Of a stretch of DNA of 64,000 bases, positions 1 to 64,000 are shown one piece after another. The stretch's first letter is position 1; every line of letters starts with the position of its first letter. The notes beneath the pieces are model-generated. The model was not told where the DNA came from. It was given only the letters and a program-made list of their open reading frames with translations, and searched no databases. The translations under genes and the position numbers were made by a program. This DNA comes from Asparagopsis taxiformis (lineage: Eukaryota; Rhodophyta; Florideophyceae; Bonnemaisoniales; Bonnemaisoniaceae). The DNA is taken from assembly GCA_030407315.1 (NCBI GenBank), contig JALQPE010002441.1, positions 1 through 64,000 on the forward strand, in the 5' to 3' direction.

Positions 1-2495
1 CAACGAGATTGGGATAACGCACGCTGGACCACAAGATAGTGCGGCAGTTTGCTGGAAGAAAACTTTGTCTTCGTCTTGCGTGGTCTTTCGGGAGTACTTG
101 AACCCTGCTCATGGCGGACGTCCGGATGGACGCTTTGACGTGAACGCCTTTTATACATACGTCCGTCGCGTGACTGCATAGCAAATTCTCTGTACGCTGC
201 GTTTGGGCGCCCAAAGAGTATTATGCCAAGTCATTTCTGAGCACAGAGATGGCAATTGGGTCGGTTAAGCAGCCGAAGGAGTTGCAATGGCATCTCACCA
301 ATGCCATTGCAATGTATAGAGGGGACGACCGGAGCAGTGAGGTTCGAATGCGACGGAGAACCACGCGTTTACAGGATTTGGAAACGAACTTGAAAGAGTT
401 TTTCAATCCGACATTGAAGAAGAAGACTAAGGCTCGACGCAAACGCCGCCCTTCTGCTGCCAATGTGAGACTCACTCACAAGAAGCAGCGGAATGTCGAA
501 CATGAGCCTGCTTCGCATGGCATCCGCCGCCGTTCACAGCGACTTCGCTCGACGGGGAGCACACGCCTCGAGGAAGAAGAGCCGGTTGTGGTACAACAAT
601 CCGCCGGGGAAAGAAGAGCAGGCCGTTGTTGATAAACCCACCGATCAACAACAAGCCACTGCTTCCGTGATGAGGTTGACGAAGACTCCCGCCCGTTCCC
701 CCGATCTGCCGTTGAGATTGTCCCCCCAAGATAACCAACGTGCTGGTGCGACTCCTCCAACCAAGAATCTGTCCATACCGCTTCGGACGAGGAAGACAAA
801 CAGGGTGCAGACGAGGGCCAAAGTCGAAAGCAAGGGGGTCCGCGAAGTTGACAATTACATTCACTGTTCCGGAAGGAGTGGAAGTCGATGAAGACGGTTA
901 CATCGTTCGTGACTCTCCTTCTGAAGACGACCTCCTCTTCGACGACCGTATGCGTCTCTTCCTGACGATTTCGAAGACCGAGCCGAAGGGCATCATCTGG
1001 CGCAGCGTCCCGCGGATGTCATCGCATCGGTGAGGGTTGAGTTGCTGTCTGCCCCGATTGAGCTCAGTTGTTATTGGAGAGTGTGGAAATCGATGAGGAG
1101 GGCAGAGAGGTGAGGTATTTGAAGCAAGTGGCGATGGACCCTGTGTTTGAGGGGCTGCATATTCCGGAAGAACATCGGGCTCGTGTGCTATTCGAAATCG
1201 ATCACGTCTATCCGATGTTCTTCGCAGCGTGGAAGATGGCTGCCAAGGCGATGTGTGAGCCTACATCGACGTTTCTACCCTCGAGGCTGGACTTCGCTCA
1301 GGTTGCGCGAATGTCTACAAGCTGGAAGGATTCGTATGAGGCCGGCACTGGTATGGCGTACTTCCACAATTGCCGAACGGAAATCAACGAGCGAGGGTAT
1401 ACGGTGATGCACAATTTCGCGGATGTAAGCTACCTAGATGCGTCGGACAAGTTCCCATTTGACTTGGGTCTCATGGAAGAAATTTCCTAACCAGGAATTG
1501 TTTCGGTACTTTTTGGGAACGTGGGAGGGGAGCAGGTGCACAAGGACCCTGGGAACCGGCAGCTGTGGAGTCCCATTGTCAATACGGGGACGATGAAACA
1601 GACGAGAAGAACCGGAATGAGGGGAGGGCTCGCTTCACGTCTACGCGCCACTGCCTGGTTGACTATGCCGAGAACGATGAGACGCATATCGACCGGTTCA
1701 AGTTTGTGACGCGGCGAGCCCTGCTGGATGTGTGGTTGGGAATCCTTGTCCGGCTGACAGGGCTGGAGGAGTGCGGTTTACCGGGAGAAAAACTTGTCAT
1801 GCCGGCATCTGGGGGACGGTTTTTGATAACGGGAAAGGGGTGTCCTCGGCAGGTCCCACACAATGATTTCCCTGTTCCTCCTCGCGACCGCAAAGATCAA
1901 CTTCCGGGTTTACTTTGTTATTGCCAACGGAGATGACCCATTCCCTATCTGGGTGTGTCCAGGGTCCCACAAGTACGTCTTTTCCAAAGCGCTGGAATTA
2001 GATATGTACGCCAAGACGATGAAGCTGAAGAAGGTAATCGTTCCGCCACGTTCAGTCTTCATCGGTCACGGCCATGTACAACATGCCGGGGCAGGGCATG
2101 TCGACAGAGTTGTGTCACACACGACAACGAGGTATCACACGTATTTCAGGAATGCGTCGTATCCGATTCCCCGACAATGTTTCGTTTGGTTTCATCAGGC
2201 GGTTGGGATTCGAAGAAGAAGTCATCGCCATGCTCCGCGCCGGTCTGCAAGGCAAAGTCAACCGGCACCTGTCAATGTTCGCCACAAGACAGTTGTTTCC
2301 ATCCCGGTCAAGAAAGATGGTAGGCCGAAGACAGGGCAGCTCCGAATGATGCGGATGAAGACGACAGAACCTCGCAAGGATGTAATGCACACACCGAGTG
2401 TGGCCCCGGTAGTGCCTCTTCTGCCGGGACAACCTGGATATCTAGTTCACTATCATAGTGAGGACGAAGAGGAAGAACAGTTTTCCGACGGCTAG
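1..2495 (+). pseudogene. Decayed gene with C-terminal 2OG-Fe(II) oxygenase-like domain
   Basis: Coding signal runs along the plus strand but switches frame many times. One frame is open at 2-180, then shifted blocks lie at about 181-632, 740-1033, 1068-1490, 1565-1870 and 1863-2495. The third-quarter blocks read as one protein: a DE-rich stretch, then FDLGLMEEIS, then the block around HIDRFKFVTRRALLDVWLG, then QVPHNDFPV, then WVCPGSHKYVF, then VFIGHGHVQHAGAG. The H-N-D triplet, followed about 75 residues later by an H in an HAG context, matches the HxD...H metal-binding pattern of the double-stranded beta-helix dioxygenases (phytanoyl-CoA dioxygenase-like or related). The 5' part holds a very basic segment (about 330-480) and does not match a family I know. 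The 5' end lies outside the window. Small introns could explain one or two breaks but not all, so I call it a pseudogene. Host gene or transposon cargo is undecided. Confidence 0.55.
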
Positions 2496-2770
2496 ATATC
2501 TTAACAACAACTACTTTAGCAAACAATTATCGAGAATATAATCATCTCCTTTATCACTTTCAATCTATGAACCTACTATAATGCACTTCCGTTCCATGCT
2601 TTCAAACTAGATTGTCCATTCCCTAGTGGGTTGGAGCATGATTCCAGGACGATTCCCTCACATCTCTAGACTCGATGGTCTATGCTAGAAATAGCAGAAC
2701 AATTGGGTTTATACGTGCTTCATCGCCAACTTGCTTCTGGTAATGGCTGGACGTGCACGATACACGATCA
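2496..2770. other. AT-rich spacer, no gene seen
   Basis: Lies between the oxygenase-like pseudogene and the tandem repeat block. I see no ORF, RNA gene or repeat in it. Confidence 0.5.
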
Positions 2771-4690
2771 CCTGAAATGGACGTCCGGTGGATGTCCAAC
2801 TCAGATGCATTCCTGGCCGGCCCAGAAATTCTACAATTTCGGGCACAAAAAATATTGCAAAAAACATCGATTTGGGCGGTCCGATTGTGCCGTACGGCAC
2901 ACCCCCATCTCAAAAACATGTTCACATGTGCATGTTTTGAGAATAGCCCAAATTTTAATTCAAATCAGGGTGTCTAATTTGGCCACAACGGCCCCAGGCA
3001 CCGGAACCGCCGCCCGAGCGGGGTCATCACTGGCTTCTGTAAGCACTAACTGTAAGGCTAAATGGCGCCTAACGATGGGTCGATTCCAGGCTTCAAGCCT
3101 AAGTTATGCTAGGGTGACATCGTTTCCCTGTTCCATCATGGTCCTGCCTTACTCCTCCACGACAAACACTACTCACCCATCACGTTACTCGTATTCCGTG
3201 CACTTTGTATGAGTAGTGAACTCGCCTGCTTAGTTGCTGCAATGCGTGGATGTAGGCAGCACACGACCAACCTGAAATGGACGTCCGGTGGATGTCCATC
3301 TCAGATGCACTGCTGGCCACCCAGAAATTCTACAATTTCGGGCACAAAAAATCTTGCAAAAATCAACGATTTGGGCGGGTCGATTGTGCCGTACGGCACA
3401 CCCCCATCTCAAAAACATGTTCACATGTGCATGTTTTTGAGAATAGCCCAAATTTTAATTCAAATCAGGGTGTCTAATTTGGCCACAACGGCCCCAGGCA
3501 CCGGCCACCGGCCCCGATCGGGGCTATCACTGGCTTCTGTAAGCACCAACTGTAAGGCTAAATGGCGTCTGACGAAGGGTCAATTTCAGGCTCAATACGC
3601 CAGGGACAGGTCTTGGTCCTTGTTCCATCATGGTCCCCGCCCCGCTCTCTCACGACCACCTGAAATGGACGTCCGGTGGATGTCCAGCTCGATTGCATTG
3701 CTGGCCAGCCCAGAAATTCTAAAATTTCGGGCACAGAAAAATATTGCAAAAAACATCGATTTGGGCGGTCGATTGTGCCGTACGGCACACCCCCATCTCA
3801 AAAACTGTTCACATGTGCATGTTTTTGAGAATAGCCCAAATTTTAATTCAAATCAGGGTGTCTAATTTGGCCACAACGCCCCAGGAACCGACCGCCGCCC
3901 CGAGCGGGGTCATCACTGGCTTCTGTAAGCACTAACTGTGAGGCTAAATGGCGCCGAAAGATGGGTCGATTCCAGGCTTCAAGCCTAAGTTATGCTAGGT
4001 ACGCATCTTCTTCCGTGTTTCATAATGGTCCCGCCTTACTCCCTCAACACAACACTACTCACCTATCACGTTACTCATATTCCGTGTACTTTGTATTAGT
4101 AGTGAACCCGCTGGCTTAGTTTCTGCAATGCGTGGATGTAGGCAGCACACGACCAACCTGAAATGGACGTCCGGTGGATGTCCAGCTCAGATGCACTGCT
4201 GGCCAGCCCAGAAATTCTAAAATTTCGGGCACAAAAAATCTTGCAAAAATCAACGATTTGGGCGGTCGATTGTGCCGTACGGCACACCCCCATCTCAAAA
4301 ACATGTTCACATGTGCATGTTTTTGAGAATAGCCCAAATTTTAATTCAAATCAGGGTGTCTAATTTGGCCACAACGGCCCCAGGAACCGACCCGCCGGCC
4401 CCGATCGGGGGCTATCACTGGCGTCTGTAAGCACCAACTGTAAGCCGGAGCCGGCTGCCGCCCCGATCGGGGCTATCACTGGCTTCTATTAGCACCAACT
4501 GTAAGCCAAAATCGCGTCTCACGAAGGGTCGATTTCAGGCTCAACACGTCAGGGAAAGGTCTTGGTCCTTGTTTCATCATGGTCCCGCCCCACCCTCTCG
4601 CGACCAACCTGAAATGGACGTCCGTGGATGTCCAGCTCGATTGCATTGCTGGCCAGCCCAGAAATTCTAAAATTTCCGAAAAATCAATTT
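2771..4690. repeat. Higher-order tandem repeat array, five units
   Basis: The sequence cctgaaatggacgtccg recurs at 2771, 3271, 3659, 4157 and 4608 (the last copy lacks one g), giving spacings of 500, 388, 498 and 451 bp. Long units (1 and 3) end with a tail containing gtaggcagcacacgacc (unit 1) or its counterpart. Short units (2 and 4) end with cttggtccttgttccatcatgg or similar, so the array alternates long-short-long-short, about 0.9 kb per dimer. Unit 4 is stretched by an internal duplication of about 55 bp near 4385-4500. Unit 5 breaks off after about 80 bp. Every full unit carries the same inverted repeats: the palindrome GTGCCGTACGGCAC, a foldback with TCAAAAACATG arms, and GGACGTCC next to GGATGTCC. 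No coding potential is evident; the small ORFs reported by any translation are repeats of each other. Confidence 0.85.
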
Positions 4691-4984
4691 GGTGGCCCAG
4701 CATCTCCTGTGCCGAAAATTCCCGCACTCAGTTCTGATATACGTCTAGACGTGTTTTCCACTTGTACGCATCAGGGAAGGCGTCACGGAAGGTTGACACT
4801 ACGCTACTTGTGTACCGCGTCGTCTGAAATAGCGAGTAGTGTTTGTTGTATAGTTGTGGAGTATGCGTCTAGTGGTTTGTAAAGCTTGCAGAACGGGATA
4901 GGGATGTGGGTGGCCCTATTTTATGAATACATGAGTACCAATATTCAGGGTTGACAAAGCGGAAAGGCATAGGCTCATACATGT

Positions 4985-5960
4985 TTGAGATTGCATAGAG
5001 AAAATATTTTCATCGAAATTTACATGGAGCTGATGGAGGTTTTAAGGATGAGGTATGAGAGGAAGAAAATTCTTCTGTGGTATGAGGATGTGTTCTGTGG
5101 GGGGATGGAATCTTGGGATGGTACAGGGGGAGGTGGAAATGTACGGAGTGCGGGTTTAGAATGGATTGTGATTCGGAGAGGAGTGCCGACAAGCATATTA
5201 TGGGGATTGGGGAGACGCTGCGGGGTGTTGGGGTAGTGAGGGCGGAGGAGGTGTTTAGGTGGGACCGTAGGAGGGTGCGGTTGAAGGCGCCGAGAGGAGG
5301 GGTTTTTTAGGAAAGTGAGGAAAAGAAGGGGAGGGGGTGGCGTCTGTTCTGGCTGTGGTGAGTGGGGATGTGATGGAGAAGAAGGGGTTATTGTATTTGG
5401 GGAGGGAGGGGAGTGGGAGGAAGGGTGCGAAGTGGGGGGTTGATATGTGTTTTCAGAGCGGGGAGGTTTCTGGGGATACGGCGGGGGAGCCACCCCGCAG
5501 TGCGGAGCGTGGGCCGGTGGTGGTGGTGTATACGGTATCGAAGATGCGGATGGCGTGGGGGCATGGAGAGCTGAGGGGGGAGGGGTGGAGCAGGTCGGTA
5601 CGGGATGGGGAGTGAGAGGTTTTGGAAGAGTAAGCTGCAGGGGAAGTTTGTGTAGAGGGCGAAGGAGAGGGGTTGAGGGTAGAGGAGAGAGGGTACTGAA
5701 GAACAATACGTTTCAAAGGTGATGGGAGAGCATGGTCGAGGAGATAGGGGGTGTTTTGCCCTATTCTGAGGTAGTATGAGGACTGGTTATACGAAATCTG
5801 TACGGTAGAGCAGAAAAGTAGGTATGGAATGGAGGTGTGCACCGTGGAAGCGGGGATAGGTATCTGAAAATGCGTGCTAGAGTGGTATTGGGGGTGTTTG
5901 AGGTACAGTACGGGGGAGGTGAGCACCAACAGGAAGGGGGTGTGAGCGAGAGGATGAAAA
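4985..5960. other. Strand-asymmetric purine-rich (G/A) region
   Basis: The plus strand is almost entirely G and A with few C, so long open frames appear on both strands by composition alone: Pro-rich ones on minus at 5020-5706 and 5453-5929, Gly-rich ones on plus. One plus frame at 5113-5310 contains a C-x2-C pair followed by DCDSERSADKHIMG, faintly like a zinc finger, and another near 5340 has C-x2-C. I cannot tell a decayed zinc-binding gene from a compositional accident. The 4690-4985 stretch before it holds nothing I recognise. Confidence 0.35.
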
Positions 5961-6023
5961 AATTAAAGACGAAATTGGAGTCGACCGACAAGGAAAAAAT
6001 AGAGTGGTCGCCGTGATGGATGC

Positions 6024-6290
6024 GGACATCCATGTCGAGCACGGCGGCAGAAATTTCTGGGGTCGAAATTTTTGAATTTCTGAACCGGCGCCCGTCCTAG
6101 GTGGACATAGACATGGCGGAAGTCCATCCCGAGGGGGACATCCGTGGTACTAGAAACAATGAATGTCGCCCTAGTAATACTAGACGTACTAGACCGCATG
6201 GACGTCCGGTTCTAGGCGGACATCCAAAAATACTGGAGAACATGGACGTCCGCCTAGTAATACTAGGTGTACTAGAGGTTGTGGACGTCC
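6024..6290. repeat. Cluster of GGACRTCC palindromes and a short tandem duplication
   Basis: GGACATCC or GGACGTCC occurs at 6024, 6136, 6200, 6218, 6244 and 6283. The block cctagtaatactag plus a following gtactaga is present twice, starting at 6170 and 6253, so about 83 bp is tandemly duplicated. The same octamers head every unit of the 2771-4690 array. Confidence 0.6.
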
Positions 6291-6543
6291 GCGTCCATTT
6301 CCGAGAACACAGACGGAGCGCTCAGAAGATAACCCAGCAAACAGACCAGTTTCCAATCATGATTGTGTACCTCTCGAGGAGGATGATGAACTTGGTATTT
6401 CTTTAATTGGCATGTAGAACTGTTCTAGCTGGAACACCGCCGTCTTCATGTGACTGTAGTAGTTCCCATTGCTTGCCTCTGCTCCGCAATGTATGCTTCA
6501 GAATAATTAAACTAGTTCTTCCATGTTCATCTCACTACCTGTA

Positions 6544-8238
6544 TCATTTTATGTACTCCTCTGCCTTTTTCTCTGACACACTATACCCCACCACATCATT
6601 GACCACATCTTCCGATATTAACTTGCCTATTCTACATGGTTCTTCCACACCACGGAATATGACATACGGCATATGCACTCTCAATGTTCCCCACAACATG
6701 TCACCAGCCCTTACTCTTTTCCTTTGCGTTGTAGGTTCCCATTCAATGCGGAAACATTTCTTTCTTTCGCTTCTCCACCCTTCTAGACTCCCGTCACCAT
6801 CGAACCCCCCGTGCACGCCACATATCGAGGGACATTCCTGCAGCTCCATTCCGTTCACATATTCACCTTGGACTACAGCACTACCGTTGCGAGCCAGACA
6901 CCATACGTTCGATTTAGATCCGGCAATGCAGAACGAGCTACTGCCAATTGCAACAGATGTCGACTGTGCTTCCATCGTTTCCGAGCACAATATCGTACCA
7001 AACAACCGCAGAGCACATGGCCTCGCTGTTCCGTTCATGTCACCACACTCTTCATTCTCCTCCCCTTCCGAGTTGCTTATGTTACGCCTATGAACCAGAG
7101 ACTCAGTTCGCCATCTGTGCCCCAATCCTAGCAGATCCGATAGTGTGGAAAAACTGGAACATGTAATGTTCACAGCTTCTCCGCCATTTCCAGCCACTGC
7201 CGCGTGAAGCCCTGGGTACACTTTGTAATACCCCCCTCGATAGGTTTCTGCTGTTCCCTTTAGCATTTCCCGGAATAGCTCAGTGCTCAATGAGATTGGA
7301 ATCTGGACAGGTCCGGTAATAGCCGTTCCACTCGTGCATGCACCGTCAATCTCACCATGTGGGTAGCCACCCCCTGGGGTTGACAAAGTGCTTCGATTAA
7401 CCTGTTCCACGACTTTCTCTACCGCACACTGCAAGAGCATTAACAAAACCTTACCAGCCGATACTGTTGATGCACAATTTAGAACCCTTTCGTTCCAACC
7501 AAGCCGAATCTCGCTAGCATTTCCAGAAAGCATTATATTTTCTAGTGTTCTCAGCCTTGTCTCCATACCATTGTATGTTTTGACGTCAAGTGCTGATTCC
7601 ACTTTTGGCTTCTTCCTCTGCGGTGATATCGCTTCAGATTCTCCATCTGATTGGTCATGACATTCTACTCTCTCCGCTTCGTAATCCACAGCCTCTCCAT
7701 TGCTCGTTCGCCACGGTGTCGGGGGCTGGCCCCCCGACATCAACTTATTTCCGAGCAGAAACTTTACGTTTTCGTAGGCGACACAAGGATAATTCATTTC
7801 AGGAATAGCATCGCATAAAAATCTGCCTTCTGCCACTGCCATTTCATTATGACTCGGCTTCACAGCGTTCGAATGCCGCCACGTAGTGACTTCCAAGACT
7901 GATATCTCCTTTTCCTCCCTCGTCAACCTCACGACTGCATCATCCACATCCTTTCTATTCTGCTCCACCACACCGGGCGTGTACATTCCATCTCCTCTGT
8001 CTACGTCGATGCGGTCTCCCACTGACGGCTTACCACTGCAGACAGGATACTGCTCAGGAAGTTTCATTTCCACAACCGTAGCCTTCCACCATATTGCGTC
8101 ATCGCCAACTTGGAACCATACGTCTATTTCCGTTCCGACACATGGGAGTGCATCTACGGCAGCTACCCGCTCACGCTCACGACCAGCTTTCGCTTTTTCG
8201 CTCTGTCGCCTAATTCGCAATGATTCACGCCTCGTCAT
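6544..8238 (-). CDS. 564-aa protein with two Tudor/SH3-like N-terminal domains, function unknown
   Basis: A single uninterrupted ORF begins at the ATG complementary to 8236-8238 (MTRRESLRIRRQ) and ends with TGA at 6544-6546. A basic start (residues 1-25) is followed by a segment with IDVWFQVGDDAIWWKATVVE (about 37-57) and a second with VGDRIDV, MYTPGVVEQ and LEVTTWRH (about 73-125). Both have the alternating hydrophobic/aromatic pattern of Tudor or SH3-like barrels. Residues about 190-225 are acidic and then basic (SPQRKKPK, a plausible nuclear signal). The rest is probably globular, rich in Ser, Gly and Cys, and unrecognised. Nothing in it resembles a polymerase, transposase or integrase, and no terminal repeats flank it, so I read it as a host gene. 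A chromatin-reading role is inference from the N-terminus only. Confidence 0.7.
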   Translation of the reverse strand: MTRRESLRIRRQSEKAKAGRERERVAAVDALPCVGTEIDVWFQVGDDAIWWKATVVEMKLPEQYPVCSGKPSVGDRIDVDRGDGMYTPGVVEQNRKDVDDAVVRLTREEKEISVLEVTTWRHSNAVKPSHNEMAVAEGRFLCDAIPEMNYPCVAYENVKFLLGNKLMSGGQPPTPWRTSNGEAVDYEAERVECHDQSDGESEAISPQRKKPKVESALDVKTYNGMETRLRTLENIMLSGNASEIRLGWNERVLNCASTVSAGKVLLMLLQCAVEKVVEQVNRSTLSTPGGGYPHGEIDGACTSGTAITGPVQIPISLSTELFREMLKGTAETYRGGYYKVYPGLHAAVAGNGGEAVNITCSSFSTLSDLLGLGHRWRTESLVHRRNISNSEGEENEECGDMNGTARPCALRLFGTILCSETMEAQSTSVAIGSSSFCIAGSKSNVWCLARNGSAVVQGEYVNGMELQECPSICGVHGGFDGDGSLEGWRSERKKCFRIEWEPTTQRKRVRAGDMLWGTLRVHMPYVIFRGVEEPCRIGKLISEDVVNDVVGYSVSEKKAEEYIK

Positions 8239-9227
8239 AGTTCCTCCACGAAATAAAGATACTACAACGCACTATCTGCAATTTTGTTTAGGACAAGTCT
8301 TCGTCGACTTCTTCACTAGATACTACTTCACCCATGTCTGTAACGTCCAATTTTTCATTTTTATCGTATGATACGAATTCACTACCTTGTTCCCTACTGC
8401 TGCACAAGTTTACAAATCCACTAATATTGCGTTTAAGATACTAGTAACGCTTAAAGCCAGGGCGGAACTCACTATTCAGGTCAATCTTGTGTATGCGGGA
8501 GTGACTTTATTACAAAATTTTGCGACTTCGACAGTAACTATGCCGTAGTATCTGTGCTAAAAATCAACATAGATGGTGCCATTCTTTACTAAGTAATACT
8601 ACAGGAACTAAACTCAAGTACAATTATCTACTCTTTCGACCGTACCCTACCTATGGTAGAACAATGGCCATATCGAGATTAGCTAGTTCACGTCATACAC
8701 TCTGTATCTCGCCTCTTTCATATGATTCTGCATGGACGTCCAAAACGTGACGTCATCGAAGCGTATGGCGCGTTGGAACAGTCAGTACCACTCCATCCCT
8801 CTACCGTCACTACATTGCTACGACTACCACCAGTACCTCAGACCGGCGTGACCATCAATGTTCATGGTTCGAGTCCAACATGGTACTGTCATACATATGG
8901 TTCCCTCGTTTCGTGATTCCAGCAAGTAAATTCTAAAAATAATGGAATATGCCACCTCCGGTCACCGTCATGACCAACGCGACGTGTCTTTGTCCTTTCC
9001 AATGTTATTTTTCCGTACAGTAGTGGAAAATTCCACCATGTCACGGTGCTTATACCCACTCCCACGGCGCAGTTTCATTCCATTACATTCTTTACGGTAT
9101 TTCCACTACTTATCTATGGCACGGCGCCGGTAATTTCTGCGAATTTTTTATGGTTTGCCATTCCACTAATTTCTAATGGTCCAGACCATAAAATTTACTG
9201 GTTTTTCAAAAAATTGCTTATCCTGTG
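8239..9227. other. Intergenic region, no gene supported
   Basis: AT-rich sequence upstream of the minus-strand 564-aa gene. It holds a GGACGTCC at about 8734 and the inverted repeat ATGGTC-CA-GACCAT at 9176-9189, but no ORF above 64 codons and no recognisable promoter box. Confidence 0.5.
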
Positions 9228-9968
9228 ATATCGTTTATATGATGATGTCGAAAGTGAACATTCCATTTCAAACAGTGTTATCTAGTCAATACTGAACTGT
9301 TGGAGTTGATGTCTTGCACTCTGCATCGAGCCGAGCCGTGTGAGCTACTCCCCAGTCAATGCTGTTCGACTGCATCATCTTGAATCGCATCTGACGTTGA
9401 ATCATTTGAGGAAACGTGCCTCTACCATCAGTATGGGAAAGAAAAGGTATGCACACACAATCCAAAATGCAACGGCTTTGTGGTAGATCGTGACCTGCTC
9501 CCAATTGTAAAGAATGATCACATATCTATGATCCTTTCATCAACGGTCCAATTCAACCTTGAGGGTAGATGTGGAAAGCCGTGACACATCAGGAACAAAT
9601 ATAGATGAAGCTGGATAACGCATTTAGTATGAACGTTGAATGTCCGTCTCGTCTTAGTGCATACGTATCCAGATACGCTGTCAGTGCATCTGTATCTATT
9701 GAAACTAAATTAGAAGCAAGATCAATGATGATATCTGGTACAGGTTCTACTGGAATATGGACAAGATGGGATTGGAGATGACTTGTAGATGATTTCGGTC
9801 GTACGTGCAATGCGGTTTGAGTTAGATGAATCGATCCAATCGAGTTGTCGCCTCATCTTGTTTACCAAACTGTTCTACATCGGGGAAAATCTCTATAGCT
9901 GGAGCGCTAGAACTTTTCATTGTTTTCGTCCAGTCTACCTACTGTTTCCGAGCTAGTGTATGGCATTG
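9228..9968. repeat. Segmental duplication, copy 1, left part
   Basis: This stretch matches 31579-32319 over the same length (741 bp) with a few substitutions, for example gaaaaggtatg against gacaatgtatg. Sequence to the left of 9228 and 31579 is unrelated. The copy continues at 14754 on the far side of Copia A. Short plus-strand frames such as the one starting MKLDNAFSMNVECPSR (about 9604-9780) look protein-like but are broken by stops shared with copy 2. Confidence 0.9.
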
Positions 9969-10235
9969 TGTTGGATGTAATACTGACTACAAGCAGGATT
10001 TCAAGCTTGATAATTAGACTGCGGCTTGCAGAACATTATCTTGCTAATATTGGCTTGTAATTCTGCAACTGGTGGTTGACACAGCATCGTAACGGATGGC
10101 TCTGTATATGTGGCTCCTAATGTGCCTGTGCTATCACCGCCATTCCTTTTGATTAGCACAGAAACCATGACTACAAATAGATGAATAGATAGCCTCAGTA
10201 GAGAGAAAAGAGCATCGAGAAATAAAGATCCATCC
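9969..10235 (+). repeat. Copia A 5' LTR
   Basis: 267 bp, begins TGTTGGATG, matching 14482-14748 apart from a c/t change, a t/g change and the last base. Confidence 0.92.
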
Positions 10236-10249
10236 GGTTATGGGCCCAG
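10236..10249 (+). promoter_or_regulatory. Copia A primer-binding site (half initiator tRNA-Met type)
   Basis: GGTTATGGGCCCAG directly follows the LTR. It is the reverse complement of the anticodon stem-loop of eukaryotic initiator tRNA-Met (CTGGGCCCATAACC), the arrangement known from Drosophila copia, rather than of a tRNA 3' end. Confidence 0.85.
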
Positions 10250-10395
10250 TGGCAACGACCACTACATCCAACTTGACTTCCGAAACAAGACACCACTGAA
10301 GCATTGTTCGGAGTTACAATCAGAAGAGCTGTCTCGATCACTGTTGTGCACACAAGGCACACCGAATAATCTACGCAATCGTCTACAGAACAAAA

Positions 10396-13300
10396 ATGAC
10401 AAAAGACGATGATGAAAGAATACAACGATTTCAAGGACGCAGCACGGATGATTACAATCTATGGCGTCTACGTGCAGAAATCGCACTGAAAGGGAAAGGC
10501 TATTGGGGGAAACTGAATAAGGAAGAATGCCCCGATGACATCAAAGACAAAGCCACTGCACTGCTCACTGCGTCACTCGGAGATGCACCCTTTAGAGTGT
10601 GCAGTGCCAAATATAATGATCCAATGGCAATGCTCAGCCTATTGGACAAGAGATATGCTTCAGACCGTGCAGCTACACGCATATCTACATTGACAACAGT
10701 ATACTCCAAGCGGTTCTCATCAAATGACAATATGACAACATATATTGATGAATTTGAATCTCTATTCTCACAGCTTGACCGAATGGGAAGCGATGTATCC
10801 ATTCCCGATACGCACAAAGGACCTCTTCTCCTGGCCAGCATGGGGCAGCAGTCCCCCTAGAGCCAACTGTAGCCGCTCTGCGACTCAAGGAGGTAGACGA
10901 ACTTACATGGGACGCAGTTACTGCGGATCTAATACAAGAATGGAAGCGAATCAAGGAGTCTAGTAGCTGTTCCAAACGAGAAAAGCACGACAGACACAAA
11001 ACAGAGCAACTGAAATTCCGCTCACTGCGTGCATCACACTCCATGAAAAGTGCCCGATGTTCCTTCTGCTCGAAAACAGGACACAGGTCAGATACCTGTT
11101 ACTACAATCCAGAATCTGCCAAATTCAGAATATCTCCGGATGCAACCAGGAACATAAAAGGAATCAATGTGACTGACTCGGTGAAAGAAAAGAGCTCTGA
11201 CAAACAGAAAAGGCACAGAATCACTTTTGGAGGCACTGCAGTGATAGAAAACAAATTCACTGCGGCGACATCATCAAAGAAAGACACTGTACAAAATCAC
11301 TCTACACAAATCCTTGACAGTGGAGCTTCTATTACATTGTTCAGGGACCGATACGAAGTTCATGATGATTCATACAAGCGAGGATCACAGAACACTGTAA
11401 CATTAGCAGTTGGAAACAGAGAGTCACACTGTATCGGGGAAGGAACGATACATTGTGGAAGAATTACATTGCCAAACGCTCAACATGTCCATGGGCTTAA
11501 TAACACATTGATATCAGTTGCTCAGTTATGCGACCAAGGGAACATCGTGATATTCACTTCTAAAGAGGCAATTGTACTCAACAGACGAAACTTCACTGTC
11601 TACGAGTCCGATATTATTTCTATTGCAAGTCGAGACAAGAATAACGGCTTGTACACTATGCTGTCGGCGGATGACAGACAAGCATACGCAAATTCTGTCA
11701 TCACAAAGAAAGGCAGCTTGTCATTATGGCACCGACGATTAGTTCATGCAAATGAACGCATGTTGAGACAACTGTCGATTCATGCTAATGGAGTTCCTGA
11801 AATGCGCGGAGAACTAGATGTCTGCCATCCATGTAGACTTGGGAGGGCAACCAAAAAGGCCTTCAAGTCAAAATTGAAAAGTGCAAATCACGCTGGAGAG
11901 ATTGTGCATTCAGATCTAGTAGGGCCACTCCCGAAGAGTCACTGCGGACGAAAGTATTTTGTCACATTTACTGATCAATGCACAAGGTACACCCATGTAA
12001 TTGCATTGAACAGCAAGGGTGAAACTGCAAATGCAAAATGCTTTCAGAATGTATTCCAACAGCTCACACGTTCTCAAATACTTCCCAAACGGGATCGAAA
12101 GGTTGCATACGGATGGAGGCACGGAGTATAGCTGCATTGAATCTACCGAACATACAACGACAACACCGCATACGCCACAACATAATCCATTTTCCGAGCG
12201 CATCAATCGAACCCTTCTGGATCCCACCAGAATAATATTGGAGGAGTCTGGCATGGATGCTAACTGCTGGGAATGGGCACTCGATCACGTCGTATATGTC
12301 AAAAACCGTCTTCCACACTCATTTATTGGCTGTTCCCCATTTGAAAAATTAACCAATAGTGCACCAGAGCTCCATCACCTCCGTGTGTTTGGATGTTCTG
12401 CATTCGTGTATAATCACGAACCAAAATCCAAACTTCACTCGAAAGCTGAACCAGCAGTACTACTGGTATGTGACGACAACGGTGTCTACACTGTGCAATT
12501 GTTGAAATCTGGAAAGATTGTCAACTCGGTGCATGTCACTTTTGATGAAATGACGTTTCCGGGACTCGAAAATATAGAATCAAGTGAAGATGAAGGTGAC
12601 ACAGGCTCATATTCCTCCCAATCGGATACAGATAATGGCAATGAACAGTTCTTTTCTGCTCCATTTGACATTAATACTTCATCAGAGGAAGGAAATGACG
12701 TGATGTCAGACCAAAATATCAGAATTGACGTCGTGGGTGACGCAGCTACAACTGCACGCCCCACAAGAACACGCCGAGCCCCGAAGAGGCTAGCATACTC
12801 GGTAAATCAATACGATGATGACGGTTGCAATTCTCTGATTACAACTCCTATCACAACTTCAGATACTCTTTCGGTGCTGGAGGCAATGCGAGCTACCAAA
12901 AATGAGGTATCATTATGGATGGAAGCCATACAATCCGAATTGGATGATCTAGAAAGAGCTGGAACATGGATTCCGATTGGTCCAAAACAAGAATGCCATG
13001 TTCCAGACAATCAAATCCTCCCGACACACGTAATACTCAAAATTAAGCGTAATCAAGAAGGATTTGCAGCCCGATTCAAGGCTAGAATAGTGGCAGGAGG
13101 TCATCTGCAAGTCTATGGAAGAGATTACGACTCTGTTTATGCTCCAGTGGCCGATTTCAACATCGTACGACTAGTTCTCATACTTTCTTTGCAGAACAAC
13201 TGGCATACAAGACATATTGATGTCACGGCTGCCTTCTTCAATGGTGACATGGATCGGGAAGCCTTCGTGAAGCACCCCCATAATTTGCCAAAGAAACTAC

Positions 13301-14460
13301 GACTTGACATGATATATAGACTCAAGAAGGCACTATATGGGTTGAAACAGGCTCCTTTACAATGGTTTCGCAAACTACGTGACGTACTAGTCCATTCAAT
13401 GTCATATGAGCAGCTATTTTGTGATGGCTCCATTTTCAAGGGTGAAACTACGAGTGGAGGAGTACAGGTACAAATATTGATACTCGTATATGTTGACGGC
13501 ATTCTTTTTGTCTGCGCAGATAATTATTCCTTGAATGAAGCAGTATCACAGTTTTTGAAAGATTTCAAAGGCACTGACGAAGGAAATCTAAGCTGGTACT
13601 TGGGTGTGAATGTTATTCAACAGGATGACCAGTGTTTTCTGTCACAGACATCATATATTGAGCAAATGTTGCGTTACTATAATTTGGAGGAAGTAACGAA
13701 GTATACCACACCAATGGTAAGCAATTTTTACGATGAATTGCAACATAATGTGGAACAGGAGATTATCCAAGATGAAAAGTACCGAAACATGATTGGTTCC
13801 TTACTATACCTCGCCAATAGAACGAGGCCAGACATATCTGCATGTGTTGGCATCTTAGCCCAGTACGTACAGAAGCCAACCAAATACCTCATGAAGGCAG
13901 TCACACGCGTTTTTGGATACTTGCGTGCTACACTCTCATACGGTCTATTGCTTCGAAAGACACAATCCCCTATGCAGAATGTATCATTTCATTCAGATGC
14001 AGGTTTTGCTGGTGACAAACTGTCACGAAAATCCAGGACTGGATGGATCGGACACATCAATAGATCTGCGTTCGCTTCGTCCAGCACAAAACAAGACAAT
14101 GTGTCTATCTCTACGGCAGAGTCAGAGCTAATTGCAATGTCAGAATGTGCACGGAAAATCAGACAATTTCGCCTCTTCCTCAGTGAAATTGGTTTGCTTC
14201 CAATGGATAGTGCTACTCTACTGTGCACTGACAACACTGCTGCTAAATTCTGGGCTGAAAGCTCAAAGGGGCTCCGCAAGACGAAGCATATAGATGTGCG
14301 GCATCAATATATTCGAGAGTGTGTAATCGCTAGAGAAATACAATTGGAACAGGTTGGAAGCACTGAGAACCTGGCAGACGGTTTGACTAAGCCATTGGAT
14401 AGGAAGCTGTTTGAGAAATGGAGAGAGTCCATAGGTGTTGGTTTGACAAGTGACAGTTAA
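10396..14460 (+). pseudogene. Copia A gag-pol polyprotein, frameshifted
   Basis: The start at 10396 (MTKDDDERIQRFQGRS) gives a UBN2-type Copia gag, which stops at 10860 because of a frameshift near 10845. The next frame resumes through a CSFCSKTGHRSDTC zinc knuckle (C-x2-C-x4-H-x4-C, about 11064), protease ILDSGAS (about 11311), and integrase with LWHRRLVH...CHPC and VHSDLVGPLP. A second frameshift near 12075 separates these from integrase LHTDGGTEY and NPFSERINRTL. RT follows with HIDVTAAFFNGD and LVYVDGILF, then RNase H with STAESE and LCTDNTA, ending in TAA at 14460. The second catalytic Asp of the RT YVDD motif is Gly here (about 13496). The polyprotein was therefore once complete, about 1,350 residues, and is now dead in cis. 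Confidence 0.9.
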
Positions 14461-14469
14461 TCAATGACT

Positions 14470-14481
14470 AACCAGGAGGAG
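14470..14481 (+). promoter_or_regulatory. Copia A polypurine tract
   Basis: accaggaggag abuts the 3' LTR (TGTTGG at 14482); it is the expected plus-strand primer site. Confidence 0.75.
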
Positions 14482-14748
14482 TGTTGGATGTAATACTGAC
14501 TACAAGCAGGATTTCAAGCTTGATAATTAGACTGCGGCTTGCAGAACATTATCTTGCTAATATTGGCTTGTAATTCTGCAACTGGTGGTTGACATAGCAT
14601 CGTAACGGATGGCTCTGTATATGTGGCTCCTAATGTGCCTGTGCTATCACCGCCATTCCTTGTGATTAGCACAGAAACCATGACTACAAATAGATGAATA
14701 GATAGCCTCAGTAGAGAGAAAAGAGCATCGAGAAATAAAGATCCATCA
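14482..14748 (+). repeat. Copia A 3' LTR
   Basis: 267 bp, ends CCATCA, followed by the target duplication CATTG at 14749-14753. Confidence 0.92.
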
Positions 14749-15765
14749 CATTGTGCGAGGGATATGCGATGCGACGCAATGCAATGAGGAAAACCGGAGC
14801 GTTTCAGTGTAGGAAGGAACGAGCGAGTTCGGCAGCCTAACCGGCTACCGAGATCAGCTGTATTGCATTGGACAATCACACTGCTGGAGATGGTAAACTA
14901 CCGCATCTGCAATACAGTCCAGAGCGTGTCGGTCGACCAATTTATTGAAATTGGTAAGATGCTGCAGACGACAAACACATCAGATGTGCAGTAAGATTTC
15001 AGTTTACTTCGTACGCTTGCATCAATTATTGATGATCTTGTGAGACGAGTCTCGCAGCACATAGATACTATGCCGCAGGGTACAGTCCAACTGTAATAGT
15101 CGCTTCATTTCTGTCAGGGCGCTAACTCATCGGATGCCGTAAGCACTGCACCTTACACTAGAGAACTTTACACTGACAACATGTCAGACCTGCCCAATAG
15201 CAGTATTTAAGATTGGCCACCGTGATCTCAGTAAACGGCCGACGGTAACGAAGAATCTCCTCGTAACAATTTTGATCCACACGTGCAACACGATTTCAAT
15301 TCATCGCCGATCTCACGCACATCATCCAATCAACATATCACATTTGTGCAACCTGTACAATTTCGACCCGTGCTCCCACCCAGTGCTCTTCCAGTACACG
15401 TGTAACAATAACCGTGTCCACCACCTCTGTCTGTTCTTGTGACGCTAGCCAAAATACCAACCAACCTCCATCTCCACGTTTATCCCCGACATCAGCATTT
15501 ACCGATTTCTCCCTTCACCACGTAGCTTGTACGCGCTCGCAATGAACAGGATCGCAACAAACAGATCCATCGTGATTACATTTCCAGTCGGCTGAGGAGC
15601 AGCCAATGATTTGCAGTTCTACTTCTTCTTCTTCTGTCCGTCACGAACGATTGCCTCGGGTCGCAGAGAAATAACGTTACGCTACATGGTCTCGCCCGAT
15701 AGATTCCATTTTTCTCTACTCTTGCTGTACCTCGATCGGTGTTCTGCATTGCATAGGCGCTCAAT

Positions 15766-16667
15766 TTGACTGACTGGCGTTTCAACAGCCGAGCAAGCAT
15801 TCCGCGGAACGATCCAAGCTCAACAACCCCATTGCATACGTACGCGTATTGGTCTCTGAGACTTTTTGTTTGGCAGCGCACGGCAAATAGTTCTCTGTAC
15901 GAACATTCTGCGCGAGGACAGAGTGAACGGCTCTCGATTGATGACAACGGATTATCTGTGGCGCGATTTATGGTCACGCACCCGCACAATACCACTGATC
16001 GTAGAATGGTTATGCAACAGACTCTAGACTCTTTGGTCATGAGCTACTCGGCCAACGTGGAAACCTCGTTACGAGCTGCGACGCATTTATTGCCAGTGTG
16101 TGAAAGCGATGCCGAAACCCCTCGAGCTCTGGATCAGTGGTTCTTCACCACGGACAAAATATGTTGAAGCTGTTGAAACGCTGGAAAAGTCCAATGAGGT
16201 TCTTGCCGAATTTCTGTTAACGTCGGAACTCTGAGTGATCACAGGCATTCCATAAATTTATGGTCCTTCGCTCACATCCGATGCCAATGAGCTAGCACAA
16301 CTGGTGCCTCGAGAAACGCGTGAATTGCTGCACAGAGTGCTGATGAGTGGGTTTCCAGGCCTTTGAACGGAAGCACAGACTGGTGTGAAAGTGGCAATTG
16401 AGTTGAGTCTGTGCGATCTCGCCTGTTCAATATGCTGACTAATCCTGGGGAAACTGCTGCGTACATTATGGTGAGCGATACTGCAACAGCAACTGCGCTC
16501 TGTACACTGCAACATCAACAGGGTGATGTGTGTGTGATCTCAGAGCTGAGTGTGATTTCAAGAGAAGCTGTTCTAAATTGCTGGTGCTCATGCAAAGGGT
16601 CATTCTCTACAGCTGGAGCGCTGCAGGTTGTAACGAACGGACGAGCGATTCGACAAGTATTACAATA
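15766..16667 (+). pseudogene. Decayed gene of unknown function, duplicate 1
   Basis: Protein-like frames follow each other with frame changes. 15766-16167 ends ETPRALDQWFFTTDKI. A shifted frame reads YVEAVETLEKSNEVLAEFLL. The next reads TSDANELAQLVPRETRELLHRVL(M), and the last (16411-16667) reads FNMLTNPGETAAYIMVSDTA. The breaks are the same in the copy at 33305-34236, so decay (or a short-intron structure) predates the duplication. No family recognised. Confidence 0.4.
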
Positions 16668-17262
16668 GCGTGACTGCGAAACAATCGAACAGTATTTTTC
16701 ATGTCTAGATGTGGGCAGCAGGGTGGGTGGTGGGAGAACATTCGTTGAAGGTGGTGGGGATATCGAGCTGAACCGCTCAACGACACGATCGAGGTTGGTT
16801 GTGAATACAGACGAGGTGAAAAGCGATTGTGCGATCGGCGAGTCGAGGTTATCTGCAGCGCAACACCCGGCTCAGCTGTTGTTGCAAATAATGCGAACTG
16901 AATCGCACCTGAGCAAATACGGTACCTCCTACAATTTGTAGTGTTTGGGCGCAGTTTGTGGTATCACGCGGCCATGGCGGATCGGTCAGAATTTGGAAAT
17001 CGCGGGTGAAACACAGTGTTAGTGTTATGTTTGCAATGTTTTATTTAACAGTTGTGGTTGTGAATGGAGAGGATGTGGGGATTGCATGGCAGTCGTACAG
17101 CTCTGCGGGGGTGCACGCGGGTAGGGTGAGATGGGGTTGCTTGGTAGCGTAGGCGAGAATATTACGTTTCACCGTTCTACTCTGCACCGTCATCATGGAC
17201 TAAATATTATGGTGGAAGTGGAGGAGAGGGCTGGAGCCGTACAGTCTAGCGCATGGAGTCAC

Positions 17263-17270
17263 TATATAAA
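17263..17270 (+). promoter_or_regulatory. TATA box of an orphaned promoter (paralogue of the secreted-protein gene promoter)
   Basis: TATATAAA, identical in context to 34827-34834 upstream of the intact gene at 34953. Here the Copia B array begins 43 bp downstream, so transcription would run into the LTR. Confidence 0.6.
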
Positions 17271-17313
17271 CACTGATCCATCGATCGATCAACCGGCCGA
17301 TTACACGCCACCC

Positions 17314-17745
17314 TATGAATTGTTCAGTTTGATCGACCAATGACTCAAAGACAATTATCAAGACTGTTACATTCACAGAGTGATCCAAATATCATTGTTA
17401 TCCATACAGTTAATATGCCGTTGACCAGTTACCACCCACGGCATTTGAATTCAAATACCTCTTATTGATACATTAGATTAATCTTGGGTAACACTACCTA
17501 TGATATCCCATGATACAGCATTTGCAATTGTGCATTTAGCTACCCACGCACAATAGCATATAAACCCCCTTCTAGTAAACCATGTGTGTGGCATGCAACT
17601 GAGCACAGACTGCCACAGCATCACTTGCCGATCAATCTTCTGTTACTACCGGTTGCACGCCACCCTGCCAACCTGAAAACTCTTGTTACTGCACGTTTAA
17701 CGTAGCAAAAGGGTTCAAGGACTGTTTCAGCATCTCCTTTTCATA
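17314..17745 (+). repeat. Copia B LTR 1
   Basis: 432 bp with non-canonical inverted ends TATGAA...TTCATA instead of TG...CA. It contains TATAAA at 17559-17564 and the 14-bp palindrome ATTTGAATTCAAAT at 17443-17456. Confidence 0.88.
17559..17564 (+). promoter_or_regulatory. Copia B LTR TATA box
   Basis: TATAAA in the context gcatataaacccc, repeated in LTR 2 (22484) and LTR 3 (27409). It is about 190 bp before the polyprotein start. Confidence 0.6.
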
Positions 17746-17758
17746 GTTATGGGCCCAG
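17746..17758 (+). promoter_or_regulatory. Copia B primer-binding site overlapping the start codon
   Basis: GTTATGGGCCCAG immediately follows the LTR. It is the reverse complement of the initiator tRNA-Met anticodon stem-loop (CTGGGCCCATAAC). The ATG at 17749-17751 inside it is the start codon of the 1,487-aa ORF. The same arrangement recurs at 22671-22683 and 27596-27608. Confidence 0.85.
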
Positions 17759-20700
17759 ATACTGCTGATCTGCCCTCGCGTCCGCGTTTTTCATGGGATG
17801 CTAGGTGTGTACCCTGGACTGATGGTAAAGGAAACCAAGAAGAATATGCGAGAGCCGTCAAGATGTGGAGGACGTTCCACAATAAGCTTCCTGACGGACA
17901 TGCTGCAAAGATACTACCGTCGCTACAAGGAATCATGCTCCAATCTCAGCTTTTTGGCCGTGCTAGAGATCTTTGCATGAAAATAAGCTCCGACATCATA
18001 GAAAGTGACGACGGACCTGATGCTATCGTGAATGAAATTCACAAACGGGATGCACTTGCTGTAGTCAGTGAAGTATATAATGACTTCCTCGAGCTGCTCA
18101 ATACCAAAAGAGGTACAAGCGAGTCATTTCTGAACTTTGAGCGCAGGTTTGAAGCCAAAACAAGCAAATTTAATTCAAATGCTACTACTACCAAGCTACC
18201 GGAATCGCTTGTAGCCTTCATGCTGCTTGCTAATTCTGCAGTAGACAGCAACCAGCGCATCTCAGTACTTGCCTCCTCCGCTCCGAGAGACGCAAAGCTC
18301 ACGCCAGCAAGCACCACTGACGACTTCCTCCAAGCCCTTTCCTATGAGTCCATTGCGTCTGTGATCAGACAATGTGACAAGCCAAAAGGACAAGTGTCTG
18401 ATATGTCGATGCATGCTCATGCTACCAGTATGCCGAGACAGAAGAAAAAGCTCAGTCCTCGTGAGCTTGCTGATCTAAAATCGAGAAGCAGATGCCGCAA
18501 ATGCAAGAAAATGGGACACTGGGCGAGTGATCACTCGAAAGAGCATGAAATTACCACAGAGAAACAAACTGCAGCACAAACAAGCAGTTCATCTCCCCAG
18601 CGCAACACTAAGCACTCCTCCCTAACATTCAATATGGCTAGAATCGCCACAGAAGATAACCCATTTCCGTTAGGATACGTTGGCCCGCTTGTGGACAATG
18701 CCGCTCCTTACAGTGGTATTGGGATCGAAGAATTTAGGCTCATTCAGCCGTTGATAGCCCCAAATTGGAATGGGAGCTTTGACCAGCTCCCTGATTCGAT
18801 TTCCGATCGTCCATATTGGCAATATGGATCTGGGCAGCACAGCAGCGATCCGCGGAAAATAATTGGTTCAGTATGCCTTACAGTACGATCTAATGCTGGC
18901 CGTTCTGTTGTGATCAGACACCTTGTCATTGATGGCTCATCACAATGGGTGATTGGCCGTAACATCGTTCGCAAGTGCAACTTGTTATATGATCAGCAAA
19001 ATATATTACAGTTACCGGCTTACACTGATTCTGGAGAACGTGAGTTCATACCACTCATTGATGACGACATGCACTCATACATTGCATATGAAATGTTTGC
19101 ACCGAATGAAATTAAGCTATCGGAGCAAGTGCACAAGTCAATGTACTGTGCAACAGCACAGATACCATTTGATCAAAACTCCGAGCTAAGCTTCCCGAAA
19201 CTAAAGAAAATAGTCGACACAGTTCATCGACACGTGTGCGGTCACGCATCCTTCAGTGATATCAAGACATTACTGGATCGGAATGGAATCTGGAATGCTG
19301 ACACGGAAAAATACCTATCTCACAAGATTGACACGTGTCACAGTTGTCGTCACACTAGCAATCCTACAAGAGCTAGGAAAGTTTCTATCAGTACTATGTG
19401 CCGACAGTTCAATCAACTTGTGTGCATTGATCATTTGTTTTTAGATGACGTGTGCGTATTCCACGCCATGGACTCTGTCTCGCGATACTCTGTGGGATGT
19501 GTTGTGCCGAACACGTCTATGGAACAAGCCGTCACAGCCTTCGATGCTCATTGGGTATCCCAGTTTTGGCCACCCGAGAAAGTATTGTGTGACCCCGGAT
19601 TCAAAGGAGCACATTTTTCTGACTACCTGAATAATTTGAACTCTGAAATTGTCCTCCTTCCCGCACGTCGGCACAATAAGAACACTATCGAGTCGAAACA
19701 CCGTGTTCTAAGAGACATATTCTTGCGCCTCAAGTCCGACAACCCTGATTTCCACACCGCACTGCTCGTTCAACAAACATTTCGCATTTCAAACTCCTTA
19801 TATGGCAATAATCTACTCAGTGCTCAAGAGCTAGCCAAAGGTTATACTGTACCTGTGACCCCAGGAGCGATGGCCATCTCGATCCCGAAAGAACTAGTCG
19901 AAGCACAGCAAAAATTGCAGGCGAAACGAAAATTAACGTTAATATTGAAGTCTAAATCCATAATGGAAACACCTGTGCATGCTGGTGATATGGTTGAAGT
20001 GTTTGTCAAACACAGCAATGAGAAGAGGGGCAAATGGTCAAGTCCAAAGACAGTGCTTAGTTACGATCACAACACTCGTACTGTGGTACTACCAGGCAGA
20101 AATGGAAGAACAATCCAAGCTGCAATTGAGGATATAAGGCCATCCTTATCCGATAATACATTGGCTGTTGCCATACAAGATCTTATGGACGATCTCGACG
20201 ATGAGATAGACAATGAGATTGAATCTGTGACAAATGATACTGGAAAATATCCGTCCAAAAGCAAACATGATGCCAACTTTGATTTGAGCGAAGGACAAGC
20301 AAACGCTCAAGTCGAACCAATAGAAAACACCAACTCAGAAATACAAGGAAAATCAATTGCCGTTGGAGACAAGCTGTCAGTATATTGGCCCGATGACAAA
20401 CAGTACTACTCTGGAACTGTTTCCCGATACTTCTCTCGCAGTGGAAAGCACAAAATACTTTATGACGATGGCCAATCTGAAACACTGGATATGACAAAAG
20501 AAATATGGAAACACGATGATTCTATTGGAGAGACGAATGGACTATCAGCCAATGAGATACAAGTTGTACCCGGAAAAGAGCTAACGAGCCATGAAAAGGA
20601 TGCTACTGATCAATATCATGACCGATTCAAGAGCAAAGAGTTTTTACTCACTGAAGCCCAAGATCTGCCCTCATTCGTCACCCAAAATGCTTACGAAAGA

Positions 20701-22212
20701 GAGCAGTCCTCTTTCATGAAAACAGTGCAAGAGGTACACGTTTCCAAGATTCCACAAAACTCTAACATTATTTCCAGCCATGTCCTATACAAAGTGAAGA
20801 CACTTGACGATGGATCTCGGATAGTCAAAGCTCGGATTGCCCCACATGGTAATAGAGACAAGGACAAACATCTGTTGAGGACAGATTCTGCCACGTGCCC
20901 TCCACTCGGACTTCGAATCCTCCTATCAATTTGCACCATTTTCCGGTGGAGCTTGGCCAAAGTTGACGTTAAATCAGCATTCTTGCAGACTGGTGCTGCA
21001 GAAAGAGATGTATATGTTGTTCCTCCAAAGGAATGTCGCCAGCGAACTTTCTATTGGCTACTACTAGCAGCTTCATACGGATTGGCAAACGCTAATGCCA
21101 AGTGGCAAGACCACAGTGACCAATTTCTGTCTCAGATTGGTTTTAAACAACTTTCATATGTTCCACAACTGTTTTATTTCACTGCAAACAAGAAGCTAGA
21201 AATGCTTGCCATCAAAGTTGTTGATGACATCTTATTCACTGGCGAAAGAGGCAACCTCCAGTCTATGGTGGAGAAGACCAAGAAACAGTACGAACTTGGT
21301 ACCATTGTGTACAGCCCTGGTTCTTTTAAGTTCTTCGGACTCGACCTCCACCACGATGAAGATCACGTCATTAGCCTATCAGGTGATGTCAAGCTCAATG
21401 AAATCGATAATCATCTGATCGATCGTTTGAGACGTAAGCAAAGTACTGCAGCACTGAACTCAATCGAGCTTACAGTATTTCGTTCACTCAACGGGTCTAT
21501 TGGTTGGTTGGGCGTAACCTCGAGCCCTTTCTGTGCATTTGCGTCTAGCTACATGCAACAAAAAGGCACAAATCTCACAGTACACGACCTTGTCTCGCAA
21601 AATAATATGCTTCGCACTCTCAAAAGGCTGGGTTGTACAATAACATACAAGCGTCCGTCTGTTGGTTCTACTCTCAAGCTATCTGTCCTGTTATTTACAG
21701 ATGCCAGTGTTCCTTCAGTAAGCGGACAGTTAGGATTCATTGCTGGACTTCTCTTTGGAAATCTACAGCAACACAGCATTATCCATATTATACACTGGTC
21801 GTCAGTCAAGTCAAGGCGCCCCGTGCGCTCCACTGGATCTGCAGAGACTCTTGCAGCAGGTATTGGGATTGATGAAGGAAAAATTATTGTTAAGGCGTAC
21901 GAAACATTTCTACAGATGCACATAGATCTAATCGTCTGTGTGGATTCGAAAGACCTCTATGATACGCTATCAACATGCCACAGTGCTTCTGACAAAAGCA
22001 TTCGTGCAGATGTCGCCGTTATAAGATACGAATTTGAGACCCAAAATGTGAACAAAATGGTTTGGGTTCCTGGCAAGTGCAACTTAAGTGATCCGTTGAC
22101 CAAGTGGAATAGTCCTCTTACACAACCGTTGCAGTTGTTAATGTTCAACGGCACCATGCCAATTTCTATGCCTGAAGCGCAAGAGCGCAGCTCTCAATCT
22201 TTCCTCGGATAA
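17749..22212 (+). CDS. Copia B gag-pol polyprotein, copy 1 (1,487 aa), intact
   Basis: One ORF carries all domains. Gag is residues about 1-245. The zinc knuckle is C249-x2-C252-x4-H257-x4-H262, with His in place of the last Cys. The protease region has D316-N-A-A-P-Y-S-G-I-G where D-S/T-G is usual. Integrase has H495/H499, C530/C533 and D561, D615, E648. An SH3-like integrase tail lies at about 745-800. A Tudor domain spans about 865-923 (VGDKLSVYWPDD, YYSGTVSRYF, KHKILYDDG). RT has KVDVKSAF and VVDD at 1157-1160. RNase H has LFTDAS, STGSAE and VCVDSKD, and its last motif is WVPGKCNLSDPLTK. ATG 17749 lies in the PBS, and no other Met precedes the gag core. With no stop between gag and pol, the Gag:Pol ratio must be set otherwise. 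The RT and RNase H resemble what I recall of the GalEa/PyRE-type single-ORF Copia elements (medium confidence). Confidence 0.93.
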   Translation: MGPDTADLPSRPRFSWDARCVPWTDGKGNQEEYARAVKMWRTFHNKLPDGHAAKILPSLQGIMLQSQLFGRARDLCMKISSDIIESDDGPDAIVNEIHKRDALAVVSEVYNDFLELLNTKRGTSESFLNFERRFEAKTSKFNSNATTTKLPESLVAFMLLANSAVDSNQRISVLASSAPRDAKLTPASTTDDFLQALSYESIASVIRQCDKPKGQVSDMSMHAHATSMPRQKKKLSPRELADLKSRSRCRKCKKMGHWASDHSKEHEITTEKQTAAQTSSSSPQRNTKHSSLTFNMARIATEDNPFPLGYVGPLVDNAAPYSGIGIEEFRLIQPLIAPNWNGSFDQLPDSISDRPYWQYGSGQHSSDPRKIIGSVCLTVRSNAGRSVVIRHLVIDGSSQWVIGRNIVRKCNLLYDQQNILQLPAYTDSGEREFIPLIDDDMHSYIAYEMFAPNEIKLSEQVHKSMYCATAQIPFDQNSELSFPKLKKIVDTVHRHVCGHASFSDIKTLLDRNGIWNADTEKYLSHKIDTCHSCRHTSNPTRARKVSISTMCRQFNQLVCIDHLFLDDVCVFHAMDSVSRYSVGCVVPNTSMEQAVTAFDAHWVSQFWPPEKVLCDPGFKGAHFSDYLNNLNSEIVLLPARRHNKNTIESKHRVLRDIFLRLKSDNPDFHTALLVQQTFRISNSLYGNNLLSAQELAKGYTVPVTPGAMAISIPKELVEAQQKLQAKRKLTLILKSKSIMETPVHAGDMVEVFVKHSNEKRGKWSSPKTVLSYDHNTRTVVLPGRNGRTIQAAIEDIRPSLSDNTLAVAIQDLMDDLDDEIDNEIESVTNDTGKYPSKSKHDANFDLSEGQANAQVEPIENTNSEIQGKSIAVGDKLSVYWPDDKQYYSGTVSRYFSRSGKHKILYDDGQSETLDMTKEIWKHDDSIGETNGLSANEIQVVPGKELTSHEKDATDQYHDRFKSKEFLLTEAQDLPSFVTQNAYEREQSSFMKTVQEVHVSKIPQNSNIISSHVLYKVKTLDDGSRIVKARIAPHGNRDKDKHLLRTDSATCPPLGLRILLSICTIFRWSLAKVDVKSAFLQTGAAERDVYVVPPKECRQRTFYWLLLAASYGLANANAKWQDHSDQFLSQIGFKQLSYVPQLFYFTANKKLEMLAIKVVDDILFTGERGNLQSMVEKTKKQYELGTIVYSPGSFKFFGLDLHHDEDHVISLSGDVKLNEIDNHLIDRLRRKQSTAALNSIELTVFRSLNGSIGWLGVTSSPFCAFASSYMQQKGTNLTVHDLVSQNNMLRTLKRLGCTITYKRPSVGSTLKLSVLLFTDASVPSVSGQLGFIAGLLFGNLQQHSIIHIIHWSSVKSRRPVRSTGSAETLAAGIGIDEGKIIVKAYETFLQMHIDLIVCVDSKDLYDTLSTCHSASDKSIRADVAVIRYEFETQNVNKMVWVPGKCNLSDPLTKWNSPLTQPLQLLMFNGTMPISMPEAQERSSQSFLG

Positions 22213-22224
22213 TTCCACCTCGTT

Positions 22225-22238
22225 CAAAAAAGGGTGAA
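22225..22238 (+). promoter_or_regulatory. Copia B polypurine tract, copy 1
   Basis: caaaaaagggtgaa precedes the TATGAA start of LTR 2; repeated before LTR 3 at about 27150-27163. Confidence 0.7.
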
Positions 22239-22670
22239 TATGAATTGTTCAGTTTGATCGACCAATGACTCAAAGACAATTATCAAGACTGTTACATTCA
22301 CAGAGTGATCCAAATATCATTGTTATCCATACAGTTAATATGCCGTTGACCAGTTACCACCCACGGCATTTGAATTCAAATACCTCTTATTGATACATTA
22401 GATTAATCTTGGGTAACACTACCTATGATATCCCATGATACAGCATTTGCAATTGTGCATTTAGCTACCCACGCACAATAGCATATAAACCCCCTTCTAG
22501 TAAACCATGTGTGTGGCATGCAACTGAGCACAGACTGCCACAGCATCACTTGCCGATCAATCTTCTGTTACTACCGGTTGCACGCCACCCTGCCAACCTG
22601 AAAACTCTTGTTACTGCACGTTTAACGTAGCAAAAGGGTTCAAGGACTGTTTCAGCATCTCCTTTTCATA
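22239..22670 (+). repeat. Copia B LTR 2 (shared by copies 1 and 2)
   Basis: Same 432 bp as LTR 1; I found no difference reading the two side by side. It serves as 3' LTR of the first and 5' LTR of the second internal region. Confidence 0.9.
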
Positions 22671-22673
22671 GTT

Positions 22674-25600
22674 ATGGGCCCAGATACTGCTGATCTGCCC
22701 TCGCGTCCGCGTTTTTCATGGGATGCTAGGTGTGTACCCTGGACTGATGGTAAAGGAAACCAAGAAGAATATGCGAGAGCCGTCAAGATGTGGAGGACGT
22801 TCCACAATAAGCTTCCTGACGGACATGCTGCAAAGATACTACCGTCGCTACAAGGAATCATGCTCCAATCTCAGCTTTTTGGCCGTGCTAGAGATCTTTG
22901 CATGAAAATAAGCTCCGACATCATAGAAAGTGACGACGGACCTGATGCTATCGTGAATGAAATTCACAAACGGGATGCACTTGCTGTAGTCAGTGAAGTA
23001 TATAATGACTTCCTCGAGCTGCTCAATACCAAAAGAGGTACAAGCGAGTCATTTCTGAACTTTGAGCGCAGGTTTGAAGCCAAAACAAGCAAATTTAATT
23101 CAAATGCTACTACTACCAAGCTACCGGAATCGCTTGTAGCCTTCATGCTGCTTGCTAATTCTGCAGTAGACAGCAACCAGCGCATCTCAGTACTTGCCTC
23201 CTCCGCTCCGAGAGACGCAAAGCTCACGCCAGCAAGCACCACTGACGACTTCCTCCAAGCCCTTTCCTATGAGTCCATTGCGTCTGTGATCAGACAATGT
23301 GACAAGCCAAAAGGACAAGTGTCTGATATGTCGATGCATGCTCATGCTACCAGTATGCCGAGACAGAAGAAAAAGCTCAGTCCTCGTGAGCTTGCTGATC
23401 TAAAATCGAGAAGCAGATGCCGCAAATGCAAGAAAATGGGACACTGGGCGAGTGATCACTCGAAAGAGCATGAAATTACCACAGAGAAACAAACTGCAGC
23501 ACAAACAAGCAGTTCATCTCCCCAGCGCAACACTAAGCACTCCTCCCTAACATTCAATATGGCTAGAATCGCCACAGAAGATAACCCATTTCCGTTAGGA
23601 TACGTTGGCCCGCTTGTGGACAATGCCGCTCCTTACAGTGGTATTGGGATCGAAGAATTTAGGCTCATTCAGCCGTTGATAGCCCCAAATTGGAATGGGA
23701 GCTTTGACCAGCTCCCTGATTCGATTTCCGATCGTCCATATTGGCAATATGGATCTGGGCAGCACAGCAGCGATCCGCGGAAAATAATTGGTTCAGTATG
23801 CCTTACAGTACGATCTAATGCTGGCCGTTCTGTTGTGATCAGACACCTTGTCATTGATGGCTCATCACAATGGGTGATTGGCCGTAACATCGTTCGCAAG
23901 TGCAACTTGTTATATGATCAGCAAAATATATTACAGTTACCGGCTTACACTGATTCTGGAGAACGTGAGTTCATACCACTCATTGATGACGACATGCACT
24001 CATACATTGCATATGAAATGTTTGCACCGAATGAAATTAAGCTATCGGAGCAAGTGCACAAGTCAATGTACTGTGCAACAGCACAGATACCATTTGATCA
24101 AAACTCCGAGCTAAGCTTCCCGAAACTAAAGAAAATAGTCGACACAGTTCATCGACACGTGTGCGGTCACGCATCCTTCAGTGATATCAAGACATTACTG
24201 GATCGGAATGGAATCTGGAATGCTGACACGGAAAAATACCTATCTCACAAGATTGACACGTGTCACAGTTGTCGTCACACTAGCAATCCTACAAGAGCTA
24301 GGAAAGTTTCTATCAGTACTATGTGCCGACAGTTCAATCAACTTGTGTGCATTGATCATTTGTTTTTAGATGACGTGTGCGTATTCCACGCCATGGACTC
24401 TGTCTCGCGATACTCTGTGGGATGTGTTGTGCCGAACACGTCTATGGAACAAGCCGTCACAGCCTTCGATGCTCATTGGGTATCCCAGTTTTGGCCACCC
24501 GAGAAAGTATTGTGTGACCCCGGATTCAAAGGAGCACATTTTTCTGACTACCTGAATAATTTGAACTCTGAAATTGTCCTCCTTCCCGCACGTCGGCACA
24601 ATAAGAACACTATCGAGTCGAAACACCGTGTTCTAAGAGACATATTCTTGCGCCTCAAGTCCGACAACCCTGATTTCCACACCGCACTGCTCGTTCAACA
24701 AACATTTCGCATTTCAAACTCCTTATATGGCAATAATCTACTCAGTGCTCAAGAGCTAGCCAAAGGTTATACTGTACCTGTGACCCCAGGAGCGATGGCC
24801 ATCTCGATCCCGAAAGAACTAGTCGAAGCACAGCAAAAATTGCAGGCGAAACGAAAATTAACGTTAATATTGAAGTCTAAATCCATAATGGAAACACCTG
24901 TGCATGCTGGTGATATGGTTGAAGTGTTTGTCAAACACAGCAATGAGAAGAGGGGCAAATGGTCAAGTCCAAAGACAGTGCTTAGTTACGATCACAACAC
25001 TCGTACTGTGGTACTACCAGGCAGAAATGGAAGAACAATCCAAGCTGCAATTGAGGATATAAGGCCATCCTTATCCGATAATACATTGGCTGTTGCCATA
25101 CAAGATCTTATGGACGATCTCGACGATGAGATAGACAATGAGATTGAATCTGTGACAAATGATACTGGAAAATATCCGTCCAAAAGCAAACATGATGCCA
25201 ACTTTGATTTGAGCGAAGGACAAGCAAACGCTCAAGTCGAACCAATAGAAAACACCAACTCAGAAATACAAGGAAAATCAATTGCCGTTGGAGACAAGCT
25301 GTCAGTATATTGGCCCGATGACAAACAGTACTACTCTGGAACTGTTTCCCGATACTTCTCTCGCAGTGGAAAGCACAAAATACTTTATGACGATGGCCAA
25401 TCTGAAACACTGGATATGACAAAAGAAATATGGAAACACGATGATTCTATTGGAGAGACGAATGGACTATCAGCCAATGAGATACAAGTTGTACCCGGAA
25501 AAGAGCTAACGAGCCATGAAAAGGATGCTACTGATCAATATCATGACCGATTCAAGAGCAAAGAGTTTTTACTCACTGAAGCCCAAGATCTGCCCTCATT

Positions 25601-27137
25601 CGTCACCCAAAATGCTTACGAAAGAGAGCAGTCCTCTTTCATGAAAACAGTGCAAGAGGTACACGTTTCCAAGATTCCACAAAACTCTAACATTATTTCC
25701 AGCCATGTCCTATACAAAGTGAAGACACTTGACGATGGATCTCGGATAGTCAAAGCTCGGATTGCCCCACATGGTAATAGAGACAAGGACAAACATCTGT
25801 TGAGGACAGATTCTGCCACGTGCCCTCCACTCGGACTTCGAATCCTCCTATCAATTTGCACCATTTTCCGGTGGAGCTTGGCCAAAGTTGACGTTAAATC
25901 AGCATTCTTGCAGACTGGTGCTGCAGAAAGAGATGTATATGTTGTTCCTCCAAAGGAATGTCGCCAGCGAACTTTCTATTGGCTACTACTAGCAGCTTCA
26001 TACGGATTGGCAAACGCTAATGCCAAGTGGCAAGACCACAGTGACCAATTTCTGTCTCAGATTGGTTTTAAACAACTTTCATATGTTCCACAACTGTTTT
26101 ATTTCACTGCAAACAAGAAGCTAGAAATGCTTGCCATCAAAGTTGTTGATGACATCTTATTCACTGGCGAAAGAGGCAACCTCCAGTCTATGGTGGAGAA
26201 GACCAAGAAACAGTACGAACTTGGTACCATTGTGTACAGCCCTGGTTCTTTTAAGTTCTTCGGACTCGACCTCCACCACGATGAAGATCACGTCATTAGC
26301 CTATCAGGTGATGTCAAGCTCAATGAAATCGATAATCATCTGATCGATCGTTTGAGACGTAAGCAAAGTACTGCAGCACTGAACTCAATCGAGCTTACAG
26401 TATTTCGTTCACTCAACGGGTCTATTGGTTGGTTGGGCGTAACCTCGAGCCCTTTCTGTGCATTTGCGTCTAGCTACATGCAACAAAAAGGCACAAATCT
26501 CACAGTACACGACCTTGTCTCGCAAAATAATATGCTTCGCACTCTCAAAAGGCTGGGTTGTACAATAACATACAAGCGTCCGTCTGTTGGTTCTACTCTC
26601 AAGCTATCTGTCCTGTTATTTACAGATGCCAGTGTTCCTTCAGTAAGCGGACAGTTAGGATTCATTGCTGGACTTCTCTTTGGAAATCTACAGCAACACA
26701 GCATTATCCATATTATACACTGGTCGTCAGTCAAGTCAAGGCGCCCCGTGCGCTCCACTGGATCTGCAGAGACTCTTGCAGCAGGTATTGGGATTGATGA
26801 AGGAAAAATTATTGTTAAGGCGTACGAAACATTTCTACAGATGCACATAGATCTAATCGTCTGTGTGGATTCGAAAGACCTCTATGATACGCTATCAACA
26901 TGCCACAGTGCTTCTGACAAAAGCATTCGTGCAGATGTCGCCGTTATAAGATACGAATTTGAGACCCAAAATGTGAACAAAATGGTTTGGGTTCCTGGCA
27001 AGTGCAACTTAAGTGATCCGTTGACCAAGTGGAATAGTCCTCTTACACAACCGTTGCAGTTGTTAATGTTCAACGGCACCATGCCAATTTCTATGCCTGA
27101 AGCGCAAGAGCGCAGCTCTCAATCTTTCCTCGGATAA
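22674..27137 (+). CDS. Copia B gag-pol polyprotein, copy 2 (1,487 aa), intact
   Basis: Protein identical to the ORF at 17749-22212 over its full length, with the same start inside the PBS and the same stop, 26 bp before the next LTR. All catalytic residues and the Tudor domain (nt about 25266-25445) are the same. Two identical intact copies in direct tandem mean either very recent formation or gene conversion. An assembly duplication must also be considered, but the flanks differ on each side of the array and a third, partial copy follows. Confidence 0.93.
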   Translation: MGPDTADLPSRPRFSWDARCVPWTDGKGNQEEYARAVKMWRTFHNKLPDGHAAKILPSLQGIMLQSQLFGRARDLCMKISSDIIESDDGPDAIVNEIHKRDALAVVSEVYNDFLELLNTKRGTSESFLNFERRFEAKTSKFNSNATTTKLPESLVAFMLLANSAVDSNQRISVLASSAPRDAKLTPASTTDDFLQALSYESIASVIRQCDKPKGQVSDMSMHAHATSMPRQKKKLSPRELADLKSRSRCRKCKKMGHWASDHSKEHEITTEKQTAAQTSSSSPQRNTKHSSLTFNMARIATEDNPFPLGYVGPLVDNAAPYSGIGIEEFRLIQPLIAPNWNGSFDQLPDSISDRPYWQYGSGQHSSDPRKIIGSVCLTVRSNAGRSVVIRHLVIDGSSQWVIGRNIVRKCNLLYDQQNILQLPAYTDSGEREFIPLIDDDMHSYIAYEMFAPNEIKLSEQVHKSMYCATAQIPFDQNSELSFPKLKKIVDTVHRHVCGHASFSDIKTLLDRNGIWNADTEKYLSHKIDTCHSCRHTSNPTRARKVSISTMCRQFNQLVCIDHLFLDDVCVFHAMDSVSRYSVGCVVPNTSMEQAVTAFDAHWVSQFWPPEKVLCDPGFKGAHFSDYLNNLNSEIVLLPARRHNKNTIESKHRVLRDIFLRLKSDNPDFHTALLVQQTFRISNSLYGNNLLSAQELAKGYTVPVTPGAMAISIPKELVEAQQKLQAKRKLTLILKSKSIMETPVHAGDMVEVFVKHSNEKRGKWSSPKTVLSYDHNTRTVVLPGRNGRTIQAAIEDIRPSLSDNTLAVAIQDLMDDLDDEIDNEIESVTNDTGKYPSKSKHDANFDLSEGQANAQVEPIENTNSEIQGKSIAVGDKLSVYWPDDKQYYSGTVSRYFSRSGKHKILYDDGQSETLDMTKEIWKHDDSIGETNGLSANEIQVVPGKELTSHEKDATDQYHDRFKSKEFLLTEAQDLPSFVTQNAYEREQSSFMKTVQEVHVSKIPQNSNIISSHVLYKVKTLDDGSRIVKARIAPHGNRDKDKHLLRTDSATCPPLGLRILLSICTIFRWSLAKVDVKSAFLQTGAAERDVYVVPPKECRQRTFYWLLLAASYGLANANAKWQDHSDQFLSQIGFKQLSYVPQLFYFTANKKLEMLAIKVVDDILFTGERGNLQSMVEKTKKQYELGTIVYSPGSFKFFGLDLHHDEDHVISLSGDVKLNEIDNHLIDRLRRKQSTAALNSIELTVFRSLNGSIGWLGVTSSPFCAFASSYMQQKGTNLTVHDLVSQNNMLRTLKRLGCTITYKRPSVGSTLKLSVLLFTDASVPSVSGQLGFIAGLLFGNLQQHSIIHIIHWSSVKSRRPVRSTGSAETLAAGIGIDEGKIIVKAYETFLQMHIDLIVCVDSKDLYDTLSTCHSASDKSIRADVAVIRYEFETQNVNKMVWVPGKCNLSDPLTKWNSPLTQPLQLLMFNGTMPISMPEAQERSSQSFLG

Positions 27138-27163
27138 TTCCACCTCGTTCAAAAAAGGGTGAA

Positions 27164-27595
27164 TATGAATTGTTCAGTTTGATCGACCAATGACTCAAAG
27201 ACAATTATCAAGACTGTTACATTCACAGAGTGATCCAAATATCATTGTTATCCATACAGTTAATATGCCGTTGACCAGTTACCACCCACGGCATTTGAAT
27301 TCAAATACCTCTTATTGATACATTAGATTAATCTTGGGTAACACTACCTATGATATCCCATGATACAGCATTTGCAATTGTGCATTTAGCTACCCACGCA
27401 CAATAGCATATAAACCCCCTTCTAGTAAACCATGTGTGTGGCATGCAACTGAGCACAGACTGCCACAGCATCACTTGCCGATCAATCTTCTGTTACTACC
27501 GGTTGCACGCCACCCTGCCAACCTGAAAACTCTTGTTACTGCACGTTTAACGTAGCAAAAGGGTTCAAGGACTGTTTCAGCATCTCCTTTTCATA
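27164..27595 (+). repeat. Copia B LTR 3
   Basis: Third copy of the 432-bp LTR, followed by PBS and a truncated gag. Confidence 0.9.
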
Positions 27596-27598
27596 GTT

Positions 27599-28495
27599 AT
27601 GGGCCCAGATACTGCTGATCTGCCCTCGCGTCCGCGTTTTTCATGGGATGCTAGGTGTGTACCCTGGACTGATGGTAAAGGAAACCAAGAAGAATATGCG
27701 AGAGCCGTCAAGATGTGGAGGACGTTCCACAATAAGCTTCCTGACGGACATGCTGCAAAGATACTACCGTCGCTACAAGGAATCATGCTCCAATCTCAGC
27801 TTTTTGGCCGTGCTAGAGATCTTTGCATGAAAATAAGCTCCGACATCATAGAAAGTGACGACGGACCTGATGCTATCGTGAATGAAATTCACAAACGGGA
27901 TGCACTTGCTGTAGTCAGTGAAGTATATAATGACTTCCTCGAGCTGCTCAATACCAAAAGAGGTACAAGCGAGTCATTTCTGAACTTTGAGCGCAGGTTT
28001 GAAGCCAAAACAAGCAAATTTAATTCAAATGCTACTACTACCAAGCTACCGGAATCGCTTGTAGCCTTCATGCTGCTTGCTAATTCTGCAGTAGACAGCA
28101 ACCAGCGCATCTCAGTACTTGCCTCCTCCGCTCCGAGAGACGCAAAGCTCACGCCAGCAAGCACCACTGACGACTTCCTCCAAGCCCTTTCCTATGAGTC
28201 CATTGCGTCTGTGATCAGACAATGTGACAAGCCAAAAGGACAAGTGTCTGATATGTCGATGCATGCTCATGCTACCAGTATGCCGAGACAGAAGAAAAAG
28301 CTCAGTCCTCGTGAGCTTGCTGATCTAAAATCGAGAAGCAGATGCCGCAAATGCAAGAAAATGGGACACTGGGCGAGTGATCACTCGAAAGAGCATGAAA
28401 TTACCACAGAGAAACAAGGACTTGTTCTTGAGTCGGTAGTACCGATAGGAGACCACCTGGTCGAATGCAGGTTCGCGAGCCTTCAGGGGTACTAA
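27599..28495 (+). pseudogene. Copia B gag, copy 3, truncated and fused to antisense Ty3 gag sequence
   Basis: The first 273 residues equal the other copies and end just after the zinc knuckle (HEITTEKQ). From 28418 the frame runs into the opposite strand of the D' gag gene and adds 25 unrelated residues before a stop. It retains the whole gag region and no pol. If translated from LTR 3 it would make a free Gag with a foreign tail; this is inference. Confidence 0.85.
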
Positions 28496-29164
28496 GCCTT
28501 CTTCAAGAGGTCCTTCCTCATCGTCCCACGAGGGGTTTTCCGGTTCGATTCCGGTGGCACGGGAGTGTTGTCTCGTGCGAGAGATGTTCCCTGTCTGGGA
28601 TAGTGACTCAGCGAGGGCTTCCACACGGTCGGACAGGTGTCGGGTCGCTTCTGCGACTTGATCCAATCGGGGATCTTCTTCTTCCTCCCTACTGGGTGTA
28701 GTGTCGGGGGAGTCAGCCGATCGGGTGCGGCGCGAAGGTAACTCCTGTTGTCCTAACGGACTGGAATTAAAGCCGTGAATCGAGAGCTCCTCCAGACGAG
28801 TTTCCAAACGGGACACGCGTTTAGCGAATTCGGCTTTGACCTGCATCCAGGTTTCCGCTAAGAACTCGGCGTCCCGATCTTGGGTGGCTTCTCGGCTGGC
28901 GGCCAGCAATTTTGGCTCGACCAATTCCATTACGGTTTCGACCGTGGCGTCTATGATCTCTGCCCTGCGGTCTTGAACAGTCTTCTCGACGACGGTGCTG
29001 AATTCAGCCTTGAACTCTTCCAACCGTTCGTTGAAGATCCGGTCAGCCCGATCTTGTAGGGTGTTGATCACCACGCCTTCTTCGGCGATCAAATCCGAAT
29101 CGGATAAGTCACTAGCAGGCGCTATGTCCTCACTAGAGGGTCCTGTTGTAGGGTTACGATGCAT
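28418..29164 (-). pseudogene. D' gag, N-terminal 249 codons
   Basis: It starts at the ATG complementary to 29162-29164 (MHRNPTTGPSSEDIAP). Residues about 30-140 are charged and probably alpha-helical. A Ser/Thr/Glu-rich linker follows, and the fragment ends in YRYYRLKNKS. Chromovirus C gag has YRTYRLRNT at the matching place (before its capsid core), which identifies the fragment as gag. The capsid core and zinc knuckle are lost. Confidence 0.8.
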
Positions 29165-29224
29165 CGTGGGAGTGATATGAGAAGGGGGAAGTTCTCTCAA
29201 AGAGAGTTACCCGAGGGTACAAGG

Positions 29225-29242
29225 TTCTAGGTCGAGAGACCA
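29225..29242 (-). promoter_or_regulatory. D' primer-binding site
   Basis: On the minus strand TGGTCTCTCGACCTAGAA begins one base after the LTR end. The identical 18-mer is used by chromovirus C (60772-60789). Beginning with TGG, it fits an ordinary tRNA 3'-CCA end; I cannot name the tRNA. Confidence 0.75.
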
Positions 29243-29243
29243 A

Positions 29244-29925
29244 TGTAGCAGGTAGAAAATCCGCTAGAGCGGCAAACCACCCGACAGGTGTCCCGAGCCT
29301 CGGTAGAGGAAGTGGTAGAGCAGATGAACCTTATAGTATACCCAGCGGGAAGTCTCGTATGAGAGAAGAGGTCGCTACCCGGAAGGGGTTAGGCGAATAG
29401 GAATGCTCACGCTAGGTGCGTATGGATGGAGCGAGTGACGTAATCCGTCGAGCTGTTAGCTAACCCTAAGGTTGTCCCTGAGAGGGTTAAACAATAGGTA
29501 TGCAAACACTGTTCCAATGGGTCGTAATTCCACTTGAGTTTACGTTACTCTAGAAACCGTGCCTACTGGCTATTCCAGTGGCAGTTTTATACTAAGTCTA
29601 CTGTAAGCTAGGGTTAGTGGTTAGGAATAAATATCCAGTTAGTGACCAATCAGAACCCAATTACTGGCGCCCGCCTACCCGCGAGGTTATTGCCAATAGG
29701 CTTACATTGTAATGTATGGCTGATCAGCCTAAGTTAAAATTTGCCCCTTGTGGGGTCTTGGCCGGGGCCGATAGGCCCGAGTGGGGTATTTGCAGCCTTG
29801 CGCTTGTCCCAATTACAGGAAACACGCCCAGTTGGCTGGTGCCTTGTGATTGGCACATCCCTTAAGTGGGTACCCAATAGGGAAGCGACACGCTCAGATT
29901 GGGAGGACCGCCAGGCGGTACGACA
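29244..29925 (-). repeat. D' 5' LTR
   Basis: 682 bp, minus-strand orientation TGTCGTACC...CTGCTACA. Confidence 0.88.
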
Positions 29926-30580
29926 TAATAGACCACGATCTGACGGTTCCTACTCTGCACCCACAGCCAAGCTGCCTCATCCATATCCTCTTCTGGATAT
30001 GTTTGTTGGGAAACATTGCTAGTCTCGAATTTCATTCGGTTGAGACAAAACATAGAGTATTCTGCAGAGCATAGACTATAATGAACTGATTCGAGCTTTC
30101 AAATGCCGACCTAGACTTTTCCACGCGTTCAGTCGTTCATGTGTGTTTCTGTGCTGGAGAGAAAGTCTCTGTTGTGCATTGTGAGTTTCCGCTGATGTGT
30201 GGGTGGATGAGAGCTCATAAATGAGTATATGATCACGATAGAAATGAGACTGGAAGGAGAATAGAGGAAGTAACAAAAGATAGAACTGTGCTGTACTGAA
30301 ATGTATATAACGGGACTGGAAGGAACTCCTTAGGGAGCTCCTTCCAGTCCCGTCCTATCCAGCTCAGCTAGCCAGTTAACTGACTGATCTATGCTGGGCT
30401 GGGATGGGTAGGACGGGATGGGACGGACTAGACTGGATTGGGAGGAGCTGAACTGAAATGGATAGGGCGGAATGGGACTGGACCGACTGGACTGGACTTC
30501 TAGGAACTGGGCTGGCTAGTAATGCATTTGACGGTACGGGACGAGACTGAGATTAACTGCGATACGCTGGGCTCGGCGAG
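29926..30580. other. Spacer with a strong hairpin and degenerate GGACTGGA repeats
   Basis: No gene is seen. A foldback at 30311-30352 pairs CGGGACTGGAAGGA with TCCTTCCAGTCCCG and continues for about five more base pairs, with one mismatch and a loop of a few bases. From 30390 to 30530 the plus strand is a degenerate run of gggact/ggatggg words. Confidence 0.6.
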
Positions 30581-31051
30581 TCACTGGCGTCTGGGTCTTT
30601 TCTGCGGACGATGCGGAGTGACTGGAGAGGACAGGTTCTCTGGTGCGCAGCGCCTCTTAGATGCGTTACTACTGGACGGTACAAGAGGAGCCTGGTTCTG
30701 CCCCACCCATACCTTTCTTTTCTTGCATGGACGTTTTTTGTTTGGTTCGCTTCGAAGCTTTCGCTTCTTGTTTCGCTTGCTCTGGGACCGCGACGCTTTC
30801 AGGTCTTCTACTTCGCGTTTCGCCCCCTCCCCTTCCCCCTGGATCTTTCGTTTCTTGTTCTGGCTTTCTTCGTTTTGCTCGCTTCGCAGCTTTATTTTTT
30901 TGCACCCTCCCTTCCCGGATTGGGTAGCTTCCTGTTTCACCGTTTTCTCGCTTCGCTCCCGTTCCTGGTGCTCGCGGATCATTTCATCAAGGGGAAGGTC
31001 GATGTCGATCGGATATTCAATGCGCACTTTGGGGAAAGTGAGGAGGGTCAT
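30581..31051 (-). CDS. Lys/Arg-rich nuclear-type hypothetical protein
   Basis: 156 aa from the ATG at 31051 (MTLLTFPKVRIEYPIDIDLPLDEM). The start is ordinary and mixed. From residue about 30 the chain becomes highly basic with repeated clusters (NKKRKI, RNKKRKL, CKKRKV) and two similar segments built on KLRSE. Several clusters would serve as nuclear localisation signals. The same frame stays open about 160 bp further upstream without a Met (Pro/His/Ser-rich), so the true start may lie in an upstream exon. No known domain. Compositional bias means it could still be spurious. Confidence 0.45.
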   Translation of the reverse strand: MTLLTFPKVRIEYPIDIDLPLDEMIREHQERERSEKTVKQEATQSGKGGCKKIKLRSEQNEESQNKKRKIQGEGEGAKREVEDLKASRSQSKRNKKRKLRSEPNKKRPCKKRKVWVGQNQAPLVPSSSNASKRRCAPENLSSPVTPHRPQKRPRRQ

Positions 31052-31379
31052 GCTGTCAGGATGTTTCGCGTGAGGTGGTTGTTTCGCTGGCTGGGGGACA
31101 ATTGGGACGGACTGTCGAGAGTTGGGGTATGCTGGAGTATGTTCGGTGTGGGATGATGGGGAAGAAGGTGGATGAACGGGCGGATGGGGTCTATTTATGT
31201 TGTTTGCCAGGTTGTGGTGGTGCTAGATGGATACGGGAGGGAAATAATTTGACAGGGATAGTGCAAAAAGGGTGTAGAGGGCGCGAGGTGGAATTGAAAC
31301 TAGATTGTAAATACCATGCAATGCACTAAATATGGTGCAAAATTTGGTGCATCACGGGTGGATGCAAAGAAATGTCCCA

Positions 31380-31397
31380 TGTATCTATCTATCTATC
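31380..31397. repeat. Microsatellite (TATC)n
   Basis: About four copies of tatc at 31382-31397. The wider stretch 31052-31578 contains no convincing gene. Confidence 0.7.
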
Positions 31398-33304
31398 TGT
31401 GAGTGAGTGTCAACACACTGTGTGTTTGTGTGGGATGTGAAATTTGGGAGATGGGGTTGGGCGAGTAATTCGATGTGCTTGGATGTCTGAACTGAGTATC
31501 TGACCGTGTAATGTTTTTCCCAGTGCCCGCACTCGATTTTGAGTCATGGAAGGATGAGCCGAGTCGAGTCCATCGAGCATATCGTTTATATAATGATGTC
31601 GAAAGTGAACATTCCATTTCAAACAGTGTTATCTAGTCAATACTGAACTGTTGGAGTTGATGTCTTGCACTCTGCATCGAGCCGAGCCGTGTGAGCTACT
31701 CCCCAGTCAATGCTGTTCGACTGCATCATCTTGAATCGCATCTGACGTTGAATCATTTGAGGAAACGTGCCTCTACCATCAATATGGGAAAGACAATGTA
31801 TGCACACACAATCCAAAATGCAACGGCTTTGTGGTAGATCGTGGCCTGCTCTCAAGTGTAAAGAATGATCACATATCTATGATCCTTTCATCAACGGTCC
31901 AATTCAACCTTGAGGGTAGATGTGGAAAGCCGTGACACATCAGGAACAAATATAGATGAAGCTGGATAACGCATTTAGTATGAACGTTGAATGTCCGTCT
32001 CGTCTTAGTGCATACGTATCCAGATACGCTGTCAGTGCATCTGTATCTATTGAAACTAAATTAGAAGCAAGATCAATGATGATATCTGGTACAGGTTCTA
32101 CTGGAATATGGACAAGGTGGGATTGGAGATGACTTGTAGATGATTTCGGTCGTACGTGCAATGCGGTTTGAGTTAGATGAATCGATCCAATCGAGTTGTC
32201 GCCTCATCTTGTTTACCAAACTGTTCTACATCGGGGAAAATCCCTATAGCTGGAGCGCTAGAACTTTTTATTGTTTTCGTCCAGTCGACCTACTGTTTCC
32301 GAGCTAGTTTATGGCATTGTCCGAGGGATATGCGATGCGACGCAATGCAATGAGGAAAATCGGAGCGTTTCAGTGTAGGAAGGAACGAGCGAGTTCGGCA
32401 GCCTAACCGGCTACCGAGATCAGCTGTATTTCATTGGACAATCACACTGCTGGAGATGGTAAACTGCCGCATCTGCAATACAGTCCAGAGCGTGTCGGTC
32501 GACCAATTTATTGAAATTGGTAAGATGCTGCAGACGACAAACACATCAGATGTGCAGTAAGATTTCAGTTTACTTCGTACGCTTGCATCAATTATTGATG
32601 ATCTTGTGAGACGAGTCTCGCAGCACATAGATACTATGCCGCAGGGTACAGTCCAACTGTAATAGTCGCTTCATTTCTGTCAGGGCGCTAACTCATCGGA
32701 TGCCGTAAGCACTGCACCTTACACTAGAGAACTTTACACTGACAACATGTCAGACCTGCCCAATAGCAGTATTTAAGATTGGCCACCGTGATCTCAGTAA
32801 ACGGCCGACGGTAACGAAGAATCTCCTTGTAACAATTTTGATCCACACGTGCAACACGATTTCAATTCATCGCCGATCTCACGCACATCATCCAATCAAC
32901 ATATCACATTTGTGCAACCTGTACAATTTCGACCCGTGCTCCCACCCAGTGCTCTTCCAGTACACGTGTAACAATAACCGTGTCCACCACCTCTGTCTGT
33001 TCTTGTGACGCTAGCCAGAATACCAACCAACCTCCATCTCCACGTTTATCCCCGACATCAGCATTTACCGATTTCTCCCTTCACCACGTAGCTTGTACGC
33101 GCTCGCAATGAACAGGATCGCAACAAACAGATCCATCGTGATTACATCTCCAGTCGGCTGAGGAGCAGCCAATGATTTGCAGTTCTACTTCTTCTTCTTC
33201 TGTCCGTCACGAACGATTGCCTCGGGTCGCAGAGAAATAACGTTACGCTACATGGTCTCCCCCGATAGATTCCATTTTTCTCTGCTCTTGCTGTACCTCG
33301 ATCG

Positions 33305-34236
33305 GTGTTCTGCATTGCAAAGGCGCTCAATTTCACTGACTGGCGTTTCAACAGCCGAGCAAGCATTCCGCGGAACGATCCAAGCTCAACAACCCCATTG
33401 CATACGTACGCATATTGGTCTCTGAGACTTTTTGTTTGGCAGCGCACGGCAAATAGTTCTCTGTACGAACATTCTGCGCGAGGACAGAGTGAACGGCTCT
33501 CGATTGATGACAACGGATTATCTGTGGCGCGATTTATGGTCACGCACCCGCACAATACCGCTGATCGTAGAATGGTTATGCAACAGACTCTAGACTCTTT
33601 GGTCATGAGCTACTCGGCCAACGTGGAAACCTCGTTACGAGCTGCGACGCATTTATTGCCAGTGTGTGAAAGCGATGCCGAAACCCCTCGAGCTCTGGAT
33701 CAGTGGTTCTTCACCACGGACAAAATATGTTGAAGCTGTTGAAACGCTGGAAAAGTCCAATGAGGTTCTTGCCGAATTTCTGTTAACGTCGGAACTCTGA
33801 GTGATCACAGGCATTCCATAAATTTATGGTCCTTCGCTCACATCCGATGCTAATGAGCTAGCACAACTGGTGCCTCGAGAAACGCGTGAATTGCTGCACA
33901 GAGTGCTGATGAGTGGGTTTCCAGGCCTTTGAACGGAAGCACAGACTGGTGTGAAAGTGGCAATTGAGTTGAGTCTGTGCGATCTCGCCTGTTCAATATG
34001 CTGACTAATCCTGGGGAAACTGCTGCGTACATTATGGTGAGCGATACTGCAACAGCAACTGCGCTCTGTACACTGCAACATCAACAGGGTGATGTGTGTG
34101 TGATCTCAGAGCTGAGTGTGATTTCAAGAGGTTATTCTAAATTGCTGGTGCTCATGCAAAGGGTCATTCTCTACAGCTGGAGCGCTGCAGGTTGTAACGA
34201 ACGGACGAGCGATTCGACAAGTATTACAATAGCGTG
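33305..34236 (+). pseudogene. Decayed gene of unknown function, duplicate 2
   Basis: Same run of broken frames as at 15766-16667, beginning MFCIAKALNFTDWRFNSRA here because an upstream difference leaves the frame open longer. The frame changes near 33730, 33800, 33930 and 33990 are shared. A 3-nt difference near 34129 distinguishes it. Product unknown. Confidence 0.4.
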
Positions 34237-34826
34237 ACTGCGAAACAATCGAACAGTATTTTTCATGTCTAGATGTGGGCAGCAGGGTGGGTGGTGGGAG
34301 AACATTCGTTGAAGGTGGTGGGGATATCGAGCTGAACCGCTCAACGACACGATCGAGGTTGGTTGTGAATACAGACGAGGTGAAAAGCGATTGTGCGATC
34401 GGCGAGTCGAGGTTATCTGCAGCGCAACACCCGGCTCAGCTGTTGTTGCAAATAATGCGAACTGAATCGCACCTGAGCAAATACGGTACCTCCTACAATT
34501 TGTAGTGTTTGGGCGCAGTTTGTGGTATCACGCGGCCATGGCGGATCGGTCAGAATTTGGAAATCGCGGGTGAAACACAGTGTTAGTGTTATGTTTGCAA
34601 TGTTTTATTTAACAGTTGTGGTTGTGAATGGAGAGGATGTGGGGATTGCATGGCAGTCGTACAGCTCTGCGGGGGTGCACGCGGGTAGGGTGAGATGGGG
34701 TTGCTTGGTAGCGTAGGCGAGAATATTACGTTTCACCGTTCTACTCTGCACCGTCATCATGGACTAAATATTATGGTGGAAGTGGAGGAGAGGGCTGGAG
34801 CCGTACGGTCTAGCGCATGGAGTCAC

Positions 34827-34834
34827 TATATAAA
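34827..34834 (+). promoter_or_regulatory. TATA box of the secreted-protein gene
   Basis: TATATAAA, 118 bp before the ATG at 34953, which would give a 5' untranslated leader of roughly 90 bases. Confidence 0.65.
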
Positions 34835-34952
34835 CACTGATCCATCGATCGATCAACCGGCCGATTACACGCCACCCACACTTGCCCGCTCTGTCCTCCC
34901 AACGCATCGGCAATTCATCGACCCCTCATCTACACGACAGTGTATCTCGAAA

Positions 34953-35516
34953 ATGAAGGTCGTGTTCGTCACCCTGCTTCTGCTCTCGGTCATCTCAACA
35001 ATCTCGGTACAGGCGAGCAGTGTTTCTGAGCGCGGCCGAGAGATACCCGGTGCGACAAACGCCAGAAGAATTGCAAATGTACAAAATGGCCATCAATCCC
35101 AGCAGCAGGAGCGGGAGGACTCTGGCAATGACGTTGGGGCCGGTGAGACGATTGAGGAGATGGACGACGTAGGTGGTTCATTGCCGGTCACTATTCGCAA
35201 GAAGAAAGCGTTTGGGGCCCGATTCCCAAGAACGTGCCCCTGCAAACAGGTCAAGGCCCGTCCTGGAAAGTGCTATTACTTTCTCAAGAGCAAGGGCTTC
35301 AAGTGCAAGAGTCGCACATGCGAGCCGCGGTATGTGTGCGTACCGAAGAAGGTTGCTGCCAAGCTGGCAAAGAAGTTTGGAAAGGTGTTGCTGATGTGTA
35401 TCAGGCGGGTGACGAGGAAGCGAATTGTGCCGTGGATCAGGAAGGGGCGGAAGGGATTGTGCAAGTCTATTCGAACGCGCAGGAGAGTGTTCTATGTGCC
35501 GTATGTTCGCTCGTGA
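34953..35516 (+). CDS. Secreted cationic Cys-rich protein with acidic prosegment (187 aa)
   Basis: ATG 34953 is chosen over the in-frame ATG 34695 because it is the first after the TATA box and opens a clear signal peptide (MKVVFVTLLLLSVISTISVQA, cleavage expected near residue 21). Residues about 22-77 are hydrophilic and acidic (EREDSGND, GETIEEMDD). Residues about 81-187 are strongly basic with eight Cys, starting TCPCKQVKARPGKC and including FKCKSRTCEP and YVCVPKK. An even Cys number suggests four disulfides. The signal, acidic pro-region and basic Cys-rich arrangement resembles precursors of secreted cationic peptides or matrix proteins; no family is recognised and function is unknown. 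AATAAA lies at 35662-35667. Its paralogous promoter at 17263 has lost its coding region. Confidence 0.8.
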   Translation: MKVVFVTLLLLSVISTISVQASSVSERGREIPGATNARRIANVQNGHQSQQQEREDSGNDVGAGETIEEMDDVGGSLPVTIRKKKAFGARFPRTCPCKQVKARPGKCYYFLKSKGFKCKSRTCEPRYVCVPKKVAAKLAKKFGKVLLMCIRRVTRKRIVPWIRKGRKGLCKSIRTRRRVFYVPYVRS

Positions 35517-35661
35517 CGCGAGGAGCTGGACAGTGCGGGGCAATAGCAATAGTAGTTGTATGGAGAATGTGCACGAGTTGGTTATGGGGAGTGATTTGAT
35601 TTGAGATTTGGGACGGTGGGTGTGCGTGCGACGTGTGCCATGTATTGCAATCTAATCTTTC

Positions 35662-35667
35662 AATAAA
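35662..35667 (+). terminator. Polyadenylation signal AATAAA
   Basis: AATAAA 146 bp past the stop of the secreted-protein gene, in the context ctttcaataaatgaatg. Confidence 0.5.
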
Positions 35668-36370
35668 TGAATGGGCCGACGAACGAACGAACGAACGAAG
35701 AAAAGAATAGATGGATGAGGCGAAAAGGGCGAGGACGAACACGTAGATCAATACTCGGAGCAAGGGTGGAAAGCGGTCTTCAATTCATACAACAGTGAAT
35801 ACTGCAATAGAGAGCGAACAGCATATCTATCATGCCATTGAGGCTGCACAGCGCACCGTGCTGGAGATTGCAAACCGCCTCGCCAGATTCAGAACACACC
35901 GGGAGGCATTGGTCTGGACATCATGTTTTTGCTACACACGCATGCGATACAGCTCCGAAACAAACGTCCTTGCACCTCTCCTAGCAGTCATACCATATCT
36001 GTACTGAACCACGAGCGCGCGCTCCCTCTCTCTTTGTCATCACCGCACCTTGTCACAATACCTCATCGTCTTTCGTCACGACACCACGAATGAAATATGT
36101 GCAAATAACTGAAACTGTACAATCATAAAGCTCCACACCACTATCAACACTCCCGTTCACTGTTTTCATTTCTTCCCAGCATCACAACAACCATACTGCC
36201 TCACACCCCCGTTGCAGCCCCTATACTCCGAACCTGCACCAACGTCATCCACGATAATAAGCGTGTGCTGTGCCGGTCTCCAGACCAGACCGAATGCCAT
36301 TATCTCGTCATTGCGTGCTCCCTTCTTTCCCTTCTACTATACGTCAGCAGTAAGAGTTTGGTGGGTGGGT

Positions 36371-36406
36371 GTGATGGAACTAAATTAGAAAATTTAGTTC
36401 CATCAC
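36371..36406. repeat. Perfect 16-bp inverted repeat with 4-nt loop
   Basis: GTGATGGAACTAAATT (36371-36386), loop agaa, then its exact reverse complement (36391-36406). Imperfect complementarity continues outwards about 20 bp on each side (ggtgggtgggt against accaaccacct). Confidence 0.85.
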
Positions 36407-36626
36407 AACCAACCACCTACCACACGCATCCGATTCTTGCTGAACCGATAGAATGGTTTCAGAATAGTTTTAGTGTCAAGTATCTATATATCTGATACGA
36501 GGGCAGGATCTATCGCATCACGCAGACACTGCCAGTTTGCTCTATGTCTAACTGTCTGCATGCCTGGCTCAGAATTTTCGAGCTACAAGCTGACCGACCT
36601 CGGTAGAAAAAAATATTCCGAGCTGA

Positions 36627-36997
36627 TGTGCCTGCCGGGCTTCGATCCCGGTACCTCTCGTGTAATCAGGTAATCCACGAGCCACAGGGGACCGATGACC
36701 TCGCAGAGGCAGACGAGCAGCGCATTCCCCCATAGCTCGGGATCTCCTGCGCCCTCGGGAGATCTCTGGCTCGAGGGAATGCGTGTACAGCCGTTCGCCG
36801 GCCGCAGGACCGCCGATGCGGCGCGCCCGCGGCACCCCGACTCCCTCTGTGGCCCGTGTGCACCCGATTGGAGCGCACCAGAACGCTCCCCCGCGGCCCG
36901 TGGAAAGGTTTCACCGCGAACGGGGTGTGTTCATCAGGTTCCAGCTCGGGAGACCAGGGTATGACACGAGCGCTACTTCCAACTGAGCTACAGGCAC
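36627..36997 (-). tRNA. tRNA-Met(CAT) split by a ~297-nt intron
   Basis: On the minus strand the 5' exon (36997-36960) has acceptor GTGCCTG, box A TAGCTCAGTTGG and anticodon 5' stem CTCGT, followed by loop GTCATA. The 3' exon (36662-36627) completes the loop with C and has stem ACGAG, variable AGGTA, T-arm CCGGG-ATCGAAG-CCCGG, acceptor CAGGCAC and discriminator A. Acceptor (7/7), anticodon (5/5) and T stems (5/5) all pair, and joining after position 37 gives a 7-nt loop with anticodon CAT, the canonical intron site. The mature RNA would be 74 nt. The D stem is weak (three pairs). The loop does not have the initiator form, so this is more likely elongator Met. Intron length is far above the usual 10-100 nt. 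Confidence 0.75.
36663..36959 (-). other. tRNA-Met intron, GC-rich
   Basis: The intron ends repeat the anticodon stem. Near its 5' end it has CGAGC, able to pair with exon GCTCG; near its 3' end it has CTCGTG, able to pair with exon CACGAG. The intron could thus form a separate hairpin with each exon. Confidence 0.6.
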
Positions 36998-38416
36998 ATC
37001 CTCTCGCATGGCTGTGCACAGCGAGTGAATGTGTATTTGTAATACGAATACAAATTTTGTATGATGCAGATGGGGTAACTTACAGCAGTGGCCGGATGCC
37101 AATGGGTGTTTCACGGCGGTGGCCGCCGTGGCGATTCTGCTGCGCCGTGGCTGCGCTGCACTGCACTGCACTGCTCACTTCGCTGGGCGGTTGGCTTCCA
37201 AATTTATTTCAAAAAGATAATCAAATTTGCGGAAATAAACGTGTCATTCACTGCTGCATTGTGACAGTTATACCGAACAGACGCCAGGTAGATGGAACAG
37301 CCGGCCCCTTTGGTCATGCCGTCCATGCCACTACACACACCGAACTCGCTAAACACCTTACAGATAGTAGGATAAGTAGAGACAGGCTGTCACACGCACA
37401 CCACCGTCCACCGAGAGGGGAACGAGACTATAATAACCGAGTCCAGTGATCAAGTAAGAATAAAGAGCTACGGCAATCTCAGTCCAGACACAGTATGTGA
37501 TCCACCAGGCACATAACGACGCAGTACCGACCCTTCTCTTCGGTTAATTAATTGTGGAGCACACGCTCAACTCGTACAAGTCCAATTCCATCAAATAAGC
37601 AGTTGTAGAGGATTTTCATGAACCACTTGCTACAGTCTGCAGCTCATGAGCTTACTCGGAGTGGGACAGACCCGTTTGCTTGGGAAACCACACCAAAGAA
37701 ACGAATGAAACACCTACTAGTGCCTCATAGAGAGGCACATCGAAGTGATTGACGCAGCATCACCACAAACATCCCCTTGTCTATCGTCGGAGGCTGTTCC
37801 CGTTTGCGGACAGGTGTGACGTTCATTCGTAGCTGAACTGGCTCACTTGTGTCGACTGCAGAGCTGGTATGGATGTCTGTAACCTTTCTTACTCTTGATG
37901 GGTGAGTGCGTGAGTGCATCCTGTACTACTAGTAACAATTTGAAGCTCCCTCCGATTGATTCATCCTGCATCTATCGTACACCTTGAACGTTTCTTTGGT
38001 GGTTTCATTGTGGTGATGAATATAGGAGACTATGAAAGCGAGTCATGGAGGGTTTCCATCCATGGGTTTGATTTGTGGTGCAATGACTCTGATATCGATT
38101 CGAATCAGGTTTGTGAGCTGTTTTAAGAAAGCACCAAGAGGCGTTCAAACTATCCTGTCTCGGTATTCAGGCTCGAAGGTACAGTTAGTAGTTTTTGGCT
38201 GATCGCTTGCTTGGCTGTATGTTTTGAAAAGACAGATACGATAAATTGAGAATGTCGGTTCATTTGATACTGGGTTACAGTTCAGAGGTTGTATTTAGGA
38301 CCTGAGATCCTGAATGGGTAGAGGGGATAGAACCAACATTGGGTCAGTGACACACTGAAGGTGGGAGTGATACACTAAAAAGTTTACAACGGGCACTCAG
38401 TATGTGAAGGGAGTTC
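36998..38416. other. Intergenic region, no gene supported
   Basis: It contains a (TGCAC)n run near 37155-37170. A 64-codon minus frame at 37725-37919 looks mildly protein-like but is isolated. Confidence 0.4.
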
Positions 38417-38818
38417 TCAGTGGTGGAATAGGGAAGCAAGAGGTAGTGGAAGAACTTGGCTGCTGGACAGAAGATTGGCTGTTGTGGATACAGTGACAAC
38501 TGTAGGGCTCAAATCGACGCTTAGACGTAAAAGCTTGGGAATCATTTCAAACGTCCCGAGTAGTCGTCGTCGGGGGGGGACTGGTGTCGCACGCCTTGAT
38601 TCTATTAGCCCGAAGCGGTGAAGTGTGTTCACAATACCGAAGACCTCCCTCTGTTCTGGAATCGGTAGGTGGTAGGGTGGTTGAATCAGACGGGTCTTGA
38701 TCACTCCTAGACGAATATCAACCAGTGCGGTGGACGAGCCGGCGGTGGCTAGGTTGGATAACGGGAACGGGGAGGTGCTGTAACGGATTGTCAACCTGGA
38801 AAGAGCGTCGCGACACAC
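38417..38818 (-). CDS. Small hypothetical ORF (133 aa)
   Basis: Open from ATG 38818 (MCRDALSRLTIRYSTSPF) with a middle segment REVFGIVNTLHRFGLIESRR that looks like real protein, and a Ser/Leu-rich end. No domain, promoter or homologue is visible. It could be a further remnant of the minus-strand gene at 39411-40198. Confidence 0.25.
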   Translation of the reverse strand: MCRDALSRLTIRYSTSPFPLSNLATAGSSTALVDIRLGVIKTRLIQPPYHLPIPEQREVFGIVNTLHRFGLIESRRATPVPPRRRLLGTFEMIPKLLRLSVDLSPTVVTVSTTANLLSSSQVLPLPLASLFHH

Positions 38819-39410
38819 AGATTGTGTCTGCTACAGATAATCACGCTTGAGCGACACTTGTAACCTTGATCAGCCTCACATGTGCAGGTGTCGTGTTGGC
38901 GCTTCGTGGAAACCCGGTGACCAAGGTACGTGACGCACCGACACTGTCGGTACGCAACGGAACGCTTTACAAGACGGATCGATTGACACGGGCGTGGAAA
39001 CAGTGCTTCGCCTCTAGATTTGACCTGGATCGTAGCACTAGAGTGGTAATTTGCTCTTTACTCATTGGAGATTGGTCACTACTTGTAATAGCGTGTCGGG
39101 CCCGAATGGCCCGTTCCGGGGTATCCAACCGGACGGTCTACGCCGGCAGCCGCGATGGTATTAAAATACGTTTACAGTTATCAGTCTCCCTACACGTGGC
39201 GCATACCACGCTCGCTCGCGCACCCGCCAGTTGTACACAATTTTGAAATATGTAAAAAGGAAACCGCCGGGATGCAACGGTCACCACTGGCGATTGCATT
39301 GAATGGTCGCGTGAGCTGACAAGTGTGTGTCGTCACGCCACCGCGTTACGGCAACTTCTTTGCTCGTACAGCCCAAGTAGCCCATTGGCTTTTTCGATTA
39401 GTCGTAAGTG

Positions 39411-40198
39411 CCCGCCCGTTTCGTGCATTTGTCCCACAAGAATGGTGATCCAACAAGCATCTGAAGGTCCCTCGTGGGAAGGAGAGGGTAATTGAGCACA
39501 TGGAACACAGTTTGGAAGTATAGGGAACAGAACCCGTGAGGGAAAAGAGGAAACTGGTACAGGGAGGCAGCGAACCTGGGGCGCTGATAGAGCTGAAAGA
39601 CTAAGGATTGACTATTGCCGCGCATCACAGTCAGATAAGGTAGGAGCAGGCAAACACCAACTGGGATACGCAAGTTTTGAGTGCAGCGACACGAACACGT
39701 CCAGTGATACACCAGGAGGGCGGAGACGCCTGGCTGCTGCTTGATATGCACGCACAATCTCACGCCACTCGTGGTATGAGCAATACTGATTCGACGATTC
39801 AACAATAATTTGAAATAGTTCGACATATTTACTCTTTGTGGGTGTTCCAAACATTTGACAACCGGTACAACAGAGCTGCAGGACCTGTTTTGCGCTTGAT
39901 GTAATGGTTTTGCTGTGGAAACAGAGCAAAGATGATCCCTGATCGATTTCAAATCTCTCACAGAGACCCTTTCATCTTACATCACCTCAACGATTTCTCA
40001 ATCCGTCCAATTTCGCTTTCTTGCAGCTTTGGGAAGATTTATTCTGGATTTTAGACAGGCAATTGGGTCCGAACGCTACATTGCACCCCTTTAGAAATTC
40101 ATCAACACCCTTTATCGCAGAACATCTTGTCGGAAACCCTTCGGTCGTGCGTCGCACTTCCATCGTACTACTCGACTGTGACGTATAAACATCTAATG
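39411..40198 (-). pseudogene. Gene remnant cut by the chromovirus D 3' LTR
   Basis: Minus-strand frames with protein-like content start at the D boundary: LDVYTSQSSSTMEVRRTTEG through KKAKLDGLRNR (40198-39987), then a shifted frame with CCTGCQMFGTPTKSKYVELF and EWREIVRAYQAAARRL (39929-39612). A different frame continues to 39398. The open frame runs straight up to the LTR at 40199, so its upstream part should lie beyond the far end of D, outside the window. I do not recognise the protein. The breaks might be introns. Confidence 0.35.
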
Positions 40199-40880
40199 TG
40201 TAGCAGGTAGAAAATCCGCTAGAGCGGCAAACCACCCGACAGGTGTCCCGAGCCTCGGTAGAGGAAGTGGTAGAGCAGATGAACCTTATAGTATACCCAG
40301 CGGGAAGTCTCGTATGAGAGAAGAGGTCGCTACCCGGAAGGGGTTAGGCGAATAGGAATGCTCACGCTAGGTGCGTATGGATGGAGCGAGTGACGTAATC
40401 CGTCGAGCTGTTAGCTAACCCTAAGGTTGTCCCTGAGAGGGTTAAACAATAGGTATGCAAACACTGTTCCAATGGGTCGTAATTCCATTTGAGTTTACGT
40501 TACTCTAGAAACCGTGCCTACTGGCTATTCCAGTGGCAGTTTTATACTAAGTCTACTGTAAGCTAGGGTTAGTGGCTAGGAATAAATATCCAGTTAGTGA
40601 CCAATCAGAACCCAATTACTGGCGCCCGCCTACCCGCGAGGTTATTGCCAATAGGCTTACATTGTAATGTATGGCTGATCAGCCTAAGTTAAAATTTGCC
40701 CCTTGTGGGGTCTTGGCCGGGGCCGATAGGCCCGAGTGGGGTATTTGCAGCCTTGCGCTTGTCCCAATTACAGGAAACACGCCCAGTTGGCTGGTGCCTT
40801 GTGATTGGCACATCCCTTAAGTGGGTACCCAATAGGGAAGCGACACGCTCAGATTGGGAGGACCGCCAGGCGGTACGACA
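40199..40880 (-). repeat. Chromovirus D 3' LTR
   Basis: 682 bp, TG...CA ends, nearly identical to 29244-29925. On the minus strand it is preceded by the purine tract of D, so it is the 3' LTR of D and not a solo LTR. The outer flank is taatg. Confidence 0.88.
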
Positions 40881-40897
40881 TGGCCCCCTCCTGAGAG
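40881..40897 (-). promoter_or_regulatory. Chromovirus D polypurine tract
   Basis: Minus strand CAGGAGGGGGCCA directly before TGTCGTACC. The following 40898-41369 contains no gene and would be the leader of the antisense ORF. Confidence 0.75.
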
Positions 40898-41369
40898 ATT
40901 TGTCGTCCCGACAAAATTAAAAAAATACAAAATTTTGGCGATAGCCGTTGCATTTCGGCATTCAAAATTTCTCCCGCGCCCGACGCGTGTGCGCTATTTT
41001 TGTTGTCCACCCGACTCTTGCGAAGGTCCACCAGACCGTTTCCACTTTGGAATTGACAACATCGGTTGTATTGATCCCTCAGCTGTACCGCGCCTCACCC
41101 CTTCGGTGTTCAATTGCATTGTACTTGCGTCCCTTCCGTCATCCCTCAAAGGGTTTTTGCATCAAATCGCGAGATAATCAGGCGCGTGATCGCGTGAGTG
41201 GCGCCGCTTTGAGGCCCGTATTCGCTATCCGGCCACTCGCCTTGCGATCCCTCCCCATCAGGGTTGAATTCCGTAGCTCTTCTGCTGGAGATTTAAGCCA
41301 ATAGGCCATCGGTTTATCCCGTACAGGGTTTTATCGCCAACGTATTCCACCGCCTTTCGTCGGCGTAAA

Positions 41370-44300
41370 ATGGCTCCCCGCGCGCCGATTCAATTCGAAT
41401 CCTCAGAGGAGGAGAAAGAAGATATGGGTTCGCCCAACCGTCCGACTACGCGCTCGAGCGTGCGTCGTCCCACGACCCGTCATCAAGCTTCGTCATCCCG
41501 TACCGGGGTCGCGCCAGCGTCGACCAAATCGTCTTCCGCGCCGGCTACAAGTGCGCCTCCGGAGCCCGCTACTCAACCGTCCACTCGGACTCGTTCGACT
41601 TCCTCGAAAGCGCCAGTCACTCAGGCTTCGCCGGTTGACAAGGACACTGCGACTCCCGCTCGCTCCGATAAGACAGCCACCCCAACCGGGAGAAGTTCGC
41701 AAGGGCGCAGCCTCGGCCCAGCCGACTCGCCTGCTTCCCAGAAGCCTGCCGCTCCGGTGGCAGCTGCCAAACAGTCATCGGCTACGCCGTCGTCACACGC
41801 AACTGAGCCCGCTAAGATTACCGGTTCGCCCCCACAAGGGGCCATGCCGGCGGATGCCGGCGACGTTGTCGAAGTTATCGCCGAAGGAGGCGCGACGCCG
41901 AAGCCCACGAGGCAATCGTCTGTTAAGCCTCAGCCGAGTTCCCGGTCCACTATGGCCCGGCCCTCCGCCTCAGCGGTTCGTACCTCCTCGGGTCGTAGCG
42001 CTTCGGCGAACCCTTATGAGGAATATGGTCGCCGCAACCAGCAGATCCTGGCAGACGCACGTAAGCGTAGGGATGAAGAGTTACGCAGAGAGGCCGCTCG
42101 GGCGGAAGCCGAGAAGGCAAGTACTCGGGTCGTTGGGTCGGCTGCGGACCCTTACACCTCTGCCGGCGGAGCTACCTAGAGTGGGTCCGGTGCAGTTCCC
42201 GTTACTGCTTCTTTAAGCGAGAGGCCATCGGGCACAACCTTGGTCGATCCGTACGCTGCTGCGCCTGCCTCAGCACCGGCTGCCACGTCCTACGACACTC
42301 CCGTTAGGGTTCCGAAACCCACTGCCAACTGGCGTTTCCCTGGGGAGTTCTACCCTGCCAACGCTGATGAGCTGATGGTATTCGATTCTAGGGTCTTGCT
42401 TTTCAGGCGTGAGTTGGTGGCTCCTTGGGAACATTATCCGTTTGCGCGGCTCCCTCGTAGGGAATTTACCGACCGTCCGAGAAGCGAATTGCGTCGCGAC
42501 ATGTTTCTCATGAGTTCCCTCCGAGGGCAGAGTCACCAGGTACAGAACGAGTGCTGGTCGGCGTATGCCCGTCTCCCTTCGAGTCGCCCGATGCGTCACT
42601 TCCGCGTCCCTCACACGCTATTCAGCGATAGGACCTTCCTGCTCCATCCCGGGGATGCACTTTACGTTGAACGTATGAACCGTCGGTTGTTCCAGTTGGA
42701 GTCCTACCAAGGAACGGTGAAGGACATGCCGATAGTTCGGTCTCGCTGGTTCGCGTACCCCCCTCGTCCCGACACAGGTCATTACGAGCATCATATGCGT
42801 GTGCACGCAAGGGCGACTTCCCGTATGTTGGGGCGCCAGGTGACGGCGAATGATTATCGCGTCTTCGCGCACCGCAATGGAAGCTCCGTTGAGCCGCTTA
42901 CGCGTTCGATGAATGTTCCTCCAGAGACCCTGGACTTGCTGTGGGACGATCCCAGTTGGGAAGGAAAGTCATCTCCACCGATGTGTTTGCCGATTGCCGA
43001 CCCACCGTCACTGGTGTATTTCCATCATTCCGCTCTTCACGAGGCGCCCGCTTGGCAACGCGACAGGTTCCTTTCTTATCTCGAATTGGAGAGGGAAGTC
43101 CTGATAGGGATCGAGTTGGCTCGTATCGCTGAGACGCGGGGCTTCGTGCCGGTGTTGGACACGACACTCATCGAAAAGGTAAGCCGTACTTGGCATGACA
43201 TCACGTCGGTACCGCAGTCGGCGGTCGTTCCCCATAGTCGGGAGTTACCGGCATCGGTGGTCCGAAGGTTGTTGGAGGTAGCTCGTGGGAGCGGTGACTA
43301 TCCGCAGGAGATGGTGAGTACCAACATTACTGGGCTCGCGCCGGAAAAGGTGGTTATCTTCACGACTAGTGATTTGCCGGTGAGGGCGTTGCGTATCAAT
43401 GTGTTGAACCATCGAGAGGGTACGGCAGCGGAGCTACCTCCTTACCGAAGGGCTGGTGAATTTACCGATGACGGGTATTACGGCCTGGAGCCTGAGACTT
43501 ACTCCGATGGGCACCCCGAGTCTTACAAGTACCAGCCGGTTGGCGAAGCGTTCGTACCGCGTCCGTGGTGGAATGCCGAACTTGGCGGCCCGGGGGGTAG
43601 GTCTCCCTACGCAGGGCGGAGTTTTGCTCCTGTCGCTCCCTTACCACCTGGTGGTTCCGCTGACTTGTACGAAAGGCCTGTCCCGATGGACACTACGCCT
43701 ACCGCGCCAGCCCCTCAGCCCGTGGCTGCCCCGCCTTCGCAGATGGGACCCGCAGTGGAGGCATTCGTGTCGTCTGACAAGGGCTCGGAGCCATCCATTA
43801 ATGGTGATGACGGTACTCCGCGTCAGCCTCCGGCTGTGAACATTCTACGTGGGGAATTGTCCGGTCGCGAGTTGATGTCGGTTCCGCGAGTGCGGCAGTT
43901 GGCCGAGGAAATCGGGGATGGCACGATCGCTTCTATTTTTGTATCTGCCAATGGGCGTTATGTTGTCACCTCCGCGTTGGATACGCTTGCACTGTCGTGT
44001 ATTACGTTAGCTAATCGCTACAAGCATGGACGCGAGCAGCGTAACGCCGCCCGAGAACGCCTCCGTGAAGAACGTGGACGTCGCCGCGTGGCGGATAAGG
44101 AGATTGAGGCAGCGCGCCATGATGCGGCGGAGTTGCGGGCCCGGGTCGGGGAATTAGAAGATGAATTAGAGGACGCCCGGCGTCAGCTACAGCAAGCGAC
44201 TGCTGCCGTGCGCGTTGTTCCCGGAGGGGGTGGCGAGGAGGCGGTTCAGCCTGGTTACTCGCGTCGGCGTGCTCGTTCTCCTGATGACGGTTCTCCGGAG

Positions 44301-44654
44301 CGCAACGTGCGTACTCGTCTTCGTTCCCCCGTGGGTGCCGCGGGTGCTGATACCCTTTTGCTCGCGCGATTGGATGCCCGGATAGGGTCGCCTGAATCGC
44401 CGGACTTATCTCCGCGTTCGGCGTCTGTTCCCACGGTTGAGGTAGCCGCTCCTGCGTTCGCGCCTTCGCATGGCCCTGTGCCTGCCCACCGTCGGGGTGC
44501 TGGTGCTGTTCTGCAGCGTGGTTTGCGTCGCAACCCGACCTACGCAAGGGTTCCACCCCGCCATCCTCGTCCTTCGACGAACGTGCGTGCTCCCGCCCCT
44601 GCGGCACCGTCTGCTTCCCATCGGGCTCGGCCTTCGAGCCACTATCGTCGCTGA
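41370..44654 (+). CDS. Chromovirus D antisense ORF (aORF), about 1,094 codons with one in-frame TAG
   Basis: Opposite strand to gag-pol, between pol and the 3' LTR. ATG 41370 opens a Ser/Thr/Pro/Ala-rich basic region (residues 1-269), stopped by TAG at 42177-42179. The same frame continues without another stop to TGA at 44654. The second part has a globular region (about 300-700) rich in Arg, Tyr and Trp, a Pro-rich linker, a helical coiled-coil segment (about 890-955: NAARERLREERGRRR, HDAAELRARVGELED) and an Arg/Pro-rich tail. A segment with LVYFHHSALHEAPAWQRDRF aligns by eye with VFHYAPSVLLGLDVPVETRSYF in the chromovirus C aORF, as does the overall layout. No known domain. It may be a structural or host-interaction protein of the element; this is inference. 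Confidence 0.8.
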
Positions 44655-44891
44655 GGACAGGCAATCGCCTTCGTGCGAAACCTCTAAGGGTAGTTTGAAC
44701 ACGCTTCTGCGTTGCGCCTTTGTTCATCAGGTAGTCCTGAGGCACCTTTGAGGTACACTAAAGATGCATCATCACGTTGACGTGTTGACTTGTTTTGTTG
44801 AAAGCCTTGTTAGCGAATTTTTTTGTTTTTCCAAATTTCTTAATTTCTCTCCGGTTGGCGGTGTGCAGAGATATAGTGCGCCCTTTTCGGC

Positions 44892-47800
44892 CTAGCCTCC
44901 CGAGGCCTCGGTACCCGTCGCATACCCACCGGGTGGACTCGTCCCTTTGTTAGGTTGTCGTCCCTGCGGGGTTATGCTACTTCTTCCCACTTCTGGGTGT
45001 GCGCGTGCGCGGTCGGCGCGGTGGCTTGCTACCTTTGTGGCGTTGCATTCGACGGAGTACCGCGATGCCCATTCGGGTGGGACGTTTGTATGTTGCGTCC
45101 ATGTTGGCTTGCGGGAGCCATACCATTTCACCAGGAACCATTGTTCACCGTCGTCGTCAGTGACGTAGTCGACCAGGTCGTCTATTGGGTACTCCTCCGC
45201 TGAGGGTGCGTGCGTGGCGTCGTCACTTCCCCTTGGGGTTTCCACCGCCTCGTCAGGGGAAGCAAATTGTTCGCCGTTTGGGCGAGTTGATCGCGGCGAT
45301 ACTTCTTGTTCCCCATTGGGGGTGGTTGCCTGTGGTTCCACGAGGTCCGGCGTCTGTCCGCGTGCTCCAGATGGTTGTCCTTTTGTCGCATTTGTGCGGG
45401 TCGAGCGCTTTCGGGTTGGGTAGATGGCGTCGGCCCCTGCCGTGGTTTGGCGCGGCGTTCGCTCGTGCTGTGTATGAGCCCGGTTAGGGTTGGGGCGTTG
45501 CTGTTGATCTGCATCGGCAGTGTTGTCCTGGCGTCTTCGTCGCTGACTTCTTCGCAATTGCGTGCGACGCGGCTCGGGTGATACCATGGGTGTGGTTTGT
45601 TGATGCCCAAGTGAGCGACTTAGGTCGTGTGCCTCGCTCCCGATTGTGGGTGCACTACCCGAGGGTGGCGGTTTATTGCGCTCGTCCCGAGAGGGTTGTG
45701 GAAAATTTTGGCTTACGCGTATAGCGTCGGGGGCCCCCTCCTGAAGGGTGGTTTGTCCCAAGCCACTACCTTCTCGTGTCATCCTAATTGTAGGTTGTCG
45801 CGAAGGCGGTGTATGCTCCATGGTGGGAGGTTCCTGCGTAGGACTTGGTGGGGGTGCTCCGCTTTGTGCGCTTTGTTGTCTGCTCGGCGGTTGGTGGTGT
45901 TGTGTAGCCGACGCGAGGGCGTCTGTACCTGATGGTGTGTCGCGCGCCTTAGCGGGGGGTGATGCAAGGGATGACGTTTGATTGTCTTCCGGACGAGGAG
46001 CGAGTGCGACTCTGTCGAGGCTAACCTTTTCGGTGATACCGTCGCGATCAATGTACACCGTACGCCGTCCGGCACGGATAACCCTGTAGGGACCTTGGGC
46101 TATCGGGGTTAGCTTATTCCGTTCGCGGACTTCTGGGTTGTCCAGGTACACATAATCATCGGTCGTGATGAGTCGTTTGGACTTCCGGATCGACCGGTCG
46201 AAGTTGCGTTTGTATCGCGCCTGTGCGCTGTGTAGACGTTTACCTGCCAGCTTGATGGTGTCCGTGATACGGCGTAAGAAGTCTTGCTTCGTGAACGCAT
46301 CCGGCGTTGTTCTTCGTCTCACCGAGTGGTGTGTCGCGTATGGTGGCGGAGGCCGGCTTAGGATTAGGTCGAAGGGTGTGGTACCCGTTGTGCGATGCAC
46401 GTGCGTATTGTACGCATACGTTAACGCTGGTGCGTAGACATCCCAGTCATCCTGGTTATCATTGACGTAATTACGTAGCATGTTCAACATGGTGCGGTTG
46501 TACCGTTCGACTTGCCCATTTGTCTGGGGATGGTATGCCGTCGTGAAGACGTTCTTCGTTCCCAACTGGAGGCAGACGGCCTGGAAGAACTTTGACGCAA
46601 ATAGCGGACCATTGTCGGATAATAATGTCCATGGGGGACCGAACTTGAACACCCAGTGTGTACAGAAGGCCACTGCCACATGGTAGGCTGTGATGCTTCG
46701 CAAGGGGACCACTTGGGTGAGCTTGGTAAAGCGGCATGATATCACCAGTAGGTGCACATTGCCTTTCTTGGTACGTGGTAGGGGACCGAGGAGGTCAATC
46801 GCGACGTCATCCAGAGGAATGGTAGCTGGGAACAGCTGAAGGGTGCTCGCATGTTTGCGCAACCGTAGCCGGTTCTTTGCGCACGCTGAACAGCGTTCGA
46901 CTGTTCCGGTTATGTCCGCAGCCATTGCAGGCCAGTAGTAGGATAAGCGCATCGTGTCGTACATGCGATTTTGACCAGGGTGTCCTGCTAATAGAGCCAT
47001 GGTGGCACATTGTCAGTAGACGTAGCCGCAAGGCGTTGGGTACTACAATCTGGAATGATCCGTCCAACTTAGACTTCCTACAGAGGACACCGTCTTCATC
47101 CTCGCAGAAGAGCGAGTCAGACTTCTGGGAGGCAAGGGCCTGTTGGCAGAAATCGTCGGCTTGTTGCTCCTCGAGCCACTCCTTGAGAGTTATTGGGTTA
47201 AAGTTTTCCGTATGCGGATGAGTTGTTAGGACGGGGGAACCTTTGGAGGTAGATTGTTTCTCCACGTCTCTGGCTAGAGAAAGGTCATAGTACCAGACAT
47301 CGATGTCATCGTCGGGGTGCGTTTCACCCGGTGGTGCTCGCGTAGCCAACAGAGTTGGTATTTCATCGTCGATGGGGATGGGCGTCTCGCCGGTGGTTTC
47401 TACACGCGATAAGGCGTCTGGTAGTTGGTGAACCCGACCGGGTCGGTAGACGATTTGGTAATCGAATTCCGCAAGTCGGAGGCGCCAACGGCATAGTCTC
47501 CCCGAGGGGTCATTGATATTCATAAGCCATCGCAGCGCGTTATGGTCCGTTCGAACGACAAACTTCGTTTGCTCCAAGTATGGACGTAAGGTAGTGACAG
47601 CCCACAGACGGCTAAGCATTCGCGTTCAGTGGGGGAGTACCCTCTTTCAGGTTTGGTTAGCGTTCGCGACCAATAGCCGATTGGCTTGAGGTCATTCCCT
47701 TCCTCCTGCTGCTGTAGCAGCGCGCATCCTATTTGGTACGCGGACGCGTCCGTGTCCACGGTGTAGGATTTACCTAGCTTGGGTAGTGCCAGTATCGGTG

Positions 47801-48203
47801 GCTTGATCATGACCTCCTTGAGGGCAGTGAACGCGCATTGTTGCTCCTCGGTGGGAGGTTCTTTCCCGAACTTAGGGATGTTGTCTTTGGTCAGCATTTC
47901 GTTTAAGGGGTGGGCAATTGCCGCGTATCCTTTAATGAATCGGCGGAAGACTCCGCAACTTCCTAGGAAGGAGCGCATCTGCGTGGGAGTTTGGGGAAAG
48001 ACCGCATTGGCGATTGCCGCGGTGGCGTTTTGTGCGACGGCTAGTTTGCCGGGCATCACGACATGACCAAGGTAGTCAACCTTCTTTTCGAAGAATTGAC
48101 ACTTTGTCAACTTTAAGGTGACCCCTGCCTTCCGTAGAAGAGAGAGGACCTGGTCCACATGGTGGAGGTGTTCCGCTTCGTCCCGGGAGAATACGATCAC
48201 ATC
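44892..48203 (-). pseudogene. Chromovirus D pol, 3' portion: RT end, RNase H, integrase, chromodomain
   Basis: Continues the RT directly from 61587 once C and one target copy are ignored: ...LIYLD / DVIVFSRDEAEH. RNase H starts with SYTVDTDASAYQIG. A frameshift near 47605 separates ERECLAV from WAVTTLRPYLEQ and VVRTDHNALRW. A second near 46990 separates HHGSIS from AGHPGQNRMYD. Integrase has the CSAC pair, DVAIDLLGPLP, LLSDNGPLF and NGQVERYNRT (D, D, E). A Gln/Pro/Thr-rich tail of about 230 residues follows, then a chromodomain (VDYVTDDDGEQWFLVKWYG...PTWTQH). Stop at 44892. Confidence 0.9.
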
Positions 48204-48993
48204 TGTAGGACCAGCCAGGGTGGCGATCGCTAAGGGAGTTCTAGAATTGCAGCCGTGTCAGGGCGTGGTGAACCGTAACGCGCTGGTTGAACTTGCGTTC
48301 GCGCGTCGCTCGGTCGCGCTGGCGAACGGGTGGTACAACGGCGGAACGCGTAGGGAACGATCGCAACACGGGATTCGCGGGCCGGCGCAAGCCGTGATCT
48401 CAGGGTGAGATCACCGAGTAAACTCGAGCACAACGCGATCCACACAGGGGTCGTAAATCCCTGGCCTAGTGGCGTGCGACGCAACGCGCGCTATCGCGGT
48501 GCGACGCGGTTCGACGATCGGTTTATGCGCAGCGCGCACGCGAACGTCGGCGATCGTGAGCAACCCGCACGCAACGTTGTAACGCAATCGGTCCTCGCGA
48601 TTCGCTAAACGCTTAACTCGTAGCTGCGAAGATGCTGGCTGTTTATTGGTAAGGTGCGAAGCGGAACGACCATTAATAGCTAACTACTAAGGACAGGTTG
48701 TCCTTGCGCGGCCGGCCGGCGGCCGCTCGCTCGCACGCAAAAAAGGGAAATATTTGGGAAAAAGACTTTCGTCATAAAAAACCCAAAAAGGGAAAATAAA
48801 GGGAATTTCGCAAAAGGCGCTACACGTGGCGCCAAGCTCGCAATCGTACGCGTTCGCGCAAGCGCGCCGTGACACGTAATTGTATCGCCACGCGTACGCT
48901 CGCTTACTAACTAACTAAACGCGGATGCACGCGGACTCAACGCGACGCATCGCTCCGACCCGCGCGCGCACTTGCAACATAAATTGCATCACA
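48204..48993 (-). repeat. Chromovirus C 3' LTR
   Basis: 790 bp, minus orientation TGTGATGC...CCTACA. It contains a GC palindrome cluster (ggccggccggcggccgc) near 48709. Confidence 0.92.
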
Positions 48994-49008
48994 CTCCCCC
49001 CGACTAAC
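48994..49008 (-). promoter_or_regulatory. Chromovirus C polypurine tract
   Basis: Minus strand AGTCGGGGGGAG immediately before the LTR start TGTGATGC. Confidence 0.8.
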
Positions 49009-49166
49009 ATCACAGCGCGTCCTCGCGCGTCATCTCTTTCCTCACGTGCTCTTCCGTTTCCTTCGTTCTACTCTTTTCGTCTGCAACCTCTTCTCTTTTG
49101 TTCCATCTCCTTCTTCCTTCTCTCTTGCCACCCGCGTTCGCCGTCATCCTTACCGATTCGCACGCT

Positions 49167-51791
49167 ATGGCGCACGATGGTGATACCCTTCCGAGCTGGC
49201 TGCGGGCCAGCATTCCTTCCGGCGAAGGCGCTGCGACGCCGCTACGCACTCCGTCTGCCGCTTCGCGCTTCGCTTCGCCGCCTGCGCCTGCGCCTGCGAG
49301 CCCCGAGAGCCCGTTCTATCTTTCCATGGCTCAAGCGTCATCCGCGAGCGCTCCGGTTGGTGCGACGGCGAGTGCGCATAATACGGACGGCGCTGACGCA
49401 TCGCCCGGTATCGACGCGACAGTGGACGTGACTGCTGCTCCCGCATCCGCGTCTGGGAGTCGCACGAACGTCGGCGTGCCTTTGCGGTCCATTCCTGCTC
49501 CTTCGTCTGTTTCTCTTCCTTCTGCTGCGCAACACGTACCCGCCGTCGTCCCGCGTGCGCGCTACGAAGACCCTTCTGCCTTCCGTTTCCTTCCGCGCGC
49601 GATGCCGACTTGGACTGAGCTAGGCCGTGTTCAATACTTCCCGCGGCGTTTCCAGTGGATGCGTATCGCCGACGTCAACCGCTACGCGGTGTTGCCCGGT
49701 CATAAAAACGCGCAGGCCGTGTGGGACGCGCGGCGTGAAGCGGCCCTGTGCGATTTAGCCGTACCCACTAATCTTCCATGCGATGCCTATTTCCTCGAGG
49801 ACGCAGCGGACGAGTGGCTTGTGCGTCATCTGGCGCGGCTCCGAACGATGCGTCGCGACGAATTTGCGCATCTTGATCCGTGGGCGGCGGCGCCTAGCGC
49901 CGGCTTCTTGTTGGACGGTGGTGTCCCCTGGAACGACATCGAACAAGAAGGAGAAGTCAGTGTACCGTGGTTCTTTGACGCGGGGATGCGTGCCGAAGCG
50001 CGCCGCGAGTTACGCATGCGCCGCTCCGCCGGTTACTTCGTCACGTATCGCGACGCGGAGTTTCGCGAGTTCCCCGAGGATCGCGTTGGCGCTTTCTTTC
50101 CGCGCTACGATCCGCGCGACTGGCCGGAGGCGCCAGAATCTCTTTCCGTTCCTTTGCCTTGTGTCTTCCACTATGCGCCGTCCGTTCTTCTTGGCCTTGA
50201 CGTCCCTGTGGAGACGCGTTCTTATTTCTGGGCCGTTGCCCTTAGCGAGTGGGTCGTCATGGTGGCTTGCGCGTGGCTCCATGTCGCGTTCGTCGAGCGC
50301 CGCATCGTTCGCTTGAGCGACAGACTCGTGGCTGGCATCGAGAGCGTCGGCGCTGCGGCAGTCGTTCGTGGCGGCACGTATTCGGTTGCGCATTTGGAGA
50401 GTCTTTTGACGGAGCATCGCGCATGTCCTTGGGACGAGACGCCTGTCTTCGACGTCGCCCCGGGTGTGGACTTTAACGAGGGTGGCCAGTGGTTGCCTTG
50501 GAGCGCGGAACGCGGCGTGATAGACTGGGCGCACGGCGCGCTCGGGGTTCATCGTCATACCGAAATTCCGCACTTGTTGTTGAAGTCGCCGCGTAACCCG
50601 TCGCGCAGCGCATTCGCGCACTTGGAAGCGGGTGACGTTGTGACCGTGGATGCCGTCTTGTCGGCCTTATCTTCCAACGAGTTGCATGTGATGCGCGCAA
50701 CTAATTCGCGCGAGTACGCGCAATACCTCGGCATGGCTGCGTTATTGGCCGTCGAGCGCCGGCGTTTCCGCGACGGGCGCTATTCGTTATTCTCTGAGTC
50801 GCCTCGGCCTCCTGTTGACATTACTCAGTTGGACGCAGCGCTACGGGCAGAGTACGTCAAGGTTTATAACGAACTGCAGGAGTTGAAGAAGTCCATTCCA
50901 AGCCAAGACAACGCTAACGCTCCGGGTGGTGCGAGCGCGAGCGCGGCGGTTGGTAGCGTCGCGGCGTCGAGCGCGGTCGCGGTTATTGACCCGGCGGAGG
51001 CGCCGGCGGCGGTGGACGGCGAAGAAGTCGTTGCCTTAGCGGATTCAACGGGTGCGGCCAACTTGCAGGCACAAATCTCGTCTGCTGAACAAAACCGCGA
51101 CGAGGCGCTTTCGCGTGTGACGTCGGTCGCCCAAGCTCGAGACGAAGCCCTGGGACGCCTTGACGTGGCTATCAAGGCCCGCGACGAGGCGATTAAGGCT
51201 CGCGACGATGCGAACGAGGCGCGCGACGAGGCCGTGTCATTCTTACGCGAGACTCGCGAGGCGCTGGCTGCGTCCGAGGCGCGCGAGGCCGCGCTGAAGC
51301 GTAAGGTCGACGAAGACGCCGTGCGCATCGAGCGCATGCATAAGGATATCGGCGTAATGCAAGGTCGTGCGGCGGAACAGGAGAAGGAGGTTGAAGGTGG
51401 TCGCGAAGCGTTGGCGGCCCTTCAGTCTCGTTACGATTCCGCCGGTTCAGCGCAGGAGGCCGCGCAGCGTGCGTTGGCCGAAGTCGAAACTAATTTGGAG
51501 GCGGAGAGGGGTCGGTTGGCTGCTCGAATCGCCGCTGTACGTGACGGGTATCGCGCTCGGGAGAGGGAGACTGTCCGTCGGGTTCAGGAAACTATCGAAC
51601 GCGCTCACCGTATGGGCTCGGCGTTAAATGACGTCGTCAATTTCATGCAGCGTTCTCCTGCGGGTTCTGTTGATGAAAGGGAGTCGACTGGCGCGACGCA
51701 GTCAGAGAGCGGGTTGCGCGCAGATGCGACGCGTGGCGCGACGGGAAGCGTTGTTTTTTTTGTTCGGGTCGTGGCGGGGCGCGTCCCATGA
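49167..51791 (+). CDS. Chromovirus C antisense ORF (aORF), 874 aa, intact
   Basis: Opposite strand to gag-pol, starting 173 bp inside the 3' LTR. The frame is open upstream, but the first ATG is 49167 (MAHDGDTLPSWLRAS). Residues 1-130 are Ala/Ser/Pro-rich. A globular region of about 135-560 includes FRFLPRAMPTWTELGRVQYF, VFHYAPSVLL and VALSEWVVMVACAWLHVAFV. An Ala-rich linker follows, then a long coiled coil (about 635-850) with repeated KARDEA/EARDEA units. The end is disordered. Layout and a mid-protein segment match the chromovirus D aORF, so the protein is conserved between two divergent elements. No known domain. The coiled coil implies oligomerisation, but role and location are unknown. 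Confidence 0.85.
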   Translation: MAHDGDTLPSWLRASIPSGEGAATPLRTPSAASRFASPPAPAPASPESPFYLSMAQASSASAPVGATASAHNTDGADASPGIDATVDVTAAPASASGSRTNVGVPLRSIPAPSSVSLPSAAQHVPAVVPRARYEDPSAFRFLPRAMPTWTELGRVQYFPRRFQWMRIADVNRYAVLPGHKNAQAVWDARREAALCDLAVPTNLPCDAYFLEDAADEWLVRHLARLRTMRRDEFAHLDPWAAAPSAGFLLDGGVPWNDIEQEGEVSVPWFFDAGMRAEARRELRMRRSAGYFVTYRDAEFREFPEDRVGAFFPRYDPRDWPEAPESLSVPLPCVFHYAPSVLLGLDVPVETRSYFWAVALSEWVVMVACAWLHVAFVERRIVRLSDRLVAGIESVGAAAVVRGGTYSVAHLESLLTEHRACPWDETPVFDVAPGVDFNEGGQWLPWSAERGVIDWAHGALGVHRHTEIPHLLLKSPRNPSRSAFAHLEAGDVVTVDAVLSALSSNELHVMRATNSREYAQYLGMAALLAVERRRFRDGRYSLFSESPRPPVDITQLDAALRAEYVKVYNELQELKKSIPSQDNANAPGGASASAAVGSVAASSAVAVIDPAEAPAAVDGEEVVALADSTGAANLQAQISSAEQNRDEALSRVTSVAQARDEALGRLDVAIKARDEAIKARDDANEARDEAVSFLRETREALAASEAREAALKRKVDEDAVRIERMHKDIGVMQGRAAEQEKEVEGGREALAALQSRYDSAGSAQEAAQRALAEVETNLEAERGRLAARIAAVRDGYRARERETVRRVQETIERAHRMGSALNDVVNFMQRSPAGSVDERESTGATQSESGLRADATRGATGSVVFFVRVVAGRVP

Positions 51792-53969
51792 CGCGTTCGC
51801 GTGCAGCGGCGAGTTCCGCGGGTCGCGCGAGGCGTACGGGTATCCCTCCACTCCGGATTGGCGTACACGACGGGCGCGTCGTTCGGGTGTTAAATTCCGA
51901 GCGGCGACGCGGTCACCAGGCAGATACGGCTTCAAGCCGTGCTCGTTCGCGCGGTGCGGCAGCCAGTTCGTCGAGCCGCGCTTCGCGTCGAGACGACGAC
52001 ACGCGCGCGCCTCCGTCTTAGCTATCACTTCGTTCCTCCTCCTCGCATTGCATCCTCTTTTGAAATAAACTCTCCTTATTTGTATCTCCACCTAGCGCTT
52101 CGTAATGCGGGGTTCCTCCCGTCCGACACGCTTGCGGCCGTGAAACGCCAGGGTTCCTGCAGCTTTTGAGTGAGCGACAGCGCAACGCGGGTTCCGTCAA
52201 ATGCATGCATGAGCCGGTGTTTCCGCGAAGGGGCGCGCGTGTCGTTGCTTGAAACCGTATTTGCCCGCTGCCCACGTCGGCGTTCGGAGGGCACGCGGCC
52301 GGCGGCGTCCAGTCGTGCGCGCGGGGGGAAGGGAGGGGTAGAATGCATACGTTGCGAAGCGAGAAAGGTTTGAGTGGGGGGGTAGAAGAAGGGAGTCGGG
52401 ACGGGTAGCGCGTCGGTACGAGTTCGTCGTAGCGGTTTCGTTTCGTCGGTTCGTCACGCGCAATTCTCGACGTCGCTGGTTAATTTTCGCATGCGTATTC
52501 GTTGTTCGCTTCCGCTTCGCGTCGTCAATTCGTGCCGCCTTACGCATTCGTCGTTCGCGTCGCCGGTTCGTTCGCTTTTTCGCATCCGTCGTTCGCGTCG
52601 CCTACTACCGGCGTTCGCCGTTTGCTACCGTGTCTATTGTCCCGTGACTAGAGCGGACGGCCGAATGGTACCTAGGGGGCTCGGGTGGGGTCACATTCTT
52701 CCCTTCTTGGAGCGAGCCTCATTCTCCACGCTTGGGTTGAGGGGGAACCATGCACGTGGGCACCACTATATTCTCGGTAGGGGGCTGCGTGCGTCCAGGG
52801 GTCTGCGTCCTTCCACCAGCTTCGAGCGCCTCGCTGGAGTTCGCGTATGTTGTCGTCCAATCAGGTGACGGTAGTAGGGGGCAGTTCGTCACGGTGCGGG
52901 GGCCAGCTTGACGGCGGCGCGATTCGGGTGCCCCTTTCGTCGCATTTTTCCAATGGGACAATTCGAGTGGGACGGTAGAATTGCTAAATAGCCGGGCCAG
53001 CCCGCACGCCAGCGCCAGTGTCGCTCCCCTTTTTTCGCGCGAAAACGCATCGCGTGGTCCCGCGCATGTCGCGGCCTCTGGAGTAGGTCGGGTGTTAGTC
53101 GAGGTCCAACTCGCAACGAATCCAGAGATACGCGACCGTTCGTATTCGCGGCGGTTCCATCGAGCGTAGTGGCGCAGTGGCCGTGTGGCGGTAGACGGTC
53201 GTTAGGCGTTACGTGGCGTAAACGGCGGATAGTCGCGTGGCGAACGAAAGGCGACCGAACCGCAAGCGGCGAATATTGCGTGGCGCCTGTTTAGCGAGAT
53301 TGACGCAACGTCCGTCATGGGCTTTTCGCGCTTATCGCACTTCTTAACAGGCAACGTCTCGAGCGTCAGCGAGGGGGCTCAATATCTTCGCGGTGGTGGC
53401 GTCCCGCGCGACGCGTGTCGATGCCGGACCGACCAGCGTCTGTGAGGGCCCCTTCGTGTGTTGCCAAGCGTCGAGATTCAGGCAGTTTAGTCCGGGGCGG
53501 CGCGCCTTCGCGCGGGTAGTCGGCGCGGGTAGCAGCGCGGCGGGCAAACGTCGAATCGTGTCCAACCTGTCAGGCGCACACGTACGCGGCTCGCGAGCGG
53601 CGTCGCTTCATTGCGCGCGGCAGTAGTTCCAGGTCATTCAGCGGTAGAATGTCGATTGCGCGGGGCGTGGCGAACGACGAAGCGTTGGCGCGAACGCGTG
53701 GCGTACGCCGAAACGGTTACAAGGCGTTCGAGGAAGCGTTTGCGTGTTGTGCGACGAAGCGGTTGCGTGGCGCTGCGACGCTTGGCGGCAATAAGTCGTA
53801 TCTCCTCCCGGTCTCTGCTGCCGATAGTAGTTTGGCGTGATGCAAGGCGGGTAGCTGTGTTTGCGTTGGATGCTTACCGCTGCCAGGTGGTCATCTGGCG
53901 CTCGCGCAGCTTCTTCGTCGACGTAAACGCACGTGGATGGCAACCCCACCGCCCGCAACGCTTCGTGCA
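51792..53969. other. Chromovirus C ORF-poor spacer between pol and aORF
   Basis: About 2.2 kb, CpG-rich, with only short overlapping frames (under 150 codons) on both strands. In D the corresponding gap is only 237 bp. It may hold the 3' ends of the two convergent transcripts. Confidence 0.6.
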
Positions 53970-56900
53970 TTAATTGCGTTGCGCCCGAGGGGTCGCTTGT
54001 CGGCTTGCAATACGCGCGCTGATGCGGGTAGGTGTCGTTTTTCGCGGCGCGCCATCGGGCGCCTCCCTCGGGGCTGAGCGCTTCATTGAGCGACTTCGGC
54101 GGTTACGCAGCGCCGCAGGGCCGTCGGCAGTAGCGCGCGCAGCGGTTTTAGAGGCGGGCCGTCCTTGATCACGGCGAAAACGGGAGACGATAGGCGCGGG
54201 CAGGGACGCTTCGGGCTCCCACGTATCATCGCGCGGGGAGTAGCCCTTCCAGCGCACCCGGAATACAGGCGTGACGGTATCGTCGATGCCCTCAGCCGTC
54301 AACCTGTCAATCATGAACTCGCGCGTTCCATACCCGGCTTCCGGGTCGACCTTGCGCGCCTCGTTAATTTCGCGTTCATCCCGTCGCTCTGCGTCGTTCG
54401 CGTTCTCCGTGTTAGTGTCTTCTTCTACGTCGTCCCACGTCGTTGGCGCATGCGTCGCGTAGCGCGGTGCTATGCGAACGCGGTCGGAGCTGACGAGTTC
54501 GGGGACACCGTCGATTATGATTTCGTACGTGTGTCCGCGGCAGCCTATAACCGGGAAAGGGCCCGACACAGGATAGTCTAACTTCGACGTGTGCGCTGCG
54601 TCGCTGCGTTGCGTTCGTGTCGTCGCTCCCGCGCGAGTGTCCAGGTACACTTGATCGCCCACCTTGATATCCTTATTCACCGTGCGCACGCCGCGGTCAA
54701 AGTCGCGCTTGTATCTCGCTTGCGCTTTCTTTAACGCGTTCGCCGAGCGTGCGTACGCGTCCGATAATCGTGCGAGAAATTCCATGCGAAGGAATGGCGT
54801 GCTGCGAATCGTGTCCACTTGCTCCGTTCCCAGCGATACGGGATAGCGCGTGAGCGTGAGTTCGAACGGCGACGTATTCGTCGAGCGGAGTATCGCGCGG
54901 TTGTAAGCGTATGCTAGCGCGTCTAAATGCTCGTCCCAATCTCTGCGCTCTTCATCTACGTAATGGCGCAGCGTCGCGACGATAGTGCGATTCATGCGCT
55001 CGACTTGTCAGTTCGATTGCGGATGGTATGTCGTTGTGAATATGTTCCGCGTACCCATTAGCGCGCAAGTCTCCTGAAACAGCTTCGAGCGGAATTGCGG
55101 CCCATTGTCCGAAAGTAGCGTGCGCGGCGGTCCATAGACGAAAACCCAGTCTCGGCAAAATGCCTTCGCAACGGCGAGTGCGGATACGCGTCCGAGCGCG
55201 ATGAGTCGGCAGAGTTTGCTATAGCGGTCTGCGATTACGAGTACGAAGCGGCGTTGGCGCGGAGTCTCGGGCAGCGGACCAAGGATATCGATAGCGACGT
55301 CTTCGAGCGGGCGCGTCGCGGGGAATAGCTTCAGGGCGTTCGTATGGCGATATTGCGTAACGCGGTTACGTGCGCACGCATCGCACTGTCTCACTGTAGT
55401 GTAGACGTCCACGCTCATCATCGGCCAGTAGTACGCGCGTCGGATGGCGTCGTACATGCGTCGCGCGCCCGGATGTCCTGCAGTTACCGCATAATGGTTA
55501 GCTCGCAAAATGCGCCCCTTAATCGCTTCGGGCACGACTATCTGCGTGGCGCCGTCGAGCGGCGCGGTCCTCATAAGTATCCCATCGGGGGACAGGTGAA
55601 AGCGCGACTGCGGCGCGGTTTCGACGTCGCGTTTCGCGTTTTGGCAGAATTCGTCTGTCGCCTGCTCGCGTATCCACTCGTCAGTGGACACGGGCGGTTC
55701 GATGCACGACCGAGTTGCCAGTAGGCAGTCCAAACTCGGGTAGTATTCTGCGTAGTCGCATAGTAGCGCGGTATCGGTTCGCGCATAAGCGTCCGCGTGC
55801 GGTTCAACGATGTTCGCGGCGTCGAAGCAGGGTATCTCGTCCGGTATTTCCGTCTCGTCGCCGCTTCGCGTGGCCATTCGCGAGAGCGCGTCGGCGATAA
55901 CGTGGCGTTTACCCTTTTTATATTCGACGTCGAACTCGAACTCGGCGAGTCGCAATCGCCAGCGCGCGAGTCGTCCTTCCGCAGAGGTCATGTTTAGAAT
56001 CCAGCGCAGCGAATTGTGGTCCGTGCGAACCGTGAACTTCCGTCCTTCTAGATACGCGCGTAGTAGTAGCACTGCCCATACTACCGCGAGGCATTCGCGT
56101 TCCGTCGTCGAATAATTTCGCTCCGCGTCGTTAAGCGTGCGCGACCAGTATCCGACTGGATGCAATGTGTCTCCGTCGGCGTCTAACTGTAGTAACGCGC
56201 ATCCGATTTGTCCTTGCGACGCGTCGGTATCGAGCACGTATGGGTGTCCCTCGCGCGGTAGGCGAAGAATAGGCGGAGATAGCATCGCTCGTCGCAGTGA
56301 TTCGAACGCGCGCGTTTGCTCCGGCGTCGGCGCGGGTAAGCTGTCTCCTTGGTCCTTCTTTAGCAACTGCGTAAGCGGCGCCGCGACGAACGCGAATTTT
56401 TCGACGAATCGGCGGTATACGTTGCAAGTTCCCAGAAAGCTGCGCAGCTGCGTTTTCGTCGTCGGATACGTCGCATCGCGCAGCGCGTCGCATTTCGTCG
56501 TCGGTACGGATAGCTTCCCCGGCGAAATAGTATGTCCCAAATAGTCCACCGTGCGCTTGAAGAACTCAGTCTTCGCGAATTTAAGCGAAACGCCAGCGCG
56601 TCCGAGGATTCCCAGTATCTCGTCGACGTGATGCACGTGCGCGTTTACGTCGGCGGAGAAGATGATTACGTCATCCAGGTAGACAAGGCAGTGCTGCCAT
56701 TTCACGTTCGCGAGCAAGATATCGAGCGCGCGCTGAAACGTCGCGGGCGCGTTCGATAGTCCAAAGGGCATACGGCGGAAGCGATACGTACCAACGTGCG
56801 ACGTAAACGTAGTCTTATCGCGGTCGGCGTGCGCCACTGGGATCTGCCAGTATCCCGAGTTGCAGTCCAGCGTAGTGAAAACCGTCGCGTTACCAAGCGA

Positions 56901-58199
56901 ATCGACGCAATCGTCCATGCGCGGAATCGGATACGCGTCCTTGACGGTAGCGGCGTTTAAGCGGCGGTAGTCGATGCAGAAGCGGGAAGTCCCGTCCTTC
57001 TTAGGCACGACTACGACCGGGCTCGCCCACTCCGATGTAGCAGGTTCGATCACTCCAGCGCGGAGCATCTTATCCACTTGCGTACGGATAATTTCGCGCG
57101 ACGCGTGTCCGGCGCGGTACGGCGGTTGGTTGACGGGGGTCGCCCCCGGAACCAGTTCGATGCGGTGTTCTGTCGCGTGGATGGCTCCGAGCGTGCCATT
57201 CCACATGCGTTCGTGCTTTCGCAGCATCTCGATAATTCGCGCGTGTAGGTCGTCGTCTACTCGCTCATCGCGTAGTGTCGCGCGTAAGAGGTCTTCCCAG
57301 TGCGGCGTCGCGTTCGCAATTCCGTCGGCTTCGCGCAGGTCCGGCGGGTTCGTCGCGTTGCGTGGCGTCGCATCGTCGGGCGGTCGGTCTTGCGGGGTCG
57401 GTGCCTCTTGTGCAACTTGTAGGCAACCTACGGGGTTGGGCACCGCGGCGCCCAGCTTCATGCCTTTGGGCAATACCTGTAGGCGGGTGCCGGCGTTGTG
57501 CACGTGCACGCTGAAGGGCACGTTCCTTTTAACCTGCGTTTCACCATTGGCTAGACGCAACAACTTCTGTCCGTAGAGGTCGGTCGCGGGTATCGTGATG
57601 CAGCGTCCGTCAGCACCCGTGGTGACTTCGATAGCTTGCGTCGCGTGCGGCGGAATCGACGTGCGGCGCGCAACGCGGATTGGTGCGAAGTCTGTCAGTC
57701 GGGTAGTCTTGGGGGTCGGTGCGCGGCGCGGTTTCGTCGGCGTTCGTGGGAGCATTGGAACGTGGTCTCCATAGCGGGTTCGCAACGCGCGCTGCGGCCC
57801 AGTATAGATCATCCGAACCACACGGTCGATGAAGTCTGCTCCCAGAATGCAAGGGACGGATAAGCGCGGCATCACCAGGAAAGTTTGAAGGTGCGCGCGG
57901 GCACCTAGAAGAACGCTAAGTCGCAACGACGCGTTAGGCGCGAGGCGTCGTCCATTCGCGTCGATAATCGCGCAGCGCAGCGTCGGCGGCGTAGCGTGGC
58001 GCTTCCAATCAGCGCCTAATACGTTTTCGCGAATGAGGCTCGGGCCCGCGCCGGTATCAAGCACAGCGGTCACCGCGGTGGCCGTGCGTAGATTATATCC
58101 GACGCGTACCTCGAGTTTGTAGTTCGCGGTAGGGGTCTGAAACAGGACCACTGTTTCGGGTGGTAACGGAGGCGGTTTTTCGCGCGGCGGTTGCGTCAT
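53970..58199 (-). pseudogene. Chromovirus C pol, 1,410 codons with one in-frame TGA
   Basis: ATG 58199 (MTQPPREKPPP). The same frame is open back through the gag stop, which fits -1 frameshift expression. Protease VLDTGAG (DTG at residues 48-50). RT with EWASPVVVVPKKDG, FTTLDCNSGYWQ and YLDD (complement of 56670-56681). RNase H with LDTDAS, YSTTERECLAV and RTDHNSLRW. Integrase with HYAVTAGHPG...CDACAR, DVAIDILGPLP, LLSDNGPQF and the E in QVERMNRT. TGA at 55008-55010 stands where D has Gly (HPQTNGQVER), so one base change is the only lesion. A chromodomain (FRVRWKGYSPRDDTWEPE) follows and the frame ends at 53970. It is close to functional; stop readthrough cannot be excluded. Confidence 0.92.
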
Positions 58200-58243
58200 C
58201 GCGCGTCGCGTATCCGTTGGGTGGAGAGGAGTCGGCCCACCCG

Positions 58244-60214
58244 CTACGACTCCTCGTAGGCGTTTCCCGGGTCTTCTGCGAAGCGAACCGAGTGGGGCGT
58301 GAGCTGCTCGCCGTCGTGCGCGTCGTCTTCGCGCGTGCGTTCGCTTTCGCGCTCGCGTGCGTCATCGTCCGCGGAAACTTCGAAAACCTGAACGTTACGC
58401 TGCAGGTTCAGTTCTTCGGGCGTTAGGCGCGCGTGGCTATGCATCTCGCGAATCGCGGCCTGTTGCTCGGATGAGAGCAGCGGGCAGCTTACCATGGGGT
58501 GTCCGAACTTCCGGCATATCAGACAGCGGAACGCCGCTGTGCGAGACGTGTCGGCCGGTGCCGTCTGTCTCACGATAGGCGGTGGGTAAGTTGCGCGCGG
58601 TATGTGCGCCGTGTACGGTCCCGCGCGTTCGCGTTCTCGGTCGTCGTTATGCGCAAAGCGTCGCGAGCGGTCGGCGGGCGATGCGTCGCGAGAGCGTGGC
58701 GTGCGATAATTCGACGAAGGGGTGCCAAGCGAGGTTGGACTTCGCATGGGGCTCGGGGTCGAGAACTTCCGTTCGCGCGGAGCGTGCGGAGTCGCGGCGG
58801 AGGTTGAGACGTTTGGCGATGAGAAGCCTGATGGCGGGGTGTGCCCCACGGTCAGCGCTTGCATCGTTGGTGTCTCCTCCTCTTCCACGTAGAGCGCAGG
58901 CGTTCGCCTTAATAGCGGTCGCGCGCTCGTCGTCGGCGTCATCGCTCGGTGCGTGTCTCCGTGGCTCTGCGCCATAGAGACTAGCTCTCGAAAGGTGTAT
59001 CGACGCGGGTCGCGAGACAGCGCGTCCCGTACGAGGTGTTGCGCATAGGGTCGTAGACCATCGACGAAAATAGAAACAAGCGTTCGCTCGCTAAACGCAT
59101 CGCCGCAGCGCAGCGCGCGGCGTCGTAGTCTCGTAGCGAATTGCGTTTCGGTTTCCTTCGGGTCTTGCGTTTGTTGCGCTACGTCACGATACGCTTGCGC
59201 GACGTCGCCTTCGCGCGCATAGGTCAGCAGGAGCCACTGAACGGCTTCCGCGTAGCACGTAATCGAATCGACGCCCGCGCGCGAGCCTCGGAACGTTCGT
59301 CCCACGTACGTTTGGAACGTGTCGCGCGCCTCGTCGGCCAGGAAATACTTGAGAATCGGCAACGCTGCGCCTTCGGATACGCCGGTGTCGTCGCATGCGC
59401 TCTTGAAATACTTCAGGAACGATAGCACGGCGATTCCGTCAGCGCCCGTGAAATTCTCTCCTTGCATCGAATGGCGCACCATTTTCGCGGTGTTAGCCAA
59501 TTCGCTCGCAATCGTTCGGTTAAACGCGCGGTCCGTATTACGCAAGCGGTACGTGCGATACGAAAGCGCGCGCGTGAACAGCTCGTTCAACGGCTGGATC
59601 TCTACCAGCCCGGGATGTGCGGGTCCATCGTCGCAATCCGAACGCGGATGGTCGTCGAATGACAGGTCCTGGCGCGCCAGTTCCAGCCATCCTTCGGGGT
59701 CCGCGCTGCGCGCGTAGTTCGTAGGGGTCGCGCGCGCTGCGGTTCGCGTTCGGTTTTCGCGCGCAGCGACGTTCGCGCGTTCAATATTGTGCTCCTCGCG
59801 GGAGTCCATCGTAGTGACGATTAGGTTGTGGACTTGCGCCCTCATCTGAGCCGTCAATCCACGTGACTGGCCTTTGATAGCGCGGTCCACCGCGGCTCGT
59901 ACTTCAGCCTGGAGCATGCATTGGAACGTAGGGTCGTCCACTACTTGTCGAACCAAGCTCGGAAGCGTTGCGGACGGCGTAGCGTGCACGTCGGAAACGC
60001 GGAACTCGGCTTCACGCTTCGTGGCGGCGCCATCGTCGGACGTTTGCGCGTCGTCGTCGATGCTCGCGAGCGCTTGCGTCGGTAACGGCGGCCACGGAGA
60101 AGCGGTAGGGTCAGGGATATGTGAAGCGACCAGCGCGTCGACTGCGTGCGTTTGCGACGCGACTGGCGGCGGTTCGGTCGGCGCGTTCGATCGCTCGGGC
60201 GCGGATGGATCCAT
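58244..60214 (-). CDS. Chromovirus C gag, 656 aa, intact
   Basis: ATG 60214 (MDPSAPERSNAPTEPP). Pro/Ala-rich N-terminus; charged helical part (about 85-190); capsid core starting near FTRALSYRTYRLRNTDRAFN and including FLKYFKSACDD and QFATRLRRRALRCGDAFSER; a Ser/Pro/Arg-rich linker; one zinc knuckle CLICRKFGHPMVSC (C-x2-C-x4-H-x4-C) near residue 565; and an acidic end. Stop at 58244. Pol lies in the -1 frame and is open across this stop, so a frameshift near the gag end is expected. Confidence 0.92.
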   Translation of the reverse strand: MDPSAPERSNAPTEPPPVASQTHAVDALVASHIPDPTASPWPPLPTQALASIDDDAQTSDDGAATKREAEFRVSDVHATPSATLPSLVRQVVDDPTFQCMLQAEVRAAVDRAIKGQSRGLTAQMRAQVHNLIVTTMDSREEHNIERANVAARENRTRTAARATPTNYARSADPEGWLELARQDLSFDDHPRSDCDDGPAHPGLVEIQPLNELFTRALSYRTYRLRNTDRAFNRTIASELANTAKMVRHSMQGENFTGADGIAVLSFLKYFKSACDDTGVSEGAALPILKYFLADEARDTFQTYVGRTFRGSRAGVDSITCYAEAVQWLLLTYAREGDVAQAYRDVAQQTQDPKETETQFATRLRRRALRCGDAFSERTLVSIFVDGLRPYAQHLVRDALSRDPRRYTFRELVSMAQSHGDTHRAMTPTTSARPLLRRTPALYVEEEETPTMQALTVGHTPPSGFSSPNVSTSAATPHAPRERKFSTPSPMRSPTSLGTPSSNYRTPRSRDASPADRSRRFAHNDDRERERAGPYTAHIPRATYPPPIVRQTAPADTSRTAAFRCLICRKFGHPMVSCPLLSSEQQAAIREMHSHARLTPEELNLQRNVQVFEVSADDDARERESERTREDDAHDGEQLTPHSVRFAEDPGNAYEES

Positions 60215-60771
60215 CGGCGCGGTTGCGCTCGATCGTCGCCTAGGGAAAAGGGAAAAAGGGATGATGGGGAAGGAGAAAGGGGAATTCGGCGCGCGTCAAA
60301 ATCTCGCGTCGGCGCGTCGAAAAATTGGCAAGTAAAAAGGGAAGCGCTTCCCGAAAATTGTCTGCGTATCGGGCGCGCGTAGTAAGGGTGAGGGGGACGA
60401 GTTCGCTCGCAGGAGGGCTTCTTCCTCGCTCGGAACGCGCAAAGACGGGTCTCGATCGTCCGCGAACCCAGTATTTTCGGCACCGCCGAACCCGCGTTAG
60501 GGTTGCGAACTAGCGCGCGCACGCGTTGCGTCTTCGATCGCGTCGTTCCGCGCGGCGAATCGTCGTAGTAGGGGTAGGGTAGTTATACAAACCAGAGAGG
60601 CTATAGCACCGCTTCCGGGATAGCGATACGCGCGCACGCGTCAATCGCCCTCGCTGTCGCGCACGACGAACGGATAAAAGAAGAATTAGAGTAAGCGGTA
60701 GGTTTGGCGTCCCGTGTTTTCCCCAAGCGGAGTTTCTGTGCTTCGCTGAGTTCGCACGTCGGTTCGCGCAA
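60215..60771 (-). other. Chromovirus C leader between PBS and gag
   Basis: About 0.56 kb with no ORF of note; expected to hold the packaging and leader region. In D' the same interval is only about 60 bp. Confidence 0.5.
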
Positions 60772-60789
60772 TTCTAGGTCGAGAGACCA
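60772..60789 (-). promoter_or_regulatory. Chromovirus C primer-binding site
   Basis: Minus strand TGGTCTCTCGACCTAGAA, two bases inside the 5' LTR; same 18-mer as in D'. Confidence 0.8.
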
Positions 60790-60791
60790 GT

Positions 60792-61581
60792 TGTAGGACC
60801 AGCCAGGGTGGCGATCGCTAAGGGAGTTCTAGAATTGCAGCCGTGTCAGGGCGTGGTGAACCGTAACGCGCTGGTTGAACTTGCGTTCGCGCGTCGCTCG
60901 GTCGCGCTGGCGAACGGGTGGTACAACGGCGGAACGCGTAGGGAACGATCGCAACACGGGATTCGCGGGCCGGCGCAAGCCGTGATCTCAGGGTGAGATC
61001 ACCGAGTAAACTCGAGCACAACGCGATCCACACAGGGGTCGTAAATCCCTGGCCTAGTGGCGTGCGACGCAACGCGCGCTATCGCGGTGCGACGCGGTTC
61101 GACGATCGGTTTATGCGCAGCGCGCACGCGAACGTCGGCGATCGTGAGCAACCCGCACGCAACGTTGTAACGCAATCGGTCCTCGCGATTCGCTAAACGC
61201 TTAACTCGTAGCTGCGAAGATGCTGGCTGTTTATTGGTAAGGTGCGAAGCGGAACGACCATTAATAGCTAACTACTAAGGACAGGTTGTCCTTGCGCGGC
61301 CGGCCGGCGGCCGCTCGCTCGCACGCAAAAAAGGGAAATATTTGGGAAAAAGACTTTCGTCATAAAAAACCCAAAAAGGGAAAATAAAGGGAATTTCGCA
61401 AAAGGCGCTACACGTGGCGCCAAGCTCGCAATCGTACGCGTTCGCGCAAGCGCGCCGTGACACGTAATTGTATCGCCACGCGTACGCTCGCTTACTAACT
61501 AACTAAACGCGGATGCACGCGGACTCAACGCGACGCATCGCTCCGACCCGCGCGCGCACTTGCAACATAAATTGCATCACA
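60792..61581 (-). repeat. Chromovirus C 5' LTR
   Basis: 790 bp, matching 48204-48993; followed on the plus strand by the target copy ACATC at 61582-61586. Confidence 0.92.
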
Positions 61582-61586
61582 ACATC

Positions 61587-63224
61587 GTCTAAGTATATCA
61601 GACAAGTCTGCCAGCGAACGCTGCTCAATATGATATCGATAGCACGTTGGAACGTGGCCGGAGCATTCTTCAAGCCAAAAGGAAGGCGTTTGAAACGGTA
61701 TGTCCCCAAGTGGGAGGTAAACGCCGTCTTGTCACGGTCGTCCTGTGCAACGGGTATCTGCCAGTACCCAGAGTTACAATCTAAGGTAGTGAATACCTGA
61801 GCATCTCCTAGGGAGTCAATACAATCGTTCATTCGTGGAAGGGGGTACACATCATTGACAGTGATGTCGTTAAGGCCCCTATAGTCGACGCAAAAGCGTA
61901 ATTTACCATCCTTCTTCGGGACAAGTACAACCGGGCTAGCCCATTCGGAGGTCGAAGGTTCGATCACTCCTTTTTCCAGCATGCTGGTAATTTCCTTACG
62001 CGCAATCTCTCGTCGAGCGGGTCCCATCCGATAGGGTTGTTGCCGCCTGGGCTTGCTCCCTTCCATAATATCGATTCGGTGTTCCGTAGAACGGATATCT
62101 CCCAGGGATCCATCCCACATAGACTCGTGGTGAGACAACATTTCGAGGATGCTCTCCCGTAACGGGGCTTGACCAAGATGGTCGAGAGAGACTTCTTGCT
62201 TCCAGCTTAATGGTCGAGTGGCATCAGCCTCAGTCCCCTGAGGGAGAGTGGTTGCCACTGGGAAGGCTTGTTGGGAGGAGGTCGGACGGCGGAGAGCCAT
62301 GGGGCGCATCGGCCGTTCGGGCGCCCGAAGGGCGTAGCCTATGACTGTTCCTTTTGGGAGGTACTTGTCGGACATACCGAAGTTAGTTAAGATAGTTAGG
62401 AATTCCTGTCGCGGGATGACTTCCTTAACCCCATTTGGGATGGAGACTCGGTGTCGTTGAAGGATCCGATCTCTCGGGATGAGTATACTCAAGCCGCCGC
62501 CGGCGCACACGACAGTGGTTGTTACTTGACTTCGCGGGGGAATAGTCACACTGTGTGATAATCGAATGCCGTGAGACTGGCGGTCTAGGTTAATCCCGTT
62601 AGAGGGTCGCGGGGCATCCACGTAGCACGAGAGAGCGGGGGATGTTTTACGTACAGACGACATCACCAGGATAGCTATCGAGCCGCCGTCGTGAATATCG
62701 ATTCGTTGGGCCCGGCACCTAATTGCGTCTACGTGGTTATTCATTGCCCCAGTTCCCAAGATGAGGGGTACGGCCAATCTAGGCGCGACGAAGAATTCTT
62801 CCTCAAAGGATTTGTAGCCTAACTGTAGAGTCAGTTTGATCTTGCCAGTTATCCGCAGAGGGTTGCCGTTGGCATCGGCCAATTGTGGAACTTTTCCCGT
62901 CGGGACTTGAAACTGTTCCCAGTTGCTGGGTAAGCTCTTTTCGTGGATGACCGATGGTCCGGACCCGGTGTCCATCACCATACGCATAGGCGTGAGGACT
63001 GACGGATCGAGTCCGATGGAACCCATTACTACGTAATGGGCGGCCTTAAGCAAGCATGAGGCTCTCGGCCTTTTTGTTCGAGTCCCTGTGGGGGAGCCCG
63101 AGTGGTTTGGTGTCTGGCAAGGCAGTTGTCCCCCGAAGGGATAGACCTTTGCCTGTGGAGGTGGTTGTGGTGAGATGTCCACTGAATAGCGTAATCGCTC
63201 CACCTCCTGACGGGAGTGCGACAC
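61587..63224 (-). pseudogene. Chromovirus D pol, 5' portion: protease and RT up to YLD
   Basis: It starts at 63224 (MSHSRQEVERLRYS), 15 nt beyond the gag stop and in the -1 frame relative to gag, as in C. Protease DTGSGPSV near residue 85. RT with EWASPVVLVPKKDG, LDCNSGYWQIPVA and CLIYLDD, the last Asp being recreated by the target duplication. Exactly 546 codons precede the insertion, so the frame resumes at 48203. A 17-kb span of coordinates thus separates two halves of one gene. Confidence 0.9.
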
Positions 63225-63238
63225 CTCACTCCCCGTCG

Positions 63239-64000
63239 CTAGTTTTCCGACGACGTTTCGGAGTCGTCGGAGGTTTCTAAGGCGTCGGCAACGTCTTGAG
63301 CCGTTACGGAAGATCCGTTACATTCTAAAACGTCTCGCCTCAGAGGGCCCGGTTTGGGATGATTTTCGTCATCGGCGAACGCAACCATGCGTGTTGGAGG
63401 GTTTGACCGTTGGAGAACGGCCTTAGGGTAATCCCTTTTTCGGTTGAACCGGTCAGACTGGCGCTGTTGGCGGCGCATGACCTGTTCCGGTTCTTGTTGG
63501 TAAGCGTAGTTCGCAAAGGCGAAGTAGGTTCCCACAGAGGGCGGTAAGTAAGGGCAAGTGTATAGCACGTGCCCCGGTTGGCGACAGCCAGAGCATCTCC
63601 AGGTAACAGCCCCCTCGGGGATCATAGACTCAGCGAGCTTAAGATGTTCTCCCGTTAGGGTAGGGGCCTGCATTGGAGCACCCATTGAATTCCCAGAAGG
63701 GATAGGTAAAGTCGGCGGTGGGGTCCGCGGTGTCGCGGATGGCTCCCCGGGTACGGTGGCGAGCATCGCTTTGCGTTTGCGATCGGCAATTTCCCGGGTA
63801 GGGTAAGCCTTTGGCTTTGCAGGTAGCGAAGCTCGTAGAGAGTCCCCGAGTCCTTGTGCAAGGTTACGGACGGCGAGAAAGTCTTCTCCGCCGGAGCGGC
63901 CGATTGTAACCTTGACGGTGTGCTTAACCTCTGGGCGTAGGCCCTTGAGGTAGTAGTTGACCAAGTCTCTTTCCGAGAAGACGTTCGCACACAGGAGGGC
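63239..64000 (-). CDS. Chromovirus D gag, C-terminal part (runs off window)
   Basis: Open from the right edge (ALLCANVFSERDLVNYYLKGLRP, matching ALRCGDAFSERTLVSIFVDGLRP of C gag) to the stop at 63239. One zinc knuckle CSGCRQPGHVLYTC (C-x2-C-x4-H-x4-C, about 63553-63594) and an acidic Ser-rich end. The start lies outside the window. Confidence 0.88.
   Translation of the reverse strand, partial: ALLCANVFSERDLVNYYLKGLRPEVKHTVKVTIGRSGGEDFLAVRNLAQGLGDSLRASLPAKPKAYPTREIADRKRKAMLATVPGEPSATPRTPPPTLPIPSGNSMGAPMQAPTLTGEHLKLAESMIPEGAVTWRCSGCRQPGHVLYTCPYLPPSVGTYFAFANYAYQQEPEQVMRRQQRQSDRFNRKRDYPKAVLQRSNPPTRMVAFADDENHPKPGPLRRDVLECNGSSVTAQDVADALETSDDSETSSEN

Follow-up and report, generated by a model that had tools for sequence, protein, structure and literature searches.

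Conserved antisense genes in two Ty3/Gypsy element families of a red alga

Extra ORFs in plants were reportedly surveyed by Steinbauerova et al. in 2011. One later paper (PMC7264820) describes plant and fungal LTR elements with antisense genes whose function is not known. According to that paper and a second one (PMC7264820; PMC11963269), plant Gypsy elements with an antisense ORF of the aORF-3R type include Grande with gene23, RIRE2, Retand, whose ORF4 carries TRP28 (PF04195), and PvRetro13, and some plant aORFs have SMC-like matches. The two papers add that maize Grande GENE23 is a nuclear protein with a promoter of its own and that a role involving dsRNA has been proposed for plant aORFs (both PMC7264820), and that TRP28, whose function is unknown, is encoded in 97% of clusters of recently active Retand elements (PMC11963269). 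Outside plants, descriptions include the antisense gene brtn in Boty-like LTR elements of Botrytis (Zhao et al. 2011 via PMC8365987; PMC7264820), captured extra ORFs in LTR elements of bdelloid rotifers (PMC5408684), and HBZ of HTLV-1, an antisense retroviral protein with a bZIP domain whose gene is read inwards into the provirus, starting from the 3′ LTR (PMC10186651). Chromoviruses are already known in red algae, according to PMC3605345. Among the entries listed by our search of the literature on red-algal LTR elements or antisense ORFs, with subscription papers and Repbase outside its scope, we saw no report of such antisense genes in red algae. Here we describe two high-copy red-algal families that carry antisense genes under selection like that on gag and pol, with intact copies in several subfamilies.

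The stretch analysed, hereafter the window, covers the opening 64 kb of contig C2315 in an assembly of 141.5 Mb in 3156 contigs. Phycobilisome matches lead us to regard the host as a red alga. Of the 13 matches to this family in the genome, contig C469 holds 11, nine of these nearly full length; among 14 control genomes, only a cyanobacterium matched. Neither a tRNA nor an Rfam family at the gathering threshold was found in the 64-kb window.

Two nested elements and their antisense genes

Element C (48204–61581) is inserted into the RT gene of element D. Its two LTRs, the 3′ LTR at 48204–48993 and the 5′ LTR at 60792–61581 (both minus strand, by repeat comparison), are 790 bp long, start with TG, end with CA and are identical to each other, which suggests recent movement. 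The sequence ACATC forms a 5-bp target duplication on both flanks. On the minus strand, C encodes a gag with a CCHC knuckle recognised by eye (58244–60214), with 33% identity to D3 gag across 249 aa, and a pol with PR, RT, RNase H, INT and chromodomain (53970–58199). One in-frame stop near 55008 divides this pol into pieces at 55008–58199 and 53970–54995. Pieces of D pol lie on both sides of C, likewise on the minus strand: the 5′ part (protease-RT) at 61590–63224, from ORF analysis, and the 3′ part with the RT end, RNase H, integrase and a sub-threshold chromodomain at 44892–48203, from ORFs and Pfam. D gag runs past the window end; its C-terminal part was located by ORF analysis at 63239–63964 (minus strand), and the remainder of D is outside the window. 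The 683-bp 3′ LTR of D (40199–40881, minus strand) repeats 29244–29926 at 99.7% identity and has a 92% match in L040 and L041. Its inner edge (40881) faces the antisense ORF, and a purine-rich tract, seen by eye on the element sense strand, adjoins it. A D3 element has open gag (651 codons) and pol (1697 codons), both counted stop to stop, in locus L040, and the adjoining antisense ORF L033 is open too. The original prediction had called both elements chromoviruses. The chromodomain of C, at 31.9 bits, passes the Pfam cut-off of 25.1, and that of D is sub-threshold at 11.9 bits (D3, 14.6 bits).

Among other repeats in the window, 28325–29926 holds the truncated 5′ portion of a D-type element, with a gag N-terminus beside a D-type LTR. 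A tandem Copia array (17314–28495) of period 4925 has shared repeats at 17314, 22239 and 27164; two of its ORFs have 1487 codons, and a third is truncated. At 2770–4591, tandem-like repeats are nested within one another, their starts spaced by ~500 and 386–388. A 273-codon ORF at 34695–35516 has no Pfam match; its C-terminal part is basic and contains cysteine, and by eye the ORF has a possible signal peptide.

As predicted, C and D each carry a long plus-strand ORF in the interval from the end of pol to the 3′ LTR, on the strand opposite gag-pol. The D antisense gene (41370–44654, plus strand) has 1094 codons in intact copies of the window’s subfamily. Its place and strand were as predicted, but in the window the frame is not open, being split by an in-frame stop at 42177–42179. 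The C antisense gene (49167–51791, plus strand) has 874 codons in the window and 945 in L006–L008, from the ORF list and copy comparison; compared with the 945-aa copies, the tail of the window’s 874-aa ORF is frameshifted and ends in another reading frame.

Thirty D-family loci were taken from 45 listed matches; 24 are full length (L009–L020 and L027–L038), and the six partial loci (L021–L026) were excluded from the frame counts. Full frames of 1088–1109 aa are present in 13 of the 24 full-length loci examined, that is, in five of 12 in the window’s subfamily and eight of 12 in D2/D3. Subfamilies D4 (L047) and D5 (L048), with 42–43% identity to D, are both open (1067 and 1062 aa). Eight C loci, taken from 41 listed matches, were examined: three (L006–L008) have the full frame of 945 aa, and two more, including the window’s, are open for 873–874 codons. 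Three additional C-type loci comprise the open L050 (866 aa) and the interrupted L049 and L051. The arrangement at 41370–51791, with a D element and a C gene ~7.8 kb further on, occurs four times in nearly identical form (the other copies at G000:C2315:93513, C2316:6452 and C2316:42443), which points either to a large duplication of recent date or to a repeat in the assembly. As the four duplicated window-type C copies differ by small indels, some broken frames may be assembly errors. Back-translated peptides gave, with broken copies included, 309 genome matches for RWFAYPPRPDTG of D and 329 for FLLDGGVPW of C at no more than one mismatch; backwards-pattern controls for both peptides had no match in the genome. 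Protein searches, each scoring the ~8000 best candidates, returned P0001 for C and P0002–P0006 for D. By eye, P0001 and P0002 look like near copies of L049 and L048, and P0005 shares 98% identity with L015, so these do not extend the host range. Viral contigs scanned with C and with the D alignment yielded no relatives.

Modules of D- and C-type elements recombine, judging from their sequence similarities. Between L015 (D) and L033 (D3), identity comes to 92.6% for the LTR, 72% for the leader and 77% for the antisense gene, and dS between D and D3 climbs from 0.24 in gag through 0.44 in RT and 0.57 in integrase to 0.75 in the antisense gene. The antisense genes of L027 and L033 are near-identical to about codon 700 and then differ at dS 0.4–0.6, a break that points to recombination inside the gene. 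L043 is close to C in RT and only 62% identical (aa) at the pol C-terminus, and its antisense gene, which is broken, is 91% identical in DNA to that of C; this mixed similarity suggests module exchange.

Selection on the antisense genes

We estimated dN/dS by the Nei-Gojobori method, with large dS values being rough. Between D subfamilies, dN/dS of the antisense gene is 0.14–0.26. Representatives of D, D2 and D3 give 0.15–0.21 over the whole gene at dS 0.60–0.88, and D4 versus D5 gives 0.21. Comparisons of D with D4 and D5 are largely saturated; the computable values are 0.23–0.24 for the whole protein and 0.36–0.59 for the linker. The conserved middle of the D protein (residues ~312–735; 42303–43574, plus strand) has dN/dS 0.08–0.13 among the D-family representatives, and the linker and tail 0.15–0.40. 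In the C protein, the conserved middle (~residues 125–575 of the 945-aa form; 49548–50900, plus strand) has dN/dS 0.046–0.079 between C subfamilies at dS 1.4–2.3, and the coil plus tail 0.24–0.35, one pair being without a ratio. L006 versus L050 is saturated in the middle domain, and L049n versus L049c was left out of the C-subfamily comparison as two pieces of one gene. The middle domain under constraint spans ~430–450 aa.

Among full-length C copies dN/dS is 0.085–0.15, with two pairs identical. Near-identical antisense copies give 0.30–0.55 within D and 0.04–0.30 within D2/D3, and for one near-identical D-family pair the ratio is undefined (two nonsynonymous and no synonymous differences); raised values among very similar copies are as expected soon after insertion. 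The differences between L015 and L033 are in excess at third positions (424 of 737). With dN/dS of 0.12–0.27 for gag and pol of the D family and 0.06–0.26 for those of C, the antisense genes are under constraint similar to that on gag-pol of both families (0.06–0.27). The original prediction of a conserved gene of the element, for which dN/dS across copies had been proposed as the test, is supported: the values between subfamilies lie far below 1 (0.14–0.26 in D, 0.05–0.08 in the C middle) and not near 1. The product of the antisense ORF is almost certainly a selected protein of the element.

Leader sequences and protein architecture

The leader was taken as the sequence from the inner edge of the 3′ LTR to the start codon, and the expected number of ATGs was obtained from Markov resamples. 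The 488-nt leader of the window’s D antisense gene (40882–41369, plus strand), a candidate 5′ UTR, contains no ATG against ~6.3 expected, and its opposite strand contains eight. The five full D-family leaders (window D, L015, L028, L027 and L033; 488–502 nt) contain 0, 0, 0, 0 and 1 ATG on the gene’s strand, compared with 5.3–6.3 expected and 8–10 on the opposite strand. Since the D and D3 leaders are only 72% identical, the lack of ATG is more than one shared accident, albeit among five related leaders, two of which are from one subfamily. In L015, L028 and L033 the next ATG past the leader lies at ~700–711 nt and in L027 at 656 nt, but window D has one at 490 nt, immediately within the LTR edge. 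The 173-nt leader of the C gene (48994–49166, plus strand) is pyrimidine-rich and free of ATG, but with 0.3–0.4 expected it is too short for the test, and the partial D4 and D5 leaders likewise have little power. The depletion in the D leaders on the coding strand only suggests a scanned 5′ UTR that starts at or in the 3′ LTR. The predicted antisense transcript from or near the 3′ LTR is indirectly favoured by the ATG-poor leader in D. An LTR-proximal antisense promoter is in our judgement probable. Looking for an ATG-free leader is an easy test on sequence, and elements of this sort in other genomes could be screened with it.

The two antisense proteins have the same layout, as had been predicted, with a low-complexity N-terminus, a conserved middle, a coiled coil and a basic tail; the basic tails are retained between D subfamilies. 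The C-terminal helical stretch of D (residues ~821–945; 43830–44204, plus strand) comprises a basic half and a heptad coiled coil according to the AlphaFold model and coil analysis, and the modelled helix of ~80 residues is confident over ~55. The coiled coil of C (51051–51653, plus strand) is modelled as a helix of ~200 residues, in blocks mostly at pLDDT 67–87. The structure prediction that had been proposed thus gave confident coils, but the middle domains of C and D had no confident fold, with blocks at pLDDT ~23–47. Indels within the coil helix are of seven and seven residues in D and of 28 and 14 in C, lengths that an unbroken heptad coil demands. We placed the remaining gaps (2, 3, 5, 6, 9 and 10) at coil ends or in linkers.

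Searches of Pfam, NCBIfam and PDB returned nothing significant beyond coil hits, in agreement with the prediction that the proteins match no known domain; the PDB sequence searches with the antisense proteins had no significant match. The D coil with its basic first half has weak matches to C/EBP (best E 0.042, not significant). A bZIP signature has Asn and Arg at fixed spacing in the basic region; it is absent in seven of seven proteins, and six D-family members have no match to Pfam bZIP. SMC ATPase head domains were not found, the only SMC matches being in coil regions and far below the cut-off in three of four proteins. We rejected the C/EBP, YscO and SMC matches because they fall on coils. 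PF04195 is not among the Pfam matches of the two window genes at E 1 and is absent in six D-family members (trimmed to ~residues 300–960) at E 10. At E 0.001 it has no match in this genome, a result that proves nothing alone because no control genome matched either. A relation to transposase_28 was rejected, as Pfam searches of the C and D proteins gave no match to it.

Ancestry, function and comparison with known systems

The C and D proteins had also been predicted to be homologous, from a by-eye alignment of a middle segment (VYFHHSALHEAP / VFHYAPSVLLGL). By profile methods this alignment is not above chance. The hhalign probability is 0.2–0.7%, and the C–D score of 16.3 compares with a mean of 16.8 (sd 2.9) for 60 permutations of columns; the positive control, D versus D4/D5, reached 100%. 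Profile Smith-Waterman results are mixed and depend on gap costs. At 11/1 the C–D score is reached by 29 global, 44 local and 44 block-order shuffles, and at 9/0.5 by 8, 9 and 11, each out of 200. At 8/0.5 the score of 68.3 is reached by 0/200 global, 2/200 local and 0/200 block-order shuffles (z 3.2–3.7), compared with 38.3 for the reversed control, and at 7/0.5 by 0/600 shuffles (z 2.9–4.3). Ten gag and pol pieces in the Smith-Waterman comparison score 29–47. As gap costs were varied after looking, this weak colinear signal is a hint only. The best C–D BLASTP match (E 0.19) falls in the coil, and we abandoned our attempt to extend the alignment by eye, since the top-scoring alignment follows a different path.

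A missing signal does not refute common ancestry. C and D3 are 45% identical in pol; over a 200-aa integrase stretch D3–D4 identity is 81% and C–D3 identity 52%, and the D3–D4 middle domains are 53% identical. Extrapolating from this scaling, we expect C–D identity in the middle domain of ~15–20%, below detection. One ancestral antisense gene diverged beyond recognition, a matter separate from function, would account for the like place, strand and layout of the two genes, for permissive-gap scores above both shuffles and gag/pol pieces, and for the little middle-domain identity that the 52% in integrase predicts. Set against it are the Smith-Waterman scores that shuffles match at 11/1 and 9/0.5, an hhalign score no better than permuted columns, and the BLASTP E of 0.19 together with gap costs changed after looking. 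We regard common C–D ancestry as evenly balanced on this evidence.

The best overall explanation, to which we give about an even chance, is that these are accessory genes of two red-algal Ty3/Gypsy families, expressed antisense from the 3′ LTR, with a nuclear regulator as their protein. Transcription of the antisense genes would start from a promoter located at the 3′ LTR or within it and proceed towards pol, and for D the leader suggests a translated antisense mRNA with its 5′ end at or in that LTR. The protein may form coiled-coil dimers, may enter the nucleus through its basic tail and may there regulate the element by acting, for instance, on LTR transcription or on the pre-integration complex, by analogy with Grande GENE23 or HTLV-1 HBZ. 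The nuclear regulatory role itself is a tentative assignment, somewhat short of an even chance.

That these are chance frames, kept open by base composition or because an overlapping sense gene is constrained, is very improbable. GC-rich DNA does yield long chance ORFs, and many small overlapping ORFs are present, but in the ORF list (120 aa minimum) the longest minus-strand ORFs over the genes reach only 244 aa (D) and 203 aa (C), frames are open in both diverged subfamilies D4 and D5, and dN/dS far below 1 in this frame leads us to reject chance ORFs. The protein could instead be a component of the particle or a scaffold, that is, a second, separately expressed Gag-like or env-like protein, with the coil helping assembly and the antisense mRNA uncoupling its amount from that of Gag. 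Its large size, the long C coil and the strongly constrained middle domain would fit such a role, which we nevertheless consider unlikely, as both families already have a sense-strand gag (the L040 gag passes Pfam Retrotrans_gag, and the C gag matches that gag at 33% over 249 aa) and the antisense proteins have no capsid, zinc-knuckle or envelope match in Pfam. Equally unlikely in our estimate is a counter-defence protein that suppresses host silencing, with the antisense transcript possibly also feeding dsRNA control of copy number. The antisense position permits dsRNA with genomic RNA, both families have many copies, and C seems to have inserted recently; for plant aORFs, PMC7264820 suggests a dsRNA role. 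On the other side, Pfam and NCBIfam show no similarity to a known suppressor. The middle domains also evolve slowly, whereas arms-race proteins often evolve fast. With selected antisense genes and intact copies in several subfamilies, the question of function, including the nuclear regulatory role, is testable through strand-specific transcripts, the fold of the two conserved domains and localisation.

Compared with the plant aORF-3R class, the C and D genes are alike in place (from pol to the 3′ LTR), strand and conservation across copies; the proteins differ and lack PF04195, and the host is a red alga rather than a plant. Retand is described as a non-chromovirus, whereas C carries a chromodomain. 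The basic-then-heptad helix of D resembles HTLV-1 HBZ, but the C and D proteins have no bZIP signature, are 3–4 times larger than the 31-kDa HBZ and have a distinct middle domain. Boty-like elements share an extra antisense gene, brtn, and the bdelloid rotifer LTR elements share extra ORFs; both are likened by description, not by sequence. The flowering-plant Tat-lineage, fungal Boty and red-algal antisense genes could conceivably be one ancient, fast-diverging Ty3/Gypsy module, a globular domain with a coiled coil and a basic tail that acts as a nuclear provirus regulator read from the 3′ LTR. We think this improbable; if true, an HBZ-like layer of antisense control would predate retroviruses. 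The C and D genes belong to the aORF class by position, are neither TRP28 nor bZIP by the tests made, and resemble brtn by description only. Their proteins are new families of a known kind, that of the plant Tat-lineage and fungal Boty aORFs.
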